Shown here: piece by piece, positions 1 to 64,000 of the stretch
Position numbering within the stretch: position 1 is the first letter of the stretch
How the letters are laid out: the number at the start of each line of letters is the position of its first letter
Source of the DNA: Rhodamnia argentea
Taxonomy: Eukaryota; Streptophyta; Magnoliopsida; Myrtales; Myrtaceae
DNA: 64,000 bases
Reading direction: 5' to 3'
Assembly (NCBI RefSeq): GCF_020921035.1
Contig: NC_063155.1
Location: forward strand, 29,009,294-29,073,293
Notes under the pieces: model-generated
Seen by the model: only the letters and a program-made list of their open reading frames with translations
The model's database searches: none
What the model was told of the DNA's origin: nothing
Program-made: the position numbers and the translations under genes

Positions 1-1605
1 TACAGCAATCATCATCAAAACAACATTTTGTATCTATTTTCAGCACTTAAGATTATTAGCGTTTACATTTACTACTCACATTTCTAGCATTTATTTTTCG
101 GTCTTATCAAACAAGCCTTTGGTGTAGGACAATTGTGGGAGTTTTTATCGCATCTCATTCATCAATAAATGCAACATCAAGCAAGGATGAAAAAATAATG
201 CTGTCAACAAACAAAGCATTAATCCCCCCTAATTAAATTTAGTACTTCGCTCCTTCAAACGTTTGTTGTCCAACATTTCACGTTCTTTGACACATGCCCA
301 AAAGAAAATCACAACTCTTCTGACGCATCGGTGCAAATTGGATGGATGATCAGACGTATTAATCTTGCCAGAAACGAGGTAGTGGTACTCTCACCAACCA
401 AATAGACTTGATTAACATGTCTTCTTGTTATTGAGGTTTTACTTATCTTCCTCACAATCAATTTTCCGAATTTATTACATTGTCGAGTGCTACCTTAACT
501 GAATTTGGTTTTGCTAGTTAGGTATTCGAAGCTGCTAATACGAGTATGCCCCCGCAATGCTCGCGAGCTGGATTGATTAACACAAATGATGTGATCCCTT
601 TCACCTAATGGGCAATAGGGAACTTGTAGCAGGGTCGAGTGATCTAACCATACAGTTAATCGACACGCCGATCATAACTTCAAGCGAACCAGGACTATGA
701 ATTTTGCGAGAGATCGATTGTTATGGTAGCGATCGAGGTAGAAGCATCATAAAAATTATATGGCCACAGTGACGGTAAATATCTGGCTTTTGATACTCTG
801 GATTATAGTTTTTTTTTTTTTTTTCCTGAGGTCATCTTAAAGTGTAATGCAGCTCTCTGTACATAAAATGTACAACGAAGTCTTTTCATTATTTCACGTG
901 TTCGGTGACTTTCCACGCAATCCCGTTCTACATGATCCAACCTAAGAAAAGTGCCAAACTTATTTTTTCCTAATCCGTTTCGATCGGCCGGGGCAAATAA
1001 AATGAAAACGGATCACCTATAACCAAGTGTACGCGGAAGAAAAGAAAAGATTTCCTGATAAACAGAACCTCACGGTCAGTCCACCAGATTGAAGAAACAA
1101 GAACATTGTGCTTCCATATGTAATTACCGAGTTCTGTTACACCAGTCCTTGAAAATAAACACATGTATCAGAACGCACCTTTGTTGCTAGATCAGATGGC
1201 GCCGACTTCTTATCGCAAGACTAAGATCACAACTTCGGTCGAAGCATTGATCTTACTAGCAGTAGGCCATTAACTTCATGAATGGACTCCATCGGTGGGT
1301 TGTTTCAGCCAAACAAGTTAAGAGGCGCAATACATCTGTTGGAACAGAGTATTCCTTTCAGCCAAACAAGTTAAGAGGCACAATTCATCTGTTGGAACAG
1401 AGTATTCCGCTATAATGCTGACGTCAAATTCTCTGCAAATCTCGCTTCTGTTCCACCACAAATGCCACTACTAGTGAGAAGATAGAACTGAACTCCGATG
1501 ACCCGAGTCTTGCTAGGCTGCTCGAGCATACGTCCCTGCTTGAAGACCCAAGTCCATAAAGTATTCCCAACTGGTCCTTCCAAAACCTTTCAAAAAATTT
1601 CTCAG
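1..1605. other. Intergenic, no gene seen
   Basis: I see no convincing coding region here. The longest open frames are short, lack a recognisable family and are not supported by splice signals. The only structure I can point to is the 53 bp tandem duplication near 1303-1408, listed separately. The part next to 1605 probably holds the 3' untranslated region of the GTPase gene on the minus strand. Confidence 0.6.
1303..1408. repeat. 53 bp tandem duplication
   Basis: Two adjacent copies of a 53 bp unit, starting TTTCAGCCAAACAAG and ending GAACAGAGTATTCC. They differ at only two or three bases. The period is exact: the same motif recurs at 1306 and 1359, and the ending at 1351 and 1404. The repeat lies downstream of the GTPase stop and is probably non-coding. 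Confidence 0.9.
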
Positions 1606-4600
1606 TTACACTAGTCTACCGTGAGCATTTGAGCTTGTGTCGGAGGTCAATGAAGATAACTTAACAGGTACAGCTTTTTCAGGATCACTTGGTTTCACTT
1701 TCTTTTCACTCTGGCGCTTCGACTTATTCATAGCCTGGTCCGCTTTTGAGACGATTTTGGAAACCGTAAATCCCGCAACCTCGAATATTTGGGATCTATG
1801 GGGAATTAGTGAGTTGCGGAGGATGATATCAACTCCGTCGTATGACCAAACCCCTAAGAGTGCCTCTCCTCTTAATCCAATGGCAAACCACCCAAGACCA
1901 GCAGCTGCAACATCCACAGAACTTGCATCCCAGCTGTTACCACTTACACGAAATTCCCTTCTCACCCATTGTCCGAGCTCTTCCACTCGTTTTTCACCAA
2001 TTGGTGGCTGGCAAAGGCATTCATAAGATGGTCACAAAAATTGTACCTAAAATCTAGCTTGCAATAAAATACTGGAGGAGGAGACCCTCTGCCACGCACA
2101 GCGCTCCCATTAGTGTCTCAACCAATTCTCGATTGTTGATGTACGTACATATAGATATGCATCAATGGTTGAGATATATTGGGACAACCGTGGGAGCGCT
2201 GTGGTGTATAGAGGATCCACGTCCAAAATACTGGAGCTGCTGTTCTCACATGAGCTTGACGCTAGAATGCAAGGTAGGAAGAGGAAAACTTGAGTTCATT
2301 ATATTTCCAAGAAAAACAGTGCCCTCAAAGACAAAAATCAGCATTGCATCTGCTATATAATAACAAGTTATGGAAGATGTATGGGCAGAAATGAAGACTT
2401 CGAGGCATTCTAGCCAGATGCAAAGAACTTGAAGTTTGGCCAAATTAAAAATGCGCTCATTCATGTGATTATTGTTTCAAACGAGGAAACAAAGATGAAG
2501 AAGAAGATGAAAGCCCAAACAAATCAATTCCAGCCATGTTCAAATTGGCTCTTAGAGCTCAACTTGCTTTAGAAACCATCGACTATTTTTCAATTTGTAA
2601 TGGGTCCAGCAATACTCAAAGATAAAGTGAAGTACTTTTTTCCACAAATAAATTGTTGAAGAGAGTGGCTTCAAAGTGAAAGATCTACCTGCAATTGATG
2701 ACCAAAATGGTCTTCTACCATTGTACGAGCATGTTCTGTTTTCCCCATGTGCAGTGGGAGATAGGGAGACGCCCATACAGTAACATAAACTGAATCTACA
2801 GACGATTCTTCAATGTCCAGCCTCATGAGGCCAGCAATATGAATTGAATGACCTGCCTGTCATGAGAAAAGAGAAGCACATGAACCTTACAAGCATGACG
2901 CAAGCTTGATTAAGTGTCGTGTCAAGACCCTGAGTAAGCGAATTGTTTCTGCTTGCTTTGGTTATTTTAATGATGCAGAAATCCTAAGCACCTTCATTCA
3001 ATCGGCAACAATTTAGGGTAAGCATTATCCCACTAACACCTTCAACCAGTTAACTAAAAATAATGTCAAGAGCAATGAAGACATAATGCTTATGGGGGAA
3101 AAAGGGTAGACATACATCATTCATCAAACTACACCGTTTTCTCCAACGTAGCAAATGCTCGTCAAAGGTCTTGCACTGTTCAGTGTTCAGATAGCACATC
3201 GACCTTACACAAAATAAATTACTAGCCCCTTAAAGAAGCTCAAAAGAATTCCCAACCTAACATTGTCCAGAATGAGGATTTACACTTCACCGAACGCTCA
3301 GTTGATTGCTTCGCGAATATATTCGGATTCGCATTCACATTGACGCATGTTCCTTGTCATTGCAGAGAGAATGAAATCTAGCACTAGCTACATAATCCTA
3401 CATGTCTAAGCATGCTTACCTTAATTCTGTAAGTCCTTGGCCTGAGCTCCTTACTGACATAAACGAGCTTCTGCTCTTCCCTGGTCAGCCTGGTCGTGAT
3501 CTGATGCGGATTCAAAAGCCCTGGTGTATCAAACAACTTTGCCTTACCCGGCAGAATTCCCTCGACCCTAATAATTCCCAGCGTGGTACCGGGCACTGGT
3601 GCCTCTGTCAAGTGGGTAACTTTCCCCCCTTCAACATGCTTCCCGATTGCATTAATCAAAGTACTCTTCCCTGCATTTTGCGCGCCGATCGCCCAGACAT
3701 TCCCTCTAGGCCCAGCCAAAGCAATGACATCATCTGCAAGATTCTTTAACCCCCAATTCCTCACTGCGCTCACCAAATGCAAACTCGTGATTTTGATCAC
3801 CCCGTTTTCCCTAGCTCTCTGCCTCACCCAATGCTCGAAGCCAGTGGGCGATATGCTACTGGGCAACAAATCAATCTTCGTTACCACCAAAACTACTCTA
3901 GGCACATTCCCTGATTTCTTCTCCTTCCAAGCAGTCAAATTCTCCTCAATCGTTGTCGAAACCAGCTTTGCCACCTTCTTTGGGAACGACCCGTCGAAAT
4001 CGGCCGCATCCACCACCATCAACACGACTGACCGTGTCCCCGTTGCCGAAGCCAGCTTCCTCCCGACCGTGTGATCAAAGTCGAAATCCGGCAACAGATT
4101 CTCGACAGTCGGATCTTTCACCTTCCCGTAGTGCCTCAGGGAGTGGCACCGGGCGCAGACCACTGGCTTGTCGTCCGAATCAGGGCCACCGCCGGGGCTT
4201 TCGTCGTCGTCGACGAGGAAGCCCCTTTTCAAGGAATCGGAGAACTCGGGCTCCTGAGAGACGGGCGTGAGGTGGGCATCGAACAGGCGGTAATGCTTGG
4301 TCTTGGGCGAGGGTTTCGTGAAGTAGCCGGGGTGCCTAGAGTTGGAGTCCTGCATGTGGACACCGCAGCCCGGGCAGACCGCGTGGCCCGGAGTGGCTTC
4401 ATCGTAATTTCCATCCCGTGTCAGGGGCAGAGACGGAGGCGATTGCTTTTGCGCTTCTGTCGCTGCGGGCAGGGACGCGAAGAAGGCGGTGGAGAGGAAG
4501 GGTGGGGTTGTTGCTGCGTCGTTGGGGCCTTGAAGGATCGGGGAATGGAGTGATGGGGAAGAAGATAGAGGTGGGGAGACGAGGAATCTGAGCTTTGAGA

Positions 4601-4637
4601 CAGACGAGTTCCGCGTCCGACGAATTACCGTTAGCAT
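1606..4637 (-). CDS. BPG2-like circularly permuted GTPase (YqeH/NOA1 family), organellar
   Basis: Three exons read on the minus strand: 4637-3420, 2856-2689 and 2007-1606, all phase 0 with GT/AG borders, giving 595 residues. The start is the ATG at 4637; the open frame upstream has no other ATG. Residues 1-60 are Ser/Arg-rich and acid-poor, like a plastid or mitochondrial transit peptide. Two CxxC pairs (C88/C91 and C161/C164) form the zinc-binding region of the YqeH class. The GTPase motifs occur in permuted order: G4 TKID (253), G5 SAV (290), G1 GAQNAGKST (318), then G3 DTPG (370). The C-terminal part (DVAAAGLGWFAIGL) matches the conserved BPG2 tail. Family members assist ribosome assembly in plastids or mitochondria. 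The length fits the shorter of the two Arabidopsis BPG2-type paralogues better than BPG2 itself. The exact organelle is inference. Confidence 0.93.
2066..2236. mobile_element. Hairpin MITE-like element inside the GTPase intron
   Basis: An imperfect inverted repeat of roughly 60 bp arms around a short AT-rich loop (TACGTACATATAGATA). Each arm contains CACAGCGCTCCCA or its complement. The hairpin (about 2078-2224) is flanked by a 12 bp direct repeat, AAAATACTGGAG, at 2066-2077 and 2225-2236, which looks like a target-site duplication. It lies in the second intron of the GTPase gene (2008-2688). A miRNA precursor is an alternative, but neither arm matches a miRNA I recognise. Confidence 0.6.
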
Positions 4638-4905
4638 TTGCGTCTCTGTCGTCGATGGGCTCGTGTCTATGGCAGAGAGGGGTTTTTGCTCAGAGCAGAG
4701 GAAGATGCAGCGCGAAGGGTTTAAGGAAAGGAAGATGCGGACGGAGGCAATGAGCACCGAACCGATGAGGTCCGACCGAAGTAGAGATCGAGCCGGACTA
4801 CTCGGGTTTGGATCGGTGGTTTGATCCGAATGGACGCGCTGGATTTCGGAAGTCAGTTCGGTCTAGTCAATACTCAAACTCACCCTCCGTGGACAAATGA
4901 ATTTA

Positions 4906-6562
4906 TGGGGTTTTTTTCCAATTTAATTTTTTAAAAATAAATATTTACGAATTTTGGTCTCGCTCGGCAGTTGGGCTGCCGAGGGGCTGGCCTGGCCAGC
5001 ATGGCTGCTCGGCGGCCCATTACTTTTTTTTTTTATTTATAAATTTCATTTTTGAAGTGTTTTAATTATTTATATTTATAATATTTTCGTATTTTTTAAC
5101 ATGTTTATATTTATTTTATTTATAATTTTTTTTGTGAAGCTTATCTTTATAACATAATTAGTAATAATTAATACAAAAAATTATTAAGATCTATAATTCA
5201 TAAATAATGTTGTAATTATGTAATTAATTGAAAATATTCACATAAGGAAAATCCTCAATACCAAACGAAAAGAAATCCTAGCCGAAGTATAAAAAATAAA
5301 GCCAAAAAAAAAAAAAATTTGGGGGCAACCCCCCACGCAAATTTATTCGCATTGCAAAGGAGATTTGTTCGCTTGCTCTCCGCGTCACGAACCAAATCTC
5401 AATTTTTCCTCCATTTTTTGGGCCGCACAAAAATATGTCGGGTCGGGTCATAAACCGGACCGGGTACATAAAATTCAAGACATATATTAACAATATATGA
5501 AATTAATTGAAAATATTCATAATATAAAATTAGTAAAATATTCATATAAATAATGTTGTAATTATGCAATTCGGTCGGCTAAAAAGATTGAAAGAGGGAA
5601 ATGAGGATTCATTTAATATCGAGAAGTAACACCGAAGGGAAAAAAAATACAAAATTGACAAGGAAAACGGCTGTTTTCCCACACAAAAAAGAAAAGCCCG
5701 GCTTTTTCCCAAAAAAACGCCGTTTTCCTTGTTAATTTTGCATTTTTTCCCTTCGGTGTTACTTCTCTATATTAAATGAACTTACCTTTCCGTCTTTCCT
5801 CTTCTTTCAATCTTTTTAGCCAACCAAATTGCATAATTACAACATTATTTATATGAATATTTTACTAATTTTATATTATGAATATTTTCAATTAATTTCA
5901 TATATTGTTAATATATGTCTTGAATTTTATGTACCCGGTCCGGTTTATGACCCAACCCGACATATTTTTGTGCGGCCCAAAAAATGGAGGAAAAATTGAG
6001 ATTTGGTTCGTGACGCTGAGAGTTGGGCCGATAGGCCCAACTTGGAGCAAGCGAACAAATCTCCTTTGCGATGCGAATAAACCCGTGTGGGGGGGTTGCC
6101 CCCGGTAAAAAAAATTTTGGGCTCTATTTTTTATATCGCGGCTAGAATTTCTTTTCGTTTGGTATTGAGGATTTTCCTTATGTGAATATTTTCAATTAAT
6201 TACATAATTACAACATTATTTATGAATTATAGATCTTAATAATTTTTTGTATTAATTATTACTAATTATGTTATAAAGATAAGCTTCGCAAAAAAAATTA
6301 TAAATAAAATAAATATAAACATGTTAAAAAATACGAAAATATTATAAATATAAATAATTAAAACACTTCAAAAACGAAATTTAAAAAAAAAAGAAGTAAT
6401 GGGCTTGCTCGGCAGTTGGGCAGCCGAGCAGCCATGCTGGCCCACAAGGCCGGCCGCTCGGCAGCCCCACTGCCGAGCGAGGCCCAAATCCGTAAATATT
6501 TATTTTTAAAAAATATTTTTGTAAATATTTATTTTTAAAAAAATTAAATTGGAAAAAAATCA
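4906..6562. mobile_element. 1.66 kb foldback element, nearly all inverted repeat
   Basis: The left arm (about 4906-5671) and right arm (about 5719-6562) are inverted copies of each other around a loop of about 47 bp. Matching landmarks include the GC-rich block with GCTCGGCAGTTGGGC near each outer end and the same short open frame (MLIYVLNFMYPVRFMT) mirrored at 5493 on minus and 5905 on plus. The termini are TGGGGTTTTTTTCC on the left and the complement of TGATTTTTTTCC on the right. A 7 bp direct repeat, GAATTTA, sits at 4899-4905 and 6563-6569. The right arm carries about 25 extra bases near 6020. No transposase was seen. This fits a non-autonomous foldback DNA transposon. Confidence 0.85.
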
Positions 6563-6568
6563 GAATTT

Positions 6569-7119
6569 AGGCCGTGTCTCTTTAAAATAATATTTTTTAA
6601 ATTTCTTGACATTTGATTCGCAAAAAATAAGTTAATCAAGAAAATATTTTTCACTCATAAAAAAGTAACTTAAAAAATAAGGAAAATGTTTTCCTCATCG
6701 TTCTTCACTCGACTCCTTCACATTCATTTTCTTTTCATCATTTACTTATTTATTTTTCTTTTCTTTTATTTCTTTTTTATTTTCGAGTTTATTTTAGTTT
6801 GTTAAATATTTAGTTTTAAATTTTTGTAATCTTTTCTTCCTCTATTGGTTGCTGGCTACGGCGATAGCCAACGATCGGTAAAGCAAGGCACGAGCTCACC
6901 CAAGTTTTTTAAAAAAGATAAAAACAAAATAGCTAACAAATCAATTTTTTTTAAAAAATAAAAAATTATTAAAATGTGTGTACAGCAACAACTGATTTTC
7001 CTTACCAAACAGCAAAAAATATTTTTCAATTATTTTCAGGCTTCGGTCAAACATCGAAAAATATCATCATTATCTTGAAAGACAACTTCCTGAAAAATAT
7101 TTTTTAGAAACGTCGCCTT
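6569..7119. mobile_element. Candidate TIR MITE, about 550 bp
   Basis: The left end (AGGCCGTGTCTCT followed by AAAATAATATTTTTT) and the complement of the right end (AAGGCGACGTTTCT followed by AAAAAATATTTTT) are similar, as for a short TIR element. The interior is AT-rich with no coding potential. A related right end occurs at about 25510-25640. No clear target duplication was found, so the boundaries are approximate. Confidence 0.5.
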
Positions 7120-7848
7120 AACTTTTATTACGTAGAAAGAAGCATGAGAACGTTAAAACTACTAAATTGGGTGGTGGAATCCTTTGTCAAGTGCCTTTCA
7201 ATTCTCCTATTAATTTTCCAAAATATTTCTTTTTAAATGAAATAACAACTCATTAGCATCTCTTTCTTCGCACAACAATTGAAAAAGCAATGCCAGCTAA
7301 TTCTCATTAGCTGAGTCGGACAAAACTAACAAAAAGACTTGCGAATTTGATAAATTTAAAGACTTAATTATACTTTTCAAAGTTTTAAATGTCAACTGTA
7401 CTTTTTTAATGACATTTCAAGACTTTTAGTATACTTATCCTCTCTAAAATGCCTACAAGCGCGGAGTTTTTGCTCAATCTAACTTAACTTCTCTTGTTCT
7501 GTTTTAATGCGCGTAACCTTCGACGCACACGAGGTCGGAAGCGGGCATAATGTTTTAGGCGCTTCAAGCGATTTTTTTGTTCTATGTTCTATACTGAGAA
7601 AATGCTGAGTCCCGAAAGCGATTCGAGTCCGAAAAATTAATTCTTTTTGGCGTCATTTGTCTGAATACTGGTCTTCAAATGCTAGTTGCTTAGCCCGAAA
7701 TAATTATGTTACAGACATCATACATTAAGACACCCACGACACGAATAAGCTAAGCCTTTCTCCCGTGGGATTAAGTAAAACCGCTCGCAATTGCACCTGC
7801 TAGCGGAAAACTGGTGAGCCTCTCTTACCGACTAAAGCAAGCTTTGAG
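7120..7848. other. Intergenic, 3' side of SINAT gene
   Basis: This is AT-rich sequence between the MITE and the SINAT stop codon. I see no gene, RNA or repeat. The 3' untranslated region of the SINAT gene should occupy the part nearest 7848. Confidence 0.5.
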
Positions 7849-10443
7849 TCACGAGTAATAGCCGGCTTCTATATCACCATTCTTCCATATGCGGCCGGCG
7901 ACCTTGAGCTTCAGTTCCTGTCCGTTGCCACCAGAAAAGGACATTGCCAAGGTTCTGGGGATTATTAGACCATCCAGACTATCTCGGACTTTCCTATGGC
8001 TATCTCGAATGCTCCTTGGAATGCCTTGCCATATTAACCTTCTACGATTCCCCCCGACTTCGAGGCTGTAGCTGAACTGCTTCGCTTCATCCTCGTTGCC
8101 CATAAAACGTAGGAAGGCCATATAAACAGGAGCCATCTCGAGCTGAAAAGCCTCAAAGTGCAAGCAAAATTGTCGACCAAAACAGTTGAAGATCTGCACC
8201 AATAGAAGATTTATGCGGTTCCTTGTTATTCTTGGCATTAGGGAATGCGGTTGCCCGAAGTTGAAAATTAAAAAACCTCCTCCCTTTTTACCTACTTCAT
8301 ACCTTTAACTCTAATTTTGCTCTAAAAGATGAAGAAACTAGTGGTATTTGGAATTAGATAGGCTGCCACTTTACATGGCGTGAATTTTACTTCGAAGGAC
8401 CAACTATAAGCTGAGGCATCTATAAAAAATTTATATGTCTAGGAAATTATCAGCCTTTGCAGAGTGATTTTGCTATCTGCCAACAGAATTTAAGATAAAC
8501 AGTGTGCCCAATTATTAGTAGTACTCCAGACAAATAATCAGATAGATGTACAGCACTAATCACTACTTATCTTTTTCATGCTCAGATATCAGGCAAACAA
8601 CTAAATAGTAGGAACTTATAGATACACTGAATTGACACACTCAAGATATCTTTTCCCCCTTCTGAAAAATTCATGCACCACCTAATCGCTCATTAAATTT
8701 GCTGATACGCGGTTTCAAACATCCTCAGCCACATCTTGAAATTTTCATAACAAAAACGACAGGTAGAGAGAGGGAGAAGTTAGAGCACTTACAGTCAACA
8801 TCCATGTAGCATTCTCGACTTCTCGTGGATTGGATTTGACATATCTGTGGTTAAAGGTACATCCATCATGCATGTCAACATTGTGATCATCCTTAAGATG
8901 CATGACAAGAAATGGGATGTCACCAGTAACAGAACAATCGGCTCCAGCATAAGGGCAAGCATAGGGACGATGTTTGCAGTTCTTTTCATGCTTAAGCTTG
9001 CTGTAGTACGGAAATATGCCCCTACACCCTAGAAGCTGAAATCTGCAAGGGAGTTCTAGGGATTCTGCTACTTTTTCTAGCACCAAGCATCGTATATCTC
9101 CAAGCTCATGGCGACAAGTTGGACATAGGTTCTCGAGTTTGGTCTTGCAGCTTGAACATATAGTGTGGCCATTTGGACACTGACAGAATTAAAGCCAAGT
9201 AGATTGTTAATAGCTAGGAGCACCCAACCTATTCGAATTTGAATTGAAGCAGTAAATGAAAACCTGACAGTCCCGTCCTCATCCCTCAAAACCCCTCAAA
9301 AGAAGTCCAATTTGAATTTGAATTTAAGCAGTAGCGTAAGTACCGTGACAATCCCACCCTCATCCTCAAACCCCTCAAAGGAAGTCCAATGATACTGCTA
9401 AGTTTAGGGGATGTGCAAACAATGATAAACCATTCAACATAATAGCTGTTGATGTGCAAATTCAACAGCTCCTCAAGGTGCTGGTATAGACCCTGGATGC
9501 TTGGAATCTACACACGCAATGCCACATACAAATAAGTCACCAAGCTTCGCCCCACAGGGATCCAACGCTTAAGCTGGTGTACATGTTTAAGCGGGAAAGG
9601 AGAAGCAAGTGAGCATTTAGAGACAGGGCTATCGTATACCCTGGCAAGTACATAACCAAGAAATTTACGGAGAAGTTTGATCCTAACTTGACAGCCGTAG
9701 CTCTTCGGGCAGTCTTACGAGCCCATATGTTTTATGGGCCTCCATTTACACAGTCTTTATAGTGGGCAATTTAAGGACCTCTATTGCGCATTTCTTTTTC
9801 TTTCTTAACCGACAAAAATAGCATGGGTTAAAATCACTAATATGTAGGATTCTACTGATTTTTACGATCTTGAATGTAGCTTTTTGACACAATTTTATTG
9901 CTTGAGATTAAGATGACAAAACCAAGTGATTGCAATATTCAAATCAAGATTTAACAACTTTGCCTATACCACTCAAATTTGTGCAACAACAGAGTGACAC
10001 TGTAGCAACGCCATTGAACATAAGTTCTGCTGAACCGAGGTTTCTTTCTTGTCCTTAAGAAATGTGAATTAAGATTGCACTGAATTCTCAAATCTGACTT
10101 CTGTGTGATGGAGAAATTAGATGCCTCCTTTACCCACAAATCTCAGACTAGTTGCAAGTTTTTTGCTATTTCATCGTAAGACATCGAAATGCCTCATAGT
10201 AAAGGAGCCTTTAAGTGTATAGTAGTTTGGAAACAGGAGATTTACCTGGTAAATGGGAGGGTACATTAAATTTATACAAACGGGACATTCAAGCAGATCG
10301 TGCACATCCTCATTTAAGGGTGTCCATGCACTTCCTCCCAAGCCTGTGGCAATTTTTCCATAACTGGCCCTTCTCAACAGCAACTCTGATGATGCAGTAT
10401 CATGATCAGTAAATGAAGTTTGAGAGCCAGGTATATTACTCAT
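7849..10443 (-). CDS. SINAT-type RING E3 ubiquitin ligase
   Basis: Three exons on minus: 10443-10246, 9179-8793 and 8193-7849, all phase 0, giving 309 residues, the usual SINAT length (about 300-330). The ATG at 10443 is chosen because a stop lies in frame just upstream. The RING finger spans about residues 53-88: CPVC at 53-56, then C67, H71, C74, C77 and CPTC at 85-88. The SIAH-type zinc fingers follow (CRGIFPYYSKLKHEKNC, then HDGCTFNHRYVKSN). The C-terminal substrate-binding domain includes FCLHFEAFQL and SIRDSHRKVRDS. These proteins are RING E3 ligases that form dimers and target substrates such as transcription factors and autophagy or hormone signalling proteins for degradation. The N-terminal 50 residues are diverged, as usual in this family. 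Which SINAT orthologue it is cannot be decided here. Confidence 0.95.
9230..9390. repeat. Imperfect tandem duplication, about 80 bp, in SINAT intron 1
   Basis: Two adjacent related segments both contain AGCAGTA, a run of CTCATCC, CCCCTCAAA and GAAGTCCAAT. The two copies differ by scattered substitutions and small indels. The repeat lies inside the 1.07 kb first intron of the SINAT gene and is not expected to be coding. Confidence 0.75.
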
Positions 10444-12170
10444 CCTTCCTCTCGTAGCCGCAGCCACGCTTCAAAAGTAGTAACCCGCCCCCCCTTTCCC
10501 ACTCTCTCAATCTCGCTCCTTGTGTTTCCAATTTGCTCTCCTAGCTTAAGTCACAGATGAATTAGCCCTGTCGAACATTGCCACCATCAGACAATAAATG
10601 TTGGGCAGAAGCTTATATTGAAAGATTTTCTATTAATTGATCGCTGCTTTATGTCTGACAGTAAGATGCAGTACAAGATATCCAGGAAAATTCTCCATGT
10701 ATACTCGATGTAAGAACAGCAGATTACTTTTCCAAACCAAAGGCAGCAACGGAAAGAAATTGTTCGTATGTTTTTAAGTTTAACTGGGAAAGACATCCTC
10801 CAGACATGAACTCACTTCCTCCTTATGATACTCCTGTATGAATACTGCACCTGTAATATATTACACCCAAGATAGGATGCTCTGTGGAAGACATATCAAA
10901 TGGAGAAGCATATATTGCCAAAGCCATCGCAACTGCTCTTTGGCGTAAAAACTAAGCGCTAAGTTTTCCTCAAATGAAGACCACTACATGGGCCATCAAC
11001 ATAACATAGTACTACTCTCGCCACATGAACAACAACTTGGTAATGAGCAATTTTACTTCAAGGAACTGAATATGCAATTGCTTCCCTGACACCGACATAT
11101 CAGGGCTTAAGCCCACCCTACACAAGCAGTAACAAAGGGCAAGTCAAGAGAAGAAGAGATGCAACAGCAGTGGACCGACTATCAGAGTAAATTAATCACA
11201 TTTCCTAATGCCAGAAAGGGGCATAGTCAGTTGCCAATAATAGGATAGCAGTACTGTCTGGTTCGGAACACCAGACTCATCCAGTTAGGAGCTAGACTTG
11301 TCAAGCACTGTTCATTGTAGCGGTAACGAACAATGTACCAGAAAAACGATTTCCATCAAACTCAACGTACCACCGACCATCCTTCGAACCTCCCTCACCT
11401 AAAGAATGGAAATCGTGACTGACCGATTGGGGAATTCCCGGCAACATTCTAGGTTTTCGGCAGGAATAAAAAGCGAGACACGGGAATTTTTACGACGTTC
11501 GCCGATGCCGACGATTCGAGACAACACGGAGCGAGAGCAAGCAAATAACAGCAGATCCCGCACAGAGAAGGAGAAGCAAGTGCACGCTACCTCGACGAGA
11601 ATTCCAGCACGTTTCCCGTCGCAATCGCGGGCCGAATCGAACGAAAGCGACGAGCGCCTGAAGAGACTCGGACTCCGAGAGCTCAAAATGGCCGGACGAG
11701 ACCTCGATCATCTCGTGCTCGCAGCGATCGCTGCGCCGTTACGGGAAGGCCACAAAAAAAAAATTGGTGGGGGGAAAGAGGGAGAGGGGGTGGGGGGGAA
11801 CGAAATCGAAAAACGAGACGACAGAGTTGGGGGGGAGCGACGTGGAGCGACGCCCGCGAGAGAACTGGGATGAATTGCGTGTCGCGAGATGGGGATGGAA
11901 TCGCAAAACAAAAAAGAAAACTGCGGAAGTGGAGTCAAAAAGGAACTCTCTGATTGGAAGCTCCTCGAGTTACATCGCCACACATGTCCGTTCTGGAAAT
12001 AGTGGAGAGATCGTTGGCTCTGCCACTTTTGAACTGAACTCAGAGAGAGAGAGGAGAGAGAGAGATCGCCAGTGTAATTAATGGCGAGAGAGACAGAGGG
12101 CTCTGTGTCGTGGTTGTGGCAGATTCTGGATGGAGGAGAAGACGGGATTTCCCGCACGCAACGTTCAAAA
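10444..12170 (-). promoter_or_regulatory. Probable 5' leader and promoter region of the SINAT gene
   Basis: Upstream of the SINAT start codon, 10470-11390 is ordinary AT-rich sequence. 11400-12100 is markedly GC-rich and ends in a GA/CT run (12041-12065), typical of a plant transcription start region. SINAT-family genes commonly have an intron in the 5' untranslated region, so the leader may begin near 11.4-12.0 kb and be spliced to the first coding exon. A 73-codon ATG frame on minus (11711-11490) would then be an upstream ORF. The splice and start sites are inferred, not seen directly. Confidence 0.5.
12041..12065. repeat. GA/CT dinucleotide run
   Basis: A slightly interrupted AGAGAG tract, read as CT on the gene strand. 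It sits at the edge of the GC-rich block upstream of the SINAT gene, a usual position for CT-rich leader or promoter elements in plants. Confidence 0.8.
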
Positions 12171-12299
12171 CGACCTGCTTATTAGAAAAAGTCGCAACAA
12201 AACGACGACCATGTTGCCCCCGTTTCTGTGCCGTTGGAGGGGAACTTTATAAGTTATATCAATGTTCTCTGTCACCATAGAATTTAATGATATGGTGAA

Positions 12300-12985
12300 A
12301 TAATTTAAGGAAATATCACAACTCTTTTACGCTTAACTAGGGGCAACGATACAAATAATCCTGAAATTTTAGCATAATGTGTAAAGTAATGGCAATTATT
12401 AAAATAAGCGTCGATCGTCCTACATTGCACCGTTAAAGCCGACGTAAAATGAGTTTTGCAGTTTTTAAAAATTTCTAATTTTTTCTTTTTTTCCTTTTTC
12501 GTTCTTTTTCTTATCTTCAATGGTTGTCGAGGCTCCTACAATGGCTGGCAGAGGTCTTTGGCCGCAGGCAAAGGCATCATGACCCTAGCTAGCTAACAAT
12601 TAGGGCTTCTAAGCCCCTCGCCTATATCCGGCGAGGGTTGCGACGCCCTTATGTAGTCGACGGAGATCGATCTTGAGGCCTTGGTGATTTGCATAGAGAA
12701 ATAAAAAAGAAGAGAAACAAAAGAAAAACAAAAAAGTCCAAACTTTTTTCAAAATTTACAAAAATTTACAAAAATTACCAATGTCAACTCCAATTGAGCC
12801 ATGTAAGACATTTGATGTCGACCGGATCGCTTAGTCAGCGATTTCCGGTCAAAATAGGTCGAAAGGACTTCATTGATAAATCATTAAGAGGTTGAGGACT
12901 AAATTAGCTAAATTGAAAATTATAGGATTGAATTGGTTGTCGTAAAATAGATTTTGAACTTTATAGACAATTTTCCCAGGATGCG
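12300..12985. mobile_element. Diverged TIR-type non-autonomous repeat
   Basis: The right end, read inward, starts GGGAAAATTGTC and continues with phrases such as CAATTCAATCC and AATTTAGTCC. This resembles the ends of the clear element at 26157-26700. The centre is GC-richer, with GGCGAGGG-like motifs, again as in that family. The left end is degenerate and no target duplication is visible. I infer an old copy of the same broad family. Confidence 0.45.
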
Positions 12986-13645
12986 AGCCACCACCAAGGC
13001 CTCCGAGTGGCCTAAGAGAGAGAGAGAGATGAGGGGATTGTGAACATGACGGAGGGGAGAGGGGATCGGCAACAACCGTGGAGATGGTGGTCGGAGGCCG
13101 CTTGCGACAGGCGGCGGCGGCGGCTGCGGGCAGAGGAGGTTAGGATGTGCTTGGTGTTTTCAGAAATAGAGGTGAGTCGGCGCATTTTTTGGGAAGTTCG
13201 CATTGACGGTGGGGTCGATCAAGAAAATACAACAGCATAGTTAGGAACCGATGCAGTTCTAGATGCTGACGGAGCTTACGGCATGTGGGGAAATTAGAGA
13301 AGGAGGCTTCAGAGGAGAAGATTGGATTTGGCTTTGATCCCTAACTTCCATTCTGGATAGATTTCACATTCGTTAGGTAACTTTTGTCTTGCCTAATAAC
13401 TAGCAACTCTCACTTCTATTTTATTGCTCTACAATGCTTTTCACTTCTGCACTACGTAGCCAAAACAAATATAAACCAATAAATCAAACAAAGCGACACA
13501 ATCGCTTATTTTATTTTCTTCTTATTGAAAAAAATACTCATATTTATCAATTCATCACGATAATGTTACTTCCATCATGCGTAAGCGCATACGAATGCAA
13601 GGGATTGCTATTAATGGCAATGATACGACATGGCTGTTATTAGAT
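12986..13645. other. Intergenic, no gene seen
   Basis: This holds a short GA run (about 13018-13029), a GC-rich patch at 13040-13240 with open frames on both strands, and AT-rich sequence after 13350. The GC-rich frames show low-complexity Arg-rich translations and no family, so I do not call a gene. Confidence 0.5.
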
Positions 13646-14180
13646 CTAGGGAAAATTCTAAATAAAAGCCCGGAGTGCAATTAGTTTCTCAAATAAGTAT
13701 TTGAAGTGGACCTTACTCCAAATAAGGGTATGAAGTGGCCATGTCGGTCTCAATGAAGGGCCCGACCTCGTCGGCCGGCAACCAACTTGTCAAGGGCATT
13801 TTTGTCATTTTTCTATCTTTTTCTATCTTTTTTTCTTTCATTCTCACTAGTGGCCGGTCAGGGGTGATGCTTGAAGAGGGCTGGGTGAGAGTCGGCCTCG
13901 CCTGGCCCTACCCGGACGAAGCCACCCTCGAAAGCCACAGGTGAGGCTCGTGACCCTCGACGTTTGCAGCAAAGAAAAAAAATAAATGAAAAAAATCACA
14001 ATAAAAAAATAGTTTGCAATTAAAATTATTTTTGGGTGAAATTTTTTTTTATCGGTCGGAATATTTAGCCGGCAGGCCATTTCAGGCTTTTATGCGAGAC
14101 TGTCACGGTCACTTTAGATCCTTATTTGATAAAATGAGAGCATTTCAAATTCGTATTTGGAGTTTTTCCTTAAATTTGCC
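13646..14180. mobile_element. Candidate TIR MITE, about 530 bp
   Basis: The left end (GGGAAAATTCTAAATAAAAG) and the complement of the right end (AAGGAAAAACTCCAAATACG) are similar. Inner phrases such as AAATAAGTATTTGAAGTG and its inverted relative near 14130 also correspond. The interior contains a GC-rich block (CGACCTCGTCGGCCGGC). No coding potential and no clean target duplication were found. Confidence 0.5.
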
Positions 14181-14775
14181 GGTTGATCCCTCAACTTTAG
14201 GGTCGAGTGTTCGCTCGCATCATACTCGCATGCGTACGAACCCGCAGAGCTCTTCCGTGATTGATTAATGCCTGCTAAGACTTTATGAACACGTCCCATG
14301 GCAGCATCAATTGACCGGTCTAGTCCGCGAATTGACACGCCTCGTCAATGCCACATCGCTTTCCCATATTATCAAAAACAGGCGCAACGTTCGTCAGCAG
14401 GGCTTCTCTTCTCCACACATCTGCTCCTGCGACCATCGTTTATCTCGTGAAGGAAAAACCTTTCTTTCGTGAGCAAAACGACCTCCTAAAGCTTCAACCG
14501 ATTAGCCGCTTTGACAATGTTTGATTGCTTCAAGGCAATAGCCACTGTTCCTTTTTTGCCTTAATTAACACTCAATTATTGCTGTACTGTTATGTTCAAT
14601 CCGGTAAAGGCAACAATACCTAATTAATTCCCTTAAACGTTGGATAAAGCTCGGAGGATTCGGGCATGAACCACCAACTCCACTTTGGTGCTTCCTGGAA
14701 AAGACCGAGAAACCCCACGAAGACCACGTCCCAGGGGCGGCTTCAGAAAGCCAACCTTTCGTCCTCCCACTTGCG
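14181..14775. other. Upstream region of the small membrane protein gene
   Basis: No gene was found. The segment nearest the TATA box contains an ACGT-core motif (ACCACGTCCC, near 14722) of the kind bound by bZIP or bHLH factors. Whether it works is unknown. Confidence 0.4.
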
Positions 14776-14783
14776 TATAAAAA
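14776..14783 (+). promoter_or_regulatory. TATA box for the gene at 14864
   Basis: TATAAAAA lies 88 bp upstream of the ATG at 14864. Initiation about 30 bp downstream would give a leader of about 55-60 bp. This is a canonical match in the right place and orientation. Confidence 0.7.
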
Positions 14784-14863
14784 GCAAAGCGCATCCAAGA
14801 ACTCCGACGTGAAAACTCATCTGGTTTTCCTCTTCTCTCTGGCTCAACCCCTTTCGAATAACC

Positions 14864-15166
14864 ATGATGGAGATCGCAGCGTACGTCCCGGACATGTTGG
14901 CGAAGGTGGCGGCTTTCCTGGTGGTCCAGGCGCTGGTGTATCTGATCCTCTCCAACTCGTCGGAGGTGTTCTCCAAGGACAAGAAGCTCGGGTCCCTCAG
15001 CTTCAAGCCCGCTCGCTCCGCCAGCATCCGCAGGATTCTGGCCGCGTTCTCCGACGTGCCGCAAGCCGCTGGCGGTGGTGAGCCATCGCCGCACTCCTCG
15101 TCCTCTATTGCCCAGAGCACGCCGATGTTTGAGGATCTTCCCGGTGGCCGTGATTGTTCGTCCTGA
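14864..15166 (+). CDS. Small single-pass membrane protein, unknown function
   Basis: A single exon of 100 residues beginning with two Met codons, preceded by a good TATA box. Residues 10-30 (MLAKVAAFLVVQALVYLILS) form one hydrophobic segment. A basic, serine-rich motif follows (SLSFKPARSASIRRILAAF, about residues 44-62), then a Ser/Pro-rich tail. I recognise the layout from a conserved plant family of small uncharacterised proteins with a VQALVYLIL segment and an (R/K)PARS(A/V)SIRR motif, but I know no assigned function. Codons are GC-rich compared with the flanks, which supports a real gene. The protein is probably anchored in a membrane with the basic motif in the cytosol; this is inference. 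Confidence 0.8.
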   Translation: MMEIAAYVPDMLAKVAAFLVVQALVYLILSNSSEVFSKDKKLGSLSFKPARSASIRRILAAFSDVPQAAGGGEPSPHSSSSIAQSTPMFEDLPGGRDCSS

Positions 15167-15936
15167 AATGTCGGGGCGTGTGGAGGGGATTCATAAGGCG
15201 ATAGGTCGTAGTTTTGGGAGAATTCATTGATTTGTTTGTTCAGATACCTACTTTGAAAATAAAATTATGTTGGTGGATTGCTTTGTCGATGCGTATAGGT
15301 CGTCGTCTTTGTTGTATGTAATTGAGACTTGAGAGGACCACTGACAATTAGTAGACGACGATTCTGCTAAAATCCCATGATTAGCTTGATGATATATTAT
15401 ATCATCACATGCTTGTGCGTTTCGAATTGCACAAAGATAGAAATCTGAATGCCACGTGATGTTAACATTCCTAATCACTTTGCATATTCGAACGGTTTTT
15501 TACTGGTATTATAATGTTATTATTATTTTTTTTAAAGAAAATTCGAACGTGACATATTGAATAACACTACGAAAAAAAATAGCGTGTCAAATGGTACATA
15601 AACCCCTTTATTCACGATTCAACTGATAGAGCCCTCGTGCGAATGAGTTATTATGCTGGTATTGTTAAATAGTTTCTATTCATTTGGCACAACTTGAGTT
15701 GGCAAAAACAGCCTCTATATCTTTATCATTTGCATTAAAATTACTTTCTTTTTTAATCTGATCGGCACCCTCACTCACTAGTAAAAGCACCTGTATGTAC
15801 ACGCCTGCGATTTGATCTCATACCCGACATTGGTGCCTGGGTACGATTTACGGTATAAAGAATCGGTACATCTTTGTTGGAATTGACCAAATAATTTTCT
15901 TTGTTTATTTATGTATGTTCACTTAAAAATTAAAAT
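15167..15936. other. Intergenic, no gene seen
   Basis: This is AT-rich sequence between the small membrane protein gene and the tRNA gene. It should contain the 3' untranslated region of the former. I see no repeat or RNA. Confidence 0.5.
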
Positions 15937-16009
15937 GGGGATGTAGCTCAGATGGTAGAGCGCTCGCTTAGCATGCGAGAGGTACGGGGATCGATACCCC
16001 GCATCTCCA
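15937..16009 (+). tRNA. tRNA-Ala (AGC)
   Basis: A complete 73-base tRNA without intron. The acceptor stem GGGGATG pairs with CATCTCC, with one G-U pair. The D arm GCTC...GAGC, anticodon stem CTCGC/GCGAG and T stem CGGGG/CCCCG are all intact. The anticodon loop TTAGCAT gives AGC, which is read as IGC after editing and decodes alanine. The discriminator base is A at 16009, and CCA is not encoded. A run of eight T follows at 16016-16023, as expected for polymerase III termination. Confidence 0.96.
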
Positions 16010-16015
16010 TTCTCC

Positions 16016-16023
16016 TTTTTTTT
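16016..16023 (+). terminator. Pol III terminator of tRNA-Ala
   Basis: Eight consecutive T on the sense strand, seven bases after the discriminator base. This is the standard polymerase III stop signal. Confidence 0.85.
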
Positions 16024-16395
16024 CCCTTTTTATATTAGTTTCACCTTTCTCTCGTTCTCGTCTTGGAATTAATTTATAGCTTTTTTGTCGTTTTCGAATC
16101 GGCCAAAAGAAGAAGAAGAAGAAAAGAAGCAAAAAATCCACGCCCTGCTAAAAAGAAATTGTTATCTCACCAGATGCGGCCTCATTGCTTTGGATAAGAC
16201 TCGCTCGCACGCGCTCCGAAGTTCCTTTCCGCTCGGCTCCCAAGCCAATCGCCACCGACGTTTGGGCAAATTGTTTATTCGCGTCGTTCGACTCGAGTCG
16301 ATGCAACAACGATAAAAAGCAAAGATGCCCAGAATCTGAACCTCAGTTCTTGGTCGCAGACTCCTAAAGATTTGTCCAATCCAAGAAGCGAGAAG
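16024..16395 (+). promoter_or_regulatory. Promoter and leader of the formate-THF ligase gene
   Basis: 372 bp separate the tRNA terminator from the ligase ATG, so the promoter is compact or overlaps the tRNA. No clear TATA box is seen in the last 150 bp. The sequence before the ATG (AGAAGCGAGAAG) is purine-rich, common in plant leaders. Confidence 0.45.
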
Positions 16396-19300
16396 ATGAT
16401 CCCGTCGAAGACGCTAAGGAAGTTGCAGGTGGTGTCCCCCGTGCCGGCCGACATCGACGTCGCCAATTCCGTCGAGCCCTTCCACGTGTCCGAGATCGCC
16501 AGCGAGCTCGGTCTCAGCCCGAATCACTACGATCTCTACGGCAAGTACAAGGCCAAGGTGAGTGTCGTCGGCTTGAATGGTTTTACATGATGAAGGAAGA
16601 GGGAATTGATCGGAGTGGGGGTATGTGGATTGTGTAGGTCCTGTTGTCAGTGCTGGACGAGCTCGAGGGACGTGGAGATGGGTACTACGTGGTGGTCGGA
16701 GGCATTACCCCTACTCCTCTCGGGGAAGGCAAATCCACTACTACTGTTGGGCTCTGCCAAGCTTTGGGTGCATTCCTCGATAAGAAGGTAAAGCCTTTCC
16801 TCTTCTTTCGATCGCCCATTGTTGGTTCTCTGGTGATTCATTCGGAATCGATTTGAAGTCGGGAATTTAATTGCGGAATCCCATAGGACGTGGCTAAATG
16901 CGGGTTTATGAAACTGTTTGCGAAGGCGTTTACTGGGTTGTGCGTTTTCATCGATGTGATTGTTTTTATTTCCTAGACGTATCGCTTCCTTCTGTTATAA
17001 TCGGATATGTTTATTTTGTTAATATTGAGAAGAGGGGACTCATTCTAACTCTAGCATGGTGATGCCAAACATGATAATGAGATTTGATTTGTCGCCACAT
17101 TTCTTTATTACCCATTTGTTGGATTCCAACAATGTTAATTAAGTGTTGTCTGATGATCTAAGCCAATAAGTGTCAAACTTGAAAGCTTTCAGTTTTTGGC
17201 ATGAGGCTAGGCTATTATGGTGAACGTGGACCTTCTCTTCTGTCCCTTTTGTGGGATTTGTCATTGTTCCCTCTCCAGTTGGTTTCTCCTAAGCTTATGT
17301 ATGAGGAGCTTTATGATTGAAAATGTCAGCACCTCAACAGAAAATCTAGCGAACTTCCAAATTCACCGACGTCTTTCAACTGTGCTATGGGTATTTGCAG
17401 GACATGGTCTGAATGCACATGGTGTGAGTGGAATCATGGTCCTGACTTGCTTGAGCACAATATCATGTGTATGCACTATAAATCTAATTGCTACGACCCT
17501 AAGAGTAATTAAATAATCTGAATGTGTCACAGGAAAAACATAAACTTGTTTGCTCTAATAAAGTTCACTTTCTTGTAGTATTTCAGAAAAGCTAGGTTCG
17601 AAAATCTATTTCAGCAAATTGATCGAAACTGATGTAAGGGATACTATAATCTATGGAAGTCACTTTGTTTGTATGTCCTGAATGACTAAAATCCCTCTGA
17701 AGTCTGTCTTGTTATATGCGATTCTGCATCAGTTAGCAAGAGAAAGCTGGAGAGATCGTAAAAGTATGATCTACCTGAACTGTTACTCTCCTATTAAGAC
17801 ATCTTGAAGTAAGAGTTGCTCTTTCTTTGTAACTTCAATAATTTCCATTCTCATCTAAATATAACAAATCGTTCTTTTGCCATGTTCTTTTAAATCTGTT
17901 AACAAATAAAAATTTATGCGGCATTGCTTGTGGCCTTGGCACAAGCTGTTCTGCTTCCACCTTGTTTAACCAAGAATCATGTAAGTGATGAAATCAATTG
18001 TTGGCATCAATATGCAGTCCAGACATTTTAAAACGAGTTTTATACATTTATTTTGTAATTATGAGACCGATTGTCTACTGCATGGAGTGCTGGCATGTGA
18101 GAGGCTGGTGTTAGCATCAGTTTCAGTTAACTTATCGGAATGGTTGACTCAGTCACCTCTAGATTATCAAGTTTATGATCACTTGACTGTGATCCAGGGG
18201 CAGATCTCCCCCACCCAATCCAACCCAACCTTAAGAAACTATCATCTGGTCCACCTACTAATAAAAGTATACAAAAACTTCATAAACCTTTTTTTTTTTT
18301 TTGGTAAGGAAAGCACAAATGGAGTGTAAAGGAAAAAACTTCATAAACCTTTGCCCAACGTTAAAGGAACTTTTTTGTAGATCCCAACTTTAAAGGAAGT
18401 ATTGATGGGCACCTTTTTGTAAACACACTTGGTGTACGTGAAAAGATCTATCACAAATGTTGGATTTGATGTTAGTTTGGTAATATTAAACACTATCAAA
18501 AGTTTGCATTCTGCTGCTCTTGGGAGAGACCCTTTAGGAAGGAACTTTGATCTGCTTATTATCTTAAAGAGTCACAAGCTATTGCCATACTCAGAAGGCC
18601 GTTAAGTTAGTTACATACTGTTGCTGTTTGTTCTTGTATCAACAAGTCATCTCTCTATCACTGCCAAAAAAGGTAAGGCATCTTTCTCCGTGAATACATT
18701 TTCAATAATTGAAAGAATGAATTTATTTTCACTAAAGAATTCTCTGTCATACGTTTCTAGAGCGCCCCCCCCCAAACAAAAAAAAAAAAAAAGAAAGAGA
18801 AGAAGAAAGAAAACTCTAAGGATGCGTGGTCCCTTAATATGCTTATTCCAGTTCCCTCCTTGTGATCCTTGATTTTGGCTGTTTATTGAAGCATGAAACT
18901 AAGTGATTACAAGAGATCTCAACATCTAGTTACGATTTTAGGTGGTCACATGCCTGCGTCAACCATCGCAAGGACCCACTTTTGGAATTAAGGGTGGCGC
19001 TGCTGGGGGTGGCTATAGTCAAGTCATTCCAATGGATGAGTTCAATCTTCACCTTACCGGAGATATCCATGCTATAACTGCTGCAAACAATCTTTTAGCT
19101 GCTGCTATTGATACTCGGATATTCCATGAGTCCACACAGTCAGATAAGGCACTTTTTAACCGGTTATGCCCACCCAATAAAGAAGGTAAACGGAGCTTTA
19201 ATGATGTCATGTTGAGGCGTCTGAAGAAGCATGGCATCTCCAAGGACAAGCCAGAGGATCTATCCCCACAAGAAGTTAAGAAGTTCGCTAGGCTTGATAT

Positions 19301-21400
19301 TGATCCAGATTCTATCACATGGAGGAGGGTGATGGATGTAAATGATCGGTTCTTAAGGAAAATTAGCATTGGCCAGGGGCCAGAAGAGAAAGGAATGGTG
19401 AGAGAAACAGGGTTTGATATTTCAGTTGCTAGTGAGATAATGGCTGTTTTAGCCCTTACGACATCTCTTGCAGATATGAGAGAGAGGCTAGGGAAGATGG
19501 TGATTGGAAACAGCAAGACTGGAGAACCTATAACTGCTGATGATCTCGGCGTTGGAGGCGCTCTAACTGTGCTAATGAAAGATGCTATTAACCCTACTTT
19601 GATGCAGACACTGGAAGGGACTCCTGTACTTGTTCACGCCGGTCCTTTTGCTAATATTGCCCATGGGAATTCGTCCATTGTTGCGGATAAAATTGCATTG
19701 AAATTGGTGGGTCCGGGTGGTTTTGTGGTGACAGAAGCTGGTTTTGGTGCTGATATTGGTACAGAGAAATTCATGAATATAAAGTGTAGATATAGTGGAT
19801 TAACCCCTCAATGTGCTGTCATTGTGGCAACGATAAGGGCCCTGAAGATGCATGGGGGCGGGCCTGAAGTTGTTGCTGGAAAGCCTCTTGACCGTGCCTA
19901 CTTATCAGAAAATGTTGCTCTTGTTGAAGCTGGTTGTGTGAATTTAGCTAGGCATATCTCCAATACGAAGGCGTATGGTGTGAATGTGGTTGTGGCGGTG
20001 AACATGTTTTCAACAGATACTAAAGCAGAGTTGAATGCAGTGAAAAACGCAGCACTCTCTGCTGGAGCCTATGATGCTGTTGTCTGTACTCATCATGCTA
20101 ATGGTGGAAAAGGAGCGGTAAATCTCCTCCTCTAAACATAACAATGTACCTTAAATATGTTGTATAATTTAGAAAACTTAAGTGGTGATAGCTAGCTGAG
20201 TGTGTATTCCCATAAAAAATTTCATCAGAAGTGGAATTCACCATTGATGTCTTATTTCTGAGACAAGACCAGGTAAATCACATGATATCAGCACACTTAA
20301 AGCAGTTCTGATCCAACTCAGATGCTTAACTAGGGAATCCGTTACTGCTATTCAGGATTTAATTGCTCCTTATCTTTGACGAACTCTGTTTTTTCAAACC
20401 TTTAGTTTCAAGTTTAAATCATACCCCTATCAACTTTGTTGAATAATTCAATTACGTTCTTCTGTTTAAGGCATATGCCTTTTATTTCTCGACTGTAAAA
20501 CCGAATTCATTTAGCACTGCCTGTTTTTTCTGTCTTATTGAACATCCGAAAGTGCCAAGTGCTTTTTGGAGAATTGTTCCTGATTATGGTCCCTCTCTTC
20601 TCCTGGGCATTCCTCGTTCACTGTGGTTGGTTTGCCGGTGTTTGGTTTGGTACAGATTGCTTCCGGTGCCACTAATTCTTCATTAGATGATGTGATTTAC
20701 AGGTGGACCTTGGAATGGCAGTTCAAAAAGCCTGTGAGAATGTAACACAACCACTCAGATTTTTATATCCCTTGGACATAGGCATCAAGGACAAGATCGA
20801 GGCAATTGCAAGGTCATATGGTGCCAGTGGTGTTGAATACTCAGACCAGGTAATTTTTTCATGCCATCTCTGCAATAACAAGTTCTTTTCATGTGATGAT
20901 TTGTTTTAGGATTAATCTCCTAGGTAGAAAGTTTTGTCATGCATTCTACTTTCCGCGGCATTTCTGGTTCAGAAGATTTTCCATAGAAGAGGTTGAAAGT
21001 TACTTGTGGCTAGTTTCCTTTTGTTCAAAATACAGACAATTCATCTTTTACAAATCTCAATGCTAATAATTTGATTTGCAAAAGTTTTGACTCTTGCTGA
21101 TTACTTAGAACATTGGTCTCACAGGCCGAGAAACAAATTGAAATGTACAGTCGGCAAGGTTTTTTGGATCTCCCAATCTGCATGGCGAAAACACAATATT
21201 CGTTCTCTCACAATGCTTCAGAGAAGGGGGCCCCATCTGGATTTGTCTTGCCAATAAGAGATGTCAGGGCCAGCATCGGAGCAGGATTCATATATCCTCT
21301 GGTTGGAACCATGAGCACAATGCCGGGTCTTCCCACAAGGCCTTGCTTTTACGACATTGATCTTGATACTGCGACTGGCAGGGTCATTGGTCTGTCGTGA
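16396..21400 (+). CDS. Formate-tetrahydrofolate ligase (10-formyl-THF synthetase)
   Basis: Five exons, all phase 0: 16396-16557, 16638-16787, 18942-20117, 20703-20849 and 21125-21400, giving 636 residues (the Arabidopsis enzyme is about 634). The enzyme makes 10-formyl-tetrahydrofolate from formate, THF and ATP in cytosolic one-carbon metabolism, feeding purine, Met-tRNA and serine pathways. The ATP-binding loop [11 protein letters not shown] lies at about residues 80-90 (K86). Family signatures include [19 protein letters not shown], the [17 protein letters not shown] block and [13 protein letters not shown] near the C-terminus. There is no transit peptide, so a cytosolic, monofunctional enzyme is expected. 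Intron 2 is long (2.15 kb) and contains only short A/T runs. The tRNA-Ala lies just upstream and the peroxidase gene converges from downstream. Confidence 0.97.
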
Positions 21401-22291
21401 ATTCAGAAAAGCACTCCCCTATATTTCTGCATCATCCAGTTGCTAGCCTGGAGAAGGCATCCTGAACCTCGTAAAGCAAGATATCGGTTAGAGCTAGCTT
21501 CCTGTCGTTGTTAGGCATCCTTGCTCTTCTCATCTTGTCCATGTTTCAAGTACATCATGAGGAGAATCAATAAGATATAGGTAACTGTTGGCCAGTCTGT
21601 ATCACCTCAGGTGTATAATTATTAAACTTGATTTATGTTACTCCTATAAGAGGATTACATAAAATAGCATATGAGATTCTACGACTCTACCGGTATCTAT
21701 CTTGAGGGAGATATGCAAATGCTGGTGAGTACATTTTTTTTTTCGCGGCATTGCATCTTCAGTTTTGAGAAATACTAAGCTCCATGTTTCGGTTGCCAAT
21801 TTCTGTGCTTAAAGTTGGTCTGTGTACCTGATTACTTCAACAAATCAAAAGGAGTCTAATTCTATGTTCTTTTGATGCAAAAGATGGGAATCTGTCTTGT
21901 CTCCTAGAACTGATGATGAGCTTTGAACTGTCATACTTTGCTTCTGATACGGCATCTACTGATTCTGCCTCTGCTTGCTGTAAAGATTGAATCAGGACTT
22001 CTCAAGATACTTCCACGTTTCTCTCTAAAGCCACTTGCTTTCTCCATTGCACCCGTATTTTATCTATCTGCACATCTATGAACGAAGGCAATGACATGAA
22101 CAAGTAGATTGACTATTGTTTGAGGAACCTGTAAACCATACTACATTCATGTGGTGCACTTTATTAAGTGTTACAGATCCTGGCTGAGCTCATGAACATT
22201 ATAATTTAGAATACTACGGTGACATGACCAACCTCTAGCATCCTGCACACAGTTGTTACTACATTTACGTTCCTTACAGGCAGCACGCAGC
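21401..22291. other. Convergent intergenic region
   Basis: This should hold the 3' ends of the ligase (plus) and the peroxidase (minus). I see no gene, repeat or RNA. Confidence 0.5.
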
Positions 22292-24685
<2,394 letters not shown>

Positions 24686-24730
24686 TCAAATCCAATGAAC
24701 TACCCGTGCTAGGGCCACTCAACTATGATC

Positions 24731-24738
24731 TATTTATA
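24731..24738 (-). promoter_or_regulatory. TATA box of the peroxidase gene
   Basis: TATAAATA on minus, 61 bp upstream of the ATG at 24670. This predicts a leader of roughly 30 bp, a good canonical match. Confidence 0.75.
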
Positions 24739-25514
24739 ACAGCCAGGAAGACCACTGACTAGGAACTGAGTGATATACCCAAGAAATGCTTAATTAATTA
24801 TCACGAACGATCGTTTTTGTGGTGATATTATCTTGAAGCATGGTATGGTGCTGGTGATGTATGGCGGCTGCATTAGCGCTAGTGTTTCGCCGGCATGAAC
24901 TCGGAGTGATATTCGCGTTAAACCTAACTCGATCAATTAGCAGCTTGGAAATTGCGGAAAGCAATCCCAGGAATGTGAATAAATTAAAGCAAATGGTGGT
25001 TTAGTGTGGTTATCACTAGGCGTATTATTATATGAGAGGATATTGCATGCAATACATGTAAGTTTCGGAAGCATTCGGGGTCATTACAAAAGCTAAAATC
25101 GAATTTGCTTCCACTTAAGCGCATGATTAAGATAAGATGAACCTCATAGCTCTACTCGTAGGTTTGCGATGCACATGCCACGTGTACGGCATTATGCTGA
25201 TCATTGTGCTTTGGGAGATAAGGTCAACGATATCTTTTAATTTTTAGCTGCAAATTTGTTTATAACAATGTAGGTTTGGGTGAAAGATCAGAATTCGAAC
25301 AATTACACGTAGGATAAGTTAGCTGATTCGTTGACACTCCAATACTAAGGAAAAAAAATATATTATCCTCATTTGTAATCACAAGGCCTTCATGAAGCCC
25401 TTCTAAGAGCAAAGTATATGAGACTGAAGACAATGTTCAGGATTTAGCATCCCGATGAAACAACGACATACGAAAAATCAAATGAGATTTTCCTTACGTA
25501 ACGATGAAAAAATA
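24739..25514. other. Peroxidase upstream region
   Basis: This is AT-rich and carries no gene. It should contain the peroxidase promoter. The part after 25490 begins the MITE-like right end that is duplicated in the next feature. Confidence 0.45.
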
Positions 25515-26324
25515 TTTTTCACTTCATTTCAGGTTTTAGCCAAATATAAAAAAATGTTGTCATTTTCTTGGAAAATGAAGTTTTGAAAGATGTTTTTCAA
25601 AAAGGTCAAATTTTCGGCAAAACAAACGGAGCATAAAGTTCTATCCATTTGTCAATGATTGAAACTAAATTCGAGGGTGTATAAGCGCGCATAAGCTTGT
25701 CACATGGTTCGTTGGGCTTGTACTCCGTGGATTAACCATGCTGAATTTTTAGGGGAAAACTATAAAAAAAAAAGTCTTAAATATATTGCCTTGGTATCAA
25801 TTCAGTCTTAAACCTTTTAATTAGCCCAATTTAGTTCTAAACCTTTTGCATCCGACCATTCTTGGCCGAAAATCGTTAACGTGTACATTTTTTAATAACT
25901 TTTTTTAAAAAATTAAAATTTTTCACTTCATTTCAGGTTTTAGCCAAATATAAAAAAATGTTGTCATTTTCTTGGAAAATGAAGTTTTGAAAGATGTTTT
26001 TCAAAAAGGTCAAATTTTCGGCAAAACAAACGGAGCATAAAGTTCTATCCATTTGTCAATGATTGAAACTAAATTCGAGGGTGTATAAGCGCGCATAAGC
26101 TTGTCACATGGTTCGTTGGGCTTGTACTCCGTGGATTAACCATGCTGAATTTTTAGGGGAAAACTATAAAAAAAAAAGTCTTAAATATATTGCCTTGGTA
26201 TCAATTCAGTCTTAAACCTTTTAATTAGCCCAATTTAGTTCTAAACCTTTTGCATCCGACCATTCTTGGCCGAAAATCGTTAACGTGTACATTTTTTAAT
26301 AACTTTTTTTAAAAAATTAAAATT
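25515..26324. repeat. Perfect 404 bp tandem duplication
   Basis: The 404 bp unit at about 25517-25920 is repeated directly at about 25921-26324. I found no difference between the copies when reading them side by side. Markers 404 bp apart include ACTTCATTTCAGG at 25521 and 25925. The unit combines a MITE-like right end (GGCAAAACAAACGGAGC), about 110 bp of unrelated sequence and the left part of the TIR element below. The junctions share only a few T, so microhomology-mediated or slippage duplication is plausible. Confidence 0.92.
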
Positions 26325-26700
26325 TTAATTATTCCTTTTATTTCATTTGGGCGAGCGAGGTGATGAGGGCCCTAGGCGAGGCCACATTTGGCAAGGGTTT
26401 GCTAGCACTCGCACGTGATCGGCAAGGGTTGGTTGGCCCTCGCCCGGTGGTCGGCAATTCTCGTTGGCCAAAATGAAATGAAAAAAAAAAAGTTTAATTC
26501 TAATAAAAAGATTATTTAAAATGTTCGCGCCATGTAGGACGGCGGGAGTTCACCTTAGCAGTTGCCGGCCAAAATTGATTTGGATGGACTAAATTGACAC
26601 AAATACAAAAGATTTAGAACCGAATTGGTCTAATTAAAAAGTTTATGACTGAATTGACACCGATGTAATAGGTTGAAAACTTTTTTTGGTACTTTTCCCC
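26157..26700. mobile_element. TIR element (544 bp) with 8 bp target duplication
   Basis: The left terminus GGGAAAACTA and the complement of the right terminus GGGGAAAAGTA begin inverted repeats over 100 bp long, sharing phrases such as TCAATTCAGTC, AAACCTTTT or AAACTTTTT, and GGCCGAAAATC or GGCCGGCAAC. An 8 bp direct repeat, ATTTTTAG, flanks it at 26149-26156 and 26701-26708. The centre is GC-rich, and no transposase is encoded. An 8 bp target site fits hAT-like or Mutator-like non-autonomous elements. The 404 bp duplication has copied its left end upstream (from about 25753). Confidence 0.82.
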
Positions 26701-26708
26701 ATTTTTAG

Positions 26709-27582
26709 ATTTTTCTTTAAATTGGATTTTACATTTATCAATCGATTCTCTTTGGTCTCTATCTCTATGGAGATAACATCTTACCAGGTTATATATGTAA
26801 GTTGCATAAGACATAATATTGGAAATTTATTGCTGTGTAGTTTATTCCTTTTTTACTTATGCAATTAGTGTGAGAAGAAAATTCAGTTTAAACTGAACTC
26901 AAGATTCCTTTTTCCATTCTCTTCTATAGGAAGACTTGGTTGGTTTTATGTCTACTATCATTTCTTCATCCCGGACCAACTACTATTTATATAAAGCACC
27001 AAACTATTTTTATATAAGGATTTGGTAGGTCTGGTCCACGGGAAGATTTAGCACCTTGGTGTCGGATTATTACTATGTATTTCATGATGTGGCAAATTTA
27101 AAGTCGCTATTGACTCTCTCACTCTAGAAGAGAGAAAATATTGAATTCGATCTTAATTAGATCTACTCAAGTTTGAATTCTCTGCTCCCGTAATACTAAT
27201 TATATCTTACCAATTTGATCTCTATGAATTTTGTATCTATTCATAGGCATGGCGTGAGATCAAAAGCTGCAATGTTCGTGGATTTCGTTGTGAACAAAAC
27301 TTTCCTCACCTTCAACCTTTCTTTGGCACAATTGTTCCATAAGGTAAGTGGGTCTCTTGTTCATATTTTGTTTGTGTTGGATGATCCATGGACAGCCCCA
27401 TGCATCTACACTTTGCTATTGTCGGGGACAACCATGCTGCCTAATTCCAGCTCGAATGTCGGATTAAGCTTGGAAGAACAGTATTGCATTCGCTCGGAAA
27501 TTGCAATGCTGGAATCTACGTGAGAACGCATGATGATAGTAGCAGAAAAATGGAAACTTCTATTGCAAGATGAGCATTTCAA
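26709..27582. other. Intergenic, no gene seen
   Basis: An open frame on plus at 27215-27523 (102 codons) is uninterrupted but matches no family I know and has no visible promoter, so I do not call it. The region also contains the 3' side of the DC1 gene next to 27583. Confidence 0.45.
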
Positions 27583-28848
27583 CTAGAAGTAATCGCCGAC
27601 ATAGGGACCCATGAGCTCTGACCCGTCGAGACCAATCGATCCACCACCACCACCACCACCACCACCACCAACACCAACACCACCACCACCACCACCACCA
27701 CCACCACCACCAACACCAACACCACCACCACCACCACCACCATCACCACCACCCAAAATGCCGGTCAGCCCATGGAACGCCTCCGACCCACCCGATTGCC
27801 CCATCCCAGTAAAGATTCCTCCAATTGCCATATCCTTCACACCACCCATCATGCCGTGATTCGCTCCATAGTACCCGGGATTCCCATAACCGAACCCTTG
27901 GATTGGTAGAACCGCTGCGGCCATTGGAGCTCCGCCACCATTCAGCCTCAGGTATATCGGTTGGTTGTTGATCCCTTGAGCGCCGTTCAGATACACGACG
28001 CCGTTGTGGCCATATGCCGCGCTTGGCCGGCTTTGGGGGACACCCACCGGAGGGTTTGTGCTGTTGTTTATGGGACCCCGAGCGGCGAACACTGTTGTTC
28101 CATTCGGACTCATTGGGATTGGTTGAATAGTGCGCGAGGCAGTGGTTGGGCTAAAGGGGTAACCGCTTGCTTGGAACCCGTTTGTGAGATTGCCTGACTG
28201 ATGGATATAAGCAGCGTTGAACGCGTACTGCGATGTAATGCTTGGTGGGGTTGTGGTGTTTAAAGGAACTTGATTAGCGGTCATGGTCATTGCATTTGGG
28301 ATGGCAAGAACTGGTTGATTGGCCACCGACGTATTACCTGGATGAAAGTTGTGGAAGTTCCCCTGTCCCCCGAATGGCGAATTTGCTGATTGAGTATCAG
28401 AAGTCGTGGCGTTTACCAGAGGTGCTGGTTTGACGTTTGCAAGACCACGGGATCTGCAAGAAGCTTCCAAGTTTGGTCCAGTTTGAAGTTTGGCACAACA
28501 TATGTGCACGTCGAAATGGCATTGCCGGCAGCAGTAGAGCCACTGGTTGGTACCCGGTTGTGCGCAGTGGTCACAGCTGAAGCCTTCTTCTCCTTCATAA
28601 GGCGGTTTAAATTCCAGAGTTAGTAAATGAGGATGTGGATCGTGTGTAGTGGACGGGGGTAATTCGAAGCATCTTTTGTGGAGAAAGAAATGGCATGGCA
28701 TGCAGGCGAAGTAGTCCTCCCCTGGGAGGATGTTAATACTGCAGCCGGAGCATGGTGTTTCATTGGTGTTGTGAATTTTGGTGAGTACTACTGGATGATG
28801 ATGCGCGTCATGCTTTTGGTCTTCTGCTTCTTTATTTAGCCTGCCCAT
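27583..28848 (-). CDS. DC1 (Cys/His-rich C1-like) domain protein with Gly-rich tail
   Basis: A single exon of 421 residues; the start ATG is at 28848. It has two DC1 modules: H18, C33/C36, C49/C52, H57, C60; and H74, C92/C95, C107/C110, H115, C118. These are zinc-binding C1-like folds common in large plant families tied to stress and hormone responses, with few known biochemical roles. Residues about 125-345 are Asn/Pro/Gly-rich and disordered. The tail (about 370-410) is almost pure glycine with scattered valine, encoded by a GGT repeat. It resembles the two broken copies at about 30.8-32.3 and 37.0-39.2 kb but lacks their middle DC1 module. It is the only intact copy here. Confidence 0.88.
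   Translation of the reverse strand: MGRLNKEAEDQKHDAHHHPVVLTKIHNTNETPCSGCSINILPGEDYFACMPCHFFLHKRCFELPPSTTHDPHPHLLTLEFKPPYEGEEGFSCDHCAQPGTNQWLYCCRQCHFDVHICCAKLQTGPNLEASCRSRGLANVKPAPLVNATTSDTQSANSPFGGQGNFHNFHPGNTSVANQPVLAIPNAMTMTANQVPLNTTTPPSITSQYAFNAAYIHQSGNLTNGFQASGYPFSPTTASRTIQPIPMSPNGTTVFAARGPINNSTNPPVGVPQSRPSAAYGHNGVVYLNGAQGINNQPIYLRLNGGGAPMAAAVLPIQGFGYGNPGYYGANHGMMGGVKDMAIGGIFTGMGQSGGSEAFHGLTGILGGGDGGGGGGGVGVGGGGGGGGGGGVGVGGGGGGGGGGSIGLDGSELMGPYVGDYF
27641..27753. repeat. ACC/GGT trinucleotide repeat, coding
   Basis: About 113 bp of nearly uninterrupted CCA/ACC triplets with a few AAC and ATC interruptions. On the gene strand it encodes the glycine run of the DC1 protein. Length changes in steps of three would keep the frame. 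Confidence 0.95.
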
Positions 28849-29243
28849 GTCCCTCCTGTGTGTTTTGAGTGTGTTTATATGTGTGTGTGTGTGGAACAGA
28901 CTAATTGTGGTGCGAGATAAATGATGGCTTTATATCTCAAACATTGAAGGCGTGTTGGCTTAAAGACCTCGAAGATAAGCTCTTGTTTGAGGGATTCATG
29001 GAGGGTATAGATATTAGTACACGTCAAAGATTCGTTATCATATGCTGCTTTGGATTTTCCCTAGAAGTGCGAAACCAGAAAGTAATATACGACATGTAAC
29101 TAGCCGGTAAGATCAAGGGTTGCATAATTGGGATTGAAGTCCGCCTTTCACATTGTGGTGGTGACATTGAAAAAGCGATGTTTTGGCTTAGTTCTCTTAA
29201 CTAATTGTAAGACATTGTTATCAACTATCAGGGTAACTTGTCA

Positions 29244-29279
<36 letters not shown>

Positions 29280-30847
29280 GTGATAGAGTTGCAGGTCAAT
29301 TTCTACTCTTAACAGCACCTCGTTGGGCTCATTTCCTGAGGACACAGATCAAACCAATGTCCAGTTACTCTGTACTTTTAGTGGAAACCGACAGGAAGAC
29401 AACATCTATTTTGGCAGGGGTGCAAAATATCACCTGTTTTATTCGATACGTTTAGATGTCATGATGAGAGTCTTATTATTTGTCCTGTCATTGAGAAACT
29501 CAAGCGAGTGAAAATGAAGATGGTATTATTTTATCATCGTTCTTGTTTGCCTTTTGCATTGGTCCCTATGCAGCAAGAACCTTTCGCCGGACTAGAAGTT
29601 ACCAAGAAATTTCTGGCCTCGACTCATTGCTGGGTAGAATTTTATCTGCCATTAATTTTTGTTTTGTTAAGATGTTGACACAATTGGTGCAAGACATGTT
29701 AATGATCAATTCAAGTTGATTGAAGCAGCTAACTCTTCAAACAAAGCTCGTCAGTTTGTGCCTGGGGGACTGTTTTCCGGGCTTCTGGCTTCTGGCTTCG
29801 GTGCATGTCAAAAAGCTAGTTTTGACTAATGGGTTGTGGCTTTTAACAGTCACGTAGTGAAAGTAGGTGAAACATATACATGAGATAGCAAAAAAACTGA
29901 AAAAAGATCGAACAATTAAGGACTTAATTACCGAAAAGTTCTGGCCAAATACTTGTTTAAAAGAAGTTCAGTTATAGGACTATTGGAAACATGCGACTAT
30001 CTTAGGAAATATAGGATGGAAATTAGACCTACCTATGGTATGTGAAATTATGGTATGAAGTACGGATATGAACCTTCTATACTTCCAAGTAGCTCCTCTT
30101 CATCTAAATTGTGACTGTGCAGGAAGTTGTCATGGTTTAGGTTATAAGCTGACATATCCTATTGAACTTGTTACAAGAAGAGCAAAAAGTACAGGGATGA
30201 GTACTTACAGCTTAATCTAATCTCATAGGTGTTTTTCCATTCAAATTTTTAACCAAAAAAATTGGATTGGTTCAGGTGAACTGCAGCAAAGGCTCTGCAT
30301 GTGATGAAAGTCTACTTGTCCTTAATTTGCCAAGACTGAATTATATCTCTAATGGCCTTTCAACACTGACTTCCGAAATCCATTGCGATACAAGCAAACC
30401 CGCGTGAGAGTTGCTCCATTATAGCCTCACACTCAATTGATGTCATAGTTGACCCCATATTTCTCCAATGAGGCTGCTATAACCATTAGGCAGATAGACC
30501 TTTTGTTATGTAGCATAAGCAAGTTTGGTGCCTCAATGGTCTTGTATTTCATGCTGAAATGAAAGAAAACCATTCGCATAGATGTGCTGTGTCTGATATG
30601 GCGGTGAAAGCAATTAACAAGACAATACACGCTAGCTCAGGAGGAAGAACACATTCAGAGTTTTAACTGTTCCAAGCCTGGTACTAACCAGTAACCACCA
30701 ATGCAGCAGCTCTTGAAAGCTATGTCACTCGTGCCCATTTTGATAGGTCAAACTATATTACAGTGAAGACAAATAGTGAGAACCATGCTAGGTTCGACTT
30801 AAACTATCGTGAACTCCATATGTTTCTTGGCATCCGATTGATTCTGT
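28849..30847. other. Intergenic between DC1 gene and broken DC1 copy
   Basis: This holds the DC1 promoter side (with a short TG run at about 28880-28892), the TC repeat at 29247-29276 and unassigned sequence. The end nearest 30848 corresponds to the 3' flank of the broken DC1 copy. I see no further gene. Confidence 0.5.
29247..29276. repeat. (TC)15 microsatellite
   Basis: Fifteen perfect TC units in intergenic DNA. It is a likely length-variable marker. Confidence 0.95.
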
Positions 30848-32289
30848 TTACCATGGTAAAATAAGTTTACGCAGTGCTTTTCCGATTATTCCAGTTGGTC
30901 CATCGTGATTTGAACCCATTGAGCCCTCATCCCACCCTCCTGTAGGATCTTGAAACATCTCTTGCCCAAATGCTTGACTAATCCCAGAAGCAACTTCTCC
31001 TACTACCATATTCATACCTCCTTGATTAGCTTCATTTCTAACTGGAGCTGCATAAGTCAACCCTTGATTACGATGAAAAACAGTGAGCACTGGAGCTCCA
31101 CCATTTGGCCCGAGGTATATTGGTAGATTATTCTTGCTTGAGTACTGCTTAAGTAGACAAAGCCATTGCTGCTGTACATTTGTCTTCCACTTGGAGAATT
31201 AATCCTCTGTAGAGCACAAGCAACGTTTGGTCGGTGTTGGGTGGCACCCATTCGAGGGTTTGAATTGTGTATGGGACCTCAGGTTGTGTTCGTCATCGTT
31301 CTGATTGGAGGGATACAAATTGCTTGATTAATACCTGAGCCACTACCACTGGTTGGGTCAAGTCCACGACCATTTGCTTGAGACCGGTTGAGGACTTGCT
31401 TGACTGGTGAACACAAGCAACATCTGGCTGGTACTGCGAGGAGACCATTGGGACGGGCGGCCGTGAGGCTATGTCGTTGAAGGGACCTTGAGTAGTTGTT
31501 GCCATGTTTTGACTAGCATGAGCTTGTTGAATTGTCTCTGAGACATTAACTTGCTTGAAGCCTTGAAAACTTTCGCATGACTTGCCAGATTGAGTAACAG
31601 CAGCGGTGTTGATGGTTGGCTTCTGTGTGCTATTAGGAAGACTAAGAGCTCTGCTTGAAACATCAAAAACTGGTTTCTCCTGAATGATGTTATGGACTTC
31701 CGGTGCTTCCTGAGATTTGAAGCAATGAAGGTGCACATCGCAATCACACTGTTGACAGCGATAGAGCCACTGGTCAGAACCTGGTCGTCCACAGATGTCG
31801 CATTGGAAGCCTTCTTCTCCTTCGTAAGGAGGCGTAAACTCCGATAATAGACGGTGAGGGTGTGAATCATGGATAGCAGACAAGGGCTTTGTTGCGCACA
31901 GACTGGATATCTCTAAGGCAGATATTGTAATTGTAGGAGAAACCAGAACCAGGAGTCCCGCATGCCTTGCAATGAAAAGAGGGTGACAGGATAAGAATCA
32001 ATTCATGATTCGAGTCTGAAGGGTGATAGATTTGTCTCGGCAACTCAGAGCAATCTCTGTGGAGAGAGAAGTCGCACGTTGCGCAGGCAAAATAGCCCTG
32101 GCCGGTGAGGATGCAAATTCTGCAGCTGGAGCAGATTTCTTCGCTTGTTTTCAAGAGTTTGGTGAGTTGTAGGGCGTGATCATGGCTGAAATGCATGATC
32201 ACTTTCTCTTGACCTTCTGCTTGATTATTTAGTCTTCCCATACCTCTCCAATGTTTAGTTCCTCTCACTGAGGGACATCTTATTCTCAT
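30848..32289 (-). pseudogene. Broken DC1-domain gene, copy 2
   Basis: Related to the intact DC1 gene at 27.6-28.8 kb: it begins MGRLNNQAEG at 32241 (an earlier ATG lies at 32289). It had three DC1 modules, with an extra middle one (HELILILSPSFHCKACG) absent from the intact gene. The frame changes at least three times. A 2-base loss near 31907, seen by comparison with copy 3, breaks the middle module. Further shifts lie near 31295 and 31120. The C-terminal part keeps recognisable phrases (GFVYLSST, NEANQGGMNMVV). It also lacks the long Gly tail. Probably a pseudogene, unless these shifts are assembly errors. The F-box gene follows on the opposite strand, and this pair is repeated at 37-44 kb. 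Confidence 0.8.
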
Positions 32290-32560
32290 GGTCTAAAATC
32301 TGTTATCTACGTACGATCTGTGAAGTGAAAAAGGAAAATATTGTTGAAGTTGGTAAGGGGCGACCCACTGCAGGATGTGTGATTCACATGCATTGTGTGT
32401 TGTAAAATATCTGAAAAATATAAAAGCAAAAGCAAACTAATTAATTGTAAGCGGCACAATCACTAAAAATAACTGGCCAAACCTCTTTTTACACGGCCGA
32501 TTGCATTATAAACAGCAATTAGAAACCACTATAATTTTGAGAGAACAATTATCTTCGTTG
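32290..32560 (-). promoter_or_regulatory. DC1 copy 2 upstream region, duplicated at 40978
   Basis: Strongly similar to 40978-41280, including GGGACATCTTATTCTCATGG, the AAAATATTGTTGAAGTTGG stretch and TGCATTGTGTGTTGTAAAA. It is therefore part of the duplicated block and represents the old promoter side of the DC1 copies. Confidence 0.65.
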
Positions 32561-33420
32561 TTCGCACTTTTGCTAATTTTGTCTTATTGACAAAAAATTG
32601 CTGACGTGGACGCTCAGCATCCTATGTGGTCTTGCCGGCGTTGGTGTGGATAATTATAAATAATATGTATAATATCGAATATTTATATTTATGTTTTTTT
32701 TATGTGTTTATTTTTTCCTAGTTGCGGCGCCGGTGGTGGTTGACGCCCTTGCTGCCCATCGTCGGAGGGGTTGGCAGAGGTCGCCGACCCCGTGCGAGGG
32801 CGCCCACTTCTAGTCAACCATCGGTCGCCCAGGGCGAGGCCTTGTTGGCCCTCTCCCGAGGCTGTGAGCTTTGCTAGCCCTAACGAGGCTTCGGCGGCCC
32901 CAAGTGAGGGTTGGTGGCCCTCCCTAACATGGGAAAGCGTCGACATCATCTAGATTTAGACGTCCTCGCCCGGGCTGGCCGGGCCTTGGGCAGGAAAGAC
33001 CTCACCTTGGCCTAGCAGAGGGCTGGCTACCCTCACCTAAGGCCGGCAACCTTTGTCGGCTCCTCTATCGATGGGCGGTGGTGGGCCGGTGCGGTGGCAG
33101 CCTCCACTAGAGCAGCCATTCCTTACGTTTTTAGTTTTGCTTGTTTAATAAAGTTTTAGGTTTTCTTTTTTAGTTTTTAATCTAATTTAAAAACAAAGAA
33201 ACAAAAATAAAAATAAAAATAAAAATATTATTGAAAATTGTCCACGTACGTGCCGGCAATCCATGTCAGCAATTTTATGTCAAAATTAGCCTGATGGACT
33301 GAATCGGCAGAACATGAAAATGTTTAGGTCTCAATCATCAAACTTAAAAGGTTTAGGACTAAATTGGCAAAAGTGCAAAAGGTTTAAGACTTCTTATGCA
33401 ATTTTCTTGATTTTTTACGT
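32561..33420. mobile_element. TIR-family repeat with GC-rich core, block 1
   Basis: The outer parts carry the family phrases seen at 26157-26700 (TTTAGGACTAAATTGGCA, TGACGTGGACG, GCCGGCAATCC). The core is long and GC-rich with repeated GGCGAGGG and GTTGG motifs. A related element is at the same place in block 2 (41280-41860), so the insertion predates the block duplication. No coding sequence. Confidence 0.6.
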
Positions 33421-33700
33421 TAATGAATATGCAAAAGGTACCTTTTTATCATGGATATGGGTTTTAGAAATTTAGTTATAACTTTAAATTTTAGATGTGC
33501 ATCCTCCCAGAGTTAGTTAGCACAGTAGATAAATCCCATCGAAAGCCTATCTCTTATTTGATCGGATTCTATCATTGGCTCGGAAAAGGAAACTACATCT
33601 TTTTCGTGGTGTGTCCAGATCTTATAAATTATTAGACTCCTCCTTTGGTTAGTGAAGAGTCTGCAAAGTTCCTTGCCTGCGATCGAGTGTTCACGAAAAC

Positions 33701-34864
33701 ATGAGTGTTCAACAGGCAGATTGGGCATCTCTTCCAGGAGACATTATGGATACTATTTTGAAGAAGTTGGGATCGTTTGATGAATACTTCCGCGTCGGCC
33801 GGGTATGTATGTCGTGGTTTTCTTTTGTCAAGGATCATACAGAGTTTAAGGAGTTATCGCGCAAACAAGCTCCGTTATTAGTGATTCCAGCGATAAATAA
33901 TCGTCGAGATAGACGTAATTTGTACAGTGTGATAGATGGCAAGACTTATGGTGTGCAAGTAATTTTGCGCTACAATAGAAGATGTGTCGGCTCTAGCCAT
34001 GGATGGTTGGCGACCGTGGGAAGAAAGATGGTTATAACCCTCACGAATCCATTCTCGCAAAGACAAATTCGTCTTCCTCCGATATTCAATCCTCCCAAGG
34101 GAGACATCACAAAAGGCAATCCTCATTGCTTTTATTTGTGGGTTTATAAAGTTATTATGTCTGATGATCCAGATCTGTGTCCGGAAAATTGTGTGGTGGG
34201 AGCGATTTACAGTGGGTTTGCTAGATTAGCATTTATCAAGTTGGGTGATGAATGTTGGACTTACGTGGACATGAATCTCACATTATTTACCGATATTATA
34301 TTTTCTCGCAAATTATTGCATGCAGTTGACAGATATGGAAAGCTCATATCTGTCGACCTTAGTATCGACTCATATGTCGGGGAAAATGAAGTAGAAGTCA
34401 TTGTGCCGCGTTGTATGCCAAGGCAGTCAGATTTTGCATACATCGTCGAATCGCGCAACGGAAACATACTTATGGTTCGAAGATTTCTGGTGAAGCAACC
34501 GGAGCACAAGGATCTTTACCTTACCAGAGAAATTAGGGTTTTCAAGCTTAAAAGGAATTCAAGCGCGCGCTCAGGGTGGATTGAGGTTAAGAACCTGGAC
34601 GGGGAGTCCTTATTTGTCGGAGATAGTCATTCGACATCACTTTCTTCTTCAGAAATTCCCGGGGTGAAGCCGAACTGCATCTATTATACGGATGATTACT
34701 TCCACGATGGACACTATCACTACAAAGAAGATGGACCTCTGGATATGGGAGTGTTCGATATGGACAATGGAAGCTTCGGATCACATTACGTTCTGGATCC
34801 TTCTCAGAAGCAATTTCCTCCTGCAATATTCATTACGCCGAGTTTCTCACATAATTTTCCTTAG
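33701..34864 (+). CDS. F-box protein with DUF295/KIB1-type C-terminal domain, copy 1
   Basis: A single exon of 387 residues. The F-box lies at about residues 8-45 (WASLPGDIMDTILKKL, then RVGRVCMSWFSF). The rest resembles the DUF295 beta-propeller-like region of plant F-box proteins (SSHGWLAT, ITLTNPFSQRQIRLPP, WIEVKNLDGESLFVGD, CIYYTDDYF, then MGVFDMDNGSF). Such proteins usually act as substrate adaptors of SCF ubiquitin ligases through SKP1; the target here is unknown. The paralogue at 42943 differs at about 35 residues by my count. The start ATG follows the motif CACGAAAAC, which is conserved in both copies. The reading frame is intact. Confidence 0.9.
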   Translation: MSVQQADWASLPGDIMDTILKKLGSFDEYFRVGRVCMSWFSFVKDHTEFKELSRKQAPLLVIPAINNRRDRRNLYSVIDGKTYGVQVILRYNRRCVGSSHGWLATVGRKMVITLTNPFSQRQIRLPPIFNPPKGDITKGNPHCFYLWVYKVIMSDDPDLCPENCVVGAIYSGFARLAFIKLGDECWTYVDMNLTLFTDIIFSRKLLHAVDRYGKLISVDLSIDSYVGENEVEVIVPRCMPRQSDFAYIVESRNGNILMVRRFLVKQPEHKDLYLTREIRVFKLKRNSSARSGWIEVKNLDGESLFVGDSHSTSLSSSEIPGVKPNCIYYTDDYFHDGHYHYKEDGPLDMGVFDMDNGSFGSHYVLDPSQKQFPPAIFITPSFSHNFP

Positions 34865-36130
34865 ATTGACTTTATAGTTATAAGCAATTATTTATATGGG
34901 AGATTTTCACCTCATCGAGAGACCTTTGTAAGTTTTTACTTCGTTTATCGCTCACTGTGTTTAGCTGCACCTTCAAGCAATCTTATAAAAAACTTAATTA
35001 CGCAAAATTATGTAAAACCCAGGAGCATAATTGTTGGGTATTTGATCCACAAATTTTCCTCTTCTCAGCAAGCCAAACAGTAATTTCACCGGGGCAGTAC
35101 TTCACATTATTATTTTTACTCATTAGATGACATTTTGGCTCATTGTGATGTTTTTTTTTAGCTTTTTTCTTTTGGTCTGGATTCATTGTGATGTTGAGAA
35201 TGCCATGTTTCTTTTTGTTTTTTTTTTTTAAACTTTTCTTGGCCAAATTATTCAAGCAGATTTAGTTTGATGGCGTATCGCATTGATTTTGTTGGAATTA
35301 TACTTGTGACATGTTTTTTACTTTTTCTTTTGTTTGCCGTCATTATGGATAGAGCTAGACTTTTAAGAAACTCAAGTGGGGCACTACAATTTCAATCTAT
35401 GGGGAATTCCTTGAAAAAAAAAAATGAAGGTATAATTTTAAGAAACTCTTGGACAAAAAAGCAAAATAGGTGGCATATTAATAGATGGGACCATGTTTGA
35501 CCTTCAAATTTTAAGTGAGGGCACTTTGCTAGTTACCCAAGCCAGAAAAAAAAAAAAAAAAACAGAAGAGGAAATTTGACACTAAAGGCAATTCCGTCCT
35601 ATCACACCTCCGGGTGTGGCGGAGACAAACCGGCTATACCGATAACGCGGGCGGCCTCGATGAAATTAATTTTGTGTTAAGGATTGTTTAGATTTTATTG
35701 CCTGCTCTTGATTTGAGAACTTTGTAAATAATAAAGTACGAAATAAATAACTTTGAATCTTTTAATTTAGAACAAAATGGCAACTAACATATACTAGAAT
35801 AAAAAACGATAAAATCAAAAGCTCCACCAGAAAATTTCGTCCGGCTACAACTCCGGGTGTGGTGCAAACAAACCTGCTGTAAGACATGGGTGTAATGAGC
35901 AATTCGAGTTGATTGAAACAGTTGACTTTTGGAAATGCCTAGCATGACCGTCCCACCAATTCTGACGGTGGGACGGTCAAACTCTAATCACAAACCCCTT
36001 TTTGTGAAATCGGATCACCTGCTGGTCCGGTTTCACCAAAAGGACTGCCAAATTTCTTTTTCTTTTTTTTTTTTAAATTGTAAGCTAAAATTAAAAAAAC
36101 AAAATTATAGGAGGATAATATCCAATTGAT
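34865..36130. other. Downstream flank of F-box copy 1
   Basis: 34865-35510 is duplicated downstream of F-box copy 2 (44107-44650). About 35470-35650 reappears inverted at 39841-39960. Two similar short segments, TCACACCTCCGGGTGTGG (35600) and CAACTCCGGGTGTGG (35847), recur within it. I see no gene. Confidence 0.55.
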
Positions 36131-36991
36131 AATATTCAAATAATAAGTTGCAACTTTTAAAATAGTAGATATTATTCTCCGACCAAATAAAAAGATCACA
36201 AGGATATCGTTCCCAAAATACAAAAATATTCTTAATAACTCAAAAAAATAGGAACATACACTTAAAATGTTGGCTTCACAACTAAACGAAATCATTGTGC
36301 AATGCAATGGCTTCTCATTCCTTTCGCTCAAATGAAATTAATCCAGAAGGACTCTCCGGTGATCTAAAATTAAGACCAATTATATTGATTATGCACAAAA
36401 CAAATGAAGCAAAGAAGAACTCAAAATAAGAATTAGTAGAGAAAAAAATGTACCCTGTTGATCCAAATCTCGTTGATGAAGATGTGCAGGGACCTAAAAC
36501 ATTGCAAAGTCAATCTTAGGATCACATGAGTCAAAGCTAAAGTTTAAAAAAAAAAATGATCAAATCTCGTATATGAAGATGTGCAGACTGCAGAGAGCTA
36601 AAACATTACAAAGTCAATCTTTGGTCTATTTTTATACATTACCTATTCCAACGTTTGGTTCATTGAGAATATTCACATGACCATGAGACACCCGACCCTA
36701 TATCATTTCACACAGATAAAAAGTCAATTTATAGTAGGGTACTTTATTTCAAAGCAAACTTATAACAAGTATCGGCAATGATTGAAAACGTCCGATCCTT
36801 TGTTGATTACAAATCATATTTTGAGCATAGGTACGGTGACTCGTTTGATCCAGATTCCTACTAGTGTGAAAACTAATGAGATTCCTTGTCCCCTAGTTCC
36901 TATTTTCGTATTTTGGGAACAATATTTATGTAATCTTTTTATTTGGCCGGAGAATAATATCTACTGTTTTAGAAGTTGCAATTTGAATACC
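36131..36991. mobile_element. Candidate foldback element with about 95 bp arms
   Basis: The left arm 36131-36228 and right arm 36901-36991 are inverted copies sharing TTTTATTTGG, GGAGAATAATATCTACT and AAGTTGCAA with its variants. The 670 bp between them is AT-rich and non-coding. The right arm ends where similarity to the DC1 gene begins, so this insertion appears to have cut off the 3' end of DC1 copy 3. Confidence 0.6.
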
Positions 36992-37126
36992 AGTCCCATA
37001 AGCAACTTCTCCAACTGCCATATTCATACCTCCTTATTTAGCTTCATTTCTAACCGGAGCTGCATAAGTTAACCCTTGATTACGTTGACGAACAGTGAGC
37101 ACTGGAGCTCTACCATTTGGCCCGAT

Positions 37127-37240
37127 GTACGGTGCCCTCGTCCATCGGGCCACTAATATGTGCCCGTAGCTCTTCCGCAACTCCCTCCCTAAGGAAGGCT
37201 AATATTAAGAACTAAAGGAGCAATAACACTTTTTCGCGTA
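37127..37240. mobile_element. Small insertion, about 110 bp, in DC1 copy 3
   Basis: DC1 copy 2 reads GGCCCGAGGTATATTGG here; copy 3 has the same flanks split by about 110 bp beginning near TGTACGGTGCCCTCG and ending near CTTTTTCGCG. I could not find convincing terminal repeats or a poly-A tail, so the class is undetermined. A very short element or a filler insertion at a repaired break are both possible. Confidence 0.6.
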
Positions 37241-37849
37241 TATTGGTAGGTTATTTCTTGCTTGAGTACTGCTTAAGTAGACAAAGCCATTGCTGCTCTA
37301 CGTTTGTCTTCCACTCGGAAAATTAGTCCCCTGTGCAGCATAAACAACGTTTGGTCGGTGTTGGGTGGCAACCATTGGAGGGTTTGAATTGTGTATGGGA
37401 CTGTGTTCGTCATCGTTCTGTGTGTGATACAAACTGCTTGATTAATACCTGAGCCACTACCACTAGTTGGGTCAAGCCCACGACCATTTGCTTGAGACCC
37501 GGTTGAGGACTTGCTTGACTAGTAAAGACAAGCAACATTTGGCCTGTACTGCGAGGAGACCATTGGGACGCGCTGTGAGGCTGTGTTGTTGACGGCAACT
37601 TGAGTAGTTGTTGCTGCTGCTGCCATGTTTTGACTAGCAAGAGCTTGTTAAATTGTCCCTGAGACACTAGCTTGCTTGAAGCCTTGAGACTTGCCAGATT
37701 GAGTAACAGTAGTGGTGTCGATGCCTGGCTTCTGTGGGCTATTAGGAAGACTAAGAGCTCTGCTTGAAGATTCAAAAGTTGGTTTCTCCTGAATGATGTT
37801 ATGGACTTCAGGTTCTGCCAGAGATTTGGAGCAATGAAGGTGCACATCG

Positions 37850-38870
37850 TTGTCACGCTATGAAGCACCGACACGTGAAGAAGGCAACCGCGTCGGTGTC
37901 GGACACGCATCGGACACGGACACGCGTCCGACACGCGGTCAACGCGTGTCGGAGATCTGACACGGAGTCAACGCCAGTGACACGCTCGGGACACGCGAGT
38001 CGGAGAGGAAGGAGGGCGTGAAAAGTACTGATCTGGAGCCATGACAGAGACGAAGGAGAGAGCCGGCGACCGCAAGTCGGTGGAGAAGGAGTGCGGGGAA
38101 AGCGCGGATCTGGAGGAGAAGACAGAGTGCAGAGTTGTAGGTAGAAGCAGATGCAGCGACGAGTAGAAAGCGAGCCAGCGCCAGAGCGAGCAGAGAGCGA
38201 ACGCCGGAGGAGAGACGAGGCAGCTAAAATCACGGAGGTCGGCGTCGCCGTCGCCGTCGCTTGCTTCGCGAGACAGAGAGGTAGGGGCGACGCAAGATGA
38301 GAGAGAGCGCTGGGAAGACACAGGATGAGAAGAGAAGATGAGAGAGGAGAGAGAGCGTTAGCGTGGGGAACGAGATATTTCCTAAAAGTAAAGAGAGAGC
38401 GGGGGAGGTGGGAGAGGGGGGCAACACAAAATCAGAGAGAGGGGAGAGATCGTTGGGAAAACGCAAGATGAGAAGATGAAGATGAGAGAGCCATTGACGT
38501 GGGGAAGACGAAAGATGACGGGAGAGAGTGAGAGAGCGTTCAGTCTGTGTCTCATCAAGTCATTTCGGGAAGCATCCTTCGGTCAAGTGATTCATTTTTC
38601 TTTTTTATTTTATTATCTTTTTTCCTTGATTGGCTGAGCTTAAATTACGGGCTGAATTACAGTAGAAATTTATTTTTTATTTTTTTGTAAATTCTCTATT
38701 TCTATAAAATGTCATAAAAATAATAAATTATCTTTGTATATAAAAAATATTCTTTTAATAAACAACGTGTCCCAACGTGTCGAAATTCTCTATTTTTTGA
38801 GAAAGGACGTATCGGCGTGTCGTGTCGTGTCGTGTCCCGTGTCGTGTCCGTGCTACATAGTTGTCACGCT
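37850..38870. mobile_element. MULE-like element (about 1.0 kb) inside DC1 copy 3
   Basis: The termini are CTATGAAGCACCGACACG on the left (from 37858) and, inverted, CTATGTAGCACGGACACG on the right (to 38860). The direct repeat TTGTCACG(CT) flanks the insertion at 37850 and 38861. The 8-10 bp size fits Mutator-like elements. The inner ends are rich in GACACG/CGTGTC repeats. The centre (38000-38560) is GC-rich and purine-biased with no transposase, so it is non-autonomous. A captured host fragment (Pack-MULE) is possible but I recognise none. The flanking DC1 sequence resumes exactly on both sides. Confidence 0.85.
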
Positions 38871-39193
38871 GTTGACAGCGGTATAGCCACCGGCGAGAAC
38901 CTGCTCGTCCACAATGTCGCATTGGAAGCCTTCTTCTCCTTCGTAAGCAGGCGGTGGGAATCATGGGTAGCAGAAAAGGGCTTCGTTGCGCAGAGACTGT
39001 GGATATCTCCAAGGCAGATATTGCAATTGTAGGAGAAACCGGAACCAAGAGTCCCGCATGCCTTGCGATGAAAAGAGGGTGACAGGATAAGAATCAATTC
39101 ATGATTCGAGTCTGAAGGGTGATAAATTTTTGTCGGCAATTCAGAGCAATCTCTTCTTGTTTCCTTCGGAGGAACTTGGCACGGAGGTGACAT

Positions 39194-40361
39194 TTTTGGG
39201 GAGGACTAGATAATCCCGGCAGTCCAACCGAACCATGAGGACTGATCATACTGTTGTAGGCTTAATTCATGTTGTTACTATGCAATGACGTGTTGCCAAC
39301 ATGTTGCTAGTGATCGGATGAATTTTTGATTTGAAACGTTCTTTTAAAAAGAAAAAAAGAAAACAGTTTGGTAAAATGTTTTTTATTCATTGCCATGTTT
39401 TGAAGAACGTGCTTTTTTTTTTTTTTCTTTTCGGGGCCAAATTATTCAAGTTGATTTGATTTGATGGCTTATCCAATCAATCTTGTTAGCTCTTTTTTTT
39501 TCATTGCACATGATGAGTGAGTTTTTTTTTTTTTTTTTTTATCGAAACACATAACGAGTGAGTTTCCGGTGCATAAATTTACAATTTCTAGTTTCAAGTT
39601 TAAACTTTCACCTTACTCAAATGCTTACAAATGATTTTAGATGTGGAGGATTAACGAATAATCAATTTCAGTGTATGACAGTAGAACATAATTGGAAGCC
39701 TTGACTATAGTTTAGGAAGGAAAAAAAAGAAAGAAGAAATAAAGCGCGAGGATTTACTCTCCATTAAACCTCGAGGCCTCTCGGTTTTCTCTTTTTCTTT
39801 ATACAAAGCCCCGGGAATTTCATTAATAGAAATAGCAGATAGAGGACAAGGCTGGTTTGTCTACATCCACACCCAGATTTGTGATCGGACGGAAGTGTCA
39901 AATTTAAGATTTGAAGGTCAAACATGGGTCTCATCTGTTAATGTGCCAATGTTTTTTTTTACCAGAAACTTGTCATCTGTTGATTTATAGTGCCCGAGGC
40001 TTTGTATAAGAAAAAGAGAAAACCGAATAATAAACTTAAGAGGTAGAGAGACTTAATTTTTAGATTTGTAGAAACATAACAACTAGCATTTACAAAAACT
40101 ACAATAAAAAAGGGGAAATGATAAATTCCACCAGAAAAGTCAATGCATGTGAATAAAGAGAAAATAACACATAGGGAGTGTGGTAAATAAAACGAGACAA
40201 TAGTTTCATTCATAATAGGTGGAGGGATAACGGTGAACACGGACTTTCAAGTTACGTCTATTATCAACCAACATATCTATACCTAGTTAAGCATATAAAG
40301 AAGAGATAACGATGAACATGAACTCATAAGCTACCTCTAGTGTCAACCAACTTATCTATAC
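39194..40361. other. Rearranged segment in block 2, partly related to the F-box flank
   Basis: 39420-39490 resembles the F-box downstream flank (GGCCAAATTATTCAAG and TTGATGGC, compare 35240). 39841-39960 is the inverted counterpart of about 35470-35650. A 34 bp inverted repeat pairs 39781-39815 with 39993-40026 across about 177 bp. This looks like debris of further, rearranged copies of the locus. No gene was seen except the one starting at 40676. Confidence 0.6.
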
Positions 40362-40676
40362 CTAGTTCTGTATTTTATGCCTACGGTTATAGTGATTTCG
40401 GGCATCCTCACGGGTGAAGAAGCACCGATTGCAATCGTGCTTGAAGCATCGATACTTGCACTCTTGAGCGTGGCTTGCTTGATGTTGGATCATCTTCTGA
40501 TGATCGTTGTATTGAGCCTTGCATATGTTACACCATCCGTCTATATCATAGAATCCACCGTGAACAGCAACATCACCCTGATCAACAACAACAACATCCT
40601 CAATGCCTTGATCAACAGCAACAGCATCCTCAATGCCTTGATCAACAGCAACGGCATCCTCAACAACATTGGCCAT
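40362..40676 (-). CDS. Small two-C2H2-zinc-finger protein with N-terminal 10-residue repeats
   Basis: A single exon of 104 residues, start ATG at 40676. Residues about 4-32 are three tandem copies of a ten-residue unit (G-I-E-D-A-V-A-V-D-Q type) encoded by a 30 bp minisatellite. Two C2H2 fingers follow: CNIC with CX2CX12HX3H spacing, and CFKHDC with CX4CX12HX4H spacing. A TATA box lies 105 bp upstream. I do not recognise the family; the fingers suggest nucleic acid or protein binding. It sits in a 1.8 kb stretch inserted between the body of DC1 copy 3 and its old promoter, absent from block 1. It could be a young or orphan gene, or a relic of a larger zinc-finger protein. Confidence 0.6.
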   Translation of the reverse strand: MANVVEDAVAVDQGIEDAVAVDQGIEDVVVVDQGDVAVHGGFYDIDGWCNICKAQYNDHQKMIQHQASHAQECKYRCFKHDCNRCFFTREDARNHYNRRHKIQN

Positions 40677-40780
40677 TTGGAGCTACCAGTGTTTTTTTAT
40701 TTTTTTGGGTGAAATATGAGTTGAAAAGAAGTCTAGTAGGTGAGAAAAAGCTCTGTAGGAAATGCAACAAGCAAGTCCCG

Positions 40781-40788
40781 AATTTATA
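40781..40788 (-). promoter_or_regulatory. TATA box upstream of the small zinc-finger gene
   Basis: TATAAATT on minus, 105 bp upstream of the ATG at 40676. Just beyond it, at about 40808-40817, is CATGCATGCA, an RY-type motif recognised by B3-domain seed regulators. The arrangement looks like a real promoter; its activity is inferred. Confidence 0.5.
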
Positions 40789-40818
40789 GCACTTGGTGCG
40801 CCTCTCATGCATGCAAAT

Positions 40819-42942
40819 GGGTTGGACTAACTAAACAGAAGCATCTCCAAATGTGTGTGATCTGACTGCCATGTGCCTACTCCGGCAATGAGCATGAAGA
40901 ACAAACACACATTTTGTGTTGTATTCGAGCTTGTAATGATTGCCAAAAATTTTAAAGATAGAAATTACCCAATTTCCTCTCCCTGAGGGACATCTTATTC
41001 TCATGGTCTAAAGTCTGTTATCTACGTACTGTCTGTGAAGTGAAAAACGAAAATATTGTTGAAGTTGGTAAGGGTCGACCCATTGCAAGATGTGTGACAC
41101 ACATGCATTGTGTGTTGTAAAATATCTGAAAAATATAAAAGCAAAAGCAAAAGCAAAACTAATTAATTGTAAGCGGCACAATTACTAAGAACAACTGGTC
41201 AAACCTCTTTTTACACTGACGATTCCATTATAAACAGCAATTAGAAACTAGTATAATTTTGAGAGAACAATTATTTTCGTTATTCGCACTTTTGCCAATT
41301 CAATCATAAACATTTTAATTTTACCAATTGAGTCCTAAATCTTCTCATATTTTGCCAATTGAGTCCATCCGGTTAATTTTGGCCGGAAATTGTTGATATG
41401 GACGTTGGCCATTCTACGTGGCCTGGTAAGTGCCGACGTGGACAAGTGTTAATAGTATTTTAATTTTCATCTATTTTATATTTTTATTTTCTTGGTTTTT
41501 TACCTTATAAGTGGCCAACGAGGGTATCATGGCTGCGTGCGAGGCCAGCCTCACCTAGATCTAACCAAGGTTGCCTCATCTGCGGCTGCGATAGCCTTAC
41601 CCAATAGTCGGCGAGCGCCCGGTGACCCGCACCGGCCACTTTAAGAAAAAAATTAATAAAAAGATTCGAATACATATTAACATATCATTAAAATTGTCCG
41701 GGTCGGCGTACACCATGCTACATAGGATGGCTATGCATACATTTTTGAATAAAATTGGTTAGAGAGACTCAATTGGCGGAACATGAAAAGGTTTAGGACT
41801 GAATGAAACAAAAATCCAATATGTTCTGGAATTTTCTGCTAATTTTCCCCACTTTTTTTCCTCTTTTTTGGTAGCTATTGATGCATTTTTCTACAGTTGC
41901 TCTACAAAATAAAAATTACCCCCAAGTACAAGTATCGCTATTGGTACTACATACCGCAATCCGAGCTTATGTTTTTCTTTTCCGAGACTTCTTATATTTT
42001 CCTTTAATACTATCTTTATGCTTCTCTAACATATGAAAGCTTTAGCTAAATAGAAATATCTAATGTGAAGGTGAAAATAAGGGTGAGCATCTGTCTGGAA
42101 ATCGGATTGGACCGAATCGAATTGGCCGGTTCTAGGCGGTTCCCGCAATAACTTGTCTGATTCTCGATTCCAGGTATGAAACATAAACTGCCTGGACCAC
42201 GGAGATCAAAGCAAACCAATATGCTTTATGTTTAATTCTTTTTCTCATAAATATTAAAGATGCTTGTGTTACATTTCTTCACGACAAAAAGTAATGACTG
42301 TAAATTTGTTTTACGTATACATGCACTTCTTTGTTATTTAACAAATATTGATACCATGCCATGTAATAGAGTGATGACTACAAAAATGGAAGACCAGTCG
42401 ATCATCAATTAGCGCTGCACTCCCAATTAGGTAAACATTTGTTTAACGCAAATTAAAGAATTAAGAACTCCGCCCTATAATAGATTTACGATTTTCTGGA
42501 CAATTTCTTTCGATGTTAATTATGTGATTTTTAAAGAAGAGATATTATGTTATTTAACCAAGCACCAATTAGTCAAGAGGGCTATTGCTACTGCCAAGTG
42601 CCAACCTTTTCTCAGTCCTTCACTGTCAAACGAGGTTGCGTTTTTAAGGTCACGAACACGGCGATTTTTCAAGATAATGAATATGCAAAAGCTACCCTTT
42701 TTACGTTGAATAAGGGTTTTAGAAATTTAAAATTTTAAATATACATCCTCCAATAATTAGTTAGCACAGTAAATAAATCACATCCAAAGCTTATCTCTTA
42801 TTTGCTCGGAAAAGGAAACTATATCTCTTAGAGATGTGTGCGGATCTTACTTAAATATCAGACTCCTATTTGGGTAAACAATTCTTTTGGTTAGTGAAGA
42901 GTATACAAAAGCTCTTGCCTGCGATCGAGTGTTCACGAAAAC
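40819..42942. other. Intergenic, block 2 promoter copy, TIR repeat and F-box upstream flank
   Basis: 40978-41280 repeats the DC1 copy 2 upstream region (32270-32560). 41280-41860 is the TIR-family repeat listed separately. 42080-42220 contains low-complexity segments with GAATCGAATTGG and CGGTTCTAGGCGG, resembling a common dispersed repeat. 42640-42942 matches the upstream flank of F-box copy 1. No further gene was seen. Confidence 0.55.
41280..41860. mobile_element. TIR-family repeat with GC-rich core, block 2
   Basis: The outer phrases CCAATTGAGTCC, TTTTGGCCGGAAATTG and TTTAGGACTGAATG match the family at 26157-26700 and 32561-33420. It occupies the same position between the DC1 promoter and the F-box gene as the block 1 copy, but the cores differ in length (about 580 versus 860 bp). 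No coding sequence. Confidence 0.6.
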
Positions 42943-44106
42943 ATGAGTGTTCAACAAGCAGATTGGGCATCTCTTCCGGGAGACATTATGGATACTGTTT
43001 TGAAGAAGTTGGGATCGTTTGATGAATACTTGCGCGTCAGCCAGGTATGTATGTCGTGGTTTTCGTTTGTCATGAATCATACGGAGTTGAAGGAGTTATC
43101 GCGCAAACAAGCTCCCTTGTTAGTGATTCCAGCGATAGATAATAGCCGAGATAGGCGCAATTTGTACAGTGTGATTGATCGCAAGACTTATGGTGTGCAA
43201 GTAATTTTGCGCTACAATAGAAGATGTGTTGGCTCCAGCCATGGATGGTTGGCGACCGTGGGAAGAAAGATGGTTATAACCCTCACGAATCCATTCTCGC
43301 AAAGACAAATTCGTCTTCCTCCGATATTCAATCCTCCCAAGGGAGACATCACAAAAGACAATCCTTATTGCTTTTATTTGTGGGTTTTTAAAGTTATTTT
43401 GTCTGATGATCCAGATCTGTGCCCAGAGAATTGTGTGGTGGGGGTGATTTATGATCACCTCGATAGATTGGCATTTATTAAATTGGGTGATGAATGTTGG
43501 ACTTATGTGGACATGAATCTCAAGGCATTTACCGATATTACATTTTCCCGGGGATTATTGCATGCGATCGATAGACATGGAAAGCTCATATCTGTCGACC
43601 TTAATATCGACTCATATGTCGGGGAAAATGAAGTAGAAGTCATTGTGCCACGTTGTATGCCAAGGCAGTCAGATTTTGCATACATCGTCGAATCGTGCAG
43701 CAGAGATATACTTATGGTTCGAAGATTTCTGGTGAAGCAACCAGAGCACAAGGATCTTTACCTTACGAGAGAAATTAGGGTTTTCAAGCTTAAGAGGAAT
43801 TCAAGCGCGCGCTCGGGGTGGATTGAGGTTAAGAACTTGGACGGGGAGTCCTTATTTGTTGGAGACAGCCATTCGACATCACTTTCTTGTTCGGAATTTC
43901 CCGGGGTGAAGCCGAACTGCATCTATTATACGGATGATTACTTCCACGATGGACACTATCACTACAAAGAAGATGGACCTCTGGATATGGGAGTGTTCGA
44001 TATGGACAATGGAAGCTTCGAATCACATTACGTTCTGGATCCTTCTCAGAAGCAATTTCCTCCTGCAATATTCATTATGCCGAGTTTCTCACGTAATTTT
44101 CCTTAG
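42943..44106 (+). CDS. F-box protein with DUF295/KIB1-type C-terminal domain, copy 2
   Basis: A single intact exon of 387 residues, the same length as copy 1 at 33701, with no indels in the coding region. The F-box is at about residues 8-45. The C-terminal domain is nearly unchanged, including WIEVKNLDGESLFVGD and YYTDDYFHDGHYHYKEDG. By eye the proteins differ at about 35 of 387 sites (about 91% identical), clustered around residues 30-80, 139-151 and 190-255. Both synonymous and replacement changes occur, and the frame is open throughout, so both copies are probably functional or only recently released. Expected role: SCF substrate adaptor; target unknown. Confidence 0.9.
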   Translation: MSVQQADWASLPGDIMDTVLKKLGSFDEYLRVSQVCMSWFSFVMNHTELKELSRKQAPLLVIPAIDNSRDRRNLYSVIDRKTYGVQVILRYNRRCVGSSHGWLATVGRKMVITLTNPFSQRQIRLPPIFNPPKGDITKDNPYCFYLWVFKVILSDDPDLCPENCVVGVIYDHLDRLAFIKLGDECWTYVDMNLKAFTDITFSRGLLHAIDRHGKLISVDLNIDSYVGENEVEVIVPRCMPRQSDFAYIVESCSRDILMVRRFLVKQPEHKDLYLTREIRVFKLKRNSSARSGWIEVKNLDGESLFVGDSHSTSLSCSEFPGVKPNCIYYTDDYFHDGHYHYKEDGPLDMGVFDMDNGSFESHYVLDPSQKQFPPAIFIMPSFSRNFP

Positions 44107-45882
44107 ATTGACTCTATAGTTATAAGCAATTATTTATATGGAAGATTTTCACCTCATCGAGAGAACTTTGTAAGTTTTTACTTCGTTTATCACTCACTGT
44201 GTTTAGCTGCACCTTCAAGCAATCTTATAAAAGACTTAATTACGCAAATGATGTAAACCACAGGTGCATAATTGTTGGGTATTTGATCCACAATTTTTCC
44301 TCTTCTCTGCAGCAAGTCAAAGAGCAATTTCACCGAGGCAGTACTTCACATTATTTATATGCTCAGACATTTTTGGTTCATTGTGATGTTGAGAAGGCAA
44401 TGTTTTTTTTTTTTTCACTTATGCAAGCAGATTTAATTTGATGGTTTATCGCATTGATTTTGTTAGAATTATACTTGTGACATGATTTTTACCTTTTTAT
44501 TTTGTTTGTCGTCATTACGGATAGAACTAGAACTTTAAGAAACTCAAGTGGGGCACTATAATCTCAATCGATGAGGAATTTCTTGAAAAAAAAAAATGAA
44601 CTTATAATTTTAAGAAACTCTTGGAGAAAAAAGCAAAACAGGTGGCATGTTGATGGACATCGCGAAATTTCAAGTTGGTTGGCATATCATAACTTTCCTA
44701 TTTTGAATTGAATTGATTGATTGTTATCTTTTTTTTATAGAATATATCCGTTGCATGATGTAATTTTTTTGAAAACTCTAAAAAGATTGCATTCATCCAT
44801 TGCCATGATTAAATTAAAATTACAACTTTAAAATAGGAATTGTAGATAATTGCATACTTAATCTCTCTTGTAAATATTTACGTTAGATTGTACTTTTATT
44901 CAAAATTACATCTCTGAAATGGTAAGTCATGTTTAAAATACTTAATCTTTAATAAGTTAGGGTTTAGAGCAATTTAAATCCTAATTTTTTGAGAAATAAA
45001 GTATTTTGGTATAGTTTTACATAGGGTCATAAATTAATCCGAAAATGAATAATTCACCATTGCCATGTCATATACATTGCATTTAGAAAAAATTCATGCA
45101 TAGCATATAGTTTTGTCTTTCGTTATTTCATAAATCGAAAATAAAAAATAATTGCCTGGCGCATGCTCTTTGCAAACCATTGAATGCTTATTGTTATTTT
45201 AACCGATTGTGCACCTATGTGACCACCTTTGTTAGTGATCTAGGTTAAAATTTCATCAAATTTGCTAGACAAATTTTTTCATGATATAAAATGGTATCGA
45301 AAGGGCATTAATTGAAAAATTAATGTAATCAAGTCCCCGGACTCTTAATCTCCGATTTGTAGAAGTAATTTAGTTATGCTGCTAATTTACTTATGTTTCA
45401 ATCAACCTGCCAAAAAATGATTAGTGGCGACTCCGAAAATTAAATCTTTTGCCTAATGATCACTTGAACAATAAGTCATGATTTGGTATGACTTGAGAGA
45501 GTTCGAGCTAAGTTAATTAAGCTCATTAATTAATTTGGTAATCCATTAACCTAAAATTGAAAATCTTAATTTTAGATCGCGACAGAGGGCACTCCTTAGT
45601 TGAATAACTGCGTTGGAGGGTATGCTTACTTGTTTCTATTCATATTCGTACTTCTCTCAACTAAAGTTTTCGAAATGTTCGATTTTCCTATGCGTCTTTT
45701 TTTTCTTAGTTTTGATTCTACGAGTTCTCTCTTTGGTTGGACATAGGGATTTCTCTTGCTAATTATACTTGGATTCTCCTGTAGCATTATGCAACTGATT
45801 GACTTACATTAGGTGTCAAATTGACTTACTTTGCAGAAATTAAGACACGTGTAGTGATTCTAAAGTCAATGCCGTTGTCCAA
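44107..45882. other. Intergenic, AT-rich, end of duplicated block
   Basis: 44107-44650 matches the downstream flank of F-box copy 1. After that the sequence is AT-rich without a gene. Around 45420 and 45580 are TGGCGACTCC-like and ATCGCGACAG motifs of the sort found beside gypsy-type LTRs, but I could not delimit an element. Confidence 0.45.
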
Positions 45883-45969
45883 ATGAAACCGATCGAGGAC
45901 TTTGATTCTCTGGCGAAGCCGCGCTGGAACAAGTATGCCTTCACCATCACGGCTTCCATGACCACCTAT
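45883..45969 (+). pseudogene. Probable exon relic of a polyol/monosaccharide transporter
   Basis: An ATG-led frame at 45883 reads KPIEDFDSLAKPRWNKYAF and then SMTTY. The pattern D-F-D, K-P, N-K-Y-A-F, A-S-M-T matches the start of plant polyol/monosaccharide transporters just before their first membrane helix. A splice-acceptor-like TTTGCAG lies upstream. The similarity stops abruptly at the edge of the copia fossil and I found no continuation beyond it. It is only 29 codons, so the call is tentative. Confidence 0.4.
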
Positions 45970-47532
45970 GTAAAAGAACAAAGGTGTTTGATTCTTGATC
46001 TCAGCGTACTATTATTGAGATGACTTTCACTATATAAAGATATTACAAACTATTATATAAGGAAATAATACAACAATAGAAAAGGTTGATTAACCAAATT
46101 TTCCCAAATATGGTAAGTTGAAAAGGTTACCTTCATCTCCGATCATATGATTTGAAGCTTTGGTATCGGTGAACCATTTTGAATCCCGACTATCTCGAAC
46201 AGTAAGTGCAGCAAATGCATTTGGCACATTCGACGGGAGGAAATATTGATTAAACCGATTAAAGCAATCTAAAACAATATTTCCCTGTTTGTTACATATT
46301 TGACAGGAAACGATTTTGTCTGATCATTTCCCAAGCTTCTCAATCTTGCTTGATTAAATCGTGACGTGTAACCCCGCGAATGCATAAAATCAACCTGGTG
46401 AGAGGAAACCCCCTTCCATACCAAAGAAAAAATAATTGTTGTTGGAATGTTAAAATTATTTTCCCTTCTTATTGCTCTTAAAATTGCTTCTCTAACCAAA
46501 GAAAGCCATCCCGTGTTGAATTACAAGAGAACTTTTATTTGAGAGACGACTCTCAAAGACTTGTAGTTGCAAAATCAAGTCGGAGAATATTGGCATTGGA
46601 AGCTTCAACATGGAAGTTGTGAATGAATCATATTGATCACCCAAGTCATTTGAAACAAAAAGAACCTTCTTTTTTTCCTCAAGGGACATCTAATAGTAGA
46701 TGACTCATTAAAATATTTTTGAAAGGCATCAAGATACTCATGAAGAGATAAAAAAAATTATCAGTATGACATTTTTGGATTGTAGAAAAATTGAAACTTC
46801 ACGTTCCTTAGATGTCTTGGCAAAAATGTTTTGTAAAGCTAACCACACTTCAGCAAATGCCTTCAAGTCTACTACTCAAGAACTTCTTCAGAGAGTGTCG
46901 CAATTATCCATCCTCACAGAAGGCGATCTAACCTCCTTTATTGTAAAAACTTTGGATTTGTCATTTTCTATGAGACTCCAGTTTCTCCTTCATTAGAGAG
47001 GAGGTGATTGTTGGACTCGGCATTTGGTATTCGCCATCAATGAATCCCACCATATCCTAACTTTCAATTAGTTCAAGCATTTGGGCTTTCCAGCAAGGAT
47101 AGTTTTTTTGTGTCAATTTTAGTGACACAAGTGCTAATGTTCAAAGACGAAGAGTATGAATACTTGGCGAAAGCCATGGTTAAGGATCGATTTCTTTCGA
47201 AAATATGCTCCGATACCATAAAATAACAAAAGTGTTTGATTCTTGATCTCAACTACTATTGTTGATGACTTTCACTATATAAAGATATTACAACTATTAC
47301 ATAAGAAAAAATACAACAATGAAACATAATAATAAAGAGATCATCATATTACAAAAGTTGTCAATCCATTGATTCTAGCATCTGCAAGAATCAGCGCTTA
47401 TGATTTTGATTGATATTTCCAGATTCTTCTTCTTTAATTGATTAGTCATCTCTCTCGATCTAGCAATGTGTCCGATATTGTGAAGCATGGGAAGACACAC
47501 CTTGTAGTCGTCCATTAAGTTTGGACCCAACA
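45969..47532 (-). mobile_element. Broken Ty1/copia retrotransposon fossil
   Basis: On minus: a left LTR at about 47532-47219 beginning TGTTGGGTCC; a primer-binding site of the initiator Met-tRNA type (TGGTATCGGAGC, 47207-47218); then recognisable pieces of gag and the beginning of the protease region; and a partial right LTR at about 46082-45969. The LTR copies share about 110 bp, including the stretch around CACTATATAAAGATATTAC, with several differences, so the insertion is not very recent. The rest of pol is absent. It is clearly broken, with more than one break and a large internal loss. No matching 5 bp target duplication was found. Confidence 0.75.
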
Positions 47533-49459
47533 CTATATGTGCGAATCAATTTTCCATACAACGAATCAACCTCTTGCAACTTAATTATGTTGCAAAAATT
47601 CTCCGGGTCGTTTTATGAATTTCTTTCAAATTAGACTCTTAGTTTATTGAATTCTTAAACTTTTTCCATTTGAGCCTGGCCCTAGTATGTAGTTCAGCCA
47701 CACTCTCTTTTCCTTGGCCTCGCGGAAATTTTTTCATGTTGTGCATGTGCCATAAGTGTGTTGTGCATTGCCGTGCACATGCCATGCACGCACTGCACCG
47801 TGCAGGGCCGTGCATGCTCTGTACACATTTTCTAGAACGACTCTAGCTAAGTTATTAAAGAGAGAGTTCCATCAGAATTTTGATTTACTCAAGTGGGTTC
47901 GTTTGCCACTCTCATGGCAACGCTCCTCGTGAATCTTAATCTTGTAAGTACGGAAATGCAAGTAGTATGTTAGACCCGCAATGAAAGTACTGCTATCTAA
48001 GCACGTAAAAGTCTCATTCGATATTTTGATTTGGCTAGCTATTTACTCGACTATTCGAAAAGGTGTTGAGTCTTTTTCATCCTCTCACGTAAAAACCTCT
48101 TTCTCTCTCGCTCCATCCCTCATGGCAGACCCAAGAAGAGAGTAGCCATGATAACCTCCAACGTGACGAAGAAGGAAGAGAAGAAGATATCGATGATCAC
48201 GAAGTTGAAGATGACTATCGTCTTGCGCCGTTTGGCGACGATGAAAGTTACATGGAGTTCTTGTGGCGTTTATACGAAGGAGGAGGATGAGAAGAAGAGG
48301 ACAGCCGAAATGCCTTGGCGCGGTTCGGCGAAATAGAAGGAGAAGATCTGAGGGTACAATTGACAGTGGAAAGAGCGAGGCCTGTTCAATTAAAACAAGT
48401 TATTTCCCCCCACAAAATGGAACTCGTTCTCAATTTTCAGCCGAATAGCACGTATGGTCATCAACCCATAATATTAGCAGATGTCATATGCGCCAACTGA
48501 TCATTCAAGCTTACGGCAAAGCATGCAAACATGTGTGGCTGACAACTACCGTCAATGCTAGACAAGTAACGGTGTCCTTAGCTCACTTTGTACATATAAA
48601 TATATTGCTACTTGAACAAGCAAAAATGCACAAGACCACAACTGTTTTACTATTCTTTTATTGTATTTTTTTTTTTTTTTGGTGTTAGGGCCAGTGGCAG
48701 GTCGCCGGCAACTGACCCTATCCAGAAAAGAAAAACAAAAAATATTGAAAAATATTATATAATTAAAAATAGTTCACCTCGGCGCCGATCGGCCAAATGG
48801 ATTGAATTGGAACAAATATAAAAGGTTTAAGTCCCAATTGGTTAAAAAAAAAAAAAAAGATTGAATCAGCACAATTGCAATAGGTTTATGTCTTTTTGAT
48901 AATTTTCATGATTCTATCAAATTTGCATCTCTGTAGTTGGATTTATAAGTAAATTCACTAATTTCCCCGTACGTCTATCTGTATAGCTTGCTTAGACTAT
49001 GATAAGGATAAAGCAGTCCAACGTCATTTATGCATTTTAACGCGGCTCTCGTAGACTTAACGTGGGAGAGCAAAACACATCGGCATGTTGAATTTATGAG
49101 CCCTTGTTTTTTGTTTTGCCATCCATTGACCCCATGATCTTGAATGCGTGGCCGGCTATGCTGGGTCTTGGAGTGTGCGACTCTTCAAGGTTGTTTTGCC
49201 GATGTTCCTCGCTTCTGAAACAACACCCCCTCTGACTCCTCCGTCGTCCTTCCTCTCTCCTTCGTCCTCTAGCAAGCGGCCTAGCCCGACATCCGGCCAC
49301 CGGCGAGGCAAGCCTTGCTTGCCTCTGGCGAGGTTGGCTTCACCATGGTAGGGCGAGCTTTGCCAGAAGCAAGCAAGAGGAAGAAAAAAAAGAGAGAAAG
49401 AAAGCCATATTCATCCTAACTTGCTATGTGCATATTGTAATGAAGGTAATTTTTTTTAA
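47533..49459. other. Intergenic, fragmentary repeats
   Basis: 48690-48910 carries one end of the TIR family (AAAAGGTTTAAGTCCCAATTGG, CAATTGCAATAGG). 48150-48500 has open frames with an acidic segment in one frame and a different segment in another, suggesting a decayed coding remnant that I cannot assign. 49140-49380 is GC-rich without a recognisable product. I call no gene. Confidence 0.45.
48690..48910. mobile_element. Partial TIR-family repeat
   Basis: It contains the right-end phrases of the family (GGATTGAATTGGAACAAA, TTGCAATAGGTTTATG, TTTTTGATAATTTTC). The matching left end is not visible, so it is a truncated copy. Confidence 0.5.
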
Positions 49460-50086
49460 GGGTTAATATAATGAAAAACTCCAAACTAGTACGCATATGA
49501 CAAATTTACCTAAAACTATTTTTTTTACCACAAAAACCCAGAAACGGATACGCATGTGACAAATTTACTCCAAACTATTTTTTTTCTCACAATAAACCAA
49601 AAATCGGTACATCTGTGATAAATTTGCCCTAAACTATTATTTCGAGCACCAAAAACTCCAAACTAGTATACATGTGACAAATTTACCCTATATTGATAAC
49701 TAAACCGGTATATCGGTGGCAATTTACCCTCCATTAGTTTCCGTTAAATTAGGTTAATACCACAAAAAATCTTAAATTGATATATTTGTGACAAACAGAA
49801 GGTAAAAACCCCGAACATGCACACCCAACAATTGCCACGTGTCATCTAACTCAACAATTTGATGATAAAATTAAATGAAACCTAACGGATGGTAATTTGT
49901 CATAAGTGTACTAATTTAGGATAAATTTATCAAAGGTTTATCAGTTTGAGGTTTTTGGTGATCAAAAAATTAATTTGAGTAAATTTATCACAAGTGTACC
50001 AGTTTATGATTTTTTATGGTAAAAAAATAGGTTTTAGTAAATTTATCACAAATGTACCAGTTTGAGGTTTTTCGTGATATTAATCC
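49460..50086. mobile_element. 627 bp TIR element with subrepeat-built ends
   Basis: The left end GGGTTAATATAATG and the complement of the right end GGATTAATATCACG start long inverted repeats. Each is made of several copies of a roughly 60-70 bp subunit with the core AACT(A/G)GTAC, (A/G)TGACAAATTTA(C/G) and AAACTATTTTTTTT. Direct repeats TTTTTTAA flank it at 49452-49459 and 50087-50094. The 8 bp size is consistent with a hAT-like or Mutator-like non-autonomous element, although the flanking repeat is low-complexity. No coding sequence. Confidence 0.75.
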
Positions 50087-50471
50087 TTTTTTAAAATATC
50101 CTTTATACTATTTAAAGTTTGTGAATCCTTACGGAGTAAGACAAAGTGATTTCAACAATTAACATGACTAAATGTTCGAGGGCAAAATCGTAGAGATTGA
50201 AATGTAAATCCCAAAAAGTTGTCTTCAGATATTATTTCTCCTCCAGAACCAATCTGAACTCTTTGCATCAGCTAATGGGCCGGGGGCCCGATCCACTTCT
50301 AAATCAATCAGGCTTCCAGTCGATTACCAATGTCAACACAATATCTCAACATCCACGTGTCAGGTCGAGTGATGGCCACGTGGCACTACGCTGCTCGAGA
50401 CTTCTTTCTCCGTGGAGCGTATCCGCCAACACGCATGCGAGCCTTGCAAATTTCCTCCAGCGTCTTCCCCA

Positions 50472-53400
50472 ATGGCGTCCCACGTCCACAGGCTTCAGTT
50501 CAACACGGCGACGCCGTCTCCTGCACTTCTGGCCCCGCAAACTCTCAACCGCCGCTCTCCGAAGTCCGTCGAATACCGCCGGAACCGAGGTCGCGACGGC
50601 TTGGTCGCTTGCCGCTCCTCTCTCGTCGGCGAACAGCAGGAGGCCTCTCCGTTCACTGATCCGGAGACGCAGCTCATCGAAGCTCTCATCGGCATCCAAG
50701 GCCGTGGTCGCTCTGCTAATCCGCAGCAGCTCCAGGTGACCCGCGAGTTGGGCGATTCATGCCTCTTTCCCTGACGAAATCGCGTTAGGCTCGTGTTCGC
50801 GTGGCTATTGGCTTGATTCAAAATTGATTTTCGCAGGATGTTCAGCGAGCAGTTGAAGTTCTGGAGACTTTGGGAGGAGTGCCAGATCCGGTACATGCTC
50901 ATTTTCACTCATTGCCTTCACTTCTTTACTCTGTTTGTGCTCATTATTATCTTCAACAAACTGAGACCAGTCCACCGGTGAAGAAACTTCTGCTTGGAAG
51001 CTCGAACGTAATTTTCAAAAGTAGTAATGTGCGTTGTCCTAGTTAGGCAGATACTTATGTTGCTTTACCGGTTTTTAAGATGGTTATGCGTGTTCGGCAT
51101 GTTGACACGGCAGTAATTTTATGCAGACAAGCTCTGATCTCATCGAAGGTCGATGGCAATTGATGTTCACAACTCGACCTGGAACAGCGTCCCCGATTCA
51201 GGTAATGTTTGAGCTTGGTTTCCATTTGCAATAGAGGCACCACGGGGAGCATGGTGTATTAGAAGCCCTGTGATTTGCTTGGATAAGTTGAACAGTAATG
51301 AAGAAATGATATCTTCTTTTTATGTTGCTCATTTCGACTTCCAAAATAATTTCGGCTGATTTGTCCTCGTTTAGATGCAGGTCTTCAATTGTTTCTTCAC
51401 ATATATCTGGATGTTTTGATAATCCGTGTACGTGCAGAAATTTCCCTTTACTTAAATTGGCAAAACACGTGAGATGCAGAAGATGAGAATCTTTATGGAA
51501 CTTGTCTGCCTGCCAATTTCATAAAAATGTCCAATTCTTATGTGTTCTAGATTTTGGATGATGTGAAGAGACTAACAGCACACCAAATCATCTGCAGAGA
51601 ACATTTGTCGGCGTTGACGTGTTTAGCGTATTTCAAGAGATATATCTTAGGTCGAATGATCCCCGCGTATCCAATATCGTGGTATTCTCTGAAGCCATTG
51701 GCGAGTTAAAAGTAGAGGTATGACCTTCTTCCTTTTAAGGACTATGAGCTTAGACTTTATTGATGACTGCTGTATGAAAAGCCGTCCGTCATTATGTCTG
51801 TCATTGTGGGTGATATGTGGTATGAACATTTCTTTGGATGGCTTGTGTCAGTGCAGCATCATATACTTTACAGCTTATATGTTTCTTTTATCCTTCCCAT
51901 CCTTTACCAAGCAATGTGGTACTAGATGGAAAATGTCATCTTCTTTCCTCTCATATTAGTTGACTGACCTTACTTATCAATTGAGTGTTTACCTGCAGGC
52001 AGCTGCATCGGTCAGTGATGGAAAAAGGATCCTTTTTCGGTTTGATAAGGCGGCTTTTTCCTTTAAATTTATACCATTCAAGGTTCCATATCCAGTGCCA
52101 TTTAGGCTTCTTGGAGATGAAGCAAAAGGATGGTTAGACACTACATATTTGTCTGAATCTGGAAACCTCCGTATCTCGAGAGGAAATAAGGTGAATGACA
52201 TATTAAGGTCCAAATCTCCTTGTTCAGACTGCCTTCTTATTAGCAAAAATGAGAACCTAGGATTTGATTGGCAGAAGCCGCCATAAAAATGTTTGGCTAA
52301 TGGTACGCCTTTATCTGGTTGTAGTGCAGGGAACCACATTTGTGCTGCAAAAGCTGACTGAACCTAGGCAGTTGTTACTATCAGCTATTTCCACTGGAAA
52401 AGGAATTGAAAAGGTAAACTCAAACGTTCAATTACCAAGAGAATCTAATGACCATAGAGTTGGATTGAGGAGGTGCCCGAATGTTAACTGAACTAATGCT
52501 GAATCATTGTTGTAGGCAATTGATGAGATCACATCTTCGAGCAAGAACAAAGGTGACAGCGAGCTTGAACTTGTAGAAGGTGAATGGAATATGATCTGGA
52601 GTTCACAGGTATCTTCATGGGAATTACTGCTTTTATTTTGCTCATAGTCTCAATATATAGACATAAAGTATAATGACATTAGATCCATGGAACTAACGAA
52701 ACGAATCGAGGAAAAACTTTTGAAGAATCCTAATTTACTGGTGCAATAGCTTGAAGAGCTAGTTTTCCTAGCTCCAGGTTATGTACTAATGCCATTGAAA
52801 GGACTCAGAGAATCGAACCAAGTGTTGTTCAAAGTCTCGTGCGCATTTCCATGGCCACGTCATTTTAGAACTTTGCCCATCTGTATTCAAGTGTTGGGGA
52901 TGACAATTCTTAGAAATCTTAAAGACCCAGAGCCAGCAGAAAGTAGAATCAATGCCCAACGACTCCATCATCAGGTTTACTGACTTTCATCGAGCTGAAT
53001 GGATTGGCACTTCATTCTTTTGGCTATCATGCTAACCTGATGGAATGAACGTGGTGCTAGTATTGCAGCTTTTTGTTTCCAGTTGGTCCTTGAATTTTCT
53101 ATGTTAACAAGATGCCACAAGCATTCTAACACAATTATCTTGCCATACAAAATCCGACAATGTCAAGAACAGTCCGACACAATTTTTGCTATACAAAATA
53201 CAACAGTGTCATTTAAACAATGGTCACATGTCTCTCAGTGCATCTCATTGCTTCTTACATATCTGTGTCCTGCGCGGTGCAGATGGAGACGGACAGTTGG
53301 ATAGAGAATGCAGCTAATGGACTGATGGGCACACAGGTAGGTATAAGTAAATTGTCCTTTCTATCACGTTGTCGCATGAGTCCATCGCTCATGAAGCTCG

Positions 53401-55178
53401 TCCTGCTCCTTGTAGATTGTCAAAAAGAGTGCACAAATGAAATTTGTGGCGAACATCTTGCCTGGCCTGAGATTCTCCATGAATGGCACATTTGTGTAAG
53501 TATTTTGCTTTCCTTTCTCTTTTGCACGGGGTAGGATATATGCTGCGGCACTTAGTTTTCCGGTTCATAGTAGAGAACATTATACTAAAGGCAAGATCAA
53601 ATATAGATGTTCCTGTCGGACAGCACGAAGCACCATCCGTTATGTGTGCATATAGGGATCACAGAACAAATTGGAATATAAGTATTCAACACTCTTGCAC
53701 ACTTGCCCCTGCGCATGCACTTTCACATATGCGTGCGAGCAGGTGCTCTTTGGTTTCCCAGGTGATTTATAATGCCACAATCAATCCGAATTGGAGTAAG
53801 AGGATCACTACTTATTATTCTAAATAATGATCGCTCGTATCACTTGAAATAATTACTCAATAAAAAAGAATTATTATCCATAAAAATTTACGTCTAATAT
53901 TTTCGTGAACAATAAAAATATATAACGATATATTTTGTTCATTCATTTTTATAAGAGATACAAACAATCGTTTTTGAAAAAATTGTATTCCAAATTATTC
54001 ATTTTTAAAGAAATATGTGGAATCGAATTAGGAACTTATTCTCCTAACTGATTCTCCAACAAGCTCAGCTGAAACATCCTTGGACTAGTGAAAATGGTGA
54101 AAGAGTTTCAAAGCCAAGTAAGAGCGGGTTATAGACACGATACGCCTCAATGAAAAAAAAATATTAGCTATAAAAATTTATGTTTGATACGTGAACAATA
54201 AAAATATATAACGATATATAATTGTTCATTCATTTTTGTAAGAAATACAAGCAACTGTTTTTGAAAAAATTGTATTCCAAATTATTCATTTTTAAAGAAA
54301 TATGTGGAGTCGAATTAGGAACTTATTCTCCTAATTGATTCTCCAACAAGCTCAGCTGAAACATCCTTGGACTAGTGAAAATGGTGAAAGAGTTTCAAAG
54401 CCAAGTAAGAGCGGGTTATAGACACGATATGCCTCAACGAAAAAAAAATATTAGCGATAAAAATTTATGTTTGATACGTGAACAATAAAAATATACAACG
54501 ATATATAATTGTTCATTCATTTTTGTAAGAGATACAAACAATCATTTTTGAAAAAATATATTTCAAATCATTCATTTTTTAAGAAATATATGGAGTCAAA
54601 TCAAGAACTTATTCTCCTAACTGATTCTCCAACAAGCTCAGTTGAAACATCCTTGGACTAGTGAAAATGGTGAAACTGTTTCAAAGCCAAGTAAGAGCGG
54701 GTTATAGACATTGAGTTTTGCTTACTTCAATTTTTGAAGCGTTCACCGCGACGCAACTCCTTGTTACTCCGAGGGGCGGGGGAGAGGAAGTCCTTCACAT
54801 TTCACAAATTCATGTTCACAGATCTGGGAACTGCACTGCAGTTTAGGCAAATTTGAAGGCATAGCTTCACCAGATCTCATACCTTCACAGGAAATCCGGC
54901 ACCAATTCGTATGATGTCACGATGGATGATGCCGCTATCATCGGAGGCCCACTTGGATATCCTGTGGAAATGGAGACCAAGTTTAAGCTGGAGCTTCTGT
55001 AAGATTTGCGTCTCCTCTGTCTTCTAAACGACTCAACAGTTAACACCCCCAGAATTTGATCCTATCATGCACGCATACCTCTATTTTCTCTCGCAGATAT
55101 GCAGACGACAGAATCAGGATCAGTCGGGGTTACAACAACATAGTCTTTGTGCATCTCCGTGTGGATAGAACAAAGTAA
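50472..55178 (+). CDS. Plastid fibrillin / plastid-lipid-associated protein (PAP12, FBN10 type)
   Basis: Eleven exons with GT/AG borders: 50472-50735, 50837-50890, 51127-51201, 51598-51717, 51999-52190, 52330-52413, 52516-52608, 53283-53336, 53416-53495, 54891-54998 and 55097-55178. The product is 401 residues (the Arabidopsis protein is about 409). The start is the ATG at 50472, which opens a Ser/Arg-rich chloroplast transit peptide; an upstream frame is ignored. Two PAP/fibrillin lipocalin-like domains follow: about residues 80-250 (EGRWQLMFTTRPGTASPIQ, then GWLDTTYLSESGNLRISRG) and 285-395 (EGEWNMIWSSQ, then YADDRIRISRG). Fibrillins bind lipids at plastoglobules and thylakoids. Intron 9 is 1.4 kb and holds the 287 bp tandem repeats. 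Exon 8 begins with an ATG, which could mislead gene finders. Confidence 0.95.
53868..54715. repeat. Three tandem copies of a 287 bp repeat in fibrillin intron 9
   Basis: The markers TTGGACTAGTGAAAATGGTG recur near 54080, 54367 and 54653, a period of 286-287 bp. The units contain AAATATATAACGATATAT, GATTCTCCAACAAGCTCAG and AGAGCGGGTTATAGACA. The first and second copies are very similar; the third has more differences. The block lies wholly inside the intron between exons 9 and 10 and has no coding potential. Confidence 0.93.
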
Positions 55179-57086
55179 ATCTGCTACTATGTTTGCTTCC
55201 CAGACATTGCATGACACAAGCCAATGTATGTCTACCAGATTTACAATCACGCCGGCTATATGTAAACATTTGATTTAATAACATTTCATTTTTCTTCAAT
55301 TTTCGTGCTTGCTTGGCTGGTCCATCCCCTCCATGAATGGCGGCTCGTCCATATCTCTACACGATGCACCATTTAAAATCATGCACCAAGAACAATTCGC
55401 AACTGAGAAACAAAATGGCATGTCCTTCCTGCAAAACATTTAGGAAAGAGCCAACAAACTACGATTAAGCAAGGAAAAAATATTGCTCTTATGAGAGAAT
55501 GGTTGACAAAGATTACGGGCAATCAAACTCTGCAAACATACTTTGCCATGCTTGGAATCTTTTTAAACTGGTAAAATTAAGACTCCTTAAGACATCTTTT
55601 CGCATCCCTTCCCAGAACAAGGATGAGTAACAACATATCACTTTCACACACAAATATGCCATTCGTCCCGTTCTTGCCTTTGCGTAAGAACACCAAGTAG
55701 ATCTCTATAAGCAACAGTAACTGATCCACAGTAATCCATGTTAAGGGCACAAGTATATCAATGTAAGGAGAAGGTGATGATGTTATCTCCTTGACTCAAT
55801 TGTCGGTTATTCTGCCTATCCAACTCAAGATAAGTCCGATTGCTACAACCGGATCGAGCTATCCTTAAGACAAACTAAAGCTAACTTTTAAACAACTGAC
55901 AACAACATCATTTGGTAGGATCTATACATGAAGACGTGAAATGAAAGCTCTGATGTCGGATGCACCAACAGCAAAAGAGAGGAACAGAGTTTGTGTCTCA
56001 ACAAAAATTCTCACACATTCATCCCTTTTCAGGAAAAGCCAACTGCCACAAGTGAACCCAAGAGTACGACAAGACTACCACTGGCTTTCCCAAGTCTTGC
56101 TAATCTCCACGAGTCAAAATTCTCTCCTTAAACAAATGCAGTCGATTGATCGCCCGGGGGGGGAAGAGAGATAATCTTTCCTGCCCACCTTCAATCAGAT
56201 ACTTGCCTAGATGTGCAAAGGATCAGCCAGAGGTGTTGACCATCATCATATCACAGGTGTCCCCGATATCAGGCTCAAAAAAACCTTCACCAAGAAACCT
56301 TTAGAGTATAGACACCAGTGATCTCATCAGATATAAAAGATGGTGAATTTGTACATATTCAGCACACTTGGGCAACAATCCATCTCTGAATGTCAGTATA
56401 ATCAAGAAAATTACACCTTTTTTTAACAAGGAAAAGATGAACATCACCATACATTAAAGGTGGCTGATCTTGCTACGAAAATACTGAAAACTACTGCATG
56501 TTCCAGGAGAAGAAGAAAAACAAATCCAACAAGGCTTCTCCTCAAAGAAGAACTACTCACTAGTACAGTTAGCTTCTAATCCGATTGATGCAATCATATA
56601 GCAACTGAGACAAACATCCAGACCACAAAGGACTTGAATGAGTGGTCCTCCCTCCTATATTACATTAACTTACACAGTCTGGTTTCAGAGATGTAAATGC
56701 ATAACATATCTATAAGTAATGCAGTCCAAGGAAATGTGGTTTTCATGACATCAGAAGCTTAAAACATAAACCTACTCACACTCAATCTCAAATGCTTTCC
56801 AGACATAAAGTAAGAATCCACAAGATCACAATACTCCAGTATAAAGAAGAGAGTGAAGTAAACCAACGAGGGTTATTAACTGAAAAGAGCAGAGAAATGG
56901 CTAAGTTTGGAAGCCCATTGACCCATGTTTTCACTCTCAGCTAACAAGCAACACCAATAAATGCCCCAGAATCGGAATTATTTATGGAGCACTGAGAAAG
57001 AAGCTTGCCAATCAACGAATTATGGCATAAGATAACATGCCCCTAACCAATATCAAACAGTAGAGGAGGCTTAAGATGGACGAAAG
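55179..57086. other. Convergent intergenic region
   Basis: This lies between the fibrillin stop (plus) and the stop of the unknown protein (minus). Both 3' untranslated regions should lie here. The sequence is of moderate complexity with no open frame worth calling, no RNA and no repeat. A longer 3' leader or spliced 3' region of the minus gene cannot be excluded. Confidence 0.45.
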
Positions 57087-58613
57087 CTAGCAAAATAAAT
57101 GATCATCGCCAACGCTCTTCTCCAAAGGCACATTTGCATCGTCCCTATGTTCGCACTCGTCCCGTTTAGCATCCACTTCATCCGAGACCTCGTCCTCTCC
57201 AACGTTGGTCCCCTCATCCCCCCCGGATTTTACTCTTCCCAGGATAACCCCATCACATTGTTCCTCATATCTTGACTCATCTTCTTTTAGAATTGCTTCA
57301 TTTGAAGTAAACTCTTCCATAGCAACCTCCAGAACAGCTTTATTTCCTAGTGTTGAATCATATTTCTCTTCTTTGGCATCACCATCGAACTTAACATCCC
57401 TTCCACCTACATCACCATCCACACAATCCATGTCCTCTCCTTTGCTCACACCACCCAGAACATGAACATTGCATTCTTCCTCACTCTCATTTTCAGACTC
57501 ATTCTCCACTACCTCCTCATTCGCATCCTCGTCCACATGGTTCTGCCTCTCGAGGAAGCTCAACCTCCTCCTCAAGTCCTCCATATCCCGCTCCATCAAG
57601 AAGAGCCTTTCTCTCAAAGCTAGATTTTCTTCCTCAAGTTGCGCAATGTGGGTATCTTGATCATCCACCCTATTCACCAGTAAATTGCTATAATCAGAAC
57701 CGTAATTGGGGTAAACCATCTCAAACCGATTCATTTCATGATCCAGTCTGCTCATCACGCTATCCTTCTCCTCTTCTACATCACTCTCACTAGACCCATT
57801 ATTGTCCTCCTCATTCTCATCCTCCTCCTCCTCGTTGTCCCTGATCTCTACCTCATTCCGTAGCCTAATGAGACCCTTCATGGACCCATACCCGTCCACA
57901 CCCCACTCCTCCTTTGCCATATCAACCAACACCTCTCTAGAAGGCGAAAATATTGGCGTCGGCAACACTGCTGGCGTTACCGGACACGGGGACACCATCG
58001 AGGCAATGCCGCCTGACTTCTTCGCTCTAATGATAAATGAAGTCGTGTTCCTGGGCGCATACGGCGCAAACCGATTATTGAACTTCTTCTTGGGGTAATA
58101 TTTTTTTGACTTTAGGCGATTCTGGTACTGCAAATCGCTGAGAGCAGGGGGCTGGTACCCCTTGCCACCGGCGCCACCGCTCATCCCCGCATTAGGGATC
58201 GCCTTTGGGACCTTCCTCGGGTCATTCCGCTTATCATTGGGCTTCTTGCCCTTCCAATTGCTTCTACCGGGTAATGGCATCATTGGCTGCTTCAAAGACC
58301 CAAAACCCGGGTTCATCGAGCCGAGGAACTGCACATTCGGATCAAGCGAAAGCTGCTGCTGCTGCTGCTGCTTCTGCTTCTGAGGCCACATCTTGTAACT
58401 CCTGTTCATACTGGGTACCTGAGATTGACTCAACATCTGAGACTGGCCAATCAACTGGGGCTGGCTCAGCAATTGAGGGGGCTGGCTCATGGACTGAGAC
58501 GCGCTCATCAGTTGGGGATGATTCATGATTACCTGCGGAGGAGGCGGGTTTATCATCGGGCTCTGATTCATCATCATCGGCGCCTGATTCATTAAGTGAG
58601 GCTGATCGTTCAT
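57087..58613 (-). CDS. Conserved plant protein of unknown function: Q/M-rich N-terminus, acidic region, coiled coil
   Basis: A single exon of 508 residues; the start ATG is at 58613. Residues 1-95 are rich in Met, Gln, Pro and Ser with a run of six to eight glutamines (CAG/CTG-type triplets). A basic stretch follows (KGKKPNDKRNDPRK and KSKKYYPKKKF). The most conserved-looking core is TTSFIIRAKKSGGIASMVSP through EEWGVDGYGSMKGLIRLR (about 190-255). Then come an acidic segment and a leucine-rich coiled coil (HIAQLEEENLALRERLF, then RDMEDLRRRLSFLE). The last 150 residues are acidic and disordered. I recognise the core from unnamed plant proteins but know no function. The composition suggests a nuclear, RNA- or chromatin-related scaffold; this is inference. 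Confidence 0.85.
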   Translation of the reverse strand: MNDQPHLMNQAPMMMNQSPMINPPPPQVIMNHPQLMSASQSMSQPPQLLSQPQLIGQSQMLSQSQVPSMNRSYKMWPQKQKQQQQQQLSLDPNVQFLGSMNPGFGSLKQPMMPLPGRSNWKGKKPNDKRNDPRKVPKAIPNAGMSGGAGGKGYQPPALSDLQYQNRLKSKKYYPKKKFNNRFAPYAPRNTTSFIIRAKKSGGIASMVSPCPVTPAVLPTPIFSPSREVLVDMAKEEWGVDGYGSMKGLIRLRNEVEIRDNEEEEDENEEDNNGSSESDVEEEKDSVMSRLDHEMNRFEMVYPNYGSDYSNLLVNRVDDQDTHIAQLEEENLALRERLFLMERDMEDLRRRLSFLERQNHVDEDANEEVVENESENESEEECNVHVLGGVSKGEDMDCVDGDVGGRDVKFDGDAKEEKYDSTLGNKAVLEVAMEEFTSNEAILKEDESRYEEQCDGVILGRVKSGGDEGTNVGEDEVSDEVDAKRDECEHRDDANVPLEKSVGDDHLFC

Positions 58614-59133
58614 CCTCCGATTCAACAACTCCCTATTTACCGACGACTAACGACGAACTTATCCCCACAAAGATCGTACTTTCCGGGAACACCAAAAGCG
58701 AGATCGCAAATCAAGCAACCCACAAATCTATTCACTCCTTTCCAAGTAAAAAAGCAAGAAAAAACCGCAAGCAGTTCGTGAACGTCCGAATCCTAGAGAG
58801 ACGATTCAAGGAATTCAATGTCCGCGTACGATCTCAGGAGTGAAGGATCTGCGACAGATTATTCGGAACGAATATTTTCAGAGTTGTCGGGGACGATGCC
58901 TTATAAAATCCGGAGCGCAGGGAGGGGTGCGGTCCGACCGACGCTGTCTTCATCGCGAGGGAGGGAACAAACGGACGGCCCGGATGGTTTCCTGGAACAA
59001 TCGAAGGCTGACTGGGCAGCCACCCCTTTTAGACCCCATTTCCTTTTGGGGAAAAAAGGGTACCGTCTTTAAATTTCCAAAATGGAAAAATACGTATATT
59101 AATCTTGGGTTTCGAAAATTGGCGAAAAACTCG
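58614..59133 (-). promoter_or_regulatory. Upstream region of the 508-residue protein gene
   Basis: A GC-richer segment (58614-59050) that should contain the leader and promoter of the minus-strand gene. I could not place a TATA box with confidence. Open frames on plus here are short and unassigned. Confidence 0.4.
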
Positions 59134-59518
59134 TGTTGATTATCTTTTTTAATGGGGGGGCCGGATCTCTGACAGGCCCAAAACCATCCTCACAGCTTAC
59201 AACAGCATGTCGGCCCATTACAGTCCCCAGAACAACCAAGACATCGCAAAGCCCACACAGATTTCAGCCCACAAACAATGTGAAGCTAAATGTCTCTCTC
59301 CGCTAGAATATAAGTAACAGAGACATTCAAGCAAAGCTTCATCAACCTCACTCTTGAGCTAAAACCCTTCGAGCTCAGCTAATTCCATGAGAACTCCTCA
59401 TGGTCCCAATTTGCAGAGCAGGGGTATAATAGCCCTCGACAGACTGAGAACATGCTCCCGAGCTTGCATCCAGCAAGGGCAAAGCAAGAAAGAGACGACC
59501 TCTAGATTCCAATTAACA
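59134..59518. mobile_element. Candidate solo LTR, copia-like
   Basis: About 385 bp beginning TGTTGATTATC and ending CCAATTAACA, the TG...CA ends with short inverted termini typical of copia LTRs. It holds a TATA-like ATATAAGTAAC and a downstream leader-like segment. No internal region is present and I found no matching 5 bp target duplication, so this is tentative. If real it is an old solo LTR. Confidence 0.3.
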
Positions 59519-59684
59519 GGATTTCGCAGTACCACACAACTGCAGTATGGCTGCACTTGTACCGAATGGGCATTAAATTGGATGTCGATTTTGTTTATCT
59601 TTCTCCTCTTTAAATCGTTTTGTTTTTGGTCGAAACAGAAGCCTTTTCGTTTCTTTAAGTAGCATAAGATGAACAAACTAATGG

Positions 59685-59848
59685 GCTTTTCTACGTCGAT
59701 GGTTCGAAACTCCTGACCGCATTTCGTGATTTAAGTGGGGGGCCTAACGGTGGGTTGCTGAGCTAGTCTCCCCCGAGGTATAGTCACGGGCGTAAGCCGT
59801 GCGGATCCTCGGATACCAAAAACAAAAAAAAAAAAAACCAAGACAAGT
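59685..59848 (+). mobile_element. Candidate SINE
   Basis: It contains a polymerase III B-box-like motif, GGTTCGAAACTCC (about 59701), and then a GC-rich body (GGGGCCTAACGGTGGGTTGC, TCTCCCCCGAGGTATAG). It ends in an A-rich tail at about 59819-59838. Short direct repeats (TGGGCTT) occur at about 59682 and 59848. An A box is not clear, so the copy may be 5' truncated. The class is plausible; the boundaries are approximate. Confidence 0.45.
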
Positions 59849-61010
59849 GGGCTTCTGATGCTAAAGTCCCATAAAGCTAAAGGAGGGTGATCAAACATGG
59901 GAGATGCTTCCGAAATTTAAATTGTCAGTTAAAGTTTGTAAATTTCTTTCCTTGGATTGATGAGGTTTGAAAAGAGAGGCTCTAGGTTTGCTGAAAGAGA
60001 TTGATTACAAGAGAAAATGTGGACTTGAAAATGTATGGCATTTCACTTTTGCTCTTTTTGTGATTACTTTTAACTTTACCCGTGCGATTGCGGATGGATG
60101 TCTAGTTTGGTTTAAATCCCATTAGTTTATGCCAACACACCTTAATGTCTTTCTTTCCATACAAACAAGTTTCCAAGCTTTTTCTTATCAGAATTACCAT
60201 GACCAGAAGCCAAAAACACCACCCTATCAATTGACACAGTCTGGTTCAAAGTATAATTGCAGCTTGAATTTCCAACGAGTCATTGGACCATGGAGAAGGC
60301 CATCTTCACTCACTTTCCTCAATCACATCTTTTACTCACGTATGATTTCGCTTCCGAATATTTGAATCTTGTGAAAAGTTTTAAGAAGAAGATGATCCAC
60401 CTTGCCAGTCAATCATTGAGTGAAACTAATATTTGCTTCATGTCCAAGGGAAGGCTTATCTTTCTTCCATCATTTCATTTGACGGAGGTTTCAGAAGCCG
60501 AATGTTTAATAGTTTGCCAAAGTGACCGAGTCTTGATCTTGGTCATGGACCGTCCGGCAATTCTCTCTCATTTGAACTTGGCTGTAGGATGAAGTCTAAA
60601 ACCCAATGTTCTTGATACGGTGCATCATCACATTATGCATAGGGGAATTGAGATGGTGGCACTAGTCTGCAGTGGTTCCAAACTCTGCATGTATTGATTT
60701 TTGGTTCCTCTACCTTGTGCAAGCTGGTGTCAAGGTGAATGCTGATCACCCACGTACAAAATCTATGCAGATAAGTGCGAGCTGAGAAATTCTTACTGTA
60801 ACAACGCATTCTTCAGTAATACATTCGATATCGAAATAGCCCTTCTCTATTATTATCGGGGATTACATATAAAATTAGTGCAGCGTACATTGGCAACCGC
60901 AGGTTCTCCTCCTACGTAAGCTACCTAGCGAGCTGCAAAAATGGATGTAGCGAAGACAACATGTTCACGACCAGCGTGAGAAGATTGCTATTCATAGTTC
61001 ATATCACTTA
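59849..61010. other. Intergenic, no gene called
   Basis: Frames on plus at 60129-60592 are open but belong to no family I know, and they overlap in different frames. The region next to 61010 should hold the 3' untranslated region of the receptor kinase gene. Confidence 0.45.
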
Positions 61011-63497
61011 TCACTTAAGCCCTGTGCAATTTGGGTGAAGGAAGGAGGAGATGCTGCTGTTCAAGGGGAATGGACATGGAGGGACCTGCACTTTCACTGC
61101 TCCTTCCAGCATCTGTGTCACTTTCTTCATCGTTGGCCTCAAGGAAGGGTCCTCTTGAATACACCAAAACGCGATCATGACCAAATTCTTCAGCTTCGTC
61201 CTGTTACTCAGACCCTCCGTGTCACCTTCAACCAGTGCTTCCAGCCTTCCGTTCATGAAGCAATCATAAGCCCAATCGGTCAATATCTCTCCCTCTCCTT
61301 CTCTGCTCGCCTCGCTCCCCAAACAACTCCTGCAGCATATTATCTCTAGAAGCAACACACCGTAGCTATAGACGTCCACTTTCACAGTGATTGGCAAGTT
61401 CCTGAACCATTCAGGAGCGACGTACCCTCTTGTTCCTCTGATATTCGTCTGAGTATGGCTCTGGTTCATCTTCAGGAGCTTGGCAAGCCCAAAATCGGAG
61501 ATTCTTCCGTTGTGGTAGTCGTCGAGAAGTATGTTCTGTGGCTTTATGTCGCAGTGGATGATTTGTGTAGTGCACTCTTCATGCAAGTATAGCAATCCCC
61601 TGGCAATTCCTAAAGCGATATGGCATCTCTGGATCCAACTGGGTTTGGATTCACCTGAAAAGAGAAGGCTTGACAGCGTGCCGTTGCTCAAGAACTCATA
61701 AACGAGCAACCTTTCTTGACCTTCATCACAGAAACCAAGTAACCTAACCAGATTCTTGTGATGGGTCTGGCCTATCACATTGACTTCTGTTCTGAACTCC
61801 TCCTCCTGGGACATCACACTAGCTAGCTTCTTCACGGCAATTGCTGCATTGTTAGACATCACCCCTTTATAAACAATCCCGAAAGATCCCCGGCCTATCT
61901 CTTCCTTGAACCCATCCGTGGCTTGGAAAAGCTCCCGGTAAGTGAAATAACGCAAATTCGATTCCACGACATTCTCTTTGGTGGATATTTTCTTGAGCTT
62001 CTTGCGGTGGACGAAGAAAAAACCCCAAATGATAGCACCAATGAGTAGAAAATTGAAGAACACAGAAGTTCCAAATAGCGTTGATCCAACCAAAATGAAA
62101 ATTCTATGATCGTGGTCTTTTATCTTTCCCTTTGGGATTGGAAATTGGGAAGCGTTTGTAAGACTTAAGTCACGCTTCGGGACTTTGATTAGGAACTTTC
62201 CGTTCAAATTTGGATCAACTCTTCCGTTGGAGAGTGGAAGCTTCTTCTTCCAGCAACTGTTGCCATCCCTGAAACCGGCAGCCGCACACATGCAGTCGTG
62301 CAAGCATGAGTTTCTGCATTCATCTTCGGAGAAAGGCTCCAGCAGGGCATATTCAGACGTCGGCCAACCCGCATGCTCTAGCTCTACGAAAGTGTAAAGA
62401 TCCTCCATGGAACCCTGCTTCAGCTTCTTCTCATCTTCCTCACAACTCAGTGTGAAGTTAGGTCTGCAACTGCCATACTCATCATTGGGGTCAAGCAAAA
62501 TGTATTTGTCGGGGCAGCCACATTTTGGCCTGTTATTGTCGCCCAGGGAACAAATGCTGTTGTAGCCACAAATACCAGAGCCGCGTGAAACAGGAACGGC
62601 AGTGCATATATTTTCAGGTTCAGACCACAGAGAGATCCAGCTTCCATTAGAATCAGAATTCTTGGGGTGTACGTATTGAGTCAAAACCCCATCGAAGCTC
62701 AGCGTAATTCTGTGGTAAAACTCTGATGCTGAAGGTACTTTCACCTGCGAGAGGTAAACTTTATCGCCATTTTCTCTCAGCACATACGAAGAACCCGAGT
62801 CATCGAACACGACTTCTTTCCCCGGGCTCGACGTGTTAGAATCTCGGGCAGTTCCAGTGCTGTAATAAGGTTCGTTTGCATAACTGGAAGGCAGGTTTAT
62901 GGTGTTGAGTGTGAGGTCTCCACTGTCCAGCATCCGAAGCTGGAATTTTCCTCTGGAAAAGTTTCCCTCTGATTGACGAGAGGAAAGGGACTTACTTTTT
63001 TCCAGCGTTTGCGAAGGAAGCAATGTGTCGTCAGGATCGTCGAAGCTTGCCCATAATGTCTCCAAGTTCGAACCAAGAATCAAAAAATTGCCCGTGTCGT
63101 TGATAGTAGCGTGCGTGACGGTACCAAAAATGTTCTCCGACATCCACAATCTTTCTCCTCGTGGATCACTGAGAACCAGGCCAAGGTTGGAAGTGAGCGT
63201 TACCTTCGAATATTCAGGTGCAGGACGGTCTCCATTTGCGAACCAGACGATCGTTCTTGAAGGTATCTTGCTATACCAAATGGAGAGCAAGAAGACCTCG
63301 CCACCGTCGTTGCGGTTGGCAGGTAGTGGACGAAAGCCGAATGCAAATTCCCCCGAAGGTGAAAGCCACGAAGAGTTGTCGTTTATCGCGGTCAGATAAG
63401 ATCCGACGGTTATGTCGCCGTCCGATTGCGCTAGAGAAGGAAATAGGAGTTGAAAGAGCAAGAAACAGAGCATTGAAACAGGGGACATTTTTCTCAT
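61011..63497 (-). CDS. G-type lectin S-receptor-like Ser/Thr kinase (LECRK/RLK1 type)
   Basis: An intronless gene of 828 residues, start ATG at 63497. It has a signal peptide (MLCFLLFQLLFPSLAQS). The bulb-lectin domain spans about 28-150 (SGEFAFGF, IWYSKIPSRTIVWFAN, LWASFDDPDDTLLPSQ). A Cys-rich EGF-like part (CGYNSIC...CGC, about 305-330) and a PAN/apple-like region (to about 440) follow. The membrane helix is at about 470-495. The kinase runs from about 528 to 810: glycine loop GRGSFG (534), invariant Lys in AVKKL, HCDIKPQN (646) and DFG (668). The catalytic motif has HCD in place of HRD, so it is a non-RD kinase as usual for this clade and common among immune receptors. It probably senses sugars or microbial molecules at the plasma membrane. 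The ligand is unknown. Confidence 0.96.
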   Translation of the reverse strand: MRKMSPVSMLCFLLFQLLFPSLAQSDGDITVGSYLTAINDNSSWLSPSGEFAFGFRPLPANRNDGGEVFLLSIWYSKIPSRTIVWFANGDRPAPEYSKVTLTSNLGLVLSDPRGERLWMSENIFGTVTHATINDTGNFLILGSNLETLWASFDDPDDTLLPSQTLEKSKSLSSRQSEGNFSRGKFQLRMLDSGDLTLNTINLPSSYANEPYYSTGTARDSNTSSPGKEVVFDDSGSSYVLRENGDKVYLSQVKVPSASEFYHRITLSFDGVLTQYVHPKNSDSNGSWISLWSEPENICTAVPVSRGSGICGYNSICSLGDNNRPKCGCPDKYILLDPNDEYGSCRPNFTLSCEEDEKKLKQGSMEDLYTFVELEHAGWPTSEYALLEPFSEDECRNSCLHDCMCAAAGFRDGNSCWKKKLPLSNGRVDPNLNGKFLIKVPKRDLSLTNASQFPIPKGKIKDHDHRIFILVGSTLFGTSVFFNFLLIGAIIWGFFFVHRKKLKKISTKENVVESNLRYFTYRELFQATDGFKEEIGRGSFGIVYKGVMSNNAAIAVKKLASVMSQEEEFRTEVNVIGQTHHKNLVRLLGFCDEGQERLLVYEFLSNGTLSSLLFSGESKPSWIQRCHIALGIARGLLYLHEECTTQIIHCDIKPQNILLDDYHNGRISDFGLAKLLKMNQSHTQTNIRGTRGYVAPEWFRNLPITVKVDVYSYGVLLLEIICCRSCLGSEASREGEGEILTDWAYDCFMNGRLEALVEGDTEGLSNRTKLKNLVMIAFWCIQEDPSLRPTMKKVTQMLEGAVKVQVPPCPFPLNSSISSFLHPNCTGLK

Positions 63498-64000
63498 TGT
63501 AACTGTAAGACGTGAATGAAAATGTCTTGTTCAAGAATGGAGCTGCCCATGGCCTGTGAGGGAGACATAGGTGGGGGTTGAATTTGAAGAGGTCGCGGGT
63601 TGATTCGAAAGCTTTTCATTGTCTTAGTCAAAAGGAGTTTTGGACAACCTTGTACTATTTTGGGACCGGAAGTTCCTTTTGATTCCCTTCGTGAGCATGG
63701 ATTGGGGTCCTCAATAGGTTGATTAGTCAAAAAGTCCTTTTCATACGCAGAGTTGGTGTCTTTCTCGGTCAAGACGCTCCCTTCTCCTTTTGAGATAATG
63801 ACATAAATGCCCTTTGAATTTTGACTCACTATACAACGTAATCCGTAAACTTTGTCCTAATATTCAATATGGTCTATGAACTTTAACCTAATATTCAATT
63901 TGGTCCCCGAACTTTTAATTCGCTCAATATCTTCTTTCGACTTTCGATACATGTTTAATGTAGTCCTTGAATTATCTAAAAATGTTCAATATAGTCATTT
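63498..64000. other. Receptor kinase upstream region and edge of a dispersed repeat
   Basis: 63498-63830 should hold the promoter and leader; no clear TATA box is seen. From about 63835 to the window end the sequence is a series of short similar phrases (CTAATATTCAAT, TGGTCTATGAACTTT, TTCAATATAGTCA) repeated roughly every 35-40 bp. This looks like the end of a dispersed repeat that continues beyond the window. Confidence 0.5.

Follow-up and report, generated by a model that had tools for sequence, protein, structure and literature searches.

Background

What kind of sequence is the long hairpin that lies between a GTPase gene and a SINAT gene of Rhodamnia argentea, and how did an element arise that consists almost entirely of its own inverted copy? 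The window, i.e. the whole stretch of 64,000 nucleotides analysed here, covers positions 29,009,294 to 29,073,293 of the forward strand of contig NC_063155.1 (C6 in the following) of assembly GCF_020921035.1. An earlier note, made from the letters of the window only, had described a foldback transposable element at 4899..6569, made up of two inverted arms with a loop of less than 50 bp and flanked by the 7-bp direct repeat GAATTTA. We have aligned the arms to each other, searched the genome for further copies and compared these with a large relative carrying transposase domains.

Sequences and searches

The genome searched was the 346.66-Mb assembly with its 74 contigs. Using the left half of the element as query, at least 160 matches were obtained; 40 of 594 candidates were scored, and the counts are therefore lower bounds. 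The 37 stretches that were fetched are chosen match clusters among the matches listed, the window's own included, and individual loci are referred to by L numbers where they have to be told apart. The arm tree was based on 48 of 50 arm instances, as two arms shorter than 550 letters (one from L017 and one from L028) were omitted, and several foldbacks, L030 included, are represented in it by one arm only.

The palindrome and its limits

Inverted alignment of the two arms of the window element (4926-5677 against 5714-6514) gave 703 identities in 817 columns, 81 of which were gap columns. This corresponds to 95.5% identity over ungapped columns, with 23 transitions and 10 transversions. The local score was 574.5, while none of 20 single-base shuffles exceeded 14 and the reversed and direct-orientation controls reached 22.5 and 23.5, respectively; the inverted repeat is real and far above chance. 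A 22-bp perfect inverted repeat (4911-4932 / 6538-6559) carries the arms further towards the ends of the element. The earlier note had asked for an arm-to-arm alignment, since identity limited to AT-rich tracts would have spoken against a true palindrome. Identity is found outside such tracts as well: complementarity reaches 98% over a stretch of 220 bp (5376-5595 / 5803-6022), and the arms can also be aligned, with gaps, in the GC-rich block.

The predicted RNA folding of the element has an energy of -1120 kcal/mol, against -319 to -328 kcal/mol for three block shuffles, and the central axis organises 736 of the 760 pairs in the predicted fold. Most of the element consists of two long inverted repeats separated by a short spacer, as in a foldback element, and the long hairpin described earlier holds as a near-perfect palindrome with a loop of 36 nt. 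An Rfam scan of the window at gathering thresholds returned a single tRNA gene (15937-16009) and no described RNA family within the element.

The outer limits needed correction. The seven matching bases of GAATTTA are real, and they form part of a degenerate 9-bp duplication, GAATTTATG on the left and GAATTTAGG on the right. The palindrome itself stands, and the element proper is 4908-6562. The parts of the element and its two neighbours are listed in Table 1. Within the right arm alone, a direct repeat was found (22 bp, spacing 29).

Table 1. Features of the foldback element and of the adjacent genes (positions in the window)
Feature	Position	Strand	Remarks
Foldback element, probably Mutator-like (MULE)	4908..6562	+	1655 bp; bounds from the family terminal inverted repeat GGGTTTTTTTCC...GGAAAAAAACCC (here ...ATCA) and the target site duplication
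Left 9-bp target site duplication GAATTTATG	4899..4907	.	8/9 identical to 6563-6571
Right 9-bp target site duplication GAATTTAGG	6563..6571	.	one mismatch to GAATTTATG
Left terminal inverted repeat GGGTTTTTTTCCAATTTAATTTTTT	4908..4932	+	exact family terminus; C6:29014201-29014225
Right terminal inverted repeat	6538..6562	-	final bases TCA in place of CCC
Left arm	4908..5677	+	oriented as the left end of the 10-kb parent (1-434 + 630-about 1110)
Subterminal stretch with GC-rich block, within left arm	4926..5019	+	common to the family
195-bp deletion junction of the foldback lineage	5226..5253	+	parent 435-629 absent; C6:29014519-29014546
36-nt loop	5678..5713	+	kept from the parent's short inverted repeat, about 1090-1166
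Right arm	5714..6562	-	left arm copied in inverse
GTPase (MMR_HSR1) frame	3384-4862	-	from first Met 3384..4637; start inferred, hand-counted
SINAT, Sina zinc finger	8748-9188	-	domain match

The location between the 5' side of the GTPase gene and the 3' side of the SINAT gene agrees with the earlier note, as the matches to MMR_HSR1 and the Sina zinc finger are both on the minus strand. The element starts 271 bp upstream of the inferred first Met of the GTPase (4637), and a near-perfect long hairpin at this distance could matter for that gene.

Other repeats were observed further along the window. A 2-kb block is duplicated (33409-35485 and 42663-44657, 86% identical) and bears two reading frames of the KIB1-4 beta-propeller type, for which a weak F-box-like match was obtained. 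Furthermore, there is a 412-bp tandem direct repeat at 25511-26326 (99.8% identical), as well as a block of tandem repeats at 53856-54710, in which the units follow each other at about 290 bp and are 89-92% identical.

A family of foldbacks and its large relative

The search for other copies, proposed by the earlier note, revealed a family of hairpins in the same genome. With up to two mismatches allowed, the search for the terminal 25-mer gave 407 occurrences, 204 of them in forward and 203 in reverse orientation, while the reversed control gave 0 in both orientations. Target site duplications were evaluated in the 20 copies where both ends could be placed, namely 19 foldbacks and the one-armed L023, and most of these terminate in GGGTTTTTTTCC...GGAAAAAAACCC or near variants. 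With boundaries snapped to the terminal motif, and with the right end of L032 being uncertain, 13 copies have a duplication of 9/9, five of 8/9 (the window copy among them) and one of 7/9 (L030), and no match was found for the last one (L024). Single-arm forms exist as L023, which is 877 bp long and has an 8/9 duplication, and L012.

Two of the foldbacks on contig C4, L011 (11.68 Mb) and L013 (11.62 Mb), are located about 57 kb apart, have the target site duplication TACTTTAAA in common and are surrounded by similar flanks, i.e. they belong to a duplicated locus. Of the sites at which they differ, 5 agree within either copy and 2 are orthologous, while 9 are crossed and lie clustered around the centre; small as these counts are, the pattern suggests that the centre of the palindrome was flipped in one of the two copies.

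Thirteen of the fetched loci (L031, L033-L044) have about 3 kb or more in common, with the terminal repeat on one side of the stretch only. Extension of one of them, L033, led to a large element of 10,063 bp at C9:22225978-22236040, with the target site duplication GAAACTTTC on either side. On its minus strand we found the MULE domain PF10551 (7.3e-17), DBD_Tnp_Mut, i.e. the MuDR DNA-binding domain PF03108 (6e-6), the SWIM zinc finger PF04434 (6.9e-7) and the Plant mobile domain PF10536 (4.4e-18). These domains are split among three frames, either by introns or by damage, in this copy, the only large one that was fully read, and an intact transposase is therefore putative. A search of solved structures with the 550-residue transposase frame gave no matches at E 0.001. 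Eight further large copies, L017 included, have lengths of 10,184-11,076 bp, and each has a 9/9 duplication, taken as the best match at most 4 bases from each terminus, with all chosen boundaries on GGG.

One of these large copies, L017 (C9:15329543-15340002), is a 10,460-bp MULE with a perfect 9-bp duplication and a chimaeric left end, where an arm of the foldback lineage (about 99% identical to L022) is joined to parent 546 onward. Judged from this junction, L017 is an end swap between a foldback and a large element.

The feature in the window is very probably a non-autonomous foldback element of the Mutator-like (MULE) superfamily. Duplications of about 9 bp flank the window copy (8/9) as well as the large copies (9/9 in nine of nine), and a relative with the same termini encodes the MULE transposase domains PF10551, PF03108 and PF04434, in separate frames. 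The foldback transposable element of the earlier note is hereby narrowed down to a MULE by the duplications, the family ends and the transposase-bearing relative. It is likely that the window element was moved in trans by means of the transposase of the large element.

Origin of the arms

Both arms of the window element correspond to the left end of the parent, 1-434 followed by 630-about 1110, read forward and then backward. Each of the 13 large left ends (L031, L033-L044) has parent 435-629, whereas no match to it of at least 100 bp was obtained in 23 loci of the foldback lineage, one-armed and truncated loci included; L017 retains parent 546-629 within its large-element part. Searching the genome with the deletion-junction pattern gave 57 matches, which make up 33 loci: 24 convergent pairs and 9 singles. 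The members of a pair are 101-1736 bp apart, and as the pair of the window is one of the 24, there are 23 elsewhere. Among junction matches within 4 kb of each other, no arrangement other than the convergent one was seen. At least three of the nine single loci are decayed foldbacks (L019, L032, L049) and three are one-armed or chimaeric (L012, L017, L023).

The short-loop foldbacks have their centre within an inverted repeat that the large copies possess as well, a short one with about 20 bp per arm and an inner palindrome. All 13 large left ends contain the sequence of this central inverted repeat. In nine of them it folds end to end, and in the other four (L035, L036, L040 and L041) a different pairing of the central stretch has the lowest energy. 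The centre is at about the same spot in L009, L010, L011, L013, L015, L016, L024, L030 and the window copy.

Both arms copy one end of the parent, and the point where they join is a short inverted repeat that the parent already had; this suggests snap-back synthesis. The large element would lose its other end by a break or by abortive gap repair, the short inverted repeat would then fold back, and synthesis primed there would copy the surviving end. The product, having two identical ends, could be mobilised and amplified. We consider the chances of this route to be about even. In yeast, breaks beside inverted repeats are reported to give inverted duplications, with foldback priming (PMC10622511). 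A simple chromosomal snap-back would copy flanking DNA too, whereas the palindrome stops exactly at the terminus; an end of this kind may need, for example, an excised or end-nicked element.

Alternatively, the palindrome could stem from recombination between two large elements, or from two single-arm elements landing head to head. Single-arm forms do exist (L023 and L012), and in L017 ends have been exchanged between foldback and large elements. However, in the middle of the window copy neither a terminal inverted repeat nor a target duplication was seen. What lies there is an unbroken stretch of the parent's own short inverted repeat and the spacer belonging to it, and the centre has about the same place in nine foldbacks, the window copy included; this makes an origin from two elements unlikely.

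Snap-back at the short inverted repeat may have happened twice, because L030 has the same centre without the 195-bp deletion of the lineage. In this foldback, parent 435-629 is kept in both arms, and the single L030 arm in the tree is placed next to the large elements (support 91/88, not starred). The simplest explanation of these sequences is that foldbacks were born twice at this point; the alternative is one birth, after which 435-629 was lost in one arm and the other arm was converted.

The arm tree of the main lineage is star-like. In 12 two-armed copies the identity between arms is 0.94-0.99, about equal to the identity with the nearest other copy, as would be expected if amplification soon followed formation. 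Arm-to-arm gene conversion was considered as a general rule and is unsupported, since the two arms of a copy are mutually closest in only 5 of the 12 copies, the window copy not being one of these.

To our knowledge, the birth of a foldback transposon has seldom been traced to an identified parent. Here, the parent, the short-hairpin centre, the deletion-free L030 and the single-arm and cargo forms are found in one genome, and this makes snap-back and loop capture testable by comparison of copies.

Loops and cargo

The loop of the window copy matches the parent's own sequence, being the 36-nt spacer of the parent hairpin, and holds no cargo of the Pack-MULE kind. The earlier note had suggested that the GC-rich block in the arms could be a captured fragment. 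This does not hold: the stretch 4926-5019 recurs as terminal sequence in the family and aligns to the left end of the large element, so the block is family end sequence. Capture is seen instead in the loops of other copies.

The loop of L029 holds a fragment of an ascorbate peroxidase (Pfam peroxidase 1.5e-7, with ascorbate peroxidases among the solved structures matched). Its donor, C10:23962091-23962626, is 96% identical and was found once elsewhere in the genome, with no element sequence in the 3.5 kb around it. A more diverged foldback, L049, carries the same cargo (79%). The loop of L014 goes back to a single donor region, C10:23477882-23478580 (86-90% identical), and L018, L020, L021, L022, L025 and L032 have yet another loop in common, the length of which reaches about 780 bp. 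Cargo situated at the centre of the palindrome would fit a break-and-patch repair of a cruciform-prone centre.

Silencing potential

The window element and the large C9 copy have 121 exact 21-mers in common, compared to 0 for a control stretch of the window. In the C9 copy, the first 120 bp account for 13 of the start points and positions 121-1200 for 104; a further 4 lie elsewhere, and the last 120 bp have none. For the other large copies, the far 120 bp have 17-29 exact 21-mers in common with the window element in 8 out of 8 cases. Given these matches, any small RNAs that the hairpin might produce could be directed at the two ends of most of those large copies for which both ends were read. 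A transcript running through the element, e.g. from the SINAT side, would be predicted to form an almost perfect double-stranded RNA of 0.8 kb, for which the earlier note had proposed a role as source of 21-24-nt small RNAs, and by analogy with what has been proposed for maize Mu killer, this RNA could feed small RNAs directed against the ends of the large elements.

It has to be asked whether the element is a working silencer of this type, repressing the large MULE family and retained for that effect. Both of its ends come from one end of an autonomous element, as is the case for Mu killer (PMC3440606), and the 21-mers match the C9 copy (117 of 121 in the first 1200 bp) as well as the far end of every one of the eight other large copies. 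On the other hand, the arms (parent 1 to about 1110), unlike Mu killer, are without transposase-domain frames, which lie at about 5622-7979 of the parent, the right end of the C9 copy has no 21-mer in common with the window element, and many copies at varied sites in a state of decay are what is expected of a parasite. A retained silencer is therefore quite improbable, more so than an origin from two elements.

We also put forward, with clear reservations, a wider reading in which the large MULE is a 'foldback maker': its short inverted repeat about 1.1 kb from the end would give birth to palindromes repeatedly, the centres of which would be patched with foreign sequence. Gene capture and the production of hairpin RNA would then be combined in one Mu killer-like family that may restrain its parent. 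We hold this to be rather unlikely as a whole.

An artefactual inversion in the assembly, for which nothing speaks beyond the general risk attached to long inverted repeats, is extremely improbable as the source of the palindrome, because the arms are about 4.5% different, with indels and a direct repeat in the right arm alone, because the 24 convergent pairs have varied spacings, and because copies in other sites have 9-bp duplications of their own (7/9 or better in 19 of 20).

Comparison with known systems

Windsor and Waddell reportedly described FARE foldback elements of Arabidopsis in 2000. FARE, which is mentioned in PMC4486113 and PMC3169594, is a foldback with long palindromic repeats at both ends and is now classed as a MULE (PMC4486113). 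The likeness drawn here is one of structure; for the family of the window, the parent, and the origin of the arms from one parent end, are identified.

In Medicago truncatula, the MuTAnT elements (PMC4486113) are also non-autonomous MULEs that form hairpins, are flanked by 9-nt duplications and have a relative with a transposase. These MULEs have the termini GGGG/CCCC, the type element is 292 bp long with terminal inverted repeats of 144 bp, TA microsatellites are the targets and the relative has 4873 bp. The family of the window differs in its arms of about 0.8 kb, its assorted targets and its 10-11-kb parent with a Plant mobile domain frame.

Outside plants, the Tm1 Mutator/Foldback elements of root-knot nematodes (PMC3169594) resemble the family in having foldback-like terminal inverted repeats, 9-bp duplications, a MULE-type transposase and a class with cargo. 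The repeats of Tm1 are mostly short tandem repeats of 13-15 bp, and the host is an animal. MULEs with tandem long terminal inverted repeats (PMC3310237) are plant elements with duplicated ends that were then amplified; the extra repeats are placed in tandem at the ends, whereas here one end is inverted to form the whole element. Like Pack-MULEs (PMC8277862, PMC8903248), L029 and L014 carry genome sequence between their repeats, the difference being that the cargo is in a foldback loop here and that the window copy has none.

Foldback MULEs from plants and nematodes (PMC4486113, PMC3169594) and Mu killer have already been described, and the family, putatively a new one, is of a known kind. Among the papers listed in the literature searches, no title describes it.

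Among the systems compared, Mu killer of maize has the closest architecture. Both of its ends come from the same end of an autonomous element and are joined as an inverted duplication (PMC3440606), and both ends of the window element likewise derive from one end of the large element. The two differ in that Mu killer has sequence of the transposase gene and is described as a single locus, while no transposase-domain frames were found in the inverted duplication of the window, and the family to which it belongs, also without domain-bearing frames, is multicopy and mobile.
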